Part shown: positions 1-64,000 of the stretch, piece by piece
Layout of the letters: each line of letters opens with the position of its first letter
Numbering within the stretch: the first letter of the stretch is position 1
Source of the DNA: Streptomyces sp. NBC_00239
GTDB lineage: Bacteria; Actinomycetota; Actinomycetes; Streptomycetales; Streptomycetaceae
Assembly: GCF_036194065.1 (NCBI RefSeq)
Contig: NZ_CP108095.1
Span: forward strand, 620,001-684,000
Length of the DNA: 64,000 bases
Direction: 5' to 3'
Made by a program: the position numbers and the translations under genes
The notes under the pieces: model-generated
What the model saw: the letters and a program-made list of their open reading frames with translations, nothing else
What the model was told of the DNA's origin: nothing
Database searches by the model: none

Positions 1-115
1 CGACGGTCGCCCGGAGCCGTTTCCGTCCGGTCGCGACAGCGGCGTCGAGCACCGCACCGGCCGCCTCGGCGGCGTAGCCGCGCCCATGTGCGTGCCGGCA
101 CAACTCGCCCGCCCG
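1..115 (-). pseudogene. GNAT acetyltransferase fragment lacking its N-terminus
   Basis: Read on the minus strand, the bases directly after the stop codon of the neighbouring gene encode a stretch with the acetyl-CoA-binding signature HGRGYAAEAAGAVLDAA, followed by a region that continues off the window edge. In a normal GNAT protein this motif lies about 100 residues after the start. Here the frame is closed by that stop codon only a few codons upstream, so the N-terminal half is missing. Either it is a decayed acetyltransferase or it is read from a weak internal TTG start. The rest lies outside the window. Confidence 0.5.
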
Positions 116-955
116 TCACGCCACTCGGAAGACCAGGGCCAGGACCTCCGTCAGGCGCCGCTTCAGCGCCTGTGCGTGCGGCGGGCGCACGGGAGCGGGG
201 GCGCCGTCGATGCGGACGCCGGTGTCGGCGAGAAGGTACAGCATCCGCAGCGTGCGCATGGCGTTGGAGGTCTGCGCGGCCACGGTGGGGGCGCCGCGCC
301 GGCCGGCGGCGAAGTCCGTCTCGATCGCGTCCAGCCAGCCGACGGCCTCGGCCTCGGAGAGTTCCGGCCGCGTGAGCGTGCGGGCGACGCCCTGGGCGAG
401 CCGGTCGTCCTCCTGCTGGGCGAAGAGCGCGTCGGTCGGCGCCACGAGCCGCTGCGCCGCCAGCGCGAGCATCCCCTTCGGGTCGACCTCCGGATGGAGT
501 CCGAAGGTGCCCAGCAGGTCGGCGCCGTGCGCGACGGCGTGGAGCCAGCCGAGCCGGGGATCGTACCCGCGCACGTCCGTCTCGGCCGGGAACCAGCGCC
601 GGAAGGCGGCGAGCCACGCCGGGTCGAAGTCGCCGCGACCGACGATCATGTCGAGCACGAGCGGGGCGAAGGTGCGCGCCTGGATCTCGGGATGGTCGAA
701 CCGGTCGGCCATCACGGCGCCCAGCCGGGCGCGCAGCGGCCCGTCGATGACGTCCCGCTGGATCCACGTCCGCAGCACCACGTACGGAGCGCCGTCGCGG
801 ATGTCCGGGTCGGGGTGGCGGAGGGCCTCGGCCAGTTCGGCGGCGAGGGCGGGCAGTTCGGCCGCCGCCGGGGCGGGGCAGTCGTTCTCGTAGAGGTACA
901 GCCAGCGGGCCGCGTCGATCGGCGGCCTGTCGTCGTCGGTTTTGATCACTGCCAC
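116..955 (-). CDS. DUF2785-like protein
   Basis: This encodes a 279-residue soluble protein with no signal peptide and no membrane segment. It is rich in Ala, Leu and Arg and looks all-helical. The stretch GYDPRLGWLHAVAHGADLL near residue 130 resembles the conserved core of the uncharacterised DUF2785 family, recalled from memory. Its function is unknown. It stands alone, with about 125 bases separating it from the VOC gene upstream on the same strand. The ATG at 955 begins MAVIKTDDD and is the natural start. Confidence 0.65.
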   Translation of the reverse strand: MAVIKTDDDRPPIDAARWLYLYENDCPAPAAAELPALAAELAEALRHPDPDIRDGAPYVVLRTWIQRDVIDGPLRARLGAVMADRFDHPEIQARTFAPLVLDMIVGRGDFDPAWLAAFRRWFPAETDVRGYDPRLGWLHAVAHGADLLGTFGLHPEVDPKGMLALAAQRLVAPTDALFAQQEDDRLAQGVARTLTRPELSEAEAVGWLDAIETDFAAGRRGAPTVAAQTSNAMRTLRMLYLLADTGVRIDGAPAPVRPPHAQALKRRLTEVLALVFRVA

Positions 956-1080
956 ACCTTCGGGGAGGCACCCCGACCGGGCAACCGATTATCGGACGGA
1001 TGCGCGGCGGGCAGGCGGTCGGGGCCGGCGGGCCGACCGCCTGCCGCGTGGAGGCGTAAGGGTGTTGTCGCGGCTCCGGG

Positions 1081-1818
1081 TCAGCGCGGGGTGAGGAGGC
1101 AGAATTCGTTGCCCTCCGGGTCGCCGAGGACGGTCCACGGCACGTCGCCCTGTCCGAGGTCGACGTCGGTGGCGCCGAGCGCGCGCAGCCGGTCCGCCTC
1201 GGCCGCGTGGTCGTCACCGAGGTACGGGCGGAGGTCGAGATGGATGCGGTTCTTGACGGTCTTCGCGTCGGGTGAACGCAGGAACTCAAGGTACGGGCCG
1301 ACGCCCTTGGCGGAGCGCAGCACCGCTTGGTCGTCGGTCACCTCGTGCAGGGTCCAGTCCATCGCCTCGCCCCAGAACCGGGCCATGGCCCGCGGATCCG
1401 CGCAGTCGACCACCACCGCGGCCATCGGCCCGGTGTCCCGGTAGATCTCCCGGGGTTCCAGTACGCAGAACTCGTTGCCCTCGGGGTCGGCGAGGACCGT
1501 CCAGGGGACGTCACCCTGGCCGATGTCGACGGGCGTCGCTCCGAGGGCCTGGACGCGCGCCACCAGCTCGGCCTGATGGGCCGCGGAGGTGGTGGCGAGA
1601 TCGATGTGCACACGGTTCTTGACCGTCTTGGGTTCCGGGACGCGCAGGACGTCGACGAAGACGGCCGCGGGGTCGGGGTAGGCGATGCCCACGGGTTCGA
1701 TGTTGGTCACGCCGGGCCCCTCGCTGGACACGCCCCAGCCGAGCACCTCCGCCCAGAACCCACCGACCGCGGAGTCGTCCCGGGCATTCATCGCAATTTG
1801 AACAAGCCGTGTCGCCAT
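1081..1818 (-). CDS. VOC family protein with two glyoxalase-like domains
   Basis: The 245-residue protein is built from two homologous halves of about 120 residues. Each half ends with DPEGNEFC followed by a short hydrophobic strand, the usual end of a glyoxalase/bleomycin-resistance (VOC) repeat. The parallel motifs KTVKNRVHIDL and KTVKNRIHLDL occur in halves one and two. Such tandem proteins fold as one pseudo-dimer, often bind a metal or small hydrophobic ligand, and in Streptomyces mostly lack a known substrate. The ATG at 1818 (MATRLVQIAMNARD) fits the family start better than the upstream in-frame codons beginning at 1860. It appears monocistronic. Confidence 0.85.
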   Translation of the reverse strand: MATRLVQIAMNARDDSAVGGFWAEVLGWGVSSEGPGVTNIEPVGIAYPDPAAVFVDVLRVPEPKTVKNRVHIDLATTSAAHQAELVARVQALGATPVDIGQGDVPWTVLADPEGNEFCVLEPREIYRDTGPMAAVVVDCADPRAMARFWGEAMDWTLHEVTDDQAVLRSAKGVGPYLEFLRSPDAKTVKNRIHLDLRPYLGDDHAAEADRLRALGATDVDLGQGDVPWTVLGDPEGNEFCLLTPR

Positions 1819-2008
1819 GGCGCCGACCCTATGTACACCGTCACGCATCGACAACCGCATTAGAGAGCAGCGCCGTGCCCGTGCCGCGGCCCGGCAGTCG
1901 TGCCGGGCCGCGGAGAGGCCCGCGCCCGGCGGACTCCTACTGGCCGTCGCTTCCCAGGACCGGTTCCGGTCCTCGGAGGGGAGGGCGCGGGCGGCGGACG
2001 CCGGAGGC

Positions 2009-2671
2009 CTACGGGACGAGCGCGGCGGGTTCCGCGAGCCGGGCGGCGGCCGTGCGCCAGGCTGCGGTCACCGCGGTGCGGGCCCGTTCGGTCAGGGCGG
2101 CCTCGTCCGCCGTCGGCTCGAGCGGTTCGCCCACGTGCACGTGGAGTTCGGGGCGGCGCAGCGGTGCCGTGCACAGGCCCAGGACCTGCTTGGTCGTGCT
2201 GCCCGAGGTGACCCGGCGGGCGCCGGCCTGGCCCACGGGCACCACGGGAGCCCCGGTTCGCTGCACGAGCCGGGACAAGCCGCTGCGGAAGGTCCCGGGC
2301 GCCGCTTCCGCGGCGTCCACTCGGTCCGGGAGACCGCCCTCCGCGTAGATCAGCACCAGGCGTCCGCGTTCGATCGCCTCGGCGGCGCCGTCCAGGGCGT
2401 TCGCCGCGCGCCGGTCGCCGCGGTGGACGGGGATGTGCCCTTCCCGGGCGAGCGCCCGGCCCAGGGCCGGGACGCGCCACAGTCCGGCGGTCGCCATGAC
2501 CACCGGACGTACCCCGAGGCGGTGCAGGGCGGCCAGCACGATCGCGGGGTCGGCGAGCGAGGTGTGGTTCGCGGCGACGACGCTGCCCGGGGCGAGTTCG
2601 GCGCCCGCGTCGGTGGTGATCGTGAGGCGCCCGAACGCGGGCACCAGGACGTCGGCGAGGCGGCTCAGCAC
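2009..2671 (-). CDS. PlsC-like 1-acylglycerol-3-phosphate acyltransferase family protein
   Basis: The approximately 220-residue protein carries the acyltransferase signature NHTSLADP (the HX4D active-site block) near residue 35 of the chosen product. It also has a second block, YAEGGLPD, in the place of the usual EG(T)R block. Family members transfer an acyl chain from acyl-ACP or acyl-CoA to a lysophospholipid or another hydroxyl acceptor at the membrane. The GTG at 2671 is preceded by GGGAGAA at a good distance. A TTG at 2695 is possible but has no clear ribosome site. It lies 112 bases downstream of the DUF5825-like gene on the same strand, so it could belong to the peptide operon, but a separate promoter is equally possible. 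Confidence 0.75.
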   Translation of the reverse strand: MLSRLADVLVPAFGRLTITTDAGAELAPGSVVAANHTSLADPAIVLAALHRLGVRPVVMATAGLWRVPALGRALAREGHIPVHRGDRRAANALDGAAEAIERGRLVLIYAEGGLPDRVDAAEAAPGTFRSGLSRLVQRTGAPVVPVGQAGARRVTSGSTTKQVLGLCTAPLRRPELHVHVGEPLEPTADEAALTERARTAVTAAWRTAAARLAEPAALVP

Positions 2672-2783
2672 GGTTCGTTCTCCCGAGCTCGACAATGTTG
2701 ATGTTCATCGTCGCCCGCGGGAGCCCCGGAGACCTGAGTACGCGCGCGCATCTTTCACGGCCGGTACCCAGGGGCGGCGGGGG

Positions 2784-3443
2784 TCAGATCACCAGGGGGG
2801 CTTCCGACCAGCGGCGGACCCGGTACGGGGCCCACCACAGGTGGTCGCCGAAGCGGAGGACGAGGGTCTCGGCCATGAGGTCGTCCAGGATCGGCCGCGG
2901 GATCGCGTCGGTGCGGGCGCCGTCGGTGAGGGCTTCGATGGCCTCGTGGTACTCCGGTTCGTCGATGGTGAAGCGGCGCAGTTCGCCGTAGCGCCGGTCG
3001 CGGACCTGGATGAACCCGGGGCCGTACCGGAAGACGCATTTGCAGATGTAGTACGCGTTGCGCCACGCGAGGGCCGTCGCGGCCGGGTCGGCGGTGCCGA
3101 GGACGGCGGTCGGCGGGTGGAGGTGGCCGTAGTGCCGCCAGGCGTCCGGGTCCGGGCCGGTGTGGATCTGCCAGTCGACCGAGATGGCCAGGCTGGACAG
3201 GTCGCCCACGAAGCTCAGCGCCCGGACCGACCAGGCCGCGTCGGCGGTGTCCGTGACGTCGACAGGCCGCGGGAGGGTGACGTGCCGGGCTCCGGCGGCG
3301 AAGAGCCGCCGCGCGGCCTCGCCGCCGGTGATGTCGATCTCGTAGCGGCCCAGGGACATGGCGGGCAGCGTGCCGACCGCGGGGTCGTAGTCCCGGGAGG
3401 CGGTCACGAGGAAGGGTGCGGTGCCGGTGAGTGCTGGGGTCAT
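2784..3443 (-). CDS. DUF5825-like protein of the RiPP operon
   Basis: This is a 219-residue soluble protein of unknown biochemical role. It contains WQIHTGPDPDAWRHYGHLHPP and a Cys pair within YYICKCVFRYGPGFIQVRD. From memory it matches the uncharacterised DUF5825 family, which I associate with radical-SAM C-methyltransferases of peptide clusters. It starts 24 bases after the stop of the radical-SAM gene on the same strand, so the two are almost certainly co-transcribed. A partner or peptide-binding role for the methyltransferase is the simplest guess. The ATG at 3443 gives the full family-like length. Confidence 0.7.
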   Translation of the reverse strand: MTPALTGTAPFLVTASRDYDPAVGTLPAMSLGRYEIDITGGEAARRLFAAGARHVTLPRPVDVTDTADAAWSVRALSFVGDLSSLAISVDWQIHTGPDPDAWRHYGHLHPPTAVLGTADPAATALAWRNAYYICKCVFRYGPGFIQVRDRRYGELRRFTIDEPEYHEAIEALTDGARTDAIPRPILDDLMAETLVLRFGDHLWWAPYRVRRWSEAPLVI

Positions 3444-3467
3444 CGTCGTCTCTCTGTCGGGCGGTCG

Positions 3468-5369
3468 TCAGGCCGTCGTCGCGGCGAGTTCGGTGTCGCG
3501 GGCAGAGGTGTGCCGCATGAAGTCGATCCGCAGGAACTCCTCGTTGAGCGCGGGCGGCGCGATCTGCACGAACTGCCCGCTGTCCTCGAAGACCAGCCCG
3601 AGCTCCCGCCACCGCTTGAGGACCTCCCGCAGGGCCTCCTCGCCCACCTGGTGGTCCCCGCCCAGCTTGCGGGTGGCCGCCTTCACGGTGTGCGGCTGGT
3701 CGAGCAGCCGGAACAGGGCCAGTTCGAACGGGTCGGTCAGTTCCAGGTACGTCCAGTCGAAGGCCCGGCGCTTGCTGACCAGGACGATCCGGTCCTCCAG
3801 GTCGCAGTGTGTGAGGCGGCTGCCGGGGTAGTTCCGCTTCCAGCGCGAGAGGCCCCGGTCGAGGCGCTTGACGACGTCCTCGCCGATCCCGCGCGGCGGC
3901 ACGTCGAAGACGTAGGCGAGGTCGAACATCTCGGCCTCGGGAAGGTCGTAGGTGAGCCGGTACGGCTGGGCGGGGCGCAGCTCGGAGAAGCCGAGCTCGG
4001 GCTTGTTGAAGTACGGGCTGAACCGCTCGATCGCGATCCGGGAGGACGCGCCGACGGGCGGGTTGAGGTGTTCCAGGGCGGCCAGTTGGGCCACCACGTC
4101 GTCGTAGTCCTCGGCGTCCTCGCCGGGGAAGCCGTGCAGGTAGTTCCAGGCCACCGAGAGGCCGACGGTGGCGGCGTCGCGGAGCATGCGGACGTTCTGG
4201 CCGCCGGTCACACCCTTGTCCATCAGGGTCAGCACCCGGCTGTTGAGGTTCTCGATGCCGGGCTGGACGAAGATCAGGCCGGCATCGGCGAGGGTCTGGA
4301 GCTGTCCCCGGCGCATGTTGGACTTGATCTCGATGTGCATCCGCAGGTCGAACCCGCTGTCGATGATGCGCGGGAGCACCGTGTTCACGTACCCCATGTC
4401 CAGGATGTTGTCGACGACGTACATGTCCAGGATCCGGTGCTTGCGGGCCAGTTCGATGATCTCGTCGTAGAACACGTCCGGGCTCTTGCTGCGGAACTCC
4501 ATGAACGAGCCGTTCAGCCCGCAGAAGGTGCAGTGGTGCTTCTCGCCCCACCAGCAGCCGCGCGCGCCCTCGACGACCAGCTTGGGCTCGACCCAGTTCC
4601 GCGCGTGGGAGGCGGCGAGCCGCTCGAAGTACCCGGAGTAGTCCGGCGGCAGGATCGAGGCGGGCGGCAGCGGCTTGGTGCTCATGGCGTTGACCACGGA
4701 GGCGCCGTCCGCGCCGCGCCAGCACAGCCCGGGTACGTCGGACAGCGCCTCGCCGGCGTCCAGTGCGCTGAGCAGCGCAGGGAACGACACCTCGCCCTCG
4801 CCGCGCAGGACGTAGTCGACGAAGGGGAAGTTGCGGTGGACGGCTTCGCCCTGCTTGCCGTCGCAGTTGGCGCCGCCCATGGCCGTCGCGATGTGCGGGG
4901 CGAGGCGCTTGACGTACTTGGCGGCGGCCAGGGCGGCGGTGTTCTGCTGGAAGGTCGAGGTGAAGCCGACCACGTCCGGGGCGAGTTCGACGATGCGCTC
5001 GGCGATGTGCCGGACGAAATCGGGCGCGGTCACGTGCAGCGCCTTCGTCATCTCCATCCGTTCCCCGCGCACCTGGCTTTTCATCGCTTCGGTGAACTCG
5101 GGAACCCGCCACTGGGGGTCGTCGTAAAGGGCGGAGGAGAACACCCAGTCGCCGCATCCCAGGAAATATGAGCCGAGCGCGTAGTAGGAGTAGTCCTCCA
5201 GGGTGAATTCCGTGTTCTTGGTGATCCAGTCCACGTATTCGATATTGGCGTGGAGAACGTCCGCTGTGGCGTCCGGGACGCGTTCGTCGACACTGCGCTT
5301 GAGAATTCCGAGAGCCAGCGACGGAAGGTCGATCGGGGCCCAGGGCATGTTCACCAGGAGTACGCGCAC
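3468..5369 (-). CDS. RiPP maturation B12-binding radical SAM C-methyltransferase
   Basis: The 633-residue enzyme has an N-terminal Rossmann-like cobalamin-binding region (from VLLVNMPWAP at residue 3 to about 200) and a radical SAM domain. The iron-sulfur motif near residues 270-285 is GCWWGEKHHCTFCGLN. The spacing of the three Cys (C-x7-C-x2-C) is the variant I associate with the ribosomal-peptide-maturation radical SAM family 1. Such enzymes are predicted to methylate unactivated carbons of a precursor peptide, using methylcobalamin and SAM. A C-terminal region of about 150 residues includes a winged-helix-like segment (ELALFRLLDQPHTVKAATRK) that may bind the peptide. The start is a GTG at 5369. 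The gene lies between the short precursor gene and the DUF5825-like gene. Confidence 0.9.
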   Translation of the reverse strand: MRVLLVNMPWAPIDLPSLALGILKRSVDERVPDATADVLHANIEYVDWITKNTEFTLEDYSYYALGSYFLGCGDWVFSSALYDDPQWRVPEFTEAMKSQVRGERMEMTKALHVTAPDFVRHIAERIVELAPDVVGFTSTFQQNTAALAAAKYVKRLAPHIATAMGGANCDGKQGEAVHRNFPFVDYVLRGEGEVSFPALLSALDAGEALSDVPGLCWRGADGASVVNAMSTKPLPPASILPPDYSGYFERLAASHARNWVEPKLVVEGARGCWWGEKHHCTFCGLNGSFMEFRSKSPDVFYDEIIELARKHRILDMYVVDNILDMGYVNTVLPRIIDSGFDLRMHIEIKSNMRRGQLQTLADAGLIFVQPGIENLNSRVLTLMDKGVTGGQNVRMLRDAATVGLSVAWNYLHGFPGEDAEDYDDVVAQLAALEHLNPPVGASSRIAIERFSPYFNKPELGFSELRPAQPYRLTYDLPEAEMFDLAYVFDVPPRGIGEDVVKRLDRGLSRWKRNYPGSRLTHCDLEDRIVLVSKRRAFDWTYLELTDPFELALFRLLDQPHTVKAATRKLGGDHQVGEEALREVLKRWRELGLVFEDSGQFVQIAPPALNEEFLRIDFMRHTSARDTELAATTA

Positions 5370-5551
5370 GGCTGGCCTCTTCTCATGTGATCAATGCGTC
5401 GTCAATGCACGGAGCCGGTCATGTGCCGGACGGCAGTCGGGCGTCTGCCGGACGGCTGGCGGGCGGCCGGGTGTCGGGCTTCCGGCCGGGTGCGGTCGGC
5501 CGGTGTGATCGGGGCCGGTCACGCACGAGGTGCGGGGCCGGCCCCTTGGCA

Positions 5552-5671
5552 CTACTTGTCCTCGTCCTCCATCTCTTCCGTGGAACGGAGGTAGATGACG
5601 ACGCCGACGCCCGGCTTGCGGCTCTCCTCGTCGCCCTCGAGCGGGTCGCCGTGGATGATGTCCTTCTGCAT
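5552..5671 (-). CDS. Putative RiPP precursor peptide, 39 residues
   Basis: A 39-codon ORF begins with ATG at 5671, preceded by a very strong ribosome site (GAGGAGGTGA), and starts five bases after the stop codon of the S9 peptidase gene. Residues 1-18 are an acidic leader-like part (MQKDIIHGDPLEGDEESR). Residues 19-30 are a hydrophobic, uncharged centre (KPGVGVVIYLRS). Residues 31-39 are an acidic tail (TEEMEDEDK). Pro20 immediately precedes the Val/Ile/Tyr-rich centre. The arrangement (acidic flank, methylatable Val/Ile core, acidic follower) and the adjacent C-methyltransferase argue that this is the substrate. No known peptide was recognised, and product, modification sites and cleavage sites are inferred. 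Confidence 0.8.
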   Translation of the reverse strand: MQKDIIHGDPLEGDEESRKPGVGVVIYLRSTEEMEDEDK

Positions 5672-5676
5672 GTTGT

Positions 5677-5689
5677 TCACCTCCTCTCC
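5677..5689 (-). promoter_or_regulatory. Strong ribosome binding site of the precursor gene
   Basis: On the minus strand the sequence reads GGAGAGGAGGTGA and contains the stop codon of the S9 peptidase gene. The precursor ATG follows five bases later. The near-perfect Shine-Dalgarno match predicts much stronger translation of the small peptide than of the neighbouring enzymes, which suits a precursor. Confidence 0.75.
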
Positions 5690-7548
5690 GGCTGCGGGGA
5701 CGGCTCGGCCTGCGCGGGCGCCGGAGGCAGCCCGCGGCCGAGAAATCTGAGGGACCGCCGGATCACGGCCATGTGGTCGGCCCCGTCGTAGCCGTCGTGG
5801 CCCGAGTCCAGCCACATCAGCTCGTGGGCCACACCGCCCGCGCGCAGCACGTCCAGGTACGCCTCGACCTGTTCGGGCGGGCACTTGGCGTCCCGCCGCG
5901 CGGCGACGACCAGCAGCGGGGAGCGGATGGCGGCCGCGTACGTGGACGGGGAGGCGTGCGCGTAGGCCTCGGGCACCTCGTCCGGTGTGCCGCCGAACAG
6001 TGCGGTGTCCAGCGCCTGGAGGGCGGGCGTGGAGTGCCGGAAGGCCGTGACGCAGTCGGCGAGCGGCTTGACGGCCACCCCTGCGTTCCACAGGTCGGGG
6101 CGGGTTCCCATGGCCAGCAGCGTCAGGTAGCCGCCCCACGACGTGCCGCACAGGCCGACGGCGCCCTCGCGGCCGATGCCCCGTTCCAGGAGTTCGGCCC
6201 GGGCCCGTGCCAGGTCGGCGACCTGGGTGTGGCCGACGCCCTCGGAGAAGGCGGCGCGCCAGCGCGGCCCGTAGCCGGTCGAGCCCCGGTAGTTGACGCG
6301 GGCCACGGCGTAACCCGAACCGACGAGGGCCTGCACCATGGGGTCGTAGGCGTCGCGGTCGTGGTCGGCCGGGCCGCCGTGGACGAGGAAGACCAGCGGG
6401 TGCGGGGCGGGACGGTCGGCGGGTGTGGTGACGAAGGTGTGCACCGGTCCGTCGGGCCCGGGCGTCCACAGGTCCTGGCGGTGGCCGAACCGGGGCAGGC
6501 GCCACTGGCTCTGCCCGGGCAGCTGCCCGCCCGACAGGGACAGCGCGCGCGGCACGTTCACCGCGTCGGTCCAGATGAAGTGCACGTCGCCGTCGGCGGC
6601 CGGTGAGGCGTCCAGGATGCTGCCCTCCGGGGTGGGCACCGGGGTCAGCTCGCGGCGGTCGAGGTCGGCGGTGAACAGCCGGCTGCGGCCGTGCCGGTCC
6701 TGCCGGAGCAGGACCCGCGGGCCGCCCGCGCCGGGGTACCAGCGGGCGGTCGTCTCGGTGTCGAACGAGCACCAGGGCAGCAGCTCCAGTCCGCGGCCGG
6801 GGGCCCAGGTGCCGAGGTGGTAGCGGCCGGCCCGCTCGCGCATCACCAGCAGGAGGGTGCTGCCGGGCGCCGGAGCGGGGGACGCCGCCGGACCGGGTGA
6901 GGACGCGGCGGGCAACGACCCTGCGGGCAGCGGCGCGTGCCCGGGCGCGAAGCCGAGGGCCCAGGTGCGTTCCGTGGTGCCGGAGAGCACCGCGACGGTG
7001 GTTCCGTCCGGGGCCAGCAGGGTGACGGCGCGGGCGGAGTGCGCGGGTCCGGACACCGCCAGCAGCCCGCCGTCCGGCGCCAGGTCGCACAGCGTGCCGG
7101 AATCCGTCGTGTGGAAGACGGGTGTGCCGGTGCCGCCGCGCCGTCCCATGTGGACGCTGAGTCCCTCCGGGCTGCGGATGCCGACGGCCACCGGGCCGCC
7201 GTCCGTCAGCGCCAGTCCGGCGGGCCGCCCGTACGGCAGGCCGGCGAGCGCCGGACGGTCCGGGCCGCCGTCGAAGGGCTGGGTGCGCCAGGCGCCACTG
7301 CCGCCGCGGTCCTCGTCGAACCACCAGACGGCGTCGTCGGCGTCGATGGCGCACAGCAGGGTGCCGTGCGGGCGGTCCGTCAACTGCCGTCCGGTGCCGG
7401 TGGAGCGGTCCCACGTGAAGATCTCGCAGCGGCCCTCCGCGTCCCCGGTGTAGACCATCCGGTCCGGGTTGCGGGGGCTGGTCACCGGCAGCACCGGCCG
7501 GTAGACGCCGTAGGTGCGCGGGGCCGCCTTCGGCGGGGCCGGGGTCAC
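5677..7548 (-). CDS. S9 family prolyl oligopeptidase-type peptidase
   Basis: The 623-residue enzyme has an N-terminal beta-propeller region and a C-terminal alpha/beta-hydrolase domain. Visible catalytic elements are the nucleophile elbow GTSWGG (Ser near 468), an Asp in ARRDAKCPPEQ near 552 and a His in DSGHDGYDG near 583. Family members cleave short peptides after proline or other residues. Its GTG start at 7548 overlaps the stop of the MFS gene (GTGA), and its own stop lies within the ribosome site of the precursor gene, so it is translationally linked to both. This makes it the best candidate for removing the leader of the precursor, perhaps after Pro20. No signal peptide is seen, so it should act in the cytoplasm. 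Confidence 0.88.
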   Translation of the reverse strand: MTPAPPKAAPRTYGVYRPVLPVTSPRNPDRMVYTGDAEGRCEIFTWDRSTGTGRQLTDRPHGTLLCAIDADDAVWWFDEDRGGSGAWRTQPFDGGPDRPALAGLPYGRPAGLALTDGGPVAVGIRSPEGLSVHMGRRGGTGTPVFHTTDSGTLCDLAPDGGLLAVSGPAHSARAVTLLAPDGTTVAVLSGTTERTWALGFAPGHAPLPAGSLPAASSPGPAASPAPAPGSTLLLVMRERAGRYHLGTWAPGRGLELLPWCSFDTETTARWYPGAGGPRVLLRQDRHGRSRLFTADLDRRELTPVPTPEGSILDASPAADGDVHFIWTDAVNVPRALSLSGGQLPGQSQWRLPRFGHRQDLWTPGPDGPVHTFVTTPADRPAPHPLVFLVHGGPADHDRDAYDPMVQALVGSGYAVARVNYRGSTGYGPRWRAAFSEGVGHTQVADLARARAELLERGIGREGAVGLCGTSWGGYLTLLAMGTRPDLWNAGVAVKPLADCVTAFRHSTPALQALDTALFGGTPDEVPEAYAHASPSTYAAAIRSPLLVVAARRDAKCPPEQVEAYLDVLRAGGVAHELMWLDSGHDGYDGADHMAVIRRSLRFLGRGLPPAPAQAEPSPQPERR

Positions 7549-8801
7549 GGCGCCTCCCGGACCACGAGCCCGGCCCGGACGGTCGCGTACAGCGCGAGGC
7601 CGGCGAACGCGCCCGCACAGCCCAACGCCACCGTACGGCCCCCGTACGCCGCGACCAGCACGCCTGCCGCCACCGGCGCGAGCACCGCGACGCCCTGGCC
7701 GGCGGTGCCCAGTACCGTCCCCATCCGGGCCAGCAGCCGGTCGGGGGTGACCAGCACCGCCCGGGTCTGCAGCACCACCACCACAGACGGCACGATCAGC
7801 GACACCCCGCTCAGCAGCAGCCCGTACACCCACGTGCGGGACGCGAACGCGAGCCCGGCCGCCGTCGGCACCATGGCCCACGAGGCGGCCGTCACGATCC
7901 GCGCGGCCGGCACCCGCCGTACGAGCCACGGCGCGGCGAGCGAGCCCAGCAGGCCCCCGACGCCCGCCAGGGTGAGGATGAGCCCGATCGAGGAGGGGCT
8001 GGCGCCCTGCGCGTGGGAGGCGAACACCGCGTGGAAGTACAGCGCGCCGAGCAGTGCGTTGATCCCTGCGGTCCACACCACCACGAAGCGCAGGAAGGGC
8101 TCGGCGCACACGAAGCGCAGCCCTTCGGCGAGGTCACGGGTGAAGGAGGCGGCCGGACCCTCCCGTTCGGGTGTCAGGTCCGCGCGGATCGCCTTGGTCA
8201 ACACCGCCACCAGCAGGAACGAGGCCGCGTCCGCGAGCAGTGGCACCCACCGCGCCAGCTGGTACAGCACGCCGCCCAGGGTCGGCCCGACGATCTGCAC
8301 CGCCTGGTCGCGGGCCTGTAGATATCCGATCGCCCGGGCGTACCCGTCGGGCGGCACCAGCCGCCGGATGGTCCCGGAGGCCGCCGCGCCGTAGGCGGCG
8401 CTTGCCGCCTGCTCGACCACGGCCGCGGCCAGCACGTGGACGAGGACGACGTGACCGAGGGCCACGGCCGCGAACACCGATCCCATGGCGCCCGCCGCGA
8501 CCAGGGCCGCCGTGTACATCATCGGCTTGCGCGGCCACCGGTCGGCGAACACGCCCGCGACCGGTGAGACCACCAGTCCGCTGACCAGTGCGACCGACGC
8601 GACGAGTCCGGCGAGCCCGGCCGAATGTCCGGCGCCCAGCAGGATCAGCGGAAGAAAGAGGGAGGACGCGCAGGTGCCGAGACCGTCGACGGCGCCCGCC
8701 GCCCAGAAGAGCGAGAAATCACGTATTCGGAACGGAGACGAGGGCGGTGCTTTCGATAATTCAGGGCCGGAGGGTCTTAACTTCTCCTCGGCCTCGCCCA
8801 T
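7545..8801 (-). CDS. MFS transporter, probable exporter of the RiPP product
   Basis: This 418-residue major facilitator protein has multiple hydrophobic segments and the typical loop motif FADRWPRK between helices two and three. It is the first gene of the minus-strand peptide operon and overlaps the peptidase gene by four bases. The ATG at 8801 is preferred over the adjacent TTG at 8804. Codons 8 and 15 are both TTA, the rare leucine codon read by the bldA tRNA in Streptomyces. Translation of this leading gene, and through coupling the peptidase, could therefore be limited to late growth. Export of the mature peptide is inferred from context. Confidence 0.85.
   Translation of the reverse strand: MGEAEEKLRPSGPELSKAPPSSPFRIRDFSLFWAAGAVDGLGTCASSLFLPLILLGAGHSAGLAGLVASVALVSGLVVSPVAGVFADRWPRKPMMYTAALVAAGAMGSVFAAVALGHVVLVHVLAAAVVEQAASAAYGAAASGTIRRLVPPDGYARAIGYLQARDQAVQIVGPTLGGVLYQLARWVPLLADAASFLLVAVLTKAIRADLTPEREGPAASFTRDLAEGLRFVCAEPFLRFVVVWTAGINALLGALYFHAVFASHAQGASPSSIGLILTLAGVGGLLGSLAAPWLVRRVPAARIVTAASWAMVPTAAGLAFASRTWVYGLLLSGVSLIVPSVVVVLQTRAVLVTPDRLLARMGTVLGTAGQGVAVLAPVAAGVLVAAYGGRTVALGCAGAFAGLALYATVRAGLVVREAP
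8757..8780 (-). other. Two TTA leucine codons at the start of the operon-leading MFS gene
   Basis: The in-frame TTA codons are at 8780-8778 (codon 8) and 8759-8757 (codon 15). A scan of all called genes in this window found only one other in-frame TTA, in ramR. In Streptomyces such codons are normally read by the tRNA encoded by bldA, which accumulates late in development. Confidence 0.85.
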
Positions 8802-8889
8802 CAACTATCCCGCCCGGAGGGAATTGCCGACGCGAACGCACCCACAATGCCCCCTGTAATAGGCGGACTTACGGTTGTTGAGGGTTGCG

Positions 8890-8918
8890 ATCGTAGCGAA
8901 CACGTACACCCGTCACAA
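8890..8918 (-). promoter_or_regulatory. Candidate promoter of the RiPP operon
   Basis: On the minus strand there is TTGTGA (8918-8913), a 17-base spacer and TACGAT (8895-8890), a fair match to a vegetative sigma-factor promoter. It would give a leader of roughly 80 bases before the MFS start at 8801. The surrounding 8805-8965 region is visibly richer in A and T than the rest of the window. This is a pattern match only. Confidence 0.4.
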
Positions 8919-8984
8919 CACCCACGTTCGAATGGGGTTCCTGATCAAGGAATGGGTTTTTTTGAGGGCGCCCGCGCAACCGGC

Positions 8985-9341
8985 TCAGGCGTAGCGGCGC
9001 TGCGGACCGCGGACCAGGCCGGCCTCGGTTTCAGTGAGGTGGGGATCCCCCAGCCGCCGCTCGGTGGCGACCGGCATGCCCGTGCGCGGGTCGGTCCCGC
9101 AGGAGCGGGCCACGGCCCGCAGGAAGCCCCGGATCAGCAGCCGCTCGTGCGGTCGCAGCACGATGCCGCGGAGGATGACGAAGGTCATGGCCACATCGAC
9201 CTCGGGGCGGCCGACGCGGGCGGTGGTCCAGTCGATGGCCCTCGGACCGCGGTCCGTGAGGATGACGTTCTCCGGGTGCAGGTCGAGGTGCAGCAGGCGC
9301 TGCCACCTGGCTCTCCTTCCGGCTCCGCTCCCACTGACCAC
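8985..9341 (-). pseudogene. C-terminal remnant of an APH-type phosphotransferase
   Basis: The translated stretch includes LLHLDLHPENVILTDRGP followed by AIDWTTARVGRPEVDVA. These are the catalytic loop (HxDxxxxN) and the metal-binding IDW block of aminoglycoside-phosphotransferase/homoserine-kinase-like enzymes. In intact members about 180 residues, including the nucleotide-binding lobe, precede this point. Here the frame opens only 16 codons upstream, and the space up to lpdA holds a terminator instead. It is best read as a decayed gene whose product would lack ATP-binding elements. Confidence 0.6.
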
Positions 9342-9351
9342 CGGGCGAAGC

Positions 9352-9401
9352 GGGGCCGGCCGGTTGCGCTCGCACCGTGCGGCGGGAGCGCGGCCGGCCC
9401 C
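9352..9401 (-). terminator. Probable terminator of lpdA
   Basis: An 11-base perfect inverted repeat, GGGGCCGGCCG (9352-9362) and CGGCCGGCCCC (9391-9401), encloses a 28-base loop about 26 bases past the lpdA stop codon. There is no T-run, as is common for actinobacterial terminators. Confidence 0.55.
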
Positions 9402-9426
9402 GGAAGAGCGGGGTTCGGGAAGGGAA

Positions 9427-10830
<1,404 letters not shown>

Positions 10831-11005
10831 GCGACTTCCTTAGCGTGGGAGCGGCGAGCGGCTGGGCAGGGCGTTCGGCACCCGTCCCGACGTGCCGCTG
10901 CGGTGAACGAGTGCGAGCGTAATCTCCCGTGTCCAGGCCGTGCCACAGGTGTTCGGACGCGCCGAAGGCCCCTCCGTCCCGTTCGAGCGAGGGGCGGGGC
11001 GGGGT

Positions 11006-11045
11006 GGGCCGATGTCGCGCACGCCACCGTGCGCGACATCGGCCC
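11006..11045 (-). terminator. Perfect 18-bp inverted repeat downstream of the reductase gene
   Basis: The arms GGGCCGATGTCGCGCACG (11006-11023) and their exact complement (11028-11045) flank a CCAC loop. It lies 51 bases past the stop of the minus-strand reductase gene and about 180 bases upstream of lpdA, so it most likely ends the reductase transcript. No T-run follows. Confidence 0.65.
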
Positions 11046-11095
11046 CCCGCACGTCTTGCGCGGGGCCGGACGGCCCCGGCGTCTCGGGGCGCGCT

Positions 11096-11740
11096 TCAGT
11101 CCGCGCGCCCGGTACCGCGATCGGGCGCGCTCATGTCCCCGGTCGCGGGCGTGCCGTCGGCGAGCCCGTAGCGCAGGTACACCGCGCCCTTCGGGCCGGC
11201 CGCCGGCGGTTCGAGGAGCGTGAGGTTCGTGGGAACCGCGCCCTGGTCGAACACCTTCTTCCCGGTGCCGAGCACGATCGGGTACACCCAGAGGTCGAGG
11301 CGGTCGAAGAGCTTCTCGCGCAGGAGGCTCTGCACCAGGTTCAGACTCCCGACGACCTTCACGTGCTCGTGCCGGTCACGGACCTCGCGCACCGCGCGCG
11401 CCAGATCCGGGCCGAGGTGCGTGGACCCGGCCCACGAGAGGTCGGGCGTGCCGCGGGAGGCCACGTACTTCGGGACGCCGTTGAAGAGCGTGGCGATCTC
11501 GTTGTCCTCGCCGCCCTCCTGGTGCGGCCAGTAGGCGGCGAAGATGTCGTACGTCCGCCGGCCCAGGAGGAGGGCGTCCGTGCCCTCGTACGCGGCGCCG
11601 ATCTGCTCCCCTGCCGCCTCGTCCAGCAGGGGCGCCTGCCAGCCGCCGAACGGGAAACCCGCCGGGTCCTCGTCGGGGCCGCCGGGCGCCTGCCCGACGA
11701 GGTCGAGGGTGGCGAACAGCTCGATGTGGATCATGCCCAA
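11096..11740 (-). CDS. Dihydrofolate reductase / RibD C-terminal family protein
   Basis: This 214-residue NADPH-dependent reductase-like protein is of the RibD C-terminal type. It carries IHIELFATLDLVGQ at the N-terminus, GRRTYDIFAAYWP near residue 65 and KVVGSLNLVQSLL near residue 130, which are the usual core strands and the NADPH-contact region. Streptomyces carry many such paralogues with unknown substrates. A true folate role is unlikely because the family name reflects fold only. The TTG at 11740 has GAGGAG six bases upstream. The ATG at 11734 is the alternative and removes two residues. Confidence 0.8.
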   Translation of the reverse strand: MGMIHIELFATLDLVGQAPGGPDEDPAGFPFGGWQAPLLDEAAGEQIGAAYEGTDALLLGRRTYDIFAAYWPHQEGGEDNEIATLFNGVPKYVASRGTPDLSWAGSTHLGPDLARAVREVRDRHEHVKVVGSLNLVQSLLREKLFDRLDLWVYPIVLGTGKKVFDQGAVPTNLTLLEPPAAGPKGAVYLRYGLADGTPATGDMSAPDRGTGRAD

Positions 11741-11792
11741 GGCATACTCCTCATGAGTGGGTGGTCCCCCGGTTCGTCCGGCCCGGCGCGGG

Positions 11793-12101
11793 TCAGCCGA
11801 GGCGCTCCTGGTCCTGGATGTCGCAGTCGGTGTAGACCGTCGGCCGGGTCATGAGCGCCGAGAGCTGCCGGGCCAGTTCGCCGGTCTCGGGCGCGTCGCT
11901 GTTGGCCATGGCCGTCTCGTACGAGTCGAACTCGACCACGGCCAGGTAGCGGTTGGGGTTGGCCCGGTCCTTGAGCAGGGAACGGGCGGCGGGGGCACCC
12001 GTCCGGCCCTGCGAGCGGGCCTGCTCCTCGTACGCGCGCAGAAGCTCGCGCACCTCGTCGATGCGCTCGGTCTCGAAATCGATGATCTGCGCGAACTTCA
12101 T
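11793..12101 (-). CDS. Small ferredoxin-like fold protein, possible monooxygenase-type dimer
   Basis: The 102-residue cytoplasmic protein MKFAQIIDFETERIDEVREL... has the strand-helix pattern of dimeric alpha/beta-barrel proteins. The segment NRYLAVVEFDSYETAMANSD resembles the central strand of antibiotic-biosynthesis-monooxygenase-like proteins. No catalytic residue can be named. The ATG at 12101 has AGGAGG upstream. It is followed, some 52 bases on, by the start of the reductase-like gene on the same strand, so the two may be co-transcribed. Confidence 0.7.
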   Translation of the reverse strand: MKFAQIIDFETERIDEVRELLRAYEEQARSQGRTGAPAARSLLKDRANPNRYLAVVEFDSYETAMANSDAPETGELARQLSALMTRPTVYTDCDIQDQERLG

Positions 12102-12264
12102 GTGCCGGCTCCTCCTGGCGCGGGCGGCCCACGGCGCGGGCCGGCCTCCTGCCGCCAGCAAACACCGCCGCGCCCGCCACCCCGGGCTCACACGCCGTCG
12201 TCGCGACGATTCCGCGAGCCTGGCAGACGGCCGGCTGCGAACGGGCACCCGATAGGTTGCAGCC

Positions 12265-12813
12265 ATGACTGAACTCGGACACGTCACCTGGCCGACTGCC
12301 CCGATAAGGACCGAACGGCTCGTGCTCCGCGAGTCCGAGGCCCGGGACCGCGCGGCGTTCATCGAGCTGTTCTCCTCGCCGGACGTGCACACGTACCTCG
12401 GAGGCCCTCGGCCTCGTGCCGAACTCGAACGCGCGGTGCCCGAGGTGCCCGGCCGGCGCCCCGGCGTCTTCGTGATCGATCTCGACGGAGCGATGATCGG
12501 CACGGTCTCGCTCGATCGGCGCGACGCGGAGCGTCCGGGGCACGTCCTTCCGGATGTGGGGGAGGTCGAACTCGGCTACATGCTCCTGCCGCACGCGTGG
12601 GGACGCGGGTACGCCGCCGAAGCGTGCGCGGCGGCGCTCGACTGGTGCGCCGCCGCGCTGCCCGGCGAGCCGGTGGTGCTCTGCACCCAGACGGCCAACG
12701 ACCGCTCGATGCGCCTCGCGGTGAAGCTGGGGTTCACCGAGGTGGAGCGGTTCGAGGAGTACGGCGCCGAGCAGTGGTTCGGCGTGCGGCCCGCCGGCAC
12801 GCCGTCCGGTTGA
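12265..12813 (+). CDS. GNAT family N-acetyltransferase, RimJ/RimL type
   Basis: This 182-residue acetyltransferase has IRTERLVLRESEARD at the start, a beta-strand pair around VFVIDLDGAMIGTVSLDRR, and the acetyl-CoA pyrophosphate-binding loop HAWGRGYAAEACAAALDW near residue 112. NDRSMRLAVKLGFTEVERF at the C-terminus is the typical RimJ/RimL ending. Substrates could be protein N-termini or small amines. It converges with the CMD-family gene downstream and diverges from the small monooxygenase-like gene. Confidence 0.88.
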   Translation: MTELGHVTWPTAPIRTERLVLRESEARDRAAFIELFSSPDVHTYLGGPRPRAELERAVPEVPGRRPGVFVIDLDGAMIGTVSLDRRDAERPGHVLPDVGEVELGYMLLPHAWGRGYAAEACAAALDWCAAALPGEPVVLCTQTANDRSMRLAVKLGFTEVERFEEYGAEQWFGVRPAGTPSG

Positions 12814-12858
12814 GCCCCCGGATCGGTTCGGGCGGGCGGGCCGCAGGCGGATGTCGGG

Positions 12859-13350
12859 TCAGTCCCACTGCTCGTCGGCGAGGGAGGTGACCGGCTGGGG
12901 CTTGCCGATGACGGCCACCGCGATGAAGAAGTTGATCTGGCCGATCGCGATCGTGAGGGTGGCGAGCGCCTTGTCGTCGTAGTGCTTCGCCACCTCCGCG
13001 TACAGCTCGTCCCCGACCCGCTCCCGGCCGTGCGGGGCCGGCTGGAGGGTCGCCTCCACCAGGGCGAGCGCGGCGCGTTCGGCGTCGGTGAAGTACGGGG
13101 CGTCCTGCCAGGAGGAGACCGCGGTGATGCGCTCCTCGGACTCCCCCGCCTTGCGCAGGAAAGCGGTGTTGAGAACGGTCAGGTAGGTGTTGCCGACGAT
13201 CTGCCCGGCACGCAGGTGCACCAGGCTCATCGTGGCGCGCGGCACGGAACGGTTCCCGGTGGCGCGGAAGAGCGCCGCGCTGATGTCGTTCAGCTCCGGA
13301 ACGAACTCGCCCGGGTTCGGCATCCGCGAGATGGGGGTGCTGTGCGTCAT
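12859..13350 (-). CDS. Carboxymuconolactone decarboxylase family protein
   Basis: The 163-residue protein resembles AhpD/CMD proteins (MPNPGEFVPELNDISAALFR, then SLVHLRAGQIVGNTYLTVL). The active-site position, which in peroxidase-active AhpD reads CxxC, is occupied here by residues without Cys. A peroxiredoxin-reductase role is therefore unlikely, and it should be placed among CMD proteins of unknown function. The ATG at 13350 has AAGGAGAG upstream, and the in-frame extension to 13428 has no support. Confidence 0.8.
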   Translation of the reverse strand: MTHSTPISRMPNPGEFVPELNDISAALFRATGNRSVPRATMSLVHLRAGQIVGNTYLTVLNTAFLRKAGESEERITAVSSWQDAPYFTDAERAALALVEATLQPAPHGRERVGDELYAEVAKHYDDKALATLTIAIGQINFFIAVAVIGKPQPVTSLADEQWD

Positions 13351-13578
13351 GGCTGCTGCTCTCCTTCGGTCGGCCTGATCGGCGCCTTCACAGCACTGAC
13401 GGACCGGGCGCGGAGAGTGTGACGGCACGCGGAGACTCTTTTTCCGCGTCGTTCAGGGGAGTGCGATGGCGGCGTCGAGGCCGGCCGCGGGCCTCAGCAG
13501 CACGCCCCGGGCCGGAAGTTGACAACGTTTCAGCTTCAGTGGGCCGGAAATGTGGCCGAAAGACTTCCAGCATGCTGC

Positions 13579-13600
13579 GACATGTGAAATTTTACATGTC
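13579..13600 (+). promoter_or_regulatory. AT-rich palindrome upstream of the collagenase gene
   Basis: Arms GACATGT (13579-13585) and ACATGTC (13594-13600) flank GAAATTTT. Twenty of 22 positions are symmetric and the site is much richer in A/T than its surroundings. It lies 59 bases before the collagenase start and looks like a repressor operator or promoter element. The region 13351-13658 otherwise shows no gene. Confidence 0.5.
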
Positions 13601-13658
13601 ACACGTCAACGCTTCGTGTCCCCAGCACGCGGCACAACGGCCCCGGAGGCCCCCACAG

Positions 13659-15998
13659 ATGCATCCGTTCCGGATATCGAAGGCCAACGCGCAGAGACTT
13701 CCGGCGCTCGGCGCGGCCGTCTTCATCACGCTCGGCCTGTTCACGCCACCGAGCCAGGCCGCCTCCGCCGGCGCCACGGCCCCTGCCCCGGCGGGCTCGA
13801 ACGCACGAGCAGCCGCGGCCTCGGCGCCGCGGTCGATCCCGGTCCCCAAGTCGCCCGATGCGATGAGCAACGGCTCCCGTTTCCGGATCTCCTCGCAGGA
13901 CAGTGCCGAGGAGTCCGCCCCGGCGCCCGCCCCCGCCGTCAAGCCCGTCAAGCCCACCAAGGGCTCCAAGCAGTCCACGGCGGCCGCCGCCGACGAGTGC
14001 GGCGACCTCTCCGGCGTGATCAACGCCTCGGGCAGCGCACTGGTCCAGCAGCTCAAGGCCCTCCCCCGGATCACCTGTACGTACCCGCTGTTCAACCTCA
14101 CCGGTGACAACGCCCGCAAGGCCTTCCGCGAACCCCAGATGGTGACCGTCGCCAACGCGCTGCGCGACGCCTCCGCCACCTACTCGGGCGGCAACAGCGC
14201 CGCCATCGGGCAGCTGGTGCTGTTCCTGCGCGCCGGCTACTACGTGCAGGACAACAACGCGGACGTCGTCGGCGACTACGGCACCGCGCTGGACGGCGCG
14301 GCCCGCGGCGCGCTGGACGCCTTCTTCGCCTCCCCGCGCAGCAAGGACGTCACCGACGCCAACGGCGAGATCCTCAACGAGGTCGTCACGCTGATCGACA
14401 GCACCCACGCGGCCGGCCGGTACGCCGGCGTCGTCAAGTGGATGCTCGGCAGCTACGACGGCACCTGGCCCGCCCAGATGAACCTCGCCATGCAGCACGT
14501 CGAGTGGGTCGTCGAGAACGGCTTCAAGGCCAAGAACGACGACCGCGGCTGGCGGGCCGCCCTCAAGGCCGACCCCGCCATCCTCACCACCTGGGCCGGC
14601 TTCATCACCCGCAACAGCGCGCAGCTGAACCGCCTTGACGTGGTCAGCAACGTCGGCCGCTTCCTCGGCTACGCCCTCGACGTCCCCGAGCTCAAGGACC
14701 GGGTCCGGCCGCTGCTGAAGGACCTGATCAACCGCTACCCGAACGTCGGCCCCACCGCGCCGATCACCATGAACCTGGGCTGGTACACGCGCCAGTACGA
14801 CAGGAACAACTGCGCGGCCTACGCCATCTGCGACCTGGGCGACCGCGTGCTCCCGGCGATCCTGCCGATCCAGCACACGTGCACCCCGGACCTGAAGATC
14901 CGCGCCCAGGACATGTCCCCCGGACAGCTGGCCGGCACCTGCACCAGCCTGGTCAACCAGGACGCCTACTTCCACCGGGTCATCGGCGACAAGGGCGCGA
15001 TCCCCGGTGACGTGAACACCAACCTGGAGGTCGTCGTCTTCGACGACTACACCCAGTACTCGCTGTACGCCTGGGCCATCTACAACATCGACGTCGACAA
15101 CGGCGGCATGTACGAGGAGGGCAACCCGGCCGCCGCCGGCAACCAGGCCCGCTTCATCGCCCACGAGGCCCACTGGCTGCGCCCGGACTTCCAGATCTGG
15201 AACCTCAACCACGAGTACACCCACTACCTCGACGGCCGCTACAACATGTACGGCGACTTCGACGCGAGCCTGACCACGCCGACCATCTGGTGGGTCGAGG
15301 GCATCGCCGAGAACATCTCGTTCGGCTACCGCAACCAGCGCAACGCCGACGCGATCGCCGAGGCCGACAAGAAGACGTACAGGCTCAGCGAGCTGTTCGA
15401 CACCGTGTACGGCCAGGACGAGGACCCCGAGGTCAACTCGAGCCGGGTCTACCGCTGGGGCTTCCTCGCGGTCCGCTACATGCTCCAGGCGCACCCCGCC
15501 GACGTCCAGACCGTCCTCGGCAAGTACCGCTCCGGTGACTGGAACGGTGCCCGCACCTTCCTGAAGCAGACCATCGGCACCGGCTACGACGCCGGCTTCG
15601 CCACCTGGCTGACGACCGCCTGCGCGACCGACGACTGCGGACCCCTGCCGGAGGCCCCGTCCACCCCGCTGTGCACCATCAGCGACCCCCGCCAGTTCGA
15701 CAAGAACTGCCGCCGGGACAACCTCGCGGCCGCCGCCGGCAACTACAGCTACCACTTCGTGTACCTGCCGGCCGGGCTCAAGGAGCTGACCATCACCAGC
15801 AGCGGCGGCACCGGCAACGCCGACCTGTACTACGGCGGCGGCAGCTGGGCCACCACCGGCAACTACCGGGCGAAGTCCACCAACGCCGGCAACGGCGAGA
15901 CCCTGACGATCGCCGACCCGCCGTCCGGCTGGGTCTACTTCAGCCTCGCCGCCGCGCAGGACTTCAGCGGCGTGAGCGTCTCCACGCAGTCCAAGTGA
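13659..15998 (+). CDS. Secreted M9 family collagenase-type metallopeptidase
   Basis: This 779-residue secreted protease begins with a signal peptide (ALGAAVFITLGLFTPPSQAASA). An N-terminal M9 activator-like domain follows, then a zinc-peptidase domain with HEYTH near residue 518 and the third ligand Glu in WVEGIAEN near 545. The C-terminal pre-peptidase-like beta-sandwich (about 675-779, GGTGNADLYYGGGSW) is common in secreted bacterial proteases and binds collagen or other substrates. The ATG at 13659 gives the signal peptide directly. Upstream in-frame ATGs near 13572 would add an unlikely N-terminal tail and lie within the palindrome region. A convergent response-regulator gene follows after a shared terminator. 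Confidence 0.9.
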   Translation: MHPFRISKANAQRLPALGAAVFITLGLFTPPSQAASAGATAPAPAGSNARAAAASAPRSIPVPKSPDAMSNGSRFRISSQDSAEESAPAPAPAVKPVKPTKGSKQSTAAAADECGDLSGVINASGSALVQQLKALPRITCTYPLFNLTGDNARKAFREPQMVTVANALRDASATYSGGNSAAIGQLVLFLRAGYYVQDNNADVVGDYGTALDGAARGALDAFFASPRSKDVTDANGEILNEVVTLIDSTHAAGRYAGVVKWMLGSYDGTWPAQMNLAMQHVEWVVENGFKAKNDDRGWRAALKADPAILTTWAGFITRNSAQLNRLDVVSNVGRFLGYALDVPELKDRVRPLLKDLINRYPNVGPTAPITMNLGWYTRQYDRNNCAAYAICDLGDRVLPAILPIQHTCTPDLKIRAQDMSPGQLAGTCTSLVNQDAYFHRVIGDKGAIPGDVNTNLEVVVFDDYTQYSLYAWAIYNIDVDNGGMYEEGNPAAAGNQARFIAHEAHWLRPDFQIWNLNHEYTHYLDGRYNMYGDFDASLTTPTIWWVEGIAENISFGYRNQRNADAIAEADKKTYRLSELFDTVYGQDEDPEVNSSRVYRWGFLAVRYMLQAHPADVQTVLGKYRSGDWNGARTFLKQTIGTGYDAGFATWLTTACATDDCGPLPEAPSTPLCTISDPRQFDKNCRRDNLAAAAGNYSYHFVYLPAGLKELTITSSGGTGNADLYYGGGSWATTGNYRAKSTNAGNGETLTIADPPSGWVYFSLAAAQDFSGVSVSTQSK

Positions 15999-16037
15999 GC
16001 CGGCCCGCCGGGGCCTGACCCACGACGGCGGTACGGC

Positions 16038-16071
16038 GGTCCCCGCCATCCGATCACGGATGGCAGGGGCC
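16038..16071. terminator. Shared terminator between collagenase and response regulator genes
   Basis: Stem arms GGTCCCCGCCATCCG (16038-16052) and CGGATGGCAGGGGCC (16057-16071) pair with one mismatch around an ATCA loop. It lies between two convergent genes and can serve both. Confidence 0.6.
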
Positions 16072-16082
16072 GCCGTCCGTCG

Positions 16083-16787
16083 TCAGTGCGGCGCCACCAG
16101 CTTGATGCCGACGCCCCGCACGGTGCGCAGGTAGCGCGGCGCGGAGGCCCGTTCGCCGAGTTTGCGGCGCAGCGCGGAGACGTGCACGTCGATGGTCTGG
16201 TCCTCGATGTAGGCCTCCCGCCACACGTCGGCGAGCAGCCGGCGCCGGGACACCACCGTGCCGGCGTGCCGGGCCAGGAAGGCCAGGAGGTCGAACTCCC
16301 GCCGGGTGAGGGGCAGTTCACGACCCGCCAGGTGGGCCGAGCGGGCCAGCGGGTCCACGGTGAGCTCCCCGACCGTGACCGGGCGCATCGGGTCGGCGGC
16401 CGCGGCCTGTCCGGCGGCCGGGCAGGGGGCGGTGCGTCGGAGGACCGCCGCGAGGCGGGCGACGAGCTGGGCCCCGGAGAACGGTTTGACCAGGTAGTCG
16501 TCGGCGCCCGCGTTCAGCAGTTTGACGATCTCGTTCTCGTCGTCGCGGGCGGTGGCCACCACCACCGGCACGTTCGATATGCCCCGGATCATGCGGAGGG
16601 CGTCTCCCCCGTCCAGGTCGGGCAGGCCGAGGTCGAGCACGACGGCGTCCAGCGCGCCCTGAGTCACCTCGCGCAGGGCCCCGAATCCGTCTCCCGTGCT
16701 GCGCACCGTGTGGCCGTGCTCCGAGAGGATGTCCATGAGGGAGGCACGGATGCTGGGGTCGTCTTCGACCACGAGTACGCACGGCAT
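16083..16787 (-). CDS. OmpR-family response regulator
   Basis: The 234-residue regulator has a receiver domain (VLVVEDDPSIRASL, with the phosphate-acceptor Asp in VVLDLGLPDLDG and the conserved Lys in YLVKPFSG). A winged-helix DNA-binding domain follows (LTRREFDLLAFLARHAGTVV, then IDVHVSALRRKLGE). No kinase gene lies next to it. The nearest histidine kinase is at 22.3-23.7 kb on the other strand, with the thiol-relay genes between, so the pair may have been split. ATG 16787 is chosen; GTG 16796 adds three residues. Confidence 0.9.
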   Translation of the reverse strand: MPCVLVVEDDPSIRASLMDILSEHGHTVRSTGDGFGALREVTQGALDAVVLDLGLPDLDGGDALRMIRGISNVPVVVATARDDENEIVKLLNAGADDYLVKPFSGAQLVARLAAVLRRTAPCPAAGQAAAADPMRPVTVGELTVDPLARSAHLAGRELPLTRREFDLLAFLARHAGTVVSRRRLLADVWREAYIEDQTIDVHVSALRRKLGERASAPRYLRTVRGVGIKLVAPH

Positions 16788-16913
16788 GGCGGACACCCTA
16801 CAGTCGCCCTGCCACGGCCCGGCCGGTACGTTCCCGGGTGCGCCGCGGGGCGCCCGGCTACGGGAAACAACAGGTCAACGGGGTGGCGGCAGCCGCGCGC
16901 AGGCCGCTTCGGA

Positions 16914-17720
16914 TCAGGCAGGCGTGCCGAAGTCCTGGGTCCACCAGGGGCCGCCGGCGGTGCTGACGCCGACGCCGATCTCGGTGAAGCGGCAGTTGAG
17001 GATGTTCTCGCGGTGGCCGGGGCTGTCCATCCAGGCGTCGACCACCGCGGCCGCGTCGGCCTGGCCCATCGCTATGTTCTCGCCGTACCCGGACCAGTCG
17101 TATCCGGCCGCCTCGATGCGGTCCCGCGGCTGGGAGCCGTCCGCGCCGGTGTGGGAGAAGTTCCCGGTGGCGGCCATGGTGTCGCTGTAGCGCTGGGCGG
17201 CTTCGGTCAGGTCCGAGTCCACGGTGAGGGCGCTGCAGCCCGCCGCCGCACGCTCGACGTTCACCAGGCGGACGACCTCCTGGGCCTGGCCGCCTCCCGC
17301 GGGCCGCGGGGCGGCGGGCTTCGGCGCCGCCGGCCTCCTGGTGGCGGACCTGGCTGCGGCGGCCGGCGACGGCCTGGCGGCGCGGGACGGGGTGGCCTTC
17401 GGAGTCTTCGCGGGGGTGGACGGGGGCTTCGTGGCCGACGGCGTGGGGGTGGCGGAGGCCGTCGGGGCGGCCGGAGCGGACGTCGCCGGTGCGGGAGCGG
17501 GAGCGGAGGACGAGGCGGCGAGGGCGGTCGCGCTCGGCGTACCGCCGTCGAGGGCGACGGTGGTACCTGCCGTGCCGGCCGGGGAGCCGGTCAGCTCGGC
17601 GCCCGCCACGAAGGCCGCAGCGAGAGCGAGGACTCCCGCGGCCGCCACGGCCACCTTGACGCGCGGGGGCCGGGGAGCACGGTGCCCGCCTCGGCTGCGG
17701 GCGGCGACACGGGGACTCAT
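16914..17720 (-). CDS. Secreted CAP-domain (SCP/PR1-like) protein
   Basis: The 268-residue protein has an N-terminal hydrophobic segment (VKVAVAAAGVLALAAAFVAG), then about 100 residues of Ala/Pro/Ser/Thr-rich linker and a C-terminal CAP domain starting near residue 145. Family motifs are visible: EVVRLVNVERAAAGCSAL, FSHTGADGSQPRDRI, YGENIAMGQ and WMDSPGHRENILNCRF. The function of bacterial CAP proteins is mostly unknown. They are exported or cell-wall associated, and some are proposed to bind lipids or act as proteases. The ATG at 17720 has GGAGG six bases upstream. Confidence 0.88.
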   Translation of the reverse strand: MSPRVAARSRGGHRAPRPPRVKVAVAAAGVLALAAAFVAGAELTGSPAGTAGTTVALDGGTPSATALAASSSAPAPAPATSAPAAPTASATPTPSATKPPSTPAKTPKATPSRAARPSPAAAARSATRRPAAPKPAAPRPAGGGQAQEVVRLVNVERAAAGCSALTVDSDLTEAAQRYSDTMAATGNFSHTGADGSQPRDRIEAAGYDWSGYGENIAMGQADAAAVVDAWMDSPGHRENILNCRFTEIGVGVSTAGGPWWTQDFGTPA

Positions 17721-18203
17721 CTCGGAACCTCCAGGGGTGGGCAGGGTCGGGCGCGGGCGGGCACGCACCCCCGGGAGGAGCGCAGCACCCTGGCGGACGA
17801 GCAGCACCCCGGCAGGAGCGCGGCGGAATGCGGCCCGCCGCCCGTCACGACCGGATCGTAGGCGGGCCACGGGCGCCGGAACACCGGCCGCGGGAACCGC
17901 ACAGGAGGTGGCGAGGCGCTCCTCGGGTTGCCGAAACCCCTTCAGGTCTCCCTCGGGGCACCGCTCGTGCCGTCCCGGCGCAGTCGCCCGGTCCCCCGCT
18001 CCCGGCCGGGCGGAGGCACCGCTTCCGTGCCGAAGCTCACACCGCGACGGCGGATGACCACGGCCCGCCGGCTCGGCCCCCACCCGGCCGCGGGCCGCGC
18101 TCCGGCCGCCGGCGGCCGGCCCGACTCGGGCGGCCCCGGGCAGGGCGAGAGGCCGTGGGGGGCCAGCGCGGTGGGCCCGTCGGCCGTCGGACACACTGAT
18201 GCC
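17721..18203. other. 483-base intergenic region between divergent genes
   Basis: This region separates the CAP gene (minus strand) from a small membrane-anchored protein gene (plus strand). It is almost uniformly G/C-rich. I see no convincing gene, repeat or operator in it; promoters for both flanking genes should lie here. Confidence 0.5.
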
Positions 18204-18761
18204 GTGCCCCGCCTCACGCGCTACCTCCTCATATGGCTGTCGTGCACCACGGCCAGCGTCACCGCGGTCATGCTCACCGTGTACTTCGTGATCGGCCTGA
18301 CCCGCCCGACACCGCCCTCCGCGCGGTCGGTCCAGGCGGTGTACCCCTCCCCGTCGGTGCTCGTGGGAGCCCCGGCCTCGGCCGTGGCGGACCCGCCGCG
18401 GACGCCGACCGCGTCCCCCGCCCGCCCTTCGGTGCAGGCGTCCCCGGCTCCGCGGACGCCTTCGCCCACGCCCAGCCGGCTGCCGGCCGCCACCACGCCC
18501 GCGCCCCGGCCGTCGCCGCAGTGCAGCGGCGGTCCGGGACTGCACACCGTCCCGTCGCAGGGCGGGAAGGTCACCGTCCAGTACGGGCGGACCCGCGTGT
18601 GCTTCGTCTCCGCGGTACCCGCCCCGGGATTCCGGACCGGTACGCAGCAGACCGGTCCGGACACCCTGGTGGTCGTCTTCACCAGCGACGACCACCGCTC
18701 GCAGATCACGGCGACCGTCGTGCCGACGGCGAGGGCCAGCGTCCGCGAAACCCGAGTGTGA
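18204..18761 (+). CDS. Hypothetical protein with one membrane anchor and a C-terminal Cys pair domain
   Basis: This 185-residue protein begins with GTG at 18204. Residues about 6-28 (YLLIWLSCTTASVTAVMLTV onward) form one membrane segment. A Pro/Ala/Thr-rich linker of about 75 residues follows, then an extracytoplasmic domain with two Cys (QCSGGPGLHTVPSQGG, then TRVCFVSAVPAPGF) that could form a disulfide. No family was recognised. It precedes the thiol-disulfide relay operon by about 340 bases on the same strand and could be a client of that relay, but this is only a positional guess. Confidence 0.65.
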   Translation: MPRLTRYLLIWLSCTTASVTAVMLTVYFVIGLTRPTPPSARSVQAVYPSPSVLVGAPASAVADPPRTPTASPARPSVQASPAPRTPSPTPSRLPAATTPAPRPSPQCSGGPGLHTVPSQGGKVTVQYGRTRVCFVSAVPAPGFRTGTQQTGPDTLVVVFTSDDHRSQITATVVPTARASVRETRV

Positions 18762-19099
18762 GCCGTTCCGGGCACACCCCCTGCGCTCCTCCTCCGGAGA
18801 AGCCCGGCCGCCGCGAGCCCTTCCGAACCGGCCCCTTCCGCCCGGTCCCCGCCCCGCCCCCACCCCGCACGACCTGCACGGCGATCCCTGACGGCCGCCA
18901 ACCTGAGCAGTTCCTTAAGCGTCCCTGAGGGGACCCGTCAGGACGGCTCCGGGGGCCCTGACGGCCCCTAGGCTCACGCTCGGTCAGAACGGATCTCTCC
19001 CTCCGGCGGGCATGCCGCCGGAAGGGCGTTCCGGCCCGCTCCGCACCGGCCGTCTCCAGGCCGCGGAGATCCCGTACCGACTCAAGGGGTTGATTCGCC
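18762..19099 (+). promoter_or_regulatory. Upstream region of the thiol-disulfide relay operon
   Basis: This 338-base region has no gene. It contains an 8-base inverted repeat, CCGTCAGG (18935-18942) and CCTGACGG (18957-18964), 136-165 bases before the lipoprotein start, which could be an operator or the end of the upstream transcript. The TTCCTTAAGC patch around 18911-18920 is the most A/T-rich part. Confidence 0.4.
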
Positions 19100-19927
19100 A
19101 TGGCCGCACACCGGCGCGCACGCACCTCCCGCATATCGGGCCTCGTCCGTTTCTCGGCCGTCTCCCTCACCGTCGCGACCGCTGCCCTGGCCACGGCCTG
19201 CGGCGGCTCCGACGCGAAGGGCGAGGACGCGCAGAGCCTTTCCGCCGCCACGGCCCCGGACGCGGCCGCCGCCCGGACCGGGGCCGCCGCCCTTCCCACG
19301 GCCGGCCGCGCCTCCGCGTCGGCCTCCGCCCCTGCGTCCGCGTCCGCCACGCCCTCCGCGTCTGCTTCCGCAGCGGTGGAGGCCGCCGTACCCGCGGCCC
19401 GGCCGGCCGCCTCCACGGCTCCCGCGACCGGCGGCAAGGACACCTCCGAGCCCGAGGCGGCACCGCGCCCCGCCGAACCGACCACGAAGCCGGTCGTCAC
19501 CCCCACGAAGACCGGCGGCGGTTCGGGGTCCGGCGACTCGGGCTTCACCACCGGATACCCGTCCGGCGGCGCCCGGCAGGCCGTCAAGGCGGCCGTCGCC
19601 GCGGCCAAGGCCGACGGGAAGAAGGTGCTCATCGACTTCGGCGCCAACTGGTGCGGCAACTGCAAGGCCGCGGACAAGGTCTTCGGCAGCAGCGCGGTGG
19701 GCAAGCAGCTCGACGCCTCCTACCACGTGGTCAAGGTCGACATCGGCAGCCAGAACTCCGACAACTTCGACCTGCTGCGCGGCTACTGCTCCGGCGAAGG
19801 CGCGTACAAGATGCCGGTGCTGGTCGTCCTGGACGGCAACGGCAGGGTCCTGACCGAGACGCATTCGACCGGCAACCCCAGCCTCACCGCCGACGGCCTG
19901 GGCGCGTTCCTGCGGCAGTGGGCCTGA
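19100..19927 (+). CDS. Thioredoxin-fold lipoprotein of the thiol-disulfide relay
   Basis: The 275-residue exported protein has a lipoprotein signal with lipobox ATAALATACGG (Cys near residue 34). A long Ala/Ser/Pro/Thr linker follows, then a thioredoxin-like domain from about residue 150. The redox motif is WCGNCK in LIDFGANWCGNCKAADKVFG, similar to the C-terminal gamma domain of DsbD or to thiol-disulfide oxidoreductases of cytochrome c maturation. It should act on the outer face of the membrane. Its stop overlaps the start of the next gene (TGATG), so the genes are coupled. Confidence 0.85.
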   Translation: MAAHRRARTSRISGLVRFSAVSLTVATAALATACGGSDAKGEDAQSLSAATAPDAAAARTGAAALPTAGRASASASAPASASATPSASASAAVEAAVPAARPAASTAPATGGKDTSEPEAAPRPAEPTTKPVVTPTKTGGGSGSGDSGFTTGYPSGGARQAVKAAVAAAKADGKKVLIDFGANWCGNCKAADKVFGSSAVGKQLDASYHVVKVDIGSQNSDNFDLLRGYCSGEGAYKMPVLVVLDGNGRVLTETHSTGNPSLTADGLGAFLRQWA

Positions 19928-20577
19928 TGGCCGCGCACCACCGGGCGCACCGCGGGGCGCACCACCGGAGGCGCCGCGGACCGGCCGCGGCCGCCCTGCT
20001 CCTCCTGTCCCTGGCGGCCGTGGGCTGCGGCGCAACCACCGGGGCTGCAACCACCGGGGCCGCGACGGCCGGGACCGAAGCCGACCCCCGTCCGGGCGAC
20101 GGCTCGGGCTCGAGCCCCAGCGTCGTCCCGGCAGCGCAGCGCCCGGCGGCCCCCCGCACCGCGGGCCGGGACCTCTCCGGCCGGGAGCTCGGGCTCGACG
20201 CGTACCGCGGCAAGGTCGTGGTGCTCAACGTGTGGGGCTCCTGGTGCGCCCCCTGCCGGGCCGAGGCCCGGGAGCTGGAGGCGCTGCGCGGCGCCCTCGC
20301 ACCGCGCGGCGTCCGGGTGCTGGGCATCAACGTCCGCGACCGCTCGACCGGGCCCGCCCGGCAGTTCGAGAAGACGTACGGCCTGCACTACGCGAGCATC
20401 CACGACCCCGCCGGGAAACTGCTCCTGGCCTACCCGCCGGCGCTGCTCAACCCGCAGGCCATCCCCTCGACCCTGGTCGTGGACCGGCGGGGCCGGATCG
20501 CCGCGGCCCTCTCCGGCCCGGTCACCCGGGCGCAGCTGGAGCCGCTGGTGGCCCGTGTCGCCGGGGAGCGGACATGA
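19927..20577 (+). CDS. TlpA/ResA-type thiol-disulfide oxidoreductase lipoprotein
   Basis: The 216-residue exported protein carries a lipoprotein signal (ALLLLSLAAVGCGA) and a TlpA/ResA fold with redox motif WCAPCR in VVLNVWGSWCAPCRAEARE. The cis-Pro loop follows in PQAIPSTLVVDRRGRI. Such proteins reduce apocytochrome c or other secreted thiols, taking electrons from a CcdA partner. It overlaps the preceding gene by one base and the ccdA-like gene by four bases (ATGA), showing tight translational coupling. Confidence 0.9.
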   Translation: MAAHHRAHRGAHHRRRRGPAAAALLLLSLAAVGCGATTGAATTGAATAGTEADPRPGDGSGSSPSVVPAAQRPAAPRTAGRDLSGRELGLDAYRGKVVVLNVWGSWCAPCRAEARELEALRGALAPRGVRVLGINVRDRSTGPARQFEKTYGLHYASIHDPAGKLLLAYPPALLNPQAIPSTLVVDRRGRIAAALSGPVTRAQLEPLVARVAGERT

Positions 20578-21356
20578 CCGGCCACGCGTGGCCGGCCCTC
20601 GCGGCGGGCCTGGACTCCGGCGCCGTGTCGGGCACCCTGCTGCTGGCCGTGCCGGTGGCCGTGGCCGCGGGCCTGGTGTCGTTCCTCTCTCCGTGCGTCC
20701 TGCCCCTGGTGCCGGGCTACCTCAGCTACGTCACCAGCCTGTCGGTGGCCGACCTCGCCGGGGCCGGGGGCGGGCGCCGGGGCCGGATGCTCGCCGGGGC
20801 CGCGCTGTTCGTCCTCGGCTTCAGCACCGTCCTGGTGTCCGGCGGCGCCCTGTTCGGGTACGTCGGACGGAACCTGATCGCCCACCAGGACACGATCTCG
20901 CTGGTGCTCGGGCTGTTCACCGTGGCCATGGGCCTGGCCTTCGCGGGGTGGCTGCCCGGCTTCACCCAGCGTGAGCTGCGCAGCCGGCACCGGCCCGCCT
21001 TCGGGCTGCTGGGCGCCCCGCTGCTGGGCCTCGTGTTCGGCGTGGGCTGGACCCCGTGCATCGGGCCGACCCTGGCCGCCGTGCAGGCGCTGGCCTGGAA
21101 CGAGGCGAGCGCCGGACGGGGCGCCCTGCTGATGGTCTGCTACTGCGTCGGGCTCGGTGCTCCGTTCCTGCTCACCGCCCTCGCGTTCCGGCGGGCGCTG
21201 GGCGCGTTCCGCTGGGTCCGCAGCCACCACCGCGCCGTCATGCGGGCCGGCGGCGCCCTGCTGGTGCTGGTGGGGATCCTGCTGGCGACCGGACTGTGGT
21301 CCGACCTGGTGTACGCCCTCCAGCTGCGGCTCGCCGACACGGGCCCGGCGCTGTGA
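20574..21356 (+). CDS. CcdA-like transmembrane thiol-disulfide electron carrier
   Basis: This 260-residue polytopic protein matches the CcdA/DsbD-beta family. It has a conserved Cys-Pro in FLSPCVLPLVPGYLSYV near the N-terminus and the partner Cys in GVGWTPCIGPTLAAV in the second half. Hydrophobic segments are consistent with six transmembrane helices. It carries reducing equivalents from cytoplasmic thioredoxin to extracytoplasmic thioredoxin-fold partners, here the two lipoproteins encoded immediately upstream. Confidence 0.92.
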   Translation: MTGHAWPALAAGLDSGAVSGTLLLAVPVAVAAGLVSFLSPCVLPLVPGYLSYVTSLSVADLAGAGGGRRGRMLAGAALFVLGFSTVLVSGGALFGYVGRNLIAHQDTISLVLGLFTVAMGLAFAGWLPGFTQRELRSRHRPAFGLLGAPLLGLVFGVGWTPCIGPTLAAVQALAWNEASAGRGALLMVCYCVGLGAPFLLTALAFRRALGAFRWVRSHHRAVMRAGGALLVLVGILLATGLWSDLVYALQLRLADTGPAL

Positions 21357-21472
21357 GCCGTGAGCCGAGCGCTGTGAACCCGGCGCCGCCGACCGCTCGC
21401 CAAGGAACGGCGCCCCCGCGCCCGCGCACCACCCGAGCATCACACCGTACGAAAGAAGGACGACAGCACACC

Positions 21473-22093
21473 ATGAGACGACACGCACCCGAGGGGCTCC
21501 CGGCCGCCGCGGTCGGCCGCACGAGCAGACGCCGGACCGCCCGGGCCGCCCGGACCCGCCGGGCCTGGGCCGCGGCCGCGCTGCTGGCGGTCACCGCGGT
21601 CACCGGCTGCGGGGAGGAGCCGGATCCGGAGCCGCAGCGCGCCGCCGCGGTCACGCAGTTCAACGAGAACGGTGTCACCGTCCGGCTGACCGTCTCCGAC
21701 TGGGAGTCCTCGGCGGGCACCGTGGTCGCCACCTTCACTCCCGACGAGGCCGGCTTCCACCTGTACCCCACCGATCTCCCCGCCCAGGGCGTCGAGGGGG
21801 TGGGCCGCCCCACCCGGGTCCGCCCCGCTGACTCCGTCGCCGCCGCGGGGAAGCTGACCGTGGACGCACCCGTCAAGACGATCAAGGTGCCCGGTGTGAA
21901 CGGCGCCGTGCCGGTGTATCCCGACGGACCCGTGACGGCCACGCTGCCGGTCCGGGCGACCGCGTCGGGCCGGGCGGAACTGCTGGTCAGCTATGCGAGC
22001 TGTAGTGCGACGGAGGGGTGTACGATCCCCGTGGCCGACCGGGTCGTGACCGTCCACACCACCGCGGACCACCTGTCCTTCACCACCGGCTGA
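21473..22093 (+). CDS. Lipoprotein resembling the DsbD N-terminal alpha domain
   Basis: The 206-residue exported protein has a lipobox in LLAVTAVTGCGEE (Cys near residue 43) and an all-beta domain. Its C-terminal part, LLVSYASCSATEGCTIPVAD, resembles the Cys-containing loop of the DsbD alpha domain (pattern V-x-Y-x-x-C-x4-G-C). The DsbD alpha domain receives electrons from the gamma thioredoxin domain and passes them to clients. The position, directly after the ccdA-like gene, supports this reading. The similarity is judged by eye. Confidence 0.6.
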   Translation: MRRHAPEGLPAAAVGRTSRRRTARAARTRRAWAAAALLAVTAVTGCGEEPDPEPQRAAAVTQFNENGVTVRLTVSDWESSAGTVVATFTPDEAGFHLYPTDLPAQGVEGVGRPTRVRPADSVAAAGKLTVDAPVKTIKVPGVNGAVPVYPDGPVTATLPVRATASGRAELLVSYASCSATEGCTIPVADRVVTVHTTADHLSFTTG

Positions 22094-22303
22094 CGGTTCG
22101 TCGCCCACGGCCGGACGGTGGCGGCGGCCGGACGGTGGCGGCCGGCCGCGCCGCATCCCGTGCCGGACCCGGGGGGCTGCCCGCGGCACCCGCTGCTGCG
22201 CCGCCACCCCGCCCGTGCCGCCGCCGCGCGGCCGACCCCGTTGGAGCGCTGTTCCCGTGACCCGAGGGCCCCGAAGAGCCGGCGACGAACGCGGGGCGCC
22301 GCG

Positions 22304-23671
22304 GTGAGGCGTTCCCTGGCGGGGGTGGCCCTCGCGGTCACCTCGATGGTCGCCCTGTCGTTCCTCATCCCCCTGGGCCTGCTGGTGATGTCGCTCGCCC
22401 GCGAGCAGAGCGTCACCGCGGCCGAGCAGAGCGCCGCGGCGATGGCGCCGATCCTCACCCTCACCACCGACCCGGCCGAGCTGCGCGAGGCCGGCGCCGG
22501 CCTGCGGGCGGCCGAACACCTGGTCATCCACCTGCCGGACCGCCGTACCGTCGGAGGGCCCGGGCACGCGCCGCCCGACCTGCTGGGCCGGGCCTCGGGT
22601 GAACGCGAGTCCATCTCGCGGGACGTACCCGGCGGATGGATCTACCTGCAGCCGGTGGTCCTCCCCCAGGACCGCGTCGCGGTGGTGGAGAACTTCGTGC
22701 CCGACGACGACCTGACACGCGGCGTGTCCCTCTCCTGGAGCGTCATGGCCGGTCTCGCCGTCGTCCTGCTCGCGGGCTCCGTCCTCGTGGCGGACCGGCT
22801 GGGGTCCGCGGTGGTCACCGCCGCGAAGCGGCTGGCCGAGGCGTCGCGCCGACTCGGCGCGGGGAACCTGGACTCCCGGGTGCAGCCGAAGGGTCCGCCC
22901 GAGCTCAAGGAGGCCGGTACGGCGTTCAACACGATGGCCGACCGGATGTCCGACCTGCTCGCGGTGGAACGCGAACTGGTCGCCGACCTGTCCCACCGCC
23001 TCCGGACGCCGCTCACCGCGCTGCACCTGGCCGTGGAGCGGATCGCCCCGGGCCCCGAAACCGGCCGCATCCACGCGGCGGTCGCCGAGCTGGAGAAGGA
23101 ACTGGGCGCGATCATCGCCGAGGCCCGCACCCCGCTGGCCGTGGGTCCCATGGGGCGGGTGCTGCGCGGTGACGAGGCGCACGACGGGCCGCCCGGCGAC
23201 GCGGAGCGCTGCGAGCTCGCCGACGTCGTACGGACCCGGGCCGCGTTCTGGTCCGTGCTCGCCGGCCAGCAGGGGCGCCCCTGCGCGGTGCACGTCACCG
23301 ACGAGCCGACACCCGTCTGCCTCCCGGAATCGGACATCACCGCCGTCGTGGACGCGCTCGTGGGCAACGTCTTCCGCCACACCGCGTGGGGCGCGGCCCT
23401 GTCGATCTCGGTGAGCCGTACCGCGCACACCGTGGAACTGGCAGTCGACGACGCCGGCCCCGGCATCGCCGACCCGGACGGAGCCGTCGCCCGCGGCGGC
23501 AGTACGGGCTCCACCGGGCTCGGCCTGGACATCGCGCGCCGGGCCGCGCTCGCCGCGCGGGGCGGTGTCCGCATCACCCGCGGCCCGCTGGGCGGCGCCC
23601 ACGTCGCGGTGACCTTCGGCCTGTCCCCGGCGGCGCCCCGGGAGCGGCCGCGCTCGCGCCGTCGGCGGTGA
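22304..23671 (+). CDS. Sensor histidine kinase
   Basis: The approximately 455-residue kinase starts at GTG 22304. It has a first membrane segment (VALAVTSMVALSFLIPLGLL), an extracellular part of about 120 residues, a second membrane segment (VMAGLAVVLLAGSVLVADRL), a HAMP linker, the H-box DLSHRLRTPLTAL near residue 231 and an ATP-binding domain (DDAGPGIADP, then GLGLDIARRAALAA). No response regulator is adjacent. The regulator at 16.1 kb is a candidate partner. The last 98 bases overlap the 3' end of the convergent epimerase gene. Confidence 0.88.
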   Translation: MRRSLAGVALAVTSMVALSFLIPLGLLVMSLAREQSVTAAEQSAAAMAPILTLTTDPAELREAGAGLRAAEHLVIHLPDRRTVGGPGHAPPDLLGRASGERESISRDVPGGWIYLQPVVLPQDRVAVVENFVPDDDLTRGVSLSWSVMAGLAVVLLAGSVLVADRLGSAVVTAAKRLAEASRRLGAGNLDSRVQPKGPPELKEAGTAFNTMADRMSDLLAVERELVADLSHRLRTPLTALHLAVERIAPGPETGRIHAAVAELEKELGAIIAEARTPLAVGPMGRVLRGDEAHDGPPGDAERCELADVVRTRAAFWSVLAGQQGRPCAVHVTDEPTPVCLPESDITAVVDALVGNVFRHTAWGAALSISVSRTAHTVELAVDDAGPGIADPDGAVARGGSTGSTGLGLDIARRAALAARGGVRITRGPLGGAHVAVTFGLSPAAPRERPRSRRRR

Positions 23672-24581
23672 GGGTTTCGGCGACGGCGCCGGGGAGCCAG
23701 TCGGTGGTGTGCAGGAAGGAGAAGCCCAGTTCCTTCGCGCGGGCGTTGCTCATGGCGTAGTGGCGGTCGAAGGAGAACGCCGACGCCTCCTCGCCGGCTG
23801 GGACGGTCCGGTGGACGGCCTCCCGGCCGGCCTGTCCGGCGACGACCGCGGTGAATTGGACGACGTCGAGCGGGCCGTCGGAGCAGGCGTTGACCGGGCC
23901 GGTGAAGCGGGAGGTGGCCGCCCACAGCAGCAGGTCCGCCAGTTCCTCGTAGTGGATGAAGACCGTGGGCAGCGCGTCGGCGTGCACGGCGATCGCTTCG
24001 CCCCGGGCGATGCGCCCGGCGTAGTGCGCCAGTCGGCCGGTGAACTCCCGCGCGCCGCCGCCGAGCACGTGGGCGCTGCGCACACTGGCGAACGCGAACC
24101 CGCCGGCGCGGGCGAGGACCGCCTCCGCCTGGCGCTTGCCCTCGGCGTAATGCGCCTCCCGGTACGCGTCGTCGTGCCAGGGCAGGTCCAGGGCGACCGG
24201 CCAGGCGGCCGGGTCCACGTGGTCCTCCGGCACCGGCGTGCCCGGAGGGACGGCCGGGAGCGCGGCGGTCGCGGGGTCGTACACCTCGATCGTGGAGGTC
24301 ATGACGTAGCGCCCGGTGCGGCCGTCGAAGGCGCGGGCGGCGACGGCGGCCTGCACCGGGGTGTAGCAGACCTGGTCCACCACGACGTCGAAGGTGCGGG
24401 AGCCGAGGGCGGCCGTCAGGGCGGTCTCGTCGTTCCGGTCCACCACGAGGTGCTCCACGCCGGCGGGCGGCAGGCCGGAGCCGCGGTTGATCACGGTCAC
24501 CTCATGCCCCGCGCCGTGCAGGCGCTCCACCAGGAGCCTTCCGAAGTAGCGGCTACCGCCGATGACGCAGATCCTTTGCAT
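23574..24581 (-). CDS. NAD-dependent epimerase/dehydratase family protein
   Basis: The 335-residue protein begins with the nucleotide-binding ICVIGGSRYFGRLLVERL, of the type G-G-S-x-x-x-G found in atypical extended SDR proteins (isoflavone-reductase-like or CSP41-like). DVVVDQVCYTP and YVMTSTIEVYDP are further core strands. The ATG at 24581 is chosen; nine codons upstream to 24608 are not needed. The gene diverges from a LysR regulator 70 bases away, which may control it. Its Arg/Gly-rich C-terminal tail is encoded in the 98-base antisense overlap with the histidine kinase gene and is unlike the rest of the protein. Confidence 0.85.
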   Translation of the reverse strand: MQRICVIGGSRYFGRLLVERLHGAGHEVTVINRGSGLPPAGVEHLVVDRNDETALTAALGSRTFDVVVDQVCYTPVQAAVAARAFDGRTGRYVMTSTIEVYDPATAALPAVPPGTPVPEDHVDPAAWPVALDLPWHDDAYREAHYAEGKRQAEAVLARAGGFAFASVRSAHVLGGGAREFTGRLAHYAGRIARGEAIAVHADALPTVFIHYEELADLLLWAATSRFTGPVNACSDGPLDVVQFTAVVAGQAGREAVHRTVPAGEEASAFSFDRHYAMSNARAKELGFSFLHTTDWLPGAVAETLTADGASAAAPGAPPGTGRRSPRRGRRPAGRG

Positions 24582-24651
24582 GCCCCCATCCTGGGCACCT
24601 AGGGTCATCAGCAGAAGTCCCGACCTACTGGTTGCGTGTTAAGGAAAACTG

Positions 24652-25563
24652 TTGATCGATGTGCAGCGGCTCCGTGTCCTGCGAGCGGTGGCGGAGCACG
24701 GCAGCTTCAACCGGGCTGCCGCGGCGCTGCGTCTCACGCCCTCGGCCGTCTCCCAGCAGATGGCCGCCCTGGAGCGCAGCCTCGGCGCCCGGGTCGTCGC
24801 CCGCAGCACGCGCGGCGTCACCCTCACGGCGGCCGGGCGGATCATGGTCGGCGCCGCCGAGTCCGTCGCGGCGGAGCTCGAACACGCACGACAGCAGGTC
24901 GCCCGGCTCAGCACCGGCCGCACCCAACTCACCGTCGCCACCTTCACCAGCGGCGGCAGGCTCCTGCTGCCCGCCGCGCTCACCCGGCTCACGGCGGTCC
25001 ATCCCGGCACCGTGCTCCACATCAGAGAGGGCGAACCCGAGGACACCCTGCCACTCGTGCGCCAGGGCGCCGTGGACCTCGCCCTCGCCTACCACTTCGA
25101 CGGCCCGCTGCCCGCGGGGCCGGGCCCCGGCTCCAGCCTGGAGTGGACGCCGCTGCTGGAAGACCCCCTGCACGTCGTCCTGCCGCACCGGCACCGGTTC
25201 GCCGGCCGCGAGGAACTCGACCTCACGGAGCTGGCGGCCGAACCGTGGGTGCTCGGCTGCCTGAAGTCCGAGGCGTACCTGCGCCGCTACGCCGAGCGCG
25301 CCGGCTTCGATCCGGACGTGCGCGGGAGCACCACCGACTACTTCTTCGCCCGCTCGCTCGTCGCCGCGGGCATGGGAGTCTCCCTGGTCCCCTCCATCGC
25401 GCTCGCCCCGGAGATCCCGGGCCTGTGCACCGTCCCGATCAGGGCGCCGGGTCCGGTCCGGCACATCGGCGTCGCCGCCATCCCCCGCGCCGACCGCCCC
25501 CACGTCACCACACTCGTCCACACCCTCCGCGACCAGGCCGCGCGCCGGCACGAGGGGCGTTGA
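24652..25563 (+). CDS. LysR-family transcriptional regulator
   Basis: The 303-residue regulator has the LysR helix-turn-helix at the N-terminus (RLRVLRAVAEHGSFNRAAAA, then PSAVSQQMAALERSLGARVV). A periplasmic-binding-protein-like effector domain follows from about residue 90 (TRTQLTVATF-like start, DLALAYHFDGPL, GMGVSLVPSIALAPEIPG). It starts with TTG at 24652 behind AAGGA. It diverges from the epimerase gene, so the 70-base gap is the likely operator region for auto- and cross-regulation. Confidence 0.9.
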   Translation: MIDVQRLRVLRAVAEHGSFNRAAAALRLTPSAVSQQMAALERSLGARVVARSTRGVTLTAAGRIMVGAAESVAAELEHARQQVARLSTGRTQLTVATFTSGGRLLLPAALTRLTAVHPGTVLHIREGEPEDTLPLVRQGAVDLALAYHFDGPLPAGPGPGSSLEWTPLLEDPLHVVLPHRHRFAGREELDLTELAAEPWVLGCLKSEAYLRRYAERAGFDPDVRGSTTDYFFARSLVAAGMGVSLVPSIALAPEIPGLCTVPIRAPGPVRHIGVAAIPRADRPHVTTLVHTLRDQAARRHEGR

Positions 25564-25681
25564 TCCCGGGCGTTGATCCCGGGCATCGCCCGAGGCGGCG
25601 GGCTTCGTCGTCGGAGCGGGGCTTGGCAGACTCGGGGGGACCGTCCACGCCGCGCGCACGCGTGACCCGAGAAAGCAGCCG

Positions 25682-26824
25682 ATGATGTCCGAGCCGATAC
25701 CGGGCCCTCCGCAGCACGCCCACAACCCCTGGGCGCCTCCGTCGCAGGATGCGACCCGGCCCGCCCGTCCGGAGGCGGGACCGGAGCAGGGGCGGGAGCA
25801 GGGCCGGTGGCCCGTCCCGCAGCAGGGCCCGTACGGACCCGTCCTGCCCGGGCCGCCGCCGCCCGCCCCGCCGTACGGGTGGGGGCTGCCCGTACCGGCG
25901 CCCGGGCCGGTGGCCGCGCCGCCGGGGGCCGCGTACCACGAGCAGGGGCGCAACGGGCGGCAGCGCGGTGGGGCGCGGGTCGGTGAGTTCTTCCTCGCCG
26001 TCGCGCTCATGGTCGCCGGGCTGGTGTTGGCGCTCGGCGGGTCCGCCGTCATCGGTGCGGTCCTCGGGCTCGATTCCGCCCCGGACGACAGCGAGCGCTT
26101 CTTCGCCGACCCGCTGCTCGACAACGCCGTCATGCTGGTGGCCCTCGCCCTGTGGACCCCGGCCGTGCTGATCGCGGTCCGCGCGTGCGGCGGACGGCCC
26201 GCCGGCACGCTCGCGTCCGTCACCGGACGGCTGCGGTGGGGGTGGCTGGGCCGGTGCTTCGGCCTGGCGGCGGCCGTCCTCGTCCTCCAGAACCTCGTAC
26301 TGGTCGTCTGGAGCCTGTTCCAGGACGGCTCCGAGGCGGTGGCCGGGGACTTTCCCGGCTGGCCCGCACTGCTGTTGAGCCTGGCCGTGCTGTGGGCGCT
26401 CGTGCCCTTCCAGGCGGCGGCCGAGGAATTCGTCTTCCGCGGCTGGCTGGCCCAGCTCTTCGGCGGGTTCCTGCGATCACCCTGGCCCGGGGTCGCCGTG
26501 GCCTCGGTGCTGTTCGCCCTCGCCCACGGCTTCGGGCAGTTGTCGGGGTTCCTGCTGCTGTGCTATTCGGCGGCCTGGTGGGGCTGGCTCACCATCCGTA
26601 CCGGCGGCCTGGAGGCCGTCATCGCCGCCCACACGGTCAACAACCTGATCGCCTTCTCGCTCTCCGCCGTCTTCGGGGAGCTCTCCGACCAGAGCACCGC
26701 GGCCGACGCCCCCTGGGAGGCCCTCGTGGCCGAGCTCGTGTTCACGCCGGTGTTCTGCCTGCTGGCGGCGCGGCTCGCCGACCGGCGCAAGATCGCGGCC
26801 CGCACCCCGGAACTCGCGGCCTGA
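25682..26824 (+). CDS. CPBP family intramembrane glutamic endopeptidase
   Basis: This 380-residue membrane protein has a Pro/Gln/Gly-rich cytoplasmic N-terminus of about 95 residues and then roughly eight hydrophobic segments. The CPBP (Abi/Rce1-like) motifs are EEFVFRGWLAQLF near residue 250, ALAHGFGQ near 280 and AHTVNNLIAF near 318. These supply the catalytic Glu and His residues inside the membrane. Family members process prenylated or peptide substrates, and some serve in bacteriocin immunity. The substrate here is unknown. It follows the LysR gene on the same strand after 118 bases. Confidence 0.9.
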   Translation: MMSEPIPGPPQHAHNPWAPPSQDATRPARPEAGPEQGREQGRWPVPQQGPYGPVLPGPPPPAPPYGWGLPVPAPGPVAAPPGAAYHEQGRNGRQRGGARVGEFFLAVALMVAGLVLALGGSAVIGAVLGLDSAPDDSERFFADPLLDNAVMLVALALWTPAVLIAVRACGGRPAGTLASVTGRLRWGWLGRCFGLAAAVLVLQNLVLVVWSLFQDGSEAVAGDFPGWPALLLSLAVLWALVPFQAAAEEFVFRGWLAQLFGGFLRSPWPGVAVASVLFALAHGFGQLSGFLLLCYSAAWWGWLTIRTGGLEAVIAAHTVNNLIAFSLSAVFGELSDQSTAADAPWEALVAELVFTPVFCLLAARLADRRKIAARTPELAA

Positions 26825-26893
26825 CCCCCGCCCCGACCGCCCCGGCCAGCCGCCCCCGCCGCCGTACCCGCCCGTCTCCGCCCCTCCGACGCG

Positions 26894-27655
26894 TCACTGC
26901 AGCTTCGAGAGGTCGACCGAGTCGGCGGGCTTCGGCGGGACGGCCCGGACGGGCTCGTCGAAGTCGGAGAACACGGCCTGCTTCCGGTCGTCGTCGCCCG
27001 TTCCGGCGCCCTGGAGCCGCAGCAGGTACGGCTTGTCCTCGGTGGACACCTGGAAGGTGGTGGTCTCGCCGTCGTGCCGGCTGGTGACCGTGATGGCCGG
27101 ACGCCCGTCGACGGTGGTCCGGGAGCCCTTGGCCAGCCGTTCGCCGACCGGCTTCGAGGCGAAGTCCTTCTTGTAGGTGTCCAGGTCGCAGAACTCGGCG
27201 AAGTCGCGCAGCATCACGCTGCCGGTGGTGCCGTGCAGGTAGCGGCCGTTGATGAGTGCGATGGCGTCCTCGGCCGCGCCGCCGGGCACTTGGGCGCGCA
27301 GCAGGGCGTCGTCGAGTTTCATCCACACGTCCGTGCCGCGCTTGATGATGTCGGCGTGGCCGGAGCCGCCGGCCGGTGTGACGGTGCCGACGCAGTTGCC
27401 CTGCACGTCGAAGCGGAGGTCCAGGGCGGTGGTGCCGGTCGGGTCGGTGACCTCGGCCACCATGTGCATCGACGTGGTCGCGGACATCGCCGCACGGGAG
27501 GCGTCCGCGATGGCTTGGGCGCTCTTGTCGGCGATGCCGTTGTCGTCCGCTCCGGCAGCGCCCGCGCCGACGGCCGTCAGGAGGAGCACACCGACGGCGC
27601 CGGCGGCCGCAGCGCGCGCCGCCACGGCCACAGCCACTGCCCGTGACACGGACAT
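26894..27655 (-). CDS. Secreted LppX/LolA-like protein
   Basis: The 253-residue protein has a signal peptide (AAAAGAVGVLLLTAVGAGAAGADD, described by position 15-39) and a beta-rich domain. Strands such as TSMHMVAEVTDPTGTTALDL and GTDVWMKLDDALLR are typical of actinobacterial LppX/LprG-like or LolA-like carriers of lipid. No lipobox Cys is visible, so it is probably soluble outside the membrane. The ATG at 27655 has GGGAGG upstream. It converges with the CPBP gene and diverges from the subtilase gene. Confidence 0.75.
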   Translation of the reverse strand: MSVSRAVAVAVAARAAAAGAVGVLLLTAVGAGAAGADDNGIADKSAQAIADASRAAMSATTSMHMVAEVTDPTGTTALDLRFDVQGNCVGTVTPAGGSGHADIIKRGTDVWMKLDDALLRAQVPGGAAEDAIALINGRYLHGTTGSVMLRDFAEFCDLDTYKKDFASKPVGERLAKGSRTTVDGRPAITVTSRHDGETTTFQVSTEDKPYLLRLQGAGTGDDDRKQAVFSDFDEPVRAVPPKPADSVDLSKLQ

Positions 27656-27971
27656 CGGGCCACCTCCCTGCGGTTTCCCTCCGGCGAACCGGTCACCCGA
27701 TCAGCGTAGGTCCGCGCCCCCCGAGCCGCAGTCCGAGGCACCGTCCGGGGCCGGGCCGGAGTCGGGCCGGAGTCGGGGCCGGAGCCCGGCCGGCGAGGAC
27801 GCCTTCCGTGCGGCGTGTCCCGCGACATCCCGTCACTCTCCGCAGTTATGGTGACGGTGGGTGCGCGGTGGCCGTGGCAGCCGTTTCGTCCTCCGCGTGG
27901 ATCCGCGCCGTTCTCCTTCACTCACCTTCCCCCTCTCAGGTGTGCGAGTGCGCCCTGGAATCGGAGCCGCC
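27656..27971. repeat. Intergenic region with a short tandem repeat
   Basis: This 316-base gap between divergent genes has no gene. It contains almost three tandem copies of an 11-base unit GGGCCGGAGTC (27753-27784). The region should hold the promoters of the LppX-like and subtilase genes. Confidence 0.5.
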
Positions 27972-30212
27972 ATGCGAGTGATCGCCTATTTCATGCACGA
28001 GAGCGAAGAACAGGCGGCGCTGAGCATGCTCGGCAACGCCACCCGGACCGACAGCTACGTCATCGGGGACATCGCCGAGAGCGCCGTCGCGGATCTCGAG
28101 GGCGCGGGCCTCACCGTCGACTCGCTGGACTCCGTCAGCAGCGCCGAGACATCGGCCATGGCCCGCGCCCGGGTGACCGGCAGGTCCGCCCTGCCCGAGG
28201 GGCTCGAGAACACGGAACCGCTGCCCGTCGCGCCCGGTGACCGCGCCTCCTGGCTCGTCCAGCTCGGCCAGCCGCTGCTGGAGGAGTTCCGGGAGGAGAT
28301 CAACGCCACCGGCGTCGAACTCCAGCGCAGCGTGCCGGTCAACGCGTACGTCGCGGTCGCCAGCGAATCGCAGGCCGGCCAGCTCAGCAACCTCGACTTC
28401 GTGGTGTCCGTGGAGCGTTACGGGCCCCAGCTCTCGGCCCCCGCCCGGCTGCGGGCCGGCCACGCCCCCGCCCCGCCCACCGCGACGGAATCCAGGACGG
28501 CCCCCGACGGCCGCATCTGGGACCTGCGGCTGACGGATCCGGCCGCCCGGGACACGGTCATGGCCTGGCTGGACGAGCACGCCGACTCCACCGACGTACG
28601 GCTCATCGCCGCCGCCGCCCACCGCATCCGGCTGAAGCTCCCCGAAGGGTCGCCGCTGGAAACGGAGATTCCCCAGCTCCCCGAGGTGCTCGACATGGTC
28701 GAGTACGTCCCTCCGAAGCTGTTCAACGACCAGGCGATCCGCCTGATGGGCGTCACCTCCAACGGAGCCTCCGACGGCGTTCCGTTCACCGGCAAGGGGC
28801 AGATCGTCGCGGTGGCCGACACCGGCCTCGACCAGGGGCATCCCGACTTCCAGGGCCGGATCGTGGAAGTCGTCGCGCTCGGCCGTCCCGGCGACAGCGA
28901 CGATCCCGCCGGCCACGGCACCCACGTCGCGGGCTCGGTGCTGGGTGACGGCTCCGCCTCCCAGGGCAAGATCCGCGGCGCGGCCCCCGAGGCACGCCTC
29001 TACTTCCAGTCGGTGATGGACGCCGCGGGGCAGCTCGGCGGGCTGCCCCTCTCCCTGTCCGACGGCCTCTTCGAGCCCGCCTACCAGGCCGGTGCGCGCA
29101 TCCACAGCAACAGCTGGGGCGCGGCGACCGAATCCGCGTACACCGTCGACTCCGACGACGTCGACTCGTTCGTGCAGAAGCGGCGCGACATGCTCGTCAT
29201 CATGGCCGCCGGCAACGAGGGAACCGCGGGCGTCCGCATCAACTCGGACAAGGGCTTCGTGGACTGGGCGTCCATCGGTTCGCCCGGGTCCTGCAAGAAC
29301 GCCCTCACCGTGGGCGCCGCCCGCAGCGACCGGACCAGCGGCGGCCTCTCCGAGCGCACCTACGGCAGCGCGTGGCCGAACGACTTCCCGGACCCGCCCA
29401 TCGGCGCCGAGCGCGTCTCCGGAGACCCCGAGTGCCTCGCCGCGTTCAGCAGCCGGGGCCCCTGCGACGACTTCCGCGGCAAGCCGGACCTGGTGGCGCC
29501 GGGCACCGACATCCTCTCCGCCAGGTCCTCCCTCGCCCCCGCGAACCACTTCTGGGGACTGCACCAGAACCCCCGGTACGCCTACATGGGCGGCACCAGC
29601 ATGGCCACCCCGCTCGTGGCGGGCTGCGCCGCGCTCGTGCGGCAGTACTACGTCGACAAGCGGGCGGCGGAACCCAGCGCCGCCCTCGTCAAGGCGACAC
29701 TGATCAACGGGGCCCGCACCCTCTCGGGAGCCGACTCGTCGGCCAACGACCCGCACTACCACCAGGGGTTCGGCGCCATCCACATGCCGACCACCCTCCC
29801 CCACGACGGCACGGCCGACTTCGGGCTCGAATTCGTCGACACGTGGCAGAAGCCGGCCAAGCAGTTCCAACGCACGGGGGAACGCAAGCGGTTCCAGGTG
29901 ACGGTGGGAGCGGCGGGACCCTTCAGGCTGTGTCTGGCGTACACGGACCTGCCCGGCCGCGGCCTCCAGAACGACCTCAGCGTGATCGTGCAGGCACCCG
30001 ACGGCACCAAGCACGCCGGGAACGCGGGACTGCCCGGTCTGCTCCTGCGGAGCGACTGCACCAACAACGTCGAGGTCGTCCGGCTCGACTCGCCGCCCGC
30101 GGGCAACTACCTGATCCAGGTCTTCGCCCGCAACCTCCTCGCCGGTCCGCAGGACTACGCACTGGTCGTCACCGGCGACCTCGACAGCCCGGTGAAGCAG
30201 CTGCCCAACTGA
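27972..30212 (+). CDS. S8 family serine peptidase (subtilase) without signal peptide
   Basis: This 746-residue subtilisin-type protease has an N-terminal pro-region of about 260 residues and a catalytic domain with the triad Asp in VAVADTGLDQGHPDF (near 282), His in GHGTHVAGS (near 317) and Ser in GGTSMATPLVAG (near 542). The oxyanion Asn lies in IHSNSWGA. A C-terminal P-domain-like beta-sandwich ends the protein (KRFQVTVGAAGPFRLCLAYT). The chosen ATG gives MRVIAYFMHESEEQ, which is not a signal peptide. Export could use another route, or the protein acts inside. It converges with the FG-GAP protein gene. Confidence 0.87.
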   Translation: MRVIAYFMHESEEQAALSMLGNATRTDSYVIGDIAESAVADLEGAGLTVDSLDSVSSAETSAMARARVTGRSALPEGLENTEPLPVAPGDRASWLVQLGQPLLEEFREEINATGVELQRSVPVNAYVAVASESQAGQLSNLDFVVSVERYGPQLSAPARLRAGHAPAPPTATESRTAPDGRIWDLRLTDPAARDTVMAWLDEHADSTDVRLIAAAAHRIRLKLPEGSPLETEIPQLPEVLDMVEYVPPKLFNDQAIRLMGVTSNGASDGVPFTGKGQIVAVADTGLDQGHPDFQGRIVEVVALGRPGDSDDPAGHGTHVAGSVLGDGSASQGKIRGAAPEARLYFQSVMDAAGQLGGLPLSLSDGLFEPAYQAGARIHSNSWGAATESAYTVDSDDVDSFVQKRRDMLVIMAAGNEGTAGVRINSDKGFVDWASIGSPGSCKNALTVGAARSDRTSGGLSERTYGSAWPNDFPDPPIGAERVSGDPECLAAFSSRGPCDDFRGKPDLVAPGTDILSARSSLAPANHFWGLHQNPRYAYMGGTSMATPLVAGCAALVRQYYVDKRAAEPSAALVKATLINGARTLSGADSSANDPHYHQGFGAIHMPTTLPHDGTADFGLEFVDTWQKPAKQFQRTGERKRFQVTVGAAGPFRLCLAYTDLPGRGLQNDLSVIVQAPDGTKHAGNAGLPGLLLRSDCTNNVEVVRLDSPPAGNYLIQVFARNLLAGPQDYALVVTGDLDSPVKQLPN

Positions 30213-30229
30213 GCCCGACGGCCGCAAGG

Positions 30230-30267
30230 GCCTGCCGCGCCGGCCGAAACGGGCCGGCGCGGCAGGC
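30230..30267. terminator. Strong bidirectional terminator
   Basis: A 16-base perfect inverted repeat (GCCTGCCGCGCCGGCC at 30230-30245, complement at 30252-30267) with loop GAAACG lies between two convergent genes. Confidence 0.75.
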
Positions 30268-30302
30268 GTCGTCGCTCGTCGCGGCCGGGCGGCCGCGGGA
30301 GG

Positions 30303-32060
30303 TCAGATCATGCTCTTGTAGATGTTCCAGCCGGTGCCGAACTTCACCCGGGGGGCGAAGGTCGCGGTGCCGGCGTTGCCCGTCGAGGTGTACAGGTACA
30401 TCACGCCGTCGGGGAGGCGGGCGAGCACGTCGCCCTTGCTGTCACCGTTGATGTCACCCGGCACGACCAGCGCGTCGTAGATGTTCCAGTTGCTGGCGAT
30501 CTGTTCCCGGGCGGCGAAGGGCGCGGTGGACGTCCCGGTGCCCTTGTAGAGGAAGAGCCGGCCGGTGGTGTCCCGGGCGAGCAGGTCGGGGCGCCCGTCG
30601 CCGGAGTAGTCGCCGGAGCCGACGAGGGAGTTGTACGTGTTCCAGCCGGTGCCGATCTTGATGCGCGCGCCGAGCTTGGTGTACAGCATGCCGTCGCCGG
30701 GGTGCAGCCACAGGGTGCCGCCGGAGTCGCGGCTGAGCAGGTCGCCCTTGCCGTCACCGGTGAGGTCGCCGGGGCCGACCATCATGTTGTAGTTCCACGA
30801 CGAGCTGACCTTCTGGCCGCGGATGTACAGGTCGCTGCCGATGTTCTGCACGTAGGCGGCGTGGTTGTGGCTGTTGAGCGCGGTGGCGTACGCGTTGCGG
30901 GAGCCGGGCGTCTCCTTGCCGACGTTGATCGGCGGCGACAGGTAGTCGCCGTTGGCCAGGGCGTACCACTTCGCCATGACGTTGTCCGCGGACTGGGTCA
31001 TGAGGTTCTGACCCTTGCCGTAGAGCTGCGTGGTGCCCGCGCCGACGATGAACCTGTTTTCTTCGTAGCCGTCGCCGAAGTACTCGGGACCACCGAACTT
31101 GCCGCCGCCGATCGACTTGAACCAGTACTGCACGCCGTCGTACTTGCGGGCGAGCAGGTCGCTGCGGCCGTCGCCGTTGCCGTCGTCCGAGCCGGTGATC
31201 ATGTTGTACGCGTTCCAGCCGGTGCCGACCTTGACGCGGGGCTTGAGCGGGGCGGTGGCGCTGCCGGCGCCCTTGTAGAAGTACAGCTCGCCGGCGAGGT
31301 TGCGGGCCATGACGTCGCCGAGGCCGTCGCCGTCGACGTCGTTGGCGCCGACGATCTGGTCGTAGATGCTCCAGCCGGAGCCGACCTTGACCCGCGAGTT
31401 GAAGGGCTTGCTGACGCTTCCGGTGCCCGTGTACAGCCACAGGCCGCCGGTGTGGTCGCGGGCCAGCAGGTCGGGGCGGCGGTCGCCGGTCAGGTCGCCG
31501 GTGGCCATGACGCGGTTGTAGGTCTGCCAGCCGCTGCCCGACCACTTGGGCGCGGACGTGCTCTTCACACCGGCCTCGTAGAGCGTGAGGACGCCGTCGA
31601 AGGTCAGGGAGAGCAGCTCGGGCTGGGTCGTCCCACCCACATCTCCCACCGGCAGCAGGTCCTTGAACGAGGAATCGGGGTCGACCTTGTCGATCGTGTA
31701 CTCGACCCAGGTCTGGAGCGACGACAGGTAGACGGCCGTGACCTGGTCGTATTCCATCGTGATCATGTCGCTGCGGCCGTCGCCGTCGAGGTCGTGCCGC
31801 GGCTTGGCCGCAGCGGCCACCCGCGACGACGGTGCGGCGAGGCGGGGCATGACGACGGTCGGGTGCCCGCCGGCGCGGCGCGGCGCGGCATCGGAGGCCG
31901 GCTCCGGCGCCAGGGCGGTCACGGGCCGCGCGACGGTGGAGCCGGGTGCGGGGTGCCGCGGGGCGGCGGTGCTCGGGGCGGCGGCGAGGGAGCCGGCGGC
32001 CAGGGCGAGTACGCCCCCGGCGGCCAGGGCGCGCAGGCGTCCGCGGTGTGGTGAAGTCAA
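30303..32060 (-). CDS. Secreted FG-GAP/VCBS repeat protein
   Basis: The approximately 585-residue protein has a signal peptide (ALAAGGVLALAAGSLAAAPSTA) and a low-complexity segment, followed by about eight repeats of roughly 50-60 residues. Typical repeats read GDLTGDRRPDLLARDHTGGL, DVDGDGLGDVMARNLAGELY and DGNGDGRSDLLARKYDG. These match calcium-binding FG-GAP beta-propeller blades (D-x-D/N-x-D-G). Each is followed by a strand such as VGTGWNAYNMI. Such proteins are secreted and often adhesive or lectin-like. A TTG at 32060 with a G-rich stretch just upstream is the most likely start, giving MTSPHRGRLRAL. The upstream in-frame extension to 34196 is spurious because it overlaps a real gene. Confidence 0.85.
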   Translation of the reverse strand: MTSPHRGRLRALAAGGVLALAAGSLAAAPSTAAPRHPAPGSTVARPVTALAPEPASDAAPRRAGGHPTVVMPRLAAPSSRVAAAAKPRHDLDGDGRSDMITMEYDQVTAVYLSSLQTWVEYTIDKVDPDSSFKDLLPVGDVGGTTQPELLSLTFDGVLTLYEAGVKSTSAPKWSGSGWQTYNRVMATGDLTGDRRPDLLARDHTGGLWLYTGTGSVSKPFNSRVKVGSGWSIYDQIVGANDVDGDGLGDVMARNLAGELYFYKGAGSATAPLKPRVKVGTGWNAYNMITGSDDGNGDGRSDLLARKYDGVQYWFKSIGGGKFGGPEYFGDGYEENRFIVGAGTTQLYGKGQNLMTQSADNVMAKWYALANGDYLSPPINVGKETPGSRNAYATALNSHNHAAYVQNIGSDLYIRGQKVSSSWNYNMMVGPGDLTGDGKGDLLSRDSGGTLWLHPGDGMLYTKLGARIKIGTGWNTYNSLVGSGDYSGDGRPDLLARDTTGRLFLYKGTGTSTAPFAAREQIASNWNIYDALVVPGDINGDSKGDVLARLPDGVMYLYTSTGNAGTATFAPRVKFGTGWNIYKSMI

Positions 32061-32444
32061 GATCCCCCCTGAGGATCGAGCCGTGGAGGCCCGCCCGGAC
32101 ACGTCCTGCCGTGTGACCGGGAACACGCATCGGTGCGTGAACGGTTCCCCACTTCCGTCCGTGCAGGGTATGCCGTGCCACCGACAGCGGAGGAGCCCCC
32201 CTCGGGGTCGACTCCCCTGTCCGGAGGCCCAGTTGGTGGCCCGAGGCGACCGCTTCGCCCGCCGGCCGGCGACGCCCCGGGCGTGACCGGACCGGGACCG
32301 CAGCCTCAGGCTCCCGGGACGCCGGCCGGACGAGCATGAGGCACATCGAAGCCGCACCTCCCGGGACGGCACGGGCCCTCGCTCCGGCCGTCCGTCCGTA
32401 CCGGAGCGCGCCGCCTCGCAGGATCCAGCCATCGAGGAGATCTC
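32061..32444. other. 384-base intergenic region between divergent genes
   Basis: This holds the promoters of the FG-GAP gene and of the GMC-aminotransferase-MFS operon. I see no gene or clear operator. An imperfect inverted repeat around GGGAACACGCATCGGTGCGTG (32119-32139) may form a hairpin. Confidence 0.4.
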
Positions 32445-34058
32445 GTGAGCCACCACAAGAAGCACCACACAAGGCCGCACAAAAGGCAGCACAACGGCCC
32501 GCTTCCCGCGGCCGATGCCGTACGTGATCTTTACGACTACTGCGTGATCGGCGGGGGCGCCAGCGGTGTGGTCGCCGCCACCGAGCTGGCGGGTGCCGGA
32601 CACCGCGTGCTGCTCCTCGAAGAAGGCCATCCGGTGACCCCCGGCACCCATCTGCGCACGGCCGAGAGGACCTGGGAACGGGCACTGGCCACCGGCGATC
32701 CGGCGCGGACGGCCAATCCGTGGGCGGCACGCGCGCTCGGCGGCGGCACGATGTTCTTCGCCGCCATCGCGTTCCGCTACCGCGAACTGGACTTCCGGGC
32801 GCATCCGTACCTCAGCCGGGACGCGCTGCCCGCGCAGTGGCCACTGGAGTACGAAGACCTTCGCACCTGCTACGACGAGATCGAACGCCGGCTCGGCGTG
32901 GCGCGCTCCGACACCGGGGACCCGTGGCAACCGCCGTCCGCCCCGGCCCGGCTGCCGCCGCACGACCACGACGATCGCGCACGGCTGATCGCGGACGCCG
33001 GGACGCGGTTGGGACTCCATCCCTTCCCCACTCCGCTCGCGATCAACTCCCGCCCCTACGACGGGCGTCCGGCCTGCACGAAGTGCAGCGGCTGTACCGA
33101 GTACGCCTGCCCGGTGGGAGCGAAGGGCGACGTCGTACACCGCGTGCTGGAAGGCGCCCGCACCGCCCTGACCGTACGCACCGGCGCCCGGGCGGTCGCG
33201 TTGACCGGCGACCGGCCCGACCGGGTCGACGCGGTCGAGTGGATCGACACCGCCACCGCCCGCCGCAGGACGACCCGGGCCCACCGCTTCGTCCTGACGG
33301 CCAACGCCGTGCAGACGGCGAGGCTCCTGCTGGCGTCGTCGACGCGCTGGGCGCCGAACGGTCTGGGCAACAGCTCCGGGCTGCTGGGTGCCGGGCTGTC
33401 GGTCAAGCTGAGCGGCTACGTCGGCGGCCAGGTCGACGGCGTCACGGGCCCCGCTCCGGGCGGACCGCACTCCACCGTCGCGTTCACCGACTACTACCTG
33501 CACACCGACGTCCCCGGGATGCTCGGAGGCATCATCTACCAGGCCAACCCGGTGTTCGGCGGAGACGCGGGCTCCCTGCGGCTGCACGTCCTGGCGGGCG
33601 ACCAGCCGATGGAACGCAACCGAGTGGTCCTCGCCCGTACGCGCGACGAGTTCGGCGTGCCCCGGGTGGTGATGGACTACCGCATCCACCCCAGGGACTC
33701 CCAGCGCCTCCGGTTCCTCGCCGAGCGCGCCGCCGACATCCTGCACGCGGCGAACGTCGGGCAGGTCCGGTTCGAGCCGACCGGATTCCAGCGCGGCAGC
33801 CGGCATCTCCACGGCACGTGCCGTGCCGGAGGCGATCCGCGCACCTCGGTGACCACACCGGACGGCCGGCTGCACGACCTCGACAACGTCTACGTGGCCG
33901 ACGCCGGCGTGTTCCCGTTCGCCGGCGGAGTCAATCCCGTCCTCACCATCCAGGCCAACGCGCTGCGCATCGCACGCCGGCTGGCCGGCCGGCGGCCGTC
34001 CGCCGGCAGCGGCCTCGCCGCCCCGTCCCACCCGCACGCTCCCACCCGTTGGAAGTGA
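32445..34058 (+). CDS. GMC-family FAD oxidoreductase with Cys cluster
   Basis: The 537-residue enzyme has a His/Lys-rich N-terminal tail, the FAD-binding VIGGGASGVVAATELAGAGH, a second GMC block RALGGGTMFFAAIAF, and a C-terminal catalytic His in RHLHGTCRAGGD with the FAD-contacting end GVNPVLTIQANA. A Cys-rich loop, CTKCSGCTEYACPVGAKG near residue 206, resembles loops in sugar-oxidising GMC enzymes. Family members oxidise alcohols to aldehydes or ketones. It starts at GTG behind GAGGAG and is followed after seven bases by a class III aminotransferase, suggesting that the aldehyde or ketone is aminated. Confidence 0.87.
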   Translation: MSHHKKHHTRPHKRQHNGPLPAADAVRDLYDYCVIGGGASGVVAATELAGAGHRVLLLEEGHPVTPGTHLRTAERTWERALATGDPARTANPWAARALGGGTMFFAAIAFRYRELDFRAHPYLSRDALPAQWPLEYEDLRTCYDEIERRLGVARSDTGDPWQPPSAPARLPPHDHDDRARLIADAGTRLGLHPFPTPLAINSRPYDGRPACTKCSGCTEYACPVGAKGDVVHRVLEGARTALTVRTGARAVALTGDRPDRVDAVEWIDTATARRRTTRAHRFVLTANAVQTARLLLASSTRWAPNGLGNSSGLLGAGLSVKLSGYVGGQVDGVTGPAPGGPHSTVAFTDYYLHTDVPGMLGGIIYQANPVFGGDAGSLRLHVLAGDQPMERNRVVLARTRDEFGVPRVVMDYRIHPRDSQRLRFLAERAADILHAANVGQVRFEPTGFQRGSRHLHGTCRAGGDPRTSVTTPDGRLHDLDNVYVADAGVFPFAGGVNPVLTIQANALRIARRLAGRRPSAGSGLAAPSHPHAPTRWK

Positions 34059-34065
34059 TCCAGCC

Positions 34066-35352
34066 ATGTCGAACATGTCCGAACTGATCGTCCGCGCCCG
34101 GGCGGTGACCGCGAGCCCGCGCTGGGACCTGGAGAAGCGCTTCCCCGTGGTGGCCGACCGGGCCGAGGGCTGCCACATCTGGGACGCCGACGGCAACCGC
34201 TACATCGACTACACCTCGTGCAGCGGCGCCGCGCCCCTGGGCATCGGGCACCCGGCCGTCGTGGAAGCCGCGATCGACACCCTCCGCAGAGGCGGAATCG
34301 TGCCGAGCACCCTGTCGGCGGCCCGCATCGAGACGGCCGAACTGCTGCTGTCCTTCTTCCCGTTCGCCGACCGGGTCCGGTTCTTCCGGACCGGCTCGTG
34401 CGCGACCACCGCAGCCGCACGGATCTGCCGGGTGCACACCGGGCGGCGGCTGGTGCTGACCAGCGGGTTCCACGGGTGGCACGACTGGCATCTCCAGTCG
34501 GCCTTCGGCGGGTTGCCGGGCCGCGACGCGGAAACCGTGGATTTCGGCTACGACCTGGACAGGCTGGCCGAGCTGCTCGCCGAGCGGTGGCGGGAGGTCG
34601 CCTGCGTGTTCGTCACGCCGGAGGTCAACTTCTTCCCGCACTCGTTCCACGTGGAACTCGCCCAACTGGTGCGCGGCCACGGGTGCCTGCTGGTACTGGA
34701 CGAGGTGATGAGCGGGTTCCGCTACCGCCTGGGAGGCTACGCGGCGGCCGCCGGGATCCGGCCCGACCTGATCACGTTGAGCAAGGGGCTCGCCAACGGC
34801 ATGGCACTGTCCGCGGTGGTCGGCTCCGGCGAGATCTTCGACGGCGCGGAGGCCGCCTACCTCGGCTACACCTACCAGCGGGAGGTCACCCCGTTCGCGG
34901 CCGCAGCGGCGAGCCTGCGCGCCTTCCGCTCGGACGATCCCATCGGGGCGATGCACGCGGTGGGCGCGGCACTGATCGACGGATTCAACGGGATCTTCGA
35001 ACGGTCCTCGGTCCCCGCCGTCGCGTTCTCGTGGCCGTCGATGTTCCGCGTGCTCTTCACGGATGACGGGATCGGCGAGGCGTTCTACGCCGGGCTGCTG
35101 CGGCGCGGGGTACTGATGGAGTACCGCGGGGTGCACATGATCTCTGCCGCGACGTCCACCGACGACATCGCGCTCACGCTCCAGGCCGCCGAAGACAGCC
35201 TGGCCGAGGCACTGCGCAACGCCCGGGCGCCGCAACGCCGTTCGGGCGTGAGCGACACCGACGCGCACGCCGAGGCCCGACGGGCCTTCGGCGCCACCCT
35301 GCGGAGCATCGGCACGTGGTGGCCGGGCTTCTCCCCGGACCACGACGCCTGA
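34066..35352 (+). CDS. Class III PLP-dependent aminotransferase, glutamate-1-semialdehyde aminomutase-like
   Basis: The 428-residue enzyme shows the class III pattern: DADGNRYIDYTSCSGAAPLG near residue 40, the PLP phosphate loop TGSCATTAAARICRV near 110, a cofactor-contacting Asp in LLVLDEVMSGFRYR near 222 and the catalytic Lys in LITLSKGLANGMALSAVVG near 250. It resembles sugar and aminocyclitol aminotransferases as well as glutamate-1-semialdehyde aminomutase. The adjacent GMC oxidoreductase and exporter favour a biosynthetic transamination, converting an alcohol-derived carbonyl to an amine. The substrate is not known. Confidence 0.87.
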   Translation: MSNMSELIVRARAVTASPRWDLEKRFPVVADRAEGCHIWDADGNRYIDYTSCSGAAPLGIGHPAVVEAAIDTLRRGGIVPSTLSAARIETAELLLSFFPFADRVRFFRTGSCATTAAARICRVHTGRRLVLTSGFHGWHDWHLQSAFGGLPGRDAETVDFGYDLDRLAELLAERWREVACVFVTPEVNFFPHSFHVELAQLVRGHGCLLVLDEVMSGFRYRLGGYAAAAGIRPDLITLSKGLANGMALSAVVGSGEIFDGAEAAYLGYTYQREVTPFAAAAASLRAFRSDDPIGAMHAVGAALIDGFNGIFERSSVPAVAFSWPSMFRVLFTDDGIGEAFYAGLLRRGVLMEYRGVHMISAATSTDDIALTLQAAEDSLAEALRNARAPQRRSGVSDTDAHAEARRAFGATLRSIGTWWPGFSPDHDA

Positions 35353-35403
35353 GGGTGGTCCAGCACCCGGGATCACCCACGGACAGACACACCAGGGGAA
35401 GCC

Positions 35404-36687
35404 ATGCCGCTGACGACCTTCTCGCCCGTCTCCGGACTGCACGCGACTCATCGCGGAGCCCTGCGGTCGGTGCGGCTGGTGTTCTTCCTCACCGGCACGC
35501 TGTTCGCGAGCTGGGCCGCGAGGATCCCGACGGTCAAGGACCAACTCGAGCTGGACGACGCCGGCCTGGCGGTCGCCTTCTGCGGACTGAATCTCGGTGC
35601 GGTGCTCGGCCTGCTGCTCGGCGGCCTGGTCACGACGGTCTTCGGCAGCCGCCGGACGCTGCGCGTCACGGTGCCGCTGTTCGCCGTGTCCCTGTCCGGC
35701 CTCCTGACCGCAGGCGACCTCACCGGGCTGACGGTCGCCGTGGCGGCCTTCGCCTTGGCCAACAGCGTGGTGGACGTGGCGATGAACGCCCATGGGGTGG
35801 CGGTCGAGCGGACGACCGGGCGGGCCCTTCTGTCCGGCATTCACGCACGCCACAGCCTCGGGATGATCAGCGGTTCGCTGATCGGCGCGGTCGCCGAGCA
35901 CAACGGGGTGCCGCTCGCCGCGCACTTCGCCGTCGTCAGCGTGCTCGTGGCCGCTGCGGCGGCCTGCGGCACCCGGCGGCTGCTGCCGCAGCCGACCGAC
36001 CCGCTCTCCCCGGCCGACCCGGTCCGCCCGGCGGGGGCGGGGGAACCGCCGACGGAAACAGGAAGGGGGGAACGGACGGCATGGACGGCGGAACGCCCGG
36101 CACCGCCCGGAGCACGGACCGTGCGCGGCGCGGGCGCCCGCCCGACGGCCAGACTCGTCGTCCTGGGTCTGCTGGCCTTCTGCGTGGCTCTGGCCGAGGG
36201 CGCCGCCAACGACTGGGCCGCTGTCTACCTCCGTGACGAGACGGGGGCCACCGCCGCCCTGGCCGCGGCCGGTTTCGCGGTCTTCGCCGGGGCGATGTTC
36301 CTGGGCCGCCTGGTCGGCGACCGGCTCGTTGCCCGGTTCGGGCCGATCCGGCCGTTCCTGGCCGGCACGCTCACGGCAGGAGTCTGCCTGGGCGCGGCCC
36401 TGCCCGCCGGCAGCACGGTGGCGGGTCTGCTCGGACTGGCCCTGTTCGGCTTCGGCATTTCCTACACGCTGCCGCTGATCCTCGCCGCGACCGGCTCGGC
36501 GCCGGGGCGGTCTCCGACGCGGGCGATCGCCACTGTCTCGATCCTCGGCTACCTGGGGTTCTTCACCGGCCCCGCGCTGATCGGCGCCGTCGCCGACGCC
36601 TACGGCCTCACCCTCGGCCTGGCCGTACCCGTATTGATCGTGCTCATCGCCGCCTCGGCGTCCCCCTCCCTCCGCTCCCGCAGGTGA
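35404..36687 (+). CDS. MFS transporter of the GMC-aminotransferase operon
   Basis: This 427-residue major facilitator has about twelve hydrophobic segments. The central loop (about residues 200-245) is long and charged. Motifs such as LGRLVGDRLVARFG fit the family. It resembles small-molecule or sugar exporters of the MFS. It follows the aminotransferase gene after 51 bases, so it probably exports, or confers self-resistance to, an amine made by the two upstream enzymes. Confidence 0.85.
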   Translation: MPLTTFSPVSGLHATHRGALRSVRLVFFLTGTLFASWAARIPTVKDQLELDDAGLAVAFCGLNLGAVLGLLLGGLVTTVFGSRRTLRVTVPLFAVSLSGLLTAGDLTGLTVAVAAFALANSVVDVAMNAHGVAVERTTGRALLSGIHARHSLGMISGSLIGAVAEHNGVPLAAHFAVVSVLVAAAAACGTRRLLPQPTDPLSPADPVRPAGAGEPPTETGRGERTAWTAERPAPPGARTVRGAGARPTARLVVLGLLAFCVALAEGAANDWAAVYLRDETGATAALAAAGFAVFAGAMFLGRLVGDRLVARFGPIRPFLAGTLTAGVCLGAALPAGSTVAGLLGLALFGFGISYTLPLILAATGSAPGRSPTRAIATVSILGYLGFFTGPALIGAVADAYGLTLGLAVPVLIVLIAASASPSLRSRR

Positions 36688-36776
36688 GCGCCCGGCCCGG
36701 GCCGTGCGCCAAGTCGACGACACCGTCTCGGCAATCGGCCTCCCCACCGTCAGCCCTCGCCCGCCGTCGGCTGCCG

Positions 36777-36815
36777 CCTGCTCCTCGTGCCGGTTCGGCC
36801 GGCACGGGGAGCAGG
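36777..36815. terminator. Bidirectional terminator between MFS and RidA genes
   Basis: The arms CCTGCTCCTCGTGCCGG (36777-36793) and CCGGCACGGGGAGCAGG (36799-36815) pair over 17 bases with one G-U wobble around loop TTCGG, between convergent genes. Confidence 0.7.
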
Positions 36816-36829
36816 GAGCGACGGGCGCG

Positions 36830-37231
36830 TCAGGCGACGGCGGTGCCTTCCAGCTCCACCAGTTGGCCGGGGATCGCCAGCCGGGTCACGCCGAGCATCG
36901 TCGAGGTCGGCGCCACGCCTGCGGCGCCGAGCCGGGCCGCCAGTACGCCGTAGTGCCGGAAGAGCAGGTCGACGTCGGTCGTGTAGACGTTGAGCCGGAC
37001 CAGGTTGGCCAGAGACATGCCGGCCTCGCCGAGCACGGCCTCCAGGTTGTCGATGCTGAGCTCCAACTGAGCCGCGAGGTCCCCGTCGTGCCGGGGCTTG
37101 CCGTCGCCGCTCATCGCGGTCTGACCGGAGATGTACAGGGTCCGTGTGGGCCCGGAGACGACCTCGCCCTGGTTGAATCCCAGCTCCTTCGACCACGTCA
37201 CCGGGTTGACCGCTGTTCGTTCCACTGCCAC
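36830..37231 (-). CDS. RidA/YjgF family protein
   Basis: This 133-residue protein has the RidA fold features TLYISGQTAMSGDGKP, then NLEAVLGEAGMSLANLVRLN and a C-terminal GVTRLAIPGQLVELEGTAVA. Family members are imine deaminases that remove reactive enamine intermediates of PLP enzymes. The conserved Arg in the GVTRLAIPG segment is present. A GTG at 37231 is used. It diverges from a WYL regulator with about 130 bases between, a common regulator-target arrangement. Confidence 0.87.
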   Translation of the reverse strand: MAVERTAVNPVTWSKELGFNQGEVVSGPTRTLYISGQTAMSGDGKPRHDGDLAAQLELSIDNLEAVLGEAGMSLANLVRLNVYTTDVDLLFRHYGVLAARLGAAGVAPTSTMLGVTRLAIPGQLVELEGTAVA

Positions 37232-37362
37232 GTCAGCTCCATTCGATTCATCGGTAGTACGTCCGTCCCTCGGCTCGGCAACCGCCGGCTGTGACGTCGC
37301 GTCAACGACCCTGCCAACACATCACGACACCTCCTGTCATGTATTCCGTTAGAGTTTTCGCC

Positions 37363-38355
37363 ATGCGTGCCGACCGGTTGGTTTCACTGGTGCTGCTGCT
37401 GCGCCGGCGCGGGCGGCTGACAGCGGACACGCTGGCCCGCGAGCTGGAGGTGTCGACCCGCACCGTGCTGCGCGACATCGAGGCACTGTCCGCGGCCGGC
37501 GTCCCGGTCTACGCCGAACGCGGCAGGCACGGCGGTTTCACGCTCCTGCCCGGTTTCCAGACCGAGCTCATCGGGCTGAACCACGACGAGGCCATCGCCT
37601 TGCTGGCCGCCGGATCGGGGCGCGGCGAGCAGGTGTTCGGTCTCCGCTCGGCACTCGCCTCGGCCATGCGGAAGGTGGTCGACGCGCTGCCCGAAGGCCA
37701 CCGGGCCTCCGCGAGCGACGCGGCCCAGCGGTTCTTGGTCGACCCCGAGTCGGACCTGCTCTCACGCCGTCCGGCCGTGGAGGACGTACCCGACAGCGCG
37801 ATGATCGAGGTCAGGCGTGCGGTGCTCGCCGGGCACAAGCTGCGGATCCACTACGCGGCCACGGGCCAGGCCCCGACGTGGCGCACGGTGGATCCGATCG
37901 GCCTGGTCACCGTACGGGACCGGGGCTATCTGCTGGCCACGAGGGACGGCGCGGACCGCACCTACCGGCTGTCGCGGGTGCTGGCCGCCGAGGAACTCCC
38001 CGAGGCGGCACAGCGGCCGAACCGGGTCGATCTGGACCGGATCTGGCGGGACCGGTCCGCGCGGTTCCTCGCCGACGACCACATCGCCGTGCTGGTACGG
38101 GTGAACCCGGCGCGGCGGGAGGAACTGCTGGACAGCGCGCTGGCGGTCCGCACGGAGGAACCCGACGCGGACGGCCGGCTGCGGCTGGAGGTGACGTTCC
38201 AGGACGCCCGGCACGCCGAATGGGCGCTGTGGCAGCTCGGCACGGACGCGGAGGCCCTGGCCCCGCAGTCGTTGCGCGCCTCCTTGCGCGACCGTGCCGC
38301 CGCGATGGCCGCCCACTACGGGGACTTCCCCGATCAGCGCGACGGGACCCGGTAG
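37363..38355 (+). CDS. WYL-domain transcriptional regulator with DeoR-type HTH
   Basis: The 330-residue regulator has an N-terminal HTH (RLTADTLARELEVSTRTVLR, then DIEALSAAGVPVYAERGRHG) and a WYL ligand-sensing domain. The segment LRIHYAATGQAPTWRTVDP is followed by RGYLLATRDGADRTYRLSRV. Such YafY-type proteins often repress an adjacent divergent gene, here the RidA gene. The ATG at 37363 gives MRADRLVSLVLLL and is the natural start; the extension to 37291 is not supported. Confidence 0.88.
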   Translation: MRADRLVSLVLLLRRRGRLTADTLARELEVSTRTVLRDIEALSAAGVPVYAERGRHGGFTLLPGFQTELIGLNHDEAIALLAAGSGRGEQVFGLRSALASAMRKVVDALPEGHRASASDAAQRFLVDPESDLLSRRPAVEDVPDSAMIEVRRAVLAGHKLRIHYAATGQAPTWRTVDPIGLVTVRDRGYLLATRDGADRTYRLSRVLAAEELPEAAQRPNRVDLDRIWRDRSARFLADDHIAVLVRVNPARREELLDSALAVRTEEPDADGRLRLEVTFQDARHAEWALWQLGTDAEALAPQSLRASLRDRAAAMAAHYGDFPDQRDGTR

Positions 38356-38366
38356 GGGCGGCGCGG

Positions 38367-39044
38367 TCAGCGGCTGCCCGCGGCGGGGGCGAAGGGGCCG
38401 TCCAGGGCCGCCCATTGCAGGAGCAGGACGGTCTTGCCGTCGGTGATGCGCCCGTCGCGGGTCATGGCGAGGGCCTCGGCGAACGGCATTTCGAGAACCT
38501 CGATGTCCTCGCCCTCCTCGGCGAGCCCGCCACCGCTTCCGGTCCGGTCGGCCGGGGTGTAGGGGGCGGCGAAGAAGTGGAGGCGTTCGGTGACGGAGCC
38601 GGGGCTCATGTAGGCGTCGAGGACGCGGGTGAGGGGGCCGAGGGTGACGCCGAGCTCTTCGGCGCTCTCGCGTCGGATGGCGGTCTGCGGGTCGTCCGCG
38701 TCGAGCAGTCCTGCGGCCGCTTCGACGAGCATGCCGTCGGGGTGGCCGTTGACGTAGGCCGGGTAGCGGAACTGGCGGGTGAGCAGCACGCGGCCGCGTG
38801 CGGTGTCGTAGGGCAGGACGACGGCGCCGTTGCCGCGGTCGTACGTCTCGCGCTGCTGGGTCTCCCAGCGTCCGTCGCGGCGGCGGTAGTCGAAGGTGGT
38901 GCGCCGCAGGACGTGCCAGCCCTGGGAGGTGAGTTCGACGTCGCGGACCACGACGCCGGGGTTGCGGTCCAGGTCGCGTCCGGCCCGGTCGAGCCCGGTG
39001 CGGCCGCGGTGGTCGGGGGTGTCGATGCCGGGGCGGGCCGTCAT
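38367..39044 (-). CDS. Nudix hydrolase, NudK/ADP-ribose pyrophosphatase type
   Basis: This 225-residue enzyme has a Nudix box GLLDADDPQTAIRRESAEEL near residue 115, of the NudK style (GLLDxDxP). It hydrolyses nucleoside diphosphate sugars or ADP-ribose. A core beta-sheet (GRVLLTRQFRYPAYVNGHPD) and a C-terminal EEGEDIEVLEMPFAEALAM strand complete the fold. The ATG at 39044 fits the family. It is divergent from the DeoR gene and convergent with the WYL regulator, whose stop is 11 bases away. Confidence 0.87.
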   Translation of the reverse strand: MTARPGIDTPDHRGRTGLDRAGRDLDRNPGVVVRDVELTSQGWHVLRRTTFDYRRRDGRWETQQRETYDRGNGAVVLPYDTARGRVLLTRQFRYPAYVNGHPDGMLVEAAAGLLDADDPQTAIRRESAEELGVTLGPLTRVLDAYMSPGSVTERLHFFAAPYTPADRTGSGGGLAEEGEDIEVLEMPFAEALAMTRDGRITDGKTVLLLQWAALDGPFAPAAGSR

Positions 39045-39107
39045 GCGCCCCGGCCTTCCTGCTGGATGCGGTGCGGGGTCTCGGTCACGCCCGCTACAGT
39101 ACATGCA

Positions 39108-39136
39108 GGAACGTGCAAGAACAGGAGAGAACGTGC
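39108..39136 (+). promoter_or_regulatory. Direct repeat likely to be an operator of the DeoR gene
   Basis: The nonamer GAACGTGCA occurs at 39108-39116 and again at 39128-39136, exactly 20 bases apart (two helical turns). The second copy overlaps the ribosome site and runs into the ATG. A third half-like copy (CATGCAGGA) lies at 39101-39109. This is suitable for auto-repression. Confidence 0.5.
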
Positions 39137-39895
39137 ATGCTGGCTGCTGAACGGCGCGACCACCTGCTCGGTCTGCTCGCCCGCCAGGGCAAGATCGTCG
39201 CCAAGGACGTCGCCGCCGCACTGGGGATCTCCGAGGACAGCGTCCGGCGGGACCTGCGCGATCTCGCCGCCGAGGGGCTGTGCCAGCGGGTCTACGGCGG
39301 CGCGCTGCCCGTTTCGCCCGCGGTGGTCGACTATGCGGCCCGCCAGACGGTCGCCCCGGACGGCAAGCAGAAGGTCGCTTCGGTGGCCGCCGCCCTCGTA
39401 CGGCCGGGCAGTGCGCTGATCCTCGACGGCGGCACCACCGCCCTCGCCGTCGCCCGTGCGCTCCCCCGGGATCTCGACTGCACGGTGATCACCCACAGTC
39501 CGACGATCGCCGCGGCCATGCTCGACCATCCGCGGGCGGAGCTCTTCCTGCTCGGGGGGCGCGTCTTCAAGCATTCGGCGGTGGCCTGCGGGGCCGCCGC
39601 GGTCGAGGCGGCGCAGAACGTCTCCGCCGACCTCTGCCTGCTCGGCGTCACCGGCGTGCACCCCGAGGCGGGACTGACCACCGGGGACGCCGAGGAGGCG
39701 GCGATGAAGCGCGCGTTGTCCGCGCGGGCCGCGGACACGTACGTCCTCGCCTCCTCCGAGAAGATCGGCACGGCTTCGCGGTTCCGCGTCCTGCCGTGGT
39801 CGAAGGTCACCGGCCTGATCACCGATGCCGACCCGCACGACGCGGTCGTCGAGCAGCTCGAGGCGCTGGGCGTGGAAGTCCTGGCAGCCGACTGA
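39137..39895 (+). CDS. DeoR/GlpR-family transcriptional repressor
   Basis: The 252-residue regulator has the DeoR HTH (GKIVAKDVAAALGISEDSVR, then RDLRDLAAEGLCQRVYGGAL) and a sugar-phosphate-binding sensor domain (ALILDGGTTALAVARAL, ADLCLLGVTGVHPEAGL). It probably senses a sugar phosphate. Its targets are unknown; the divergent Nudix gene 92 bases away and itself are candidates. The start at 39137 is placed after AGGAGA. Confidence 0.9.
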   Translation: MLAAERRDHLLGLLARQGKIVAKDVAAALGISEDSVRRDLRDLAAEGLCQRVYGGALPVSPAVVDYAARQTVAPDGKQKVASVAAALVRPGSALILDGGTTALAVARALPRDLDCTVITHSPTIAAAMLDHPRAELFLLGGRVFKHSAVACGAAAVEAAQNVSADLCLLGVTGVHPEAGLTTGDAEEAAMKRALSARAADTYVLASSEKIGTASRFRVLPWSKVTGLITDADPHDAVVEQLEALGVEVLAAD

Positions 39896-39899
39896 CCGA

Positions 39900-39927
39900 G
39901 CCCCGCCGCGTCCCCTACCGGCGGGGC
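39900..39927. terminator. Short hairpin between convergent DeoR and TetR genes
   Basis: Arms GCCCCGCCG (39900-39908) and CGGCGGGGC (39919-39927) flank a 10-base loop immediately after the DeoR stop. Confidence 0.5.
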
Positions 39928-40029
39928 CCCGGCCCGGCCACTCCCCCCGTCCCGGCCGGCCCGCATCCCGTGGCGGCGATGCGGCCGGAGCCGGAGCACC
40001 GGACAGCCGGCCGCCCCGCGGGGCGCCGG

Positions 40030-40635
40030 TCAGGCCTCGGGGGCCGGTCCCGGGCGGGCGGCGGCGACTTTGGCGACGTAGCCCGCCAGTTCGGCCCGCA
40101 GCCGCTCGCGCGGTACGCCCTCCTGACCGGTCAGCCGCTCGACGAGGTCGGCACGGGTGGCGGCGAGCAGGGCATGGGCGGTGAAGTCGCCGTCGGTCAG
40201 GCCGGGGATCTCCGCCAGGACGGCCCGCAGCAGACCGTGCCACCGCTCGTAGTGCTCGGCCCGGTAGGGGCCGCCGCCGCTCTCCTCCAGGGCCAGCGCG
40301 AGCCGGCGGTTGTCGATCTTGAAGCAGAGGACGGAGTCGAGCAGGGCCGCTGCGCGCTGCTGCGGCGGGGTGGCGGGCCCCAGCGGCGGCGGGCCCGCGA
40401 GCACGGCCTGCCTGACGGGTTCGAGCCGCGCCTCGTACAGCGCGCGCAGCAGCCCGGCGCGGTCGCCGAAGGCACGGAAGAGCGTCCCCTTGCCGACGCC
40501 CGCCGCTGCCGCGATGTCCGCCATGGTGAGGTCCCGGGGGCTCTCGCAGCGGGCGAAGAGGGCGTCGGCGGCTTCGAGGACCGCCCGCCGGTTGCGCGCG
40601 GCGTCCTTGCGCAGCTTGCGTTCGGGCACGGACAC
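40030..40635 (-). CDS. TetR-family transcriptional regulator
   Basis: This 201-residue regulator has the TetR helix-turn-helix LTMADIAAAAGVGKGTLFR followed by AFGDRAGLLRALYEARLE, and a variable ligand domain. The GTG at 40635 has GGAGGAA seven bases upstream and gives MSVPERKLRKDAARN. Its target is unknown; the divergent gene at 40895 is one possibility. Confidence 0.87.
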   Translation of the reverse strand: MSVPERKLRKDAARNRRAVLEAADALFARCESPRDLTMADIAAAAGVGKGTLFRAFGDRAGLLRALYEARLEPVRQAVLAGPPPLGPATPPQQRAAALLDSVLCFKIDNRRLALALEESGGGPYRAEHYERWHGLLRAVLAEIPGLTDGDFTAHALLAATRADLVERLTGQEGVPRERLRAELAGYVAKVAAARPGPAPEA

Positions 40636-40894
40636 GCCGGTTCCTCCCCTGGGCGAAGCGACCGCGGGCCCGTACCAGCGAAGCGGACCCGCGGTCCGTA
40701 TTCTACGGGGCGCGGGACGCCCCCGTCCGAACCGACCGTCCCCGCGGACCCCCGCGCCACGGGCGTGCGGCGTCTTGCGGACCGTCGCCGAACGGGAACT
40801 GACGGTTCCCCACCGCGCCGACGCGGCCGGAGGGTTCCGGGAGCCCGTCGGGGCGGAGGGAACCGCTCCGGGGAGTCGGGGCATCTGGTCGGGC

Positions 40895-41362
40895 ATGGGC
40901 GTCGTGATCTTGTTCTTCGGGCTGTTCTCCATCGTCGGCTGGGTCGCCGCCCTGGGTGGGCTGGGGTACGCGTCCTCGGTGCTGTGGCGCAGCCGGGGGC
41001 AGCAATGGCTGCGCAGCCACGGGCATCCCTTCGCACGCCTGCTGCTCCCGGCCCCCGCGTACCTCCGCTTCGACCGGGCCCTCGCCGTGGCGGTGCTGGT
41101 GGCCGACGTGTGGCTCGTGTCGGCGGTCATCGTGCTCGGCGCGGACGGCATCTTCACCGAAGAGTGGATGGGCTACCCCGGCATGATGGATCCCGGCGGC
41201 CGGGGCTACCAGGCGGACGCGGTGAGCCTGCTGCGCACGACGGCCTGGTGGAGCGCCTCCGCCGCGCTCCTCGCGCGGTGCTGGACCACGGCGGTCGTCC
41301 AGTTGTCCGTCCTGCCGCTGTCGGCTCTTTGGGTCGCCTCCTTCGACACCTACTACAGCTGA
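40895..41362 (+). CDS. Hypothetical membrane protein
   Basis: The 155-residue protein has a hydrophobic N-terminal segment (VVILFFGLFSIVGWVAALGG), a charged loop, a second membrane segment (ALAVAVLVADVWLVSAVIVL) and a C-terminal segment (VQLSVLPLSALWVASFDTYY). No family was recognised. It diverges from a TetR regulator with a 259-base gap and might be its target. The ATG at 40895 lies in a G/C-rich context without a strong ribosome site. Confidence 0.6.
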   Translation: MGVVILFFGLFSIVGWVAALGGLGYASSVLWRSRGQQWLRSHGHPFARLLLPAPAYLRFDRALAVAVLVADVWLVSAVIVLGADGIFTEEWMGYPGMMDPGGRGYQADAVSLLRTTAWWSASAALLARCWTTAVVQLSVLPLSALWVASFDTYYS

Positions 41363-41463
41363 CACCGCGGGACCCGTAGGCGGGGGGTCCGGACACAGGC
41401 CGGGCACGCTCCACCGGCGTCACGCTGCGTCGCGCCGGAACCGCGCCGTGACGGCGCGTCACC

Positions 41464-42489
41464 CTACGCGAGCAGGTTGACGGCACGGGTGAACAGGGCG
41501 GGCAGGCGGGCGGCCAGGGGGACGATCCGTCCGGCGAGGCGTCGCTGTTCCCGGGCCCAGAGCAGGGAGCCGGTGAGCGTGCGGTAGCCGCGGGAGAGGT
41601 CCCGCCAGGCCTGCTCGTACGCCTGCGGCCGCCCCGCCGCCACGCACCGCACGAGGGCCTCGGCCGCGGTCAGGGCCAGCGTGAGGCCCTCGCCGGTCAG
41701 AGCGTCGACGTATCCGGCGGCGTCCCCGACGAACAGCACCCGCCCCGCCACCCGGCTGCGGGACCCCTGTCGCAGCGGTCCCGCACCGCGCACCGCGCCG
41801 CCGGGCACGGCCGGCAACCGCGCGGTCAGCTGCGGGAACCGGGCGAGCTGTACGTCGAAGGGGGCTCGCTCCGAGGTCAGTACGGCCACCCCGATCCGGT
41901 CGGGCGCCAGCGGCGTCACGTACGCCTCGCCGTGCGCGGACCAGTACACCTCCACCAGGTCGCTCCAGGGCTCGGCGGTGTAGTGGCGGCGCAGGCCGTA
42001 GCGCGCCGGCCGGCCCGGGGCGGGCGGCGCCGACAGGCCGAGCGCGCGCCGGAGCGGGGAGTGCAGGCCGTCCGCCGCGACCAGGTGGCGGGCGGTCAGC
42101 CCGGCCGCCGTGACCGCGTGTTCGTCCTGCCGGACCTCCGTCACGCGGCGCGGCACCACCCGTACGCCCAGCCGCGCCGCCCGTTCGGCCAGGGCGGCCT
42201 GGAGGTCGGTGCGCGGGATGCCGAGGCCGGGGCCGGCGCGGAAGAGGCCCTCGGCCTTCCGGCCGGTGACGCCGTCGAGGTAGCGGATGCCGTGGAACGG
42301 CCGGCCGGGCACCGTCACGCCCAGCTCCCGCAGGCGGCGTACCCCGCCCGGCATCAAGCCCTCGCCGCACGCCTTGTCGACGGGCGTGGGGCGGGGTTCC
42401 AGCACCACGGTCTCCAGGCCGGCCAGCGCGCCGCGGATGGCCGTCGCCAGCCCGGCGGGCCCTCCGCCCACGATCAGCAGGTCGATCAC
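41464..42489 (-). CDS. FAD-dependent oxidoreductase of the type III PKS locus
   Basis: This 341-residue flavoprotein starts with LLIVGGGPAGLATAIRGALA (FAD-binding), continues with ACGEGLMPGGVRRLRELGV and has the second FAD motif in VLFVGDAAGYVDALTGEGL. It resembles geranylgeranyl-reductase/halogenase-type monooxygenases and the hydroxylase SrsC of the S. griseus phenolic-lipid operon. Hydroxylation of an aromatic polyketide ring is the likely role. It begins at GTG 42489, overlapping the stop of the methyltransferase gene (GTGA), and is the last gene of the minus-strand operon. Confidence 0.85.
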   Translation of the reverse strand: MIDLLIVGGGPAGLATAIRGALAGLETVVLEPRPTPVDKACGEGLMPGGVRRLRELGVTVPGRPFHGIRYLDGVTGRKAEGLFRAGPGLGIPRTDLQAALAERAARLGVRVVPRRVTEVRQDEHAVTAAGLTARHLVAADGLHSPLRRALGLSAPPAPGRPARYGLRRHYTAEPWSDLVEVYWSAHGEAYVTPLAPDRIGVAVLTSERAPFDVQLARFPQLTARLPAVPGGAVRGAGPLRQGSRSRVAGRVLFVGDAAGYVDALTGEGLTLALTAAEALVRCVAAGRPQAYEQAWRDLSRGYRTLTGSLLWAREQRRLAGRIVPLAARLPALFTRAVNLLA

Positions 42490-43079
42490 GACGCGGGTCC
42501 GGCCGGCGCCGGCGCGACGGTGCCGTGGGGCGGGACGTCACGGGCCGGGGCTCCGTCGGCCGGCGCGTCGGCCAGGGCGGCGTCCTCGCAGCGGACGCGT
42601 ACGCGCAGCAGCAGCGCGTTCAGCGCGGTGAAGCAGGCCGCGGTCACCCAGGCCGAGTGCACCAGCGGCAGCGCGGCGCCCTCCACGACCACCGCGACGT
42701 AGTTCGGGTGCCGTACGAAGCGGTACGGCCCGCCCGTGACCAGGGGCAGCCCGGGCACGACGAGCACCCGGGTGTTCCAGCGCGGGCCGAGCGCCGCGAC
42801 GCACCACCAGCGCAGGCCCTGGGCGGCCAGCGCCAGGGCGAGCGCGGTCCAGCCCAGCAGCGGCAGGAACGGGCGGCCGGCGGCCCAGGGTTCCACCGCG
42901 CAGGCCACGAGCAGCGCGGTGTGCAGCACCACCATGGCGGGGTAGTGACCGCGGCCGTACTCCCGACCGCCCCGGGCCAGGCTCCAGACCGCATTGCGGC
43001 GGGCGACGGCCAGTTCCACGAGCCGCTCGACCGCGACGAGGCCCACCAACACCAGGTACAGGGAGACGGAGAGGGACAT
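42486..43079 (-). CDS. Isoprenylcysteine carboxyl methyltransferase-like membrane methyltransferase
   Basis: The 197-residue membrane protein has several hydrophobic segments and the ICMT-family end VTGGPYRFVRHPNYVAVVVE. This positions the SAM-binding Arg-His-Pro-x-Tyr motif near residue 140. Family members of type III PKS loci (SrsB-like) O-methylate alkylresorcinols or similar membrane phenols. The gene is five bases after the PKS stop and overlaps the oxidoreductase gene by four bases. Confidence 0.85.
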   Translation of the reverse strand: MSLSVSLYLVLVGLVAVERLVELAVARRNAVWSLARGGREYGRGHYPAMVVLHTALLVACAVEPWAAGRPFLPLLGWTALALALAAQGLRWWCVAALGPRWNTRVLVVPGLPLVTGGPYRFVRHPNYVAVVVEGAALPLVHSAWVTAACFTALNALLLRVRVRCEDAALADAPADGAPARDVPPHGTVAPAPAGPAS

Positions 43080-43084
43080 GGGAG

Positions 43085-44146
43085 TCACCACCTCAGCAGG
43101 ACGAGTTCGGAGGCGAACCCCGGCCCGAAGGCGACCATCAGCCCCACCGAGCCGGGCGCGGGCGGTCCGGCGGCCTGGATCCCGCCGAGGATGTGCAGGA
43201 CCGAGGCGGAGGAGAGGTTCCCCGCGTCGGCCAGCGAGCGGCGGCTCGCCGCGAACGCCGCGTCGGGAAGGCCCAGGGACTGCGCGAGCACGTCCAGGAT
43301 CCTCGGCCCGCCCGGATGGCAGATCCACGCGTCGACGTCGAGGGGCTTGAGGTCGTGCCCGGCGAGGAACGTCTCGATCTCCTCGGCCACGTGCAGCCGT
43401 ACCAGCTCCGGGAGTTCGCGGCCCAGCACCATCCGGAAGCCCCACTGGCCGATGTCCCATCCGAGGAGCCCCTCGGTGCCCGGATACAGCCGGCTGCGCG
43501 AGGCCACCACCGACGGTCCGGTGCCCGTGTCGTGCAGGGGGTGCCCGGGCCCCACCGCCAGCAGGGCTCCCGCGCCGTCGCCGAACAGGGCGCCCGCGAC
43601 CAGGTTCGCCATCGAGGTGTCCGTGGGCTGGAGGGTGAGCGAGCACAGCTCAGTGGACAGCAGGAGCGCGGCGTGGCCGGGTCGACCGGTCAGGTGGTCG
43701 TGGAGGTGGCCGAGGCCGGCGGCGCCCGCCGCACAGCCGAGACCGAAGAGCGGCATCCGCTTCACGTCGGGGCGCAGCCCTGCCCGGTGGGCGAGCCGGG
43801 CCTCCAGTGAGGGCGTCGCGAGGCCCGTGACCGTGGTCGACATGATGAGGTCGACGTCGTGCGGCGCGCAGCCGGCTTCGGTGAGGGCCGCCGCGACGGC
43901 GTGCGCGCCGAGTTCCAGAGCCGTCTCGACGAAGACGGCGTTCGTGGCGCCGAAGTCGCTCGACGGCCCGTAACCGTCCAGCGGCAGCGCCAGGTTGCGG
44001 TGGTCGACCCGGACAGAGGCGTGGATGCGGCGCAGCGGGCCGGTGTCCGAACCCGGCGGCAGGCAGCGGGCGAGGGCTTCGGTGATCTCCGACTGCGGGT
44101 GGCGGTGGGGCGGGAACACGCTGCTCACTGACAGGACACGCGTCAT
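43085..44146 (-). CDS. Type III polyketide synthase
   Basis: This 353-residue chalcone-synthase-family enzyme has the nucleophile Cys in MPLFGLGCAAGAAGL near residue 135, the catalytic His in DAWICHPGGPRILD near 274 and the Asn in DAGNLSSASV near 307. It extends an acyl starter with malonyl-CoA units. The start ATG at 44146 gives MTRVLSVSSVFPP. The downstream methyltransferase and FAD hydroxylase match the srsA-srsB-srsC arrangement of S. griseus. An alkylresorcinol- or alkylpyrone-type phenolic lipid is therefore a reasonable prediction, but the starter cannot be read from sequence. Confidence 0.9.
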   Translation of the reverse strand: MTRVLSVSSVFPPHRHPQSEITEALARCLPPGSDTGPLRRIHASVRVDHRNLALPLDGYGPSSDFGATNAVFVETALELGAHAVAAALTEAGCAPHDVDLIMSTTVTGLATPSLEARLAHRAGLRPDVKRMPLFGLGCAAGAAGLGHLHDHLTGRPGHAALLLSTELCSLTLQPTDTSMANLVAGALFGDGAGALLAVGPGHPLHDTGTGPSVVASRSRLYPGTEGLLGWDIGQWGFRMVLGRELPELVRLHVAEEIETFLAGHDLKPLDVDAWICHPGGPRILDVLAQSLGLPDAAFAASRRSLADAGNLSSASVLHILGGIQAAGPPAPGSVGLMVAFGPGFASELVLLRW

Positions 44147-44224
44147 TGGCCCAACATAGGGAACAACCGGCGCCGCTTGAGGAATGGTGCCTGCCGGGCG
44201 CGCCGCCGGACCTAGGGTGGCGCC

Positions 44225-45088
44225 GTGTCCGTCGCGACGAAGGAGACCATCGCCCCCCGGTTCGGCCGGCGCGGGCGGGCCGTGGCGGGGCTGCTGGCGG
44301 CCTGCCATCCGGTTCCGGCCGCCGCGGTGACCCTGTTGGCGATCGCGCTGGCCGTGGCGGTGGGCCGGGGCCCCGCCGGAGCGGCCCTCACCGGCGGCGC
44401 GGTGGCGGCCGGCCAGCTCTCGGTGGGCTGGTGCAACGACCGGGTCGACATGCACCGCGACACCGCGACGCGCCGGTCTGACAAGCCGCTGGTCGCGGGC
44501 CTCGTACGGCCCGGCGCGGTGACCGCCGCCGCGCTCGGGGCGCTGCTGCTGTGCACGGTGCTCTCGCTGGCCTGCGGGCCGCTCGCGGGGGCCGCGCACC
44601 TGTGCGGGGTGGCGGCGGCCTGGGCGTACAACCTCAGGCTGAAGGCCACCGCGGCCTCGTGGCTCCCCTACTGCCTGGCCTTCGGCCTGCTGCCCGCGTT
44701 CGTCACGCTCGCCCTGCCCGGCGCGCCGTGGCCGCCGCTGTGGCTGATGGCCGGCGCCGCCCTGCTCGGCGCGGGGGCGCACGTCGCCAACGTATTGCCC
44801 GACATCGGGGACGACCTGGCCACCGGGGTTCGCGGGCTGCCGCAGCGGCTCGGGGCCCGCCGTTCGGGGGCGCTGGCCGCGTTCCTCGTCCTCGGCTCTG
44901 CCCTGGCGCTCGTGGCCGGACCGCCGGGGCGGGTGAGCCCGTACGGCTGGGGGCTGCTGGCGGTCACGACCGGCGCGGGGCTGTTCGCGGCCGCTCGGCC
45001 GGCGGGCCGGGTTCCGTTCCACGCGACGCTCGTGATCGCGGGCGCCGATGTGGCGCTCGTCGTGGTGGCGGGCGCGGGGCTGCGCTGA
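44225..45088 (+). CDS. UbiA-family prenyltransferase
   Basis: The 287-residue polytopic protein shows the two Asp-rich motifs of the family: NDRVDMHRD near residue 76 (NDxxDxxxD) and DIGDDLATG near 197. It attaches an isoprenoid or other alkyl group to an aromatic ring in the membrane. It starts with GTG at 44225 and diverges from the type III PKS gene only 78 bases away, so the two share a promoter region. It may prenylate the PKS product or make a quinone. Its exact substrate is unknown. Confidence 0.85.
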   Translation: MSVATKETIAPRFGRRGRAVAGLLAACHPVPAAAVTLLAIALAVAVGRGPAGAALTGGAVAAGQLSVGWCNDRVDMHRDTATRRSDKPLVAGLVRPGAVTAAALGALLLCTVLSLACGPLAGAAHLCGVAAAWAYNLRLKATAASWLPYCLAFGLLPAFVTLALPGAPWPPLWLMAGAALLGAGAHVANVLPDIGDDLATGVRGLPQRLGARRSGALAAFLVLGSALALVAGPPGRVSPYGWGLLAVTTGAGLFAAARPAGRVPFHATLVIAGADVALVVVAGAGLR

Positions 45089-45292
45089 CCGGTCGCGTCC
45101 GCACGGTCGACCGTGCGTTGTCCCGCCGCGTCGGCTCTTCAAGGCGGTTACCCGCCAACGAAAGCGGAATTTACCGGGGTCTCGGCCAAGTTTCGCGTGC
45201 GCCCCTGCGCGCCCCCCGAAGTGACGTTCCATCATCCCCTGCCCGGGGCAGCCGCGTGGTGCTGTTCGTTCGTCTACCGAGGAGAGCGCACG

Positions 45293-45901
45293 ATGACGAA
45301 GGTCCTGGTCCTGCACAGCGCCCGTCTGGTCCGGTCGGCACTGGCCTCCCTGCTGAGATCCGAAGGGTCGTTCGAAGTCACCTCGGCGGGCTGGCGGACC
45401 GCGGCCCGCCAGGCGGAGTCCTTACGACCGGACGTGACGGTCGTCGACCTCGACTGTCCGGGGACGACGGCCGTGCTGGCCGGCAGCGCGGGCCCGGACC
45501 GCCAGGTCCTCGGGTCCCCGTCCTCGGTCCTGGTGCTCGCGTCGACCGGCGCGCCCGGTTCCCTGCACCGGGCCTTCCGGGCCGAGGCCCGCGGGTACGT
45601 CGACAAGGCCGGCTCGCCGGGGCGCCTCGTGCGGGCCGTGCGGAAGGTCGCCGCCGGAGAACGGTTCATCGACGCCTCGCTGGCCACCGCCTTCATGGAG
45701 GCCGACCCGGTACCGCTCAGCCCGCGAGAACTGAGCGTGCTGGCACGGGCCGCGGAGGGCGACTCCACCGTCGAGATCGCCCGCGCCCTGCACCTGGCGA
45801 GCGGAACGGTGCGCAACTACATGGCCGCCGCGACCCGCAAGACCGGCGCGCGCAACCTCATCGACGCGATCCGGATTTCCCGGCGGGCGGGCTGGGTGTG
45901 A
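45293..45901 (+). CDS. ramR: SapB locus response regulator RamR
   Basis: The 202-residue regulator has a receiver-like domain and a LuxR-type C-terminal HTH (LSPRELSVLARAAEGDSTVE, then IARALHLASGTVRNYMAAAT). It starts at ATG behind GGAGAG. The N-terminal stretch MTKVLVLHSARLVRSA lacks the usual Asp/Glu pair of the acidic pocket, although VVDLDCPG keeps an Asp at the acceptor region, so phosphorylation may be unusual. Codon 44 is TTA (45422-45424). It converges with ramB and is expected to activate ramC-ramS-ramA-ramB. Confidence 0.88.
   Translation: MTKVLVLHSARLVRSALASLLRSEGSFEVTSAGWRTAARQAESLRPDVTVVDLDCPGTTAVLAGSAGPDRQVLGSPSSVLVLASTGAPGSLHRAFRAEARGYVDKAGSPGRLVRAVRKVAAGERFIDASLATAFMEADPVPLSPRELSVLARAAEGDSTVEIARALHLASGTVRNYMAAATRKTGARNLIDAIRISRRAGWV
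45422..45424 (+). other. TTA leucine codon in ramR
   Basis: The in-frame TTA is codon 44 of ramR (ESLRPD). In Streptomyces it requires the bldA tRNA, so SapB production here may depend on bldA through translation of its activator. Confidence 0.9.
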
Positions 45902-45921
45902 TCCGCGGTCGCCGCCGCGGA
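45902..45921. terminator. Small hairpin between ramR and ramB
   Basis: Arms TCCGCGG (45902-45908) and CCGCGGA (45915-45921) form a seven-base stem in the short gap between these convergent genes. Confidence 0.4.
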
Positions 45922-45937
45922 CGGCGCGCGCGACGCG

Positions 45938-47704
45938 TCATCCGTCCGCGGACCGGTTCCACTTCCCCACCAGGTCGCGGTACAGGGCCGACCGGGTCGT
46001 GAGTTCCTCGTGCGTGCCGCACACGGCGCGGGTCCCGTCGAGGACGAGGACCCGGTCGGCGCGGGCCGCCGAGGACACGCGGTGGGCGACGACGACGAGG
46101 GTGCCGGGACGGGCGGCGAGGGCCCGTTCGGCACGCTCCTCCGCTCGCGGGTCCAGGTGGCAGGTGGCCTCGTCGAGCAGCAGCAGCGGTGCCGACGAGA
46201 GGTAGGCGGCGGCGAGCGCGAGGAGCTGGCTCTCTCCTCGGGACAGCAGCCGGGGGGACACCTCGCCGTCCAGGCCGCCGAGCCGCTCCACGAGGTCTTC
46301 CATCGCCAGGGCGCGGACGGCCCGCCGCACCTCGGCGTCCCCCGGCGTGCCGGCGCCCGGGGACGGGGACAGGTGGGTCAGGTTCTCCCGCACGGTGCCG
46401 GTGAACACGTAGGCCTGCTGCGGCAGCAGGGTCCGTCGCGGGTCCGGTCCGGTGGGACCGTTCGTGCGGCGGGCGGCCGTGCCGGCGACGAGGACGGCGC
46501 CCGCGTCGGGTGACAGCATCCCGGCGAGCAGGGCGGTGAGCGTGGACTTGCCGATGCCGCTGGGCCCGACGACGGCGAGGTGCTCCCCCGGCCGCACCAC
46601 CAGGTCGAGGGCGTCGATCACGGGAACCGCGCCGGGGCCGTAGGCGAAGGTGGCCCCCCGCAGCTCGGCCGCGGCGTCCTGTCGGCCCGCTTGGACGAGC
46701 GCATGCGGCTCCGTCGCCCGGCTCCCGTCCGGGCCGGGCGGCAACGGCCGGCAGAAGCGCTCGACGACCACCAGCAGGCGGGTGCCGGCCGACCCCAAGG
46801 CCGTCATCAGCGAGTCGACGGCGGGCAGCAGCGCCTGCACCACGTACAGGAAGCCGCCGGCGAGCGCGCCGGCGGTGATGCCGCGACCGAGCAGCCAGGG
46901 CGTCGCGGCGAGCAGTGCGATCACCGGCAGCCGGCCGGCCGCGCCCAGGGACAGGGTGCGCAGGGCGGCCCAGCGCGCGAGCGTGCGCGACCACCGTTCC
47001 TGGGCGGCGATCAGGGGCTCCACCCGCGCCCGCGCCTGCGTCCCGCCCCCGCAGGCGACGATGTCGCGCAGGCCCTCCGCCACCGCCCCCACCCGGCCCG
47101 ACAGCGCTTCGTCGGTGTCCAGGCAGCGGCGCTGTACGGAGGCCATGGGGCGGAGCGTGGCCAGGAAGGCGAGCGTGCCCAGCATCAGCGGGGGCACCAC
47201 GATCAGCAGCAGGACGGGGGCGAGGGCGGCCATGCCCGCGAAGGCGCCCACGGCGGTGAACACGAACGAGCGGGTCGTCAGCAACAGCCCCGCGAACGAG
47301 TCCCTGGCCATCTCCGTCTGCTGGGTCAGCCGTGACACCGCCCCCGTGTCGGGGGCGTGCGCCGGGGCGGCGACCGCGCTGTCCAGTGCCTGCCGCACGG
47401 CCCGCCGGACCAGGCCGTCCCGGAGCGGCTCCACGAGGCCGGCGAGTCCCGCGAACACGCCGCGCAGCGCGAACCCGCCGAGCAGCGCGCCCACCGCGGC
47501 GGCGGTCAGCCAGGCGAGACCGGTGGCGGTACGGCCGGCGAGGAAACCGTCGTCGAGGGCCCGGGCCACCGCGTAGCCGCCGAGGAACGTGTGCGCGGAT
47601 TCGAGGAGCGACCACGCCGCGAGGCGTCCCACGGCGCCCTTGTGCCCGCGCAGGAACCGCCGGGCCTCGGGGGCCACCCGGCGCCAGGTCTCGCCCTCGG
47701 TCAC
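45938..47704 (-). CDS. ramB: ABC exporter subunit RamB (permease-ATPase fusion)
   Basis: This 588-residue half-transporter has an N-terminal membrane domain of about six helices (residues 20-310) and a C-terminal ATPase. Its Walker A is GPSGIGKSTL, the signature loop is LLSRGESQLLALAA (degenerate from LSGGQ) and Walker B is LLLLDEATCHLD with the catalytic Glu intact. It starts at GTG, overlapping the stop of ramA (GTGA). It is predicted to form a heterodimer with RamA for SapB export. Confidence 0.9.
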   Translation of the reverse strand: MTEGETWRRVAPEARRFLRGHKGAVGRLAAWSLLESAHTFLGGYAVARALDDGFLAGRTATGLAWLTAAAVGALLGGFALRGVFAGLAGLVEPLRDGLVRRAVRQALDSAVAAPAHAPDTGAVSRLTQQTEMARDSFAGLLLTTRSFVFTAVGAFAGMAALAPVLLLIVVPPLMLGTLAFLATLRPMASVQRRCLDTDEALSGRVGAVAEGLRDIVACGGGTQARARVEPLIAAQERWSRTLARWAALRTLSLGAAGRLPVIALLAATPWLLGRGITAGALAGGFLYVVQALLPAVDSLMTALGSAGTRLLVVVERFCRPLPPGPDGSRATEPHALVQAGRQDAAAELRGATFAYGPGAVPVIDALDLVVRPGEHLAVVGPSGIGKSTLTALLAGMLSPDAGAVLVAGTAARRTNGPTGPDPRRTLLPQQAYVFTGTVRENLTHLSPSPGAGTPGDAEVRRAVRALAMEDLVERLGGLDGEVSPRLLSRGESQLLALAAAYLSSAPLLLLDEATCHLDPRAEERAERALAARPGTLVVVAHRVSSAARADRVLVLDGTRAVCGTHEELTTRSALYRDLVGKWNRSADG

Positions 47705-49602
47705 CGGGCCGCCTCCTGTTTCCCTGGGGGCGTTCCGCGATCGTCCGCGGCCGGGGCGTCGGCCGTCCCGGCCGAGGCTTCCGCTTCGGCTCCCGTCAGG
47801 ACGCCTTCGGTTCCCGTCAGGGCGTCATCGGTTCCGGTGAGGGCGTCTTCGGCTCCCGGCAGGGCGTCCGCGGCGAACACCGCCCGGTAGGCGGGGTCGT
47901 GCCGCCACAGCTCGTCGTGGGCGCCGGCCGCCCGTATCCGCCCGTCCTCCAGCCATACGACGAGATCGGCGCGGGCCGCGGACGAGAGGCGGTGCGCGAC
48001 CACGATCCGGGTGCCGGGCCGGACCTCGTGGGTGAGCGCCCGCTCGACCTCGCGGGCGGTGACGGTGTCGAGGCTGGAAGTGGCGTCGTCCAGCACGAGC
48101 AGTCGGCCGGCGCGGCAGAACGCCCGGGCCAGACCGAGGCGTTGGAGCTCGCCCCCGGACATGGGGGCGTCGGTGAGACGGGTCGCGTACCCGTGGGGGA
48201 GGCGGCGTACGAACACGTCGGCGCCGGCCGCACGGGACGCGGCACGTACCGCGTCCGGGCCGGGGTCGGGGCCCGCGCCGAAGCCGATCGCGTCGTCGAC
48301 CGTGTCCCCGAAGAGCACGGGCCGGTCGAAGGCGTACCCGACCTCGCGGCGCAGGGCCAGCGCGGTCACGTCCCGCAGGGACACGCCGTCCAGCAGCACC
48401 TGGCCCGCGTCCGGGTCGGTGAGCCGGCCTGCCGCGGCGGCGAACAGCGTCTTTCCGGCGCCGGACCGCCCCACCACCGCCACCGTGGAGCCTCCGGGAA
48501 TCACCAGGCTGATGTCCCGCAGCACCGCCGATCCGCCGCGCACCACCCGCACGCCGCGCAGTTCCAGGGTGCCGGGGCCGCCGTCGGGGAACTCCGCGGC
48601 GCCGTGGGCGAGTACGGGCAGTCCCATGAGGGCGGCGGTGCGGCCGGCGGCGGCCCGGCCGCGCACCACGGCCGCCAGCCCGCCGGTGACGGCGCCGATT
48701 CCGGCCGCGAGTCCCGCGTACCTCACGACGGCGAGGAGTTCGCCGACCCCGATGGCCCCGGCCGACAGGCGGATGCCGCCGACGGCGAGGACCGCGTAGA
48801 GGAGCGTCGGCATGAGGACGGCGGACCGGGCCGTGGTGCCGCCGTAGACCTGCCACATGCGCCTGCCCACGGCCGCCAGCTCCGGCAACCGGGCCAGGAT
48901 CCGGGCGCGTTCGCGCTCCGCGGTACCGGCGGCGGCGATCGTGCGCGCCCCGGCCAGGGCCTCGACGAGGCGGCCGGCGGTCGCGAGCTGGACCTGTTGG
49001 TAGCGGCCGACGATGGTGCGGGTGTCGCGGGCGAAGGCCCTGAGCAGGAGCAGCAGCAGCGGAACGCCCGCGAGGAAGGCGAGCGCCGTCCACAGGTCGA
49101 TGAGGAAGAGCGCGGCGACCGCACCGAGGGGCGGCAGCAGTGCGGCGAGGGCGTGCGCGACGGCGGCCGGCACCTTCCCGGCCTCGGCGGCGTGCGCGGT
49201 CAGCCGTGCGGCGGTCTCGCCCGGGGCGTGACGGGCCGCGTGGTGCGGGGCCGTCCGCAGCAGCCGGGACAGCCCGAGCCTGCGCAGCAGGGCGGTGGAG
49301 CGGCCGTCCACCACTCCGGTCAGCTGGGCGGCGGCCGCGTCCAGCGCCACTTCGGCCGCGATGACCGCGGCGCACAGCAGGGTCCAGGCGGGGCCGGACG
49401 GGTCCCGGCGCAGCAGCAGGTCCAGGGTGTGGCCGAGGAGCGCGGGTTCGGCGAGCGCCGCCGCGGCGGCGGCCACCGCGCATCCGAGGACGGCGGCGGT
49501 CCGCCCGGCGCTGTGCCGGGCCGCCGCCACCAGGGCCCGGTCGGCGGTGCGCGCCACGGCCGTTGCCCGCGCCGGGTCGGCGGCCGCCTCGGGGTGACTC
49601 AT
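47701..49602 (-). CDS. ramA: ABC exporter subunit RamA (permease-ATPase fusion)
   Basis: The 633-residue half-transporter has about six membrane helices and an ATPase with Walker A GRSGAGKTLF, an intact signature MSGGELQRLGLARA, and Walker B LLVLDDATSSLD, in which the catalytic Glu is replaced by Asp. The degenerate features complement those of RamB, so one of the two shared ATP sites should be impaired. The C-terminal tail has an imperfect seven-residue repeat (ALTGTDDALTGTEGVLTGAE, encoded near 47797-47859). It follows ramS after a hairpin. Confidence 0.9.
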   Translation of the reverse strand: MSHPEAAADPARATAVARTADRALVAAARHSAGRTAAVLGCAVAAAAAALAEPALLGHTLDLLLRRDPSGPAWTLLCAAVIAAEVALDAAAAQLTGVVDGRSTALLRRLGLSRLLRTAPHHAARHAPGETAARLTAHAAEAGKVPAAVAHALAALLPPLGAVAALFLIDLWTALAFLAGVPLLLLLLRAFARDTRTIVGRYQQVQLATAGRLVEALAGARTIAAAGTAERERARILARLPELAAVGRRMWQVYGGTTARSAVLMPTLLYAVLAVGGIRLSAGAIGVGELLAVVRYAGLAAGIGAVTGGLAAVVRGRAAAGRTAALMGLPVLAHGAAEFPDGGPGTLELRGVRVVRGGSAVLRDISLVIPGGSTVAVVGRSGAGKTLFAAAAGRLTDPDAGQVLLDGVSLRDVTALALRREVGYAFDRPVLFGDTVDDAIGFGAGPDPGPDAVRAASRAAGADVFVRRLPHGYATRLTDAPMSGGELQRLGLARAFCRAGRLLVLDDATSSLDTVTAREVERALTHEVRPGTRIVVAHRLSSAARADLVVWLEDGRIRAAGAHDELWRHDPAYRAVFAADALPGAEDALTGTDDALTGTEGVLTGAEAEASAGTADAPAADDRGTPPGKQEAAR

Positions 49603-49628
49603 CGGCGGATGCCTCCAGGGATGGGGTG

Positions 49629-49658
49629 CGGGCCCGGGCGCCTGAGCGCCCGGGCCCG
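49629..49658 (-). terminator. Intercistronic hairpin after ramS
   Basis: A 13-base perfect stem (CGGGCCCGGGCGC at 49629-49641, complement at 49646-49658) with loop CTGA lies 13 bases past the ramS stop and before ramA. It probably works as a partial terminator or RNA-stabilising structure that makes precursor mRNA more abundant than exporter mRNA. Confidence 0.7.
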
Positions 49659-49670
49659 AGGTGACCTAGA

Positions 49671-49807
49671 TCAGTTACAGGTCGTGATGCTCAGGCTGCT
49701 GTCACCGCAGAGCAGCAGGCTGGCCCGGCTGCCGCCGCCACCGCCGTACATCGCGCCCTCGGTGATCTCTTCCTTCGGGGTCTCCATCGACTGGAGGTCA
49801 AGAAGCG

Positions 49808-49811
<4 letters not shown>
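49671..49811 (-). CDS. ramS: SapB precursor peptide RamS (class III lanthipeptide)
   Basis: This 46-residue precursor starts MTLLDLQSMETPKEE, the typical class III leader. It ends with a core reading SRASLLLCGDSSLSITTCN, identical at these residues to S. coelicolor SapB as I recall it. The labionin pattern Ser-x2-Ser-x3-Cys occurs twice (S28-S31-C35 and S38-S41-C45). Five Gly (residues 23-27) form a linker at the leader-core junction. Where S. coelicolor has Thr at the first core position, this peptide has Gly. The ATG overlaps the stop of ramC (ATGA). Confidence 0.96.
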
Positions 49812-54972
<5,161 letters not shown>

Positions 54973-55001
54973 GCCCGACCCGACCCGACCCCTAGCCCGA
55001 T

Positions 55002-55051
55002 GTCCCGGTCGGCCGCCGCCCGTCAGCCGCGGCGCGTCGGCCGACCGGGAC
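55002..55051. terminator. Terminator between katG and the following gene
   Basis: A 14-base perfect inverted repeat, GTCCCGGTCGGCCG (55002-55015) and its complement (55038-55051), encloses a 22-base loop between convergent genes. Confidence 0.6.
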
Positions 55052-55102
55052 GTCATCAACGACCGGCCGTGCCGGAAGGAGCCGACGGCCGCGCTTTCGC
55101 CG

Positions 55103-55402
55103 TCACGGCTCCAGGTGGCTGAACCCCACCTCGAAGTGTTCGACCGAGACGATCTGCTGGCCTTCGCGCCGTGCGGATTCCTCCCGGATGCGGGCGGCGT
55201 GGTCCTCGCTCGCCCGCATGGCCTGCTCGTCCTCCCACAGGGTCAGCGATACGGCCGTGCCGGAAGCCCGGTCGATCAGGTAGTAGACGCCCCGGAAGCC
55301 CGGAAGCTCCCGGACTTGACCGACCACTGCTTCCGAATTCGCGGTCATGTCTCCCCCTGCAGGAACGGGTGATCCCTGGTAGGTGCTCAGTCTCGCGAAC
55401 AT
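55103..55402 (-). CDS. Antibiotic biosynthesis monooxygenase-like small protein
   Basis: This 99-residue protein (MFARLSTYQGSPVPAG...) has the ferredoxin-like fold pattern of ABM proteins, with GFRGVYYLIDRASGTAVSLT and LWEDEQAMRASEDHAARIRE. ABM proteins form dimers and include quinone-forming monooxygenases and haem-degrading enzymes, but no catalytic residue can be assigned here. The ATG at 55402 is behind AAGGAC. It lies in a tail-to-tail arrangement with katG and near a GMC oxidoreductase. Confidence 0.75.
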   Translation of the reverse strand: MFARLSTYQGSPVPAGGDMTANSEAVVGQVRELPGFRGVYYLIDRASGTAVSLTLWEDEQAMRASEDHAARIREESARREGQQIVSVEHFEVGFSHLEP

Positions 55403-55564
55403 GGCTGACGGTCCTTCCCTGCCGGCCACCGGTCAGGAGACGGGCAGCTCCACGACCAGGGTGCTCCGGGAGAGCGTCCGCCGCATGCCGACAGGAGGGG
55501 ACCTTCGCTCGGTGACCGACCGCACCGCAGCGTGTACCCCGGTTCGATCGGAGCGGTGGCGGGT

Positions 55565-57457
55565 TCAGGCGGTGCCGGTCAGGATGTCCTGGCTGGCCTT
55601 CTCCGCCAGGAGGAGGACGGAGGCCATCAGGAACAGGCCCGGGATGCGGGGGAAGGCGGAGGCGTCGACGACCCGGAGGTTCGACGTGCCGTGCACGCGC
55701 AGCCGGCTGTCCAGGACCGAACCGGCGCGGCCGGCCGGACCGATGGCCGTGGTGCACGAGGCGTGGTGGCCCCAGGCCTCACGCCGGATCCAGGCGGCGA
55801 GCTGGGCGTCCGTCGCGACGCGGGGGCCGGGGACGACCTCGGTCATCGGATCGGCGAGGCCGACCTTGCGGTTCATGCTGCGGATCGAACGGACCGCTTC
55901 GATCATCGCCGCCACGTCCTCGTCGCCGGCCCGGCCGTCGTCCATGGAGCGGAAGTTGATGTCCGGCTGGACCGTCGCGTCGGCCGAGGCCAGTCGTACG
56001 GTCCCGGAGCGGTTGGCCGCGTAGCCCTTGAGGACCAGCCAGCTGACGTGCCGCTTGTCCTTGACCGCCTTGGTGTCGAAGCCCGGTACGTATCCGGCGA
56101 AGTTGCCGGGTGCGGCGAAGACGAACAGCTCCGGGTGGGCCGAGCCGCGCGAGTACCGCCGCTTGATCCCGGTGGCGATCCCGTTGGAGGCGTACGGGGC
56201 GGCACGCCGCCTCAGCGGGTCGCGCCACTCCGTCAGGCAGGGATCGTCCCGGTCGCGGAACTCGCACGCGGCGATGGCCGCGAGGTCGTGCCGGAGCTCG
56301 GAGACCACGGAGACCTCGTACCGGTCCTGCAGGTTGCCGCCCACACCGGGCAGGTCGAGGACGGGTGTGATGCCACGGGCCGTGAGGTGGTCGCGGGGGC
56401 CGATCCCCGACAGCATCAGCAGCTGGGGGGTGTTGAAGGCGCCGCCCGCGACCACCACTTCACGGGTGACGCGCACGGTGCGGCGCAGGGACGCGCGCTC
56501 GGCCTCGCCGAGCGGTCGGGCGTCCGCGAACGCGCCGTAGAGGTGCCGGCCGACCAGGAACTCCACCGCGGTGGCCCGCAGGGCCCCGCCCGCGTCCTCG
56601 CACACGATCCGTTCGGCGAGGGCGTCGGTGGCCAGGGTCAGGCGGGTGGGATGGCGGGCCTGGACGTCGAGCAGGCGCTCTCGGACGGCGTGGCGACGCC
56701 CGGCGAGCGCGGTCATCGGGGTCGCGAACACGCCTTGGGCGCTGCGGTCGACGTTCGCCTTGGAGTTCACGTCGGGGTCGAACGGGGAGGCCACCGCCCC
56801 CGCGGGCAGCGGCTCGGTGTTCGCTCCCAGCGCCATGGCGTCGAGGAACGGGTCGCGCAGGGCCAGCAACGGGCTCGACCGTTCGACGTGTTGCCAGGAC
56901 AGCACCTTCTTCCAGTGCACGTCCCACATGGTCTGCGGGTCCCATCCCCGGTCCCCGGTCAGGTCCCGGATGTACGCCCAGTCCGAGTGCTCGGGGTACA
57001 TGAGGATCATGGCGTTGTGTGCGGTGCAGCCGCCGAGGGTCGCGGCACGCGGGTAGAGGACGCCCCTGCCCGGGACCCACTGGCTGCCGTGTGCGGCGTC
57101 GTCGGTGTAGTGGCGCACCCACATGTCCCAGCTGACCTCGGGATCGCGGGCGGCCTTGAGGTTGAACGAAGGGACCTCGTAGTACGTCTGGTTGCCCTGG
57201 GGCGGGCCCGCTTCCAGGACCAGGACCGAGTGTCCGGCTTCGGCGAGGTTCGCGGCGACGCTGCCGCCTCCCGGGCCCGATCCGATCACGAGGTACTCGA
57301 CCTCGTCGGGCAGGTCCGCGCCGGGGAGAGCGGCGCGGGCGACGGCCGCCTTCGCGGCCGGCAGAGCGGCGGTGCCGGCCAGTGCCGCGCCGACGGCGGT
57401 GCCGAGGACCGCACGGCGTCCGGGGCCGGGCGAAGGGACGGGGGATGCGTATGTCAT
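55565..57457 (-). CDS. Tat-exported GMC oxidoreductase, cholesterol oxidase-like
   Basis: The 630-residue protein begins with a twin-arginine-type signal (GRRAVLGTAVGAALAGTAAL). The FAD-binding YLVIGSGPGGGSVAANLAEA follows, with the GMC signature blocks AATLGGCTAHNAMILMY and GGAFNTPQLLMLSGIGP. The catalytic His is in EAWGHHASCTTAIGPAGRAG. It oxidises an alcohol outside the cell and transfers electrons to oxygen or an acceptor. The substrate is not evident. It diverges from the GH5 cellulase gene with 454 bases between and could handle cellulose-derived or other alcohols, but this is only a positional guess. Confidence 0.85.
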   Translation of the reverse strand: MTYASPVPSPGPGRRAVLGTAVGAALAGTAALPAAKAAVARAALPGADLPDEVEYLVIGSGPGGGSVAANLAEAGHSVLVLEAGPPQGNQTYYEVPSFNLKAARDPEVSWDMWVRHYTDDAAHGSQWVPGRGVLYPRAATLGGCTAHNAMILMYPEHSDWAYIRDLTGDRGWDPQTMWDVHWKKVLSWQHVERSSPLLALRDPFLDAMALGANTEPLPAGAVASPFDPDVNSKANVDRSAQGVFATPMTALAGRRHAVRERLLDVQARHPTRLTLATDALAERIVCEDAGGALRATAVEFLVGRHLYGAFADARPLGEAERASLRRTVRVTREVVVAGGAFNTPQLLMLSGIGPRDHLTARGITPVLDLPGVGGNLQDRYEVSVVSELRHDLAAIAACEFRDRDDPCLTEWRDPLRRRAAPYASNGIATGIKRRYSRGSAHPELFVFAAPGNFAGYVPGFDTKAVKDKRHVSWLVLKGYAANRSGTVRLASADATVQPDINFRSMDDGRAGDEDVAAMIEAVRSIRSMNRKVGLADPMTEVVPGPRVATDAQLAAWIRREAWGHHASCTTAIGPAGRAGSVLDSRLRVHGTSNLRVVDASAFPRIPGLFLMASVLLLAEKASQDILTGTA

Positions 57458-57646
57458 GGCCCACCCTTAGCGACCGTTCACGCACCGTGACGAGCGGCGG
57501 CGGTCGGATTAGGGCCGAGCGGCCCACAAATGATCACCCATGCGAGGAGGATTCCGGCCTTCCGCGTTCGAAACTCAGGACCATCCGGGCCCCGACGGCC
57601 AATTTGACGTGCTAAAACGTTCCCGCTCGCGTTCGATTCGGTCGGC

Positions 57647-57688
57647 GGCGTGCGGCGTGCGGCGTGCGGCGTGCGGCGTGCGGCGTGC
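57647..57688 (+). repeat. Tandem heptamer repeat, six copies of GGCGTGC
   Basis: Six perfect, adjacent copies of GGCGTGC fill 57647-57688, just before the CebR operator of the cellulase gene. Such a unit is prone to copy-number change by slippage, so strains may differ here. Confidence 0.85.
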
Positions 57689-57717
57689 GAAGAGCTTGAG
57701 CACGATCCTTGAACCAG

Positions 57718-57731
57718 TGGGAGCGCTCCCA
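57718..57731 (+). promoter_or_regulatory. CebR operator of the cellulase gene
   Basis: The perfect 14-base palindrome TGGGAGCGCTCCCA is the known Streptomyces CebR binding site. CebR releases it when cellobiose or cello-oligosaccharides are present. It lies about 180 bases before the cellulase start. Confidence 0.85.
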
Positions 57732-57850
57732 CTGTGCAGACGGGACGGACCCGCGTCAAGATGCGCGAAGAGTTGAAGGCATACCACGACCGAATCCGCC
57801 AACTCCTCTTTTCCTTGGCGCCGGTTGCCGCTACGGTCGGGCCCAACCAG

Positions 57851-57864
57851 TGGGAGCGATTCCG
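57851..57864 (+). promoter_or_regulatory. Imperfect second CebR-like operator
   Basis: TGGGAGCGATTCCG matches the CebR consensus at 11 of 14 positions and lies 48-61 bases before the cellulase ATG. It shares its upstream bases AACCAG with the perfect site and could be a weak second site. Confidence 0.45.
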
Positions 57865-57911
57865 TCAGTCGGCGCGCCGTGAGAGCGCGCCCTCGCTGCA
57901 AGGAGTCGCTC

Positions 57912-59450
57912 ATGCGACATCCCCCGCGTCTTTTCGCGCTGCTCTCAGGGGCAGCGCTCGTCCTGGCGAGCAGTGCGTTCGCCGCCATGGGTACGGCCTC
58001 AGGAGCCGCCGCGCCCTCGTGCACGGTGCAGTACTCGGTCGCCGGCCAGTGGGCCGGCGGATTCCAGGGTGCGCTCACCGTCACCAACAACGGTGCCGCG
58101 CTGACCGGCTGGAGCCTCGGCTTCGACTTCCCCGCGGGTCAGACCGTCGCCCAGGGCTGGGGCGCCAAGTGGTCCCAGACCGGGGCGGCCGTCACGGCCG
58201 CCAACGAGAGCTGGAACGCCACGCTCGGCACCGGCGCGAGCGTGACGGCCGGTTTCATCGCCTCGTGGTCGGGCGCCAACACGGCACCCCGCGGCTTCAC
58301 CCTCAACGGAACGCCCTGCGACACCGGCCCGGGCCCCGACCCCACACCCACCGCACCCGCACCCACACCCACGCCCACGCCCACGTCCACACCCACGCCC
58401 ACACCCACCGGGCCGACCGATCCCACCGACCCGGTCCCCGGAGCGCCCGAACTGAGCGTCATCGGAAACCGCCTCACCGACCAGAACGGCGCGACCCGCC
58501 GCCTGCTCGGAGTCAACCGCTCCGGCGGCGAGTTCATGTGCGTCCAGGGAAACGGCATCTTCGACGGCCCCGTCGACGACGCCTCGGTGCGTGCCATCGC
58601 GGACTGGAAGGCCAACACCGTCCGCATCCCCCTCAACGAGGAGTGCTGGCTCGGCCTCGACAACATCAAACCCGAGTACCGGGGCGCCGCTTACGCCGAA
58701 GCCGTCAAGGGCCTGGTCGGCCGGGTCCTCGCCCGGGGCATGACCCCGGTCGTCGAACTGCACTGGACGTACGGCCAGTACACCGGCAATTCCTCGGGGT
58801 GCGCCGACGTCCACGCCTCCTGCCAGAAACCGATGCCCGACGCCCGGTACGCCCCGCAGTTCTGGACCTCGGTGGCGAACACCTTCAAGAACGACCGGCG
58901 GGTCGTCTTCGATCTGTTCAACGAGCCGTATCCCGACCGCGCGACATCCACCACCGGCCAGGCCTGGGCCTGCTGGCGCGACGGCGGCACGTGCCAGGGC
59001 ATCGGCTACGAGGTCGCCGGCATGCAGGACCTGGTGGACGCCGTCCGCGCGACCGGCGCCCGCAACCTCGTGCTGGTCCCCGGCATCGCGTACTCCAACG
59101 ACCTGAGCCAGTGGCTCACCCACTCCCCCACCGACCCGACGGGCAATCTGGCCGCGGCCTGGCACGTCTACAACTTCAACGCCTGTTCCAACGAAGCCTG
59201 TTGGGACTCGACCCTCGCCCCGATTGCCGCCCGGGTCCCCCTGGTGGCCGGCGAGATCGGCGAGAACACCTGCGGACACGGGTTCATCGACCGCGTCATG
59301 AACTGGTTCGACGCCCGGGCCCTCTCGTATCTGGGCTGGACCTGGAACACCTGGAACTGCAACTCCGGTCCCGCTCTGATCACCTCGTACGACGGCACCC
59401 CCACCTCATTCGGCATCGGGCTGCGCGACCGCCTGCGCTCCCTGAACTGA
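57912..59450 (+). CDS. Secreted GH5 family cellulase with CBM2
   Basis: The 512-residue secreted endoglucanase-type enzyme has a signal peptide (LFALLSGAALVLASSAFAAM) and a CBM2 cellulose-binding domain (about 36-140, beginning CTVQYSVAGQWAGGFQGA). A Pro-Thr linker (about 142-178) leads to a GH5 catalytic domain. Catalytic residues are the acid/base Glu in VFDLFNEPYPD (near 338) and the nucleophile Glu in VAGEIGENTCG (near 447). It starts at ATG behind AAGGAG. The CebR operators upstream predict induction by cellobiose. Confidence 0.93.
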   Translation: MRHPPRLFALLSGAALVLASSAFAAMGTASGAAAPSCTVQYSVAGQWAGGFQGALTVTNNGAALTGWSLGFDFPAGQTVAQGWGAKWSQTGAAVTAANESWNATLGTGASVTAGFIASWSGANTAPRGFTLNGTPCDTGPGPDPTPTAPAPTPTPTPTSTPTPTPTGPTDPTDPVPGAPELSVIGNRLTDQNGATRRLLGVNRSGGEFMCVQGNGIFDGPVDDASVRAIADWKANTVRIPLNEECWLGLDNIKPEYRGAAYAEAVKGLVGRVLARGMTPVVELHWTYGQYTGNSSGCADVHASCQKPMPDARYAPQFWTSVANTFKNDRRVVFDLFNEPYPDRATSTTGQAWACWRDGGTCQGIGYEVAGMQDLVDAVRATGARNLVLVPGIAYSNDLSQWLTHSPTDPTGNLAAAWHVYNFNACSNEACWDSTLAPIAARVPLVAGEIGENTCGHGFIDRVMNWFDARALSYLGWTWNTWNCNSGPALITSYDGTPTSFGIGLRDRLRSLN

Positions 59451-59460
59451 AAGGCATCCA

Positions 59461-59700
59461 CCAGGTGAGCCGCAGGGCAAGGACGTGACCTCCAGAAGCG
59501 TCTCGTACAACGGGTCGCTGGCCACGGGCGGTTCGACGTCCTTCGGCTTCAACGGCTCGCGCAGCGGCACGAACGCCGTGCCCGCGACGTTCAAGCTGAA
59601 GGGCGTCACCTGCCACGGCGCCACCGACCCGACCACTCCCCCGACGACACCGCCCACGACACCGCCGACCACGCCTCCGCCCCATCCTCACGCGGGCCCG
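59461..59700 (+). pseudogene. CBM2 and linker remnant of a second cellulase gene
   Basis: Directly after the GH5 stop, one frame encodes SVSYNGSLATGGSTSFGFNG, typical of the C-terminal half of a CBM2. FKLKGVTCHG and a Thr-Pro repeat follow (TTPPTTPPTTPP). The first half of the CBM, any signal peptide and any catalytic domain are missing. It looks like the leftover of a deleted or recombined secreted glycosidase gene. The remainder up to the cebR stop (59700-59753) shows nothing. Confidence 0.6.
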
Positions 59701-59753
59701 GTCCTCACGCGGCCCGGTCCTCACGCGAGCCGGCCCTCACGCCGGCCCGGTCC

Positions 59754-60797
59754 TCACGAGGAGTCGCGCACGATCAGTTCCGTCGGAAGGATCCGGCGCG
59801 GCTCCCGCGCCGCCGCGGAGCCGTCCTCCCCGGACGTCCGCGCGATCTTCCGCAACAGCAGCCGGGTCATCGTGCGCCCCATCTCCTCGATCGGCTGGCG
59901 CACGCTCGTCAGCGGCGGGTCCGCCAGGCGGGCAACCGTCGAGTCGTCGACCCCGACGACGGCGACGTCGTCGGGCACCCGCCGCCCGGCCTCGCGCAAC
60001 ACGCCGAGCGCGCCCGCGGCCATCACGTCGGAGGCGGCGAACACCGCGTCCACGTCGGGGCTGCGCTCCAGCAGTTCGCGCATCGCCGCCCTGCCGCCCT
60101 CCTCGGTGAAGTCCCCGGTGGCCACGAGAGCTTGGTCGAGCGCGAGCCCGCCCTCGGCGAGGCCCGCGAAGTAGCCGCCCAGCCGGGCGCGGGCCACGTA
60201 CATGTCCGACGGCCCGCTGATGGTCGCGATCCTCGTCCGGCCGCGCCCCACCAGGTGGGCGACGGCGGACCGCCCCGCACCGATGTTGTCGGAGTCGACG
60301 TAGGCGACGGGTTCCGCCTCCGAGCGTCGGCCGTTCATGACCACGGGCAACCCGAGCTCCCTGATCCGATCGGGCAGCGGATCGTCGCCGTGGACGGATG
60401 CCAGGAGCACGCCGTCGACCCGGCGGGCGGCCAGGTACTGCTCGAAGCGCTGCCGCTCCTGGTCGCTCCGCACCAGCGTGAGCAACAACTGCTTGTCGGA
60501 CATGGCGAGTTCGGCGCTGACGCCGCGGATCAGGCCGAGGAAGTACGGCTCCGCGAACAGCCTGGCCTCGGTCTCCGGGATGACGAGCGCGACCGCGTCG
60601 GTCCGGCTGCCGGCCAGCGCCCTGGCCGCCTGGTTGGGTACGTACCCCAGGTCGCTCACGGCTCGGGCGACGGCGGCCCGGGCCCGCGCGCTCACCCCCG
60701 GCGAGCCGTTGATCGCCCGGGAGACCGTGCCCCGGCCGACGCCGGCCAGGGCCGCGACCTCGTCCAGGGTGGGTCTGCCGTTCCGCGGTCCGCTCAC
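59754..60797 (-). CDS. cebR: LacI-family cellobiose-responsive repressor CebR-like
   Basis: This approximately 347-residue LacI-type regulator has an HTH RPTLDEVAALAGVGRGTVSR followed by AINGSPGVS and a sugar-binding domain (VALVIPETEARLFAEPYFLG, then GVDDSTVARLADPPLTSVRQ). The palindrome ATTGGGAGCGCTCCCAAT lies upstream of its start, and the same operator lies before the neighbouring cellulase, so autoregulation and control of cellulose degradation are expected. The cebEFG transporter genes, usual neighbours of cebR, are not in this window. GTG 60797 (GGGGAG upstream) is preferred to GTG 60836. Confidence 0.8.
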   Translation of the reverse strand: MSGPRNGRPTLDEVAALAGVGRGTVSRAINGSPGVSARARAAVARAVSDLGYVPNQAARALAGSRTDAVALVIPETEARLFAEPYFLGLIRGVSAELAMSDKQLLLTLVRSDQERQRFEQYLAARRVDGVLLASVHGDDPLPDRIRELGLPVVMNGRRSEAEPVAYVDSDNIGAGRSAVAHLVGRGRTRIATISGPSDMYVARARLGGYFAGLAEGGLALDQALVATGDFTEEGGRAAMRELLERSPDVDAVFAASDVMAAGALGVLREAGRRVPDDVAVVGVDDSTVARLADPPLTSVRQPIEEMGRTMTRLLLRKIARTSGEDGSAAAREPRRILPTELIVRDSS

Positions 60798-60917
60798 GAC
60801 GCTCGGACTCCCCTCGTGCGACACCTCGTTCCGCACCGGTCCGGTCGCGGCCGATCGGGCGGGACGGGGCGGGGCCCTTCCCGTCGACGCCGGACAGGAT
60901 ACGCCGGATCGCGCCCG

Positions 60918-60935
60918 ATTGGGAGCGCTCCCAAT
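60918..60935 (-). promoter_or_regulatory. CebR operator upstream of cebR
   Basis: The 18-base perfect palindrome ATTGGGAGCGCTCCCAAT contains the CebR consensus and lies 121 bases upstream of the preferred cebR start. It should mediate autoregulation. Confidence 0.85.
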
Positions 60936-61030
60936 ACGTTCGTGGGGAGGCGAAGAGGCCGGCAGGGCGCCCTAGCGGACCGCGGCTGGTCACGGGCGGT
61001 CCCGCAGTGCCGTAAGGTTGGGTTCACCGA

Positions 61031-61104
61031 CGCGGGGTGGAGCAGCTCGGTAGCTCGCTGGGCTCATAACCCAGAGGTCGCAGGTTCAAATCCTGTCCCC
61101 GCTA
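61031..61104 (+). tRNA. Initiator tRNA-Met (CAT anticodon)
   Basis: The gene folds as a cloverleaf: acceptor stem CGCGGGG with 3' CCCCGC, D arm GAGCAGCTCGGTAGCTC, anticodon arm CTGGGCTCATAACCCAG and T arm GCAGGTTCAAATCCTGT. The three consecutive G-C pairs (GGG/CCC) in the anticodon stem and the unpaired first acceptor position (C1 opposite T72) are initiator hallmarks. No CCA is encoded, so it is added after transcription. Confidence 0.95.
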
Positions 61105-61112
61105 CTCACCGG

Positions 61113-61144
61113 AAGGGCCCGGATCCTCAAGGATCCGGGCCCTT
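61113..61144 (+). terminator. Strong terminator after the initiator tRNA
   Basis: A 15-base perfect inverted repeat (AAGGGCCCGGATCCT at 61113-61127, complement at 61130-61144) with a two-base loop and TTT after it follows the tRNA gene by eight bases. Confidence 0.9.
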
Positions 61145-61337
61145 TCGTCGTGCCGGGTGCGCCGCGTCCTCTCTTCTCGCCCCGCGGCGCAGTGCGTGCC
61201 GGTTCGGACGCGGCGGAGTTGGGCAGGGTCGGACGAGTACGGGGACCGGCCTGCCGGGCGGGTGGGGGCGGGCACGATCGCGGCCCCAAGTGCCCGGCGG
61301 CCATGGGTCCTCACGTCGTCACAACGCGGGTGGGGGT

Positions 61338-64000
61338 ATGGGGACCGACGAGGAGCCGGAGCGGAGGCGTGAGCTGATCCGGCTGATCGGCGAGCAGGTG
61401 GTCATGGTGCGCACGGAGGGCGGGGGGTTCGGCACCGGGTTCCTCGTGTCCGGGGACACGGTGCTGACGTGTGCACACGTCGTCCACGGGCAGACCTCCG
61501 CGCAGGTGCTGACCGGTGCGGAGACGCTCGAGGCCGAGGTGATCGCGACCGCGCCGGAGAGCCGTGGCACCGGAGCCGTGCACGGCTTCCCCGACCTCGC
61601 GTGTCTGCGCCTGCGGACCCCTGCGCCCGGCATCGGGGTCTGGCTCGGCGACGAGACCCCGCTTCCCGGCCACGAGGTGGTGGTGCACGGCTTCAGCAGG
61701 CACACCCTGGAGCCGGGTGAGCAGCCCGACACCCTGCACCTGGTCGTCGCCGGACAGAGCAGTCGTTTCGTGCGGCTGCAATGGGACGTCGTCGTCCAGG
61801 GCTTCAGCGGGGGTCCGGTGCTGGACCTGCGCACCGGCCGGGTCTGCGGCGTCCTCAAGGCATCCCGCGACGAGCGCAGCCCCCAGGGCGGCTGGCTGGT
61901 TCCGGTGGGAGCCGTCCGAGAGCACTTCCCCGACCTCGCCGAACGCAACGGCCGAGCTCACGTGCCGGGTACGCCATGGTGTGACGCGGCCCTCGGCCGC
62001 GCCCGTCGGCAGAGCGTGCTCTTCGGGGCGTCGCGCGGGGCCCGGCGGAACCCGCGCGGCACTGCCGCGCAGGCGACCCCGGCCCAATTGCTCGCGCACG
62101 GCACCATGCCCTTCGTGGACCGCCCCGAGCTGGCGGATCTGCTGGCGTGGTGCGAGGGCGACGCGGAGCACCGGCTCCGTCTGCTCCACGCACCGGGTGG
62201 GGCCGGCAAGACGAGGCTCGCCGCGGAGGTGTGCGGCGCCCTCACGGGGCGGGGGTGGATCGCCGGGTTCGTCCAGAAGGACGCTCCCGTGCGTCGGCAG
62301 TGGCTGGAGGAGCTGGGCGAGGCCCTGGACGTCGGGCTGAGTGCGCTCGTCGTGTTCGACTACGCCCAGGCCAGGATCGAGGAGATCGTCGCGCTGCTGG
62401 AGCACGTGGACCGGTACGGCCCCGAACGCATGCGCCTGCGGCTGCTCCTCCTCGCACGTTCCGACGAACCGCTCTTCGAGGCCCTGCGCAGCCGGGTCGA
62501 CGACCCGGTACTGCCCGAGACCAGTGTGGTCGCCCTGCCCAGAACCATCGACACGGAAGGCAACGCTTCCCTGGCCCGGCGGGCGTTCGCCGTGTTCGCC
62601 GACCGCCTCGGCTGCGGATGGCTTTCCCCACCGGGACGCCTGGGAGCACGCGCCGAGTGGCAGGACTCCGTTCTGGACGTGCTCGCGCTCGCCCTGGACG
62701 CCGTACTCACCCTGCGCGAGGGGCACACCTGGCCCGACCGGGGAGACCCGCTGGAGCGCGTCTGCGACCACGAACTGCGCGGCTGGCACGCCCTGGTCGC
62801 CGCGGAACTTCCGGGGCAGGCGGCGTTGGCGGGCCCGACCGGTGCGCGTCTGTCCGAGGGGCTGTTGCTCGTCCCCACCCTGGCCCAGGGGCTCGCCGGC
62901 CCCGCGCTCGTCGACCTGCTCCACCGTGTCCACGCCGCCGCCTTTCCCGGCATGCCGCCCGTCCACATGGTCGGGGTCCACGCATGCCTCCGGGCGCTGT
63001 ACCCCGCCCCGGACGGCCGCGTCGCTCCGCTGGAGCCGGACCGGATCGGCGAGATCCTGGTGCGCCGGGTGCTGCACCGGCCGGAGAGTTCGGGCCGGGC
63101 CTCGGCATACCTCGGGGAGCTCCTGGACGCGAGCACCTCCGGTTCCCAGGCCGTGCGGATTTCGGCAGCGGCGGACACGATGGAAACCCTGGCCCGTGCC
63201 CGCGGCTGCACGGCCGTGGGCCGGATCGAGTCCCACCCGTCGCACGGGGCACTGGACAGCGCCCTGCGAGAGGCGATCGCCGCGCGGCCGGACGTGCTGC
63301 TGCCCGCCCTGACGATCACCGGTGGGCTGGTCCCCCACGCCGAGCCGCTCGCCTCGCTCGCCCTGCCGTTCGTGGCGGACGCCGGCCGGGAACTCCTCGA
63401 GTCGGTGGACGGCCACCTCCCGGACTATCCTTCCGGCCTGTCGGGGGTCGCCGTGGCGGTCCTCGGCCGCCTGCTGGCCTCGGCAGACGCCGACTTCACC
63501 GAGGACCGGCAGCTCCTGCGGCTGCGCAGGCTCGTCCGGTACAGCCTCCGCAACGACGACGTCGGCAGCCGCGACACCGCTCTGGGGGCCGCCCGCGAGG
63601 CGGTCGACCTCAGCCGTGACCTCGTCCAGCGGACCGGACGGCACCTGGCCGAGTACGCGACGGCGCTCAACAACCTGAGCCTGCTGCTGCACCGTGCCGG
63701 CAGCACCGCGGCCGCACTCGCCGAGAGCAGGACGGCGGTCACGTTGTACGAGCAGCTGCTCGGGCAGACGCCGCCCGGAACCGGCCAGGTCGCCGCCGCA
63801 CGCCAGGTGTTCCTCTTGAACACCGCGGCCGCGCTCAGCACGCTCGCCCTGCTGCGACTGACGGACGGTCAGGTCCACGCGGCCGCGGACGAGGCGCACC
63901 GGAGCGTGGACCTGTGCCGGGCGGCGTTGCCGGGCGTGCGCCAGCAGGACGTCCTCCTCACCTGTCTCGAAGTGCTCGCGGAATGCCGGCAGCGCACGGG
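61338..64000 (+). CDS. Trypsin-like protease fused to a STAND/NACHT-type NTPase, partial
   Basis: The open frame from ATG 61338 runs past the window end without a stop, giving at least 887 residues. Residues about 1-205 form a trypsin-like serine protease: His in TVLTCAHVVHG (near 47), Asp in GFPDLACLRLR (near 85) and Ser in VQGFSGGPVLD (near 158). Walker A is LLHAPGGAGKTRLAAEV near 287 and a Walker-B-like LVVFDYAQ near 340. Helical repeats follow, ending with tetratricopeptide-like segments (YATALNNLSLLLHRAGSTAA). This layout matches sensor-type STAND proteins with a protease effector. No signal peptide is seen. A defence or signalling role is inferred. Confidence 0.8.
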   Translation, partial: MGTDEEPERRRELIRLIGEQVVMVRTEGGGFGTGFLVSGDTVLTCAHVVHGQTSAQVLTGAETLEAEVIATAPESRGTGAVHGFPDLACLRLRTPAPGIGVWLGDETPLPGHEVVVHGFSRHTLEPGEQPDTLHLVVAGQSSRFVRLQWDVVVQGFSGGPVLDLRTGRVCGVLKASRDERSPQGGWLVPVGAVREHFPDLAERNGRAHVPGTPWCDAALGRARRQSVLFGASRGARRNPRGTAAQATPAQLLAHGTMPFVDRPELADLLAWCEGDAEHRLRLLHAPGGAGKTRLAAEVCGALTGRGWIAGFVQKDAPVRRQWLEELGEALDVGLSALVVFDYAQARIEEIVALLEHVDRYGPERMRLRLLLLARSDEPLFEALRSRVDDPVLPETSVVALPRTIDTEGNASLARRAFAVFADRLGCGWLSPPGRLGARAEWQDSVLDVLALALDAVLTLREGHTWPDRGDPLERVCDHELRGWHALVAAELPGQAALAGPTGARLSEGLLLVPTLAQGLAGPALVDLLHRVHAAAFPGMPPVHMVGVHACLRALYPAPDGRVAPLEPDRIGEILVRRVLHRPESSGRASAYLGELLDASTSGSQAVRISAAADTMETLARARGCTAVGRIESHPSHGALDSALREAIAARPDVLLPALTITGGLVPHAEPLASLALPFVADAGRELLESVDGHLPDYPSGLSGVAVAVLGRLLASADADFTEDRQLLRLRRLVRYSLRNDDVGSRDTALGAAREAVDLSRDLVQRTGRHLAEYATALNNLSLLLHRAGSTAAALAESRTAVTLYEQLLGQTPPGTGQVAAARQVFLLNTAAALSTLALLRLTDGQVHAAADEAHRSVDLCRAALPGVRQQDVLLTCLEVLAECRQRT

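Follow-up and report, generated by a model that had tools for sequence, protein, structure and literature searches.

A five-gene operon of Streptomyces sp. NBC_00239 that very probably belongs to the clavusporin-type C-methylated peptide systems

Introduction

Five minus-strand genes at 2784–8801 of the window (the whole 64,000-nucleotide stretch of Streptomyces sp. NBC_00239 DNA analyzed here) encode an MFS protein, an S9 peptidase, a 39-residue peptide, a B12-binding radical SAM (rSAM) enzyme and a DUF5825 protein. An earlier note had read them as a compact RiPP operon of no known class, which raised the questions of whether so short a peptide gene is real, to which class the operon belongs, and what its product might be.

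The operon and its gene order

All five genes were found where they had been placed (Table 1), with a four-base overlap between the MFS and S9 genes, the precursor ATG 5 bases past the S9 stop, and the rSAM and DUF5825 genes adjoining. Their description as "one unit" holds for the gene order, which is conserved; however, a 182-base gap with a predicted stem-loop splits the peptide gene from the rSAM gene, and because of this gap a single transcription unit can only be presumed.

For comparison, 60 of 76 match rows were fetched (the other 16 being the window, a second copy in genome G185 and 14 weak or short matches), and further loci were taken as the best 80 of 563 relatives. This gave 140 loci, 125 of them distinct, after exclusion of one fetched locus that stopped short of the rSAM gene. 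The order MFS-S9-peptide-rSAM-DUF5825 was present in 90 of the 125 distinct rSAM loci, window included, which is a biased rate because loci were chosen by DUF5825 or by similarity to the window rSAM. The comparison with related genomes that the earlier note had called for found both a peptide family and a shared order, and the protein families together with this order support the claimed combination of C-methyltransferase-type rSAM, putative leader peptidase, short precursor and exporter. An Rfam scan of window positions 1–14000 at gathering scores gave 0 matches.

Table 1. Features of the operon and its upstream region (window positions)
Feature	Positions	Strand	Details
DUF5825 partner of rSAM	2784..3443	-	219 aa; PF19142 1.3e-71
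B12-binding radical SAM, putative C-methyltransferase	3468..5369	-	633 aa; TIGR03975, PF04055, PF02310
Predicted GC-rich stem-loop	5511..5545	-	directly 3' of precursor stop, in the 182-base gap; without U-tract
Precursor peptide MQKDIIHGDPLEGDEESRKPGVGVVIYLRSTEEMEDEDK	5552..5671	-	39 aa; peptide profile, codon-position differences
S9/prolyl-oligopeptidase-family serine peptidase, putative leader peptidase	5677..7548	-	623 aa; PF00326 1e-32
MFS exporter, first gene of the operon	7545..8801	-	418 aa; PF07690 4.9e-27, PF05977 1.6e-11
Promoter-like element TTGTGA-N17-TACGAT	8890..8918	-	upstream of MFS gene, conserved
Palindrome TCCTTGATCAGGAA, clade consensus TTCTTGATCAAGAA, putative operator	8938..8951	-	

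The 39-residue precursor

The precursor consists of a leader with a conserved QKDII.GDPL, a putative core GVGVVIYL(RS) and an acidic C-terminal part; an alternative in-frame GTG at 5680 would give a 42-residue peptide. Searches returned three relatives at first and 64 by profile, the named organisms among the latter being Streptomyces or Streptomycetaceae throughout. Ten orthologues differed from the window precursor at codon positions 1/2/3 by 20/3/40 changes. The peptide is real, as had been proposed: it forms a conserved family with mostly third-position changes and a recurrent place between peptidase and rSAM, and on these grounds we rejected a chance open reading frame.

Homologous loci without the short peptide, which the earlier note had named as speaking against its reading, were not clearly seen where S9 and rSAM genes co-occur. 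Such co-occurrence was found at 102 distinct loci (window included), 98 of which had a profile match to the peptide between the two genes; two of the remaining four held divergent peptides read by eye, and in the other two the interval consisted of N. At rSAM-DUF5825 loci without S9, 15 of the 125 distinct loci had no profile-detectable peptide, an observation that we count against our best explanation of the operon (below). These counts rest on the profile search, and the precursors of loci L036 and L048 were found by reading the sequence after a pattern search had missed them.

The precursors of four Micromonospora loci (L164, L167, L169, L171) stop at the core, so the acidic tail is dispensable for the system and may simply be removed, a point that we likewise count against our best explanation.

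The rSAM enzyme and DUF5825 protein

The rSAM protein scored 596.1 bits against TIGR03975 (RiPP maturation rSAM C-methyltransferase), above the curated cut-off of 281.85, and a CX7CX2C cluster motif was present in all 125 distinct homologues. When its profile was compared with PDB sequences, the top match was TokK (7kdx, 5.1e-12). Its partner had been called "DUF5825-like"; with 240.6 bits to PF19142, where 25 is the cut-off, the protein belongs to DUF5825 proper. A tblastn search placed DUF5825 near the rSAM gene at 122 of the 125 distinct loci, a set in which many loci had been picked by DUF5825. Among PDB sequences it had no convincing relative, the single match having an E-value of 0.15.

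The S9 peptidase and MFS exporter

The S9 catalytic triad (Ser470, Asp553, His584) was invariant in all 94 near-complete sequences that could be aligned from the 102 S9-bearing distinct loci. The label "prolyl peptidase" was correct as to the S9/prolyl-oligopeptidase family; strict proline specificity was not borne out, as 61 of 71 anchored precursors had Pro at the putative P1 position, while eight had Val and two had Asn. The ten non-Pro residues, together with the window-type peptide of S. laurentii (P0004; RSVGVGVVVY), in which KP is absent, are also counted against our best explanation. The exporter scored 143.8 bits against TIGR00900, under the cut-off of 319.6, and its weaker matches included drug-efflux families, each likewise under its cut-off.

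The top PDB matches of the S9 protein were acylaminoacyl peptidases (1ve6, 1e-26). This, the variable P1 residue, and three loci (L140, L145, L148) with peptide, rSAM and DUF5825 at which window probes found neither S9 nor MFS could suggest that S9 and MFS serve another task, such as detoxification or peptide uptake, while unlinked proteases mature the peptide. We consider this very unlikely, given the five genes in one order at 90 of the distinct loci, the overlap of the S9 gene with MFS and its position directly beside the peptide gene, and the leader removal ascribed to MpcP in the available text on clavusporins. The tail-less Micromonospora loci retain both S9 and MFS.

Assignment to the clavusporin class

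The available text of the clavusporin literature reports that a DUF5825/B12-rSAM pair C-methylates in clavusporin biosynthesis (PMC12257519) and that MpcP, a PF00326 protease, cuts off the clavusporin leader (PMC12951456); a surfactant role stands in the title of the clavusporin paper. The claim that no known RiPP class has this combination is therefore wrong, since the same enzyme pairing is that of the clavusporins. As in those mpc systems, as far as the available text describes them, the window has a B12-rSAM with adjacent DUF5825 (TIGR03975, PF02310, PF04055, PF19142), a ribosomal precursor adjoining the enzyme genes, and a prolyl-oligopeptidase-family (PF00326) protease gene with conserved triad and a putative role in leader removal, a likeness of enzymes and gene pairing. 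The operon is thus very probably clavusporin-type, a real and widespread system and not a new class.

Streptomyces clavuligerus, guessed from the name to be the clavusporin producer, was not among the best 80 of 563 relatives. The clavusporin operon is said to be widespread in actinomycetes, and its surfactants are thought to aid the colony in raising aerial threads.

Another setting for this enzyme pair is the YHxYxY biphenomycin-like clusters in which a second B12-rSAM occurs with DUF5825 (PMC12257519). Like the window they have a B12-rSAM/DUF5825 pair adjoining a RiPP precursor; unlike it they are described with an additional MNIO, an MNIO partner protein and a cross-linking rSAM. A scan of 10 proteins in the 116–11740 interval of the window assigned none of them to an MNIO family.

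A common register in the core

Natural cores included the types GITVTVPF, GVGVV[IV]Y[LF]RS, AVGVG..RF and VTVTVTVKVSF. In the 71 anchored precursors, Val, Ile or Leu occupied core positions 2, 4, 6 and 8 in 68, 71, 71 and 64 cases, against 0, 3, 15 and 2 cases at positions 1, 3, 5 and 7. This register was spotted by eye prior to counting; 7 of 78 distinct precursors without the anchor Arg were omitted, and the L159 peptide could not be trimmed. None of 2000 shuffles of the 39 distinct octamers attained the observed register, related octamers being treated as independent. One common register across anchored cores is new here, and the alternation suggests that the core is held as a beta-strand and methylated on one face.

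We regard it as highly likely that the operon is an mpc-like, clavusporin-type system working as follows. The 39-residue peptide would be bound through its conserved leader, and the B12-rSAM and DUF5825 proteins would C-methylate unactivated carbons of the Val/Ile/Leu-rich core, with the one-face side chains V2, V4, I6 and L8 as the predicted sites. The S9 peptidase would then cut off the leader, probably after KP, to give GVGVVIYLRS..., and the MFS protein would export the product, a putative amphiphile that may lower surface tension and aid aerial growth.

The window clade and its upstream region

The window precursor sits in a clade of 11 members with a Tyr-containing core two residues shorter, GVGVV[IV]Y[LF]RS, as against the commoner GITVTVPF type. 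The Tyr at core position 7 is specific to the clade and replaces Thr. As the B12-rSAM PbsB is reported to cross-link aromatic residues (PMC12257519, in the text available), this Tyr could point to an rSAM that cross-links or epimerizes instead of methylating. That is very unlikely: Tyr is the sole aromatic residue in 7 of the 11 clade cores, the rSAM lies above the C-methyltransferase cut-off, and the DUF5825 pairing is the one reported to C-methylate.

Strict consensus scans of 2500–9500 returned 0 promoters and 0 terminators, leaving the promoter-like element unflagged; its TTGTG and TACG(A/C)T were nevertheless present in all 11 aligned window-type orthologues, the scope being the window clade. 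All 11 window-type operons had the palindrome at -147 to -151 relative to the MFS start, with 11–14 of 14 matches. Elsewhere, 2 of 83 other operons attained 11 of 14, at different positions; of 1880 base-shuffled controls, 5 attained 11. The strain's own genome held 34 matches with at most one mismatch, against 4 for a reversed control pattern; 4 of the 34 were exact. The three exact sites beyond the operon lie within coding-looking ORFs (read without family scan), and for this reason no wider regulon was seen among the exact matches. The stem-loop had a fold z of -2.5 in the window and of -6.3 to -0.2 in the 7 of 11 clade members folded, three being no better than -1.7, and its sequence varies between relatives.

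The short Tyr core, the common promoter-like element and palindrome, and the sub-threshold drug-efflux matches of the exporter would also suit a C-methylated, exported peptide that serves as a signal or antibiotic, or acts with SapB. This is a rather unlikely use of the same machinery, since the window clade has its leader, core register and acidic tail in common with the large T-type clade, and the cited title gives clavusporins a surfactant role. Within the clavusporin-type reading, there is some chance, clearly short of even, that the 11-member clade is a distinct sub-type, a Tyr-bearing short beta-strand amphiphile with strict i,i+2 methylation of one face, the acidic tail kept as head group, and its own operator.

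A SapB-type cluster in the same window

A SapB-type lanthipeptide cluster lies ~37 kb from the operon. SapB is proposed to be a biosurfactant for aerial hyphae, according to the available text of PMC13380574. SapB/AmfS, a class III lanthipeptide (ram/amf), resembles the putative window product as a small hydrophobic exported peptide but differs in chemistry, which relies on a lanthionine synthetase of the RamC type, and in its use of ABC exporters. Of 30 genomes with the operon or DUF5825 that were searched, the strain's own among them, 24 had RamC-like matches (E up to 1e-60). These matches shared a contig with the operon in 15 other genomes, the nearest pair ~0.23 Mb apart (G293) and most >0.5 Mb apart (6.17 vs 6.83 Mb in G044, 0.37 vs 6.37 Mb in G210), and lay on separate contigs in 8. 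Given these wide spacings and separate contigs, a conserved linkage between the two clusters was rejected.

Significance

A 39-residue gene without annotation is now placed among methylated peptides of a class that came to light only recently. The listed core types offer starting points on the substrate tolerance of the rSAM/DUF5825 pair. The register, with aliphatic residues at alternate core positions in nearly all of the 71 anchored precursors, gives the class a sequence rule for predicting where methylation would fall; should the sub-type with its strict one-face methylation prove true, this pair would choose its sites by that rule in general.

Layout and conservation of the operon

The operon lies within the window (620001-684000 of a 9.3 Mb genome). 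The earlier note had described a four-base overlap of the exporter and peptidase genes and a five-base gap before the precursor, and both are exact on the sequence. As the peptide ATG at 5671 is preceded by a well-spaced GAGGAGG and the alternative in-frame GTG at 5680 overlaps the S9 stop, a peptide length of 39 aa is likelier. A short minus-strand reading frame adjoining the operon promoter (8985-9341) matched only the C-terminal part of the APH phosphotransferase domain (PF01636, 168-212 of 239) and is probably a gene remnant.

Coordinates of the operon genes and of the lanthipeptide cluster in the window
Feature	Coordinates	Strand	Details
MFS transporter	8801-7545	minus	
S9 peptidase	7548-5677	minus	
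Peptide	5671-5552	minus	
B12-radical SAM	5369-3468	minus	
DUF5825	3443-2784	minus	
Class III lanthipeptide cluster	45938-52483	minus	RamC-type synthetase (PF25816, 2.9e-81), precursor, two ABC transporter genes
Lanthipeptide cluster precursor peptide	49671-49811	minus	

A search with the peptide alone found 3 relatives, and a profile built from 17 peptides found 64. Organisms named among the latter were all Streptomyces or Streptomycetaceae, and the named close relatives of the window peptide and radical SAM protein (rSAM) were Streptomyces. Within the genus, 70 of 295 genomes (the window's own among them) had DUF5825, 69 of these above the cut-off; across the phylum it was present in only 6/396 sampled genomes (4 over the cut-off, all of the same genus as the window). 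Named loci among the matches listed (80 kept of 563 rSAM relatives) included four from Micromonospora and one from Streptantibioticus.

Merging of identical rSAMs reduced 140 loci to 125 distinct ones, window included. The order MFS-S9-peptide-rSAM-DUF5825 was seen in 90 of these 125, and rSAM-DUF5825 alone in 15, shares that are not unbiased because loci were picked by DUF5825 or by closeness to the window rSAM. The peptide profile matched in 98 of the 102 distinct loci with both S9 and rSAM; two of the remaining four carried a divergent peptide (MKRRSV[QR]NDP...) and two had an interval reading N. Codon positions 1, 2 and 3 carried 20, 3 and 40 of the differences between the window peptide and ten orthologues of the window type, as expected for a protein under selection.

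Putative maturation enzymes

The rSAM carries B12 and radical SAM domains in a domain search and far exceeded the cut-off score set for the family TIGR03975 (RiPP maturation radical SAM C-methyltransferase); the CX7CX2C motif was found in 125/125 distinct homologues. In the S9 peptidase, Ser470-Asp553-His584 was invariant in 94 aligned sequences (of 102), and inspection of the first 40 residues by eye found no obvious signal peptide.

Pairs of rSAM and DUF5825 were also seen near the window clade (loci L140, L145 and L148, 8001 onward) and near the clade with GITVTVPF-like, or T-type, cores (L159, on a long branch), where window probes found neither S9 nor MFS. Peptides at these four loci are altered, e.g. 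MEKDIIHNDPLEEAEDGEYQTGMRLIDIPIPAVRE, and the same enzymes apparently take part in another maturation there.

Core register and putative cut site

An Arg at one place anchored 71/78 distinct precursors, and the core was taken as the eight residues starting two after it. Val, Ile or Leu occupied core positions 2, 4, 6 and 8 in 68, 71, 71 and 64 of the 71 precursors, and positions 1, 3, 5 and 7 in 0, 3, 15 and 2. The alternation score was 133 (39 distinct octamers) against a highest value of 33 in 2000 shuffles, for a pattern noticed before being counted and with related octamers that are not independent. By eye, the seven unanchored precursors mostly alternated in the same way, VTVTVTVKVSF of Micromonospora being one example. 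We infer that the enzyme would hold the core in extended-strand form, with methylation along one face.

The residue before the core was Pro in 61/71 precursors (KP 51, RP 7, SP 2, AP 1), with 8 Val and 2 Asn making up the rest. Since Val or Asn takes this place in 10/71, and the S. laurentii window-type peptide has SV, a proline cut is not general. Four Micromonospora loci kept S9 and MFS, and their precursors end with the core (no acidic tail). Another locus (L117) has a pair of precursor genes ahead of a single rSAM, and the second of the pair is Ser-rich in its core (SVGVSVSVSRRRN).

The window clade

In a FastTree tree of the 125 rSAMs, with local support values only and long branches elsewhere, the window fell in an 11-row clade (support 99) nested in an 18-row clade (support 96). 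Cores of the smaller clade read GVGVV[IV]Y[LF]RS (Y-type), a form with two residues fewer than the common GITVTVPFRN type; the larger also takes in the cores AVGVG..RFRN and GVGVVVRIPFRN, besides three more divergent ones. A promoter-like TTGTG...TACG(A/C)T element, examined in the window clade only, was present in 11/11 operons, as was a palindrome at -147 to -151, found at that place in 0 of the other 83 operons examined. A GC-rich stem-loop was predicted behind the peptide stop in 7/7 folded of the 11 members, with varying sequence, z of -6.3 to -0.2 and no T-run; as a guess, it might set precursor-to-enzyme ratios. Streptomyces sp. CBMA291 has two window-type operon copies in one assembly (L097 and L098), identical in rSAM stretch and precursor and due either to a duplication, for instance a terminal inverted repeat, or to the assembly itself.

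Other loci in the window

The class III lanthipeptide cluster, whose precursor has a core that presumably matches SapB, may encode a second surfactant morphogen besides the operon. Measured between their edges, the two are ~37 kb apart, a linkage not conserved across the genomes compared. A 743-aa frame (43085-45316, minus) resembles a type III polyketide (chalcone) synthase in its C-terminal half and adjoins an FAD-binding oxidoreductase-like gene (41464-42489, minus). An M9 collagenase-family peptidase (PF01752, 7.7e-104) is encoded at 13419-15998 (plus).

Relation to clavusporins

The abstract of Zhang et al. is said to state that clavusporin peptides lower surface tension, and reportedly describes the operon as widespread in actinomycetes. 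According to excerpts of PMC12257519, C-methylation of amino acids during clavusporin biosynthesis is the work of a homologous pair of B12-rSAM and DUF5825, and in an excerpt of PMC12951456 the clavusporin leader is removed by MpcP, a PF00326 protease; both cite Zhang et al. Within the literature searched, DUF5825 was named in 2 papers (one a preprint of the other) and clavusporin in 3; searches on related terms gave no other title on this operon among the matches listed. If the clavusporin core is of the Y-type, the window operon would simply be another copy. The window operon is a genuine, well-conserved RiPP operon of clavusporin type; its core is specific to its clade, and it offers a site rule that can be tested.
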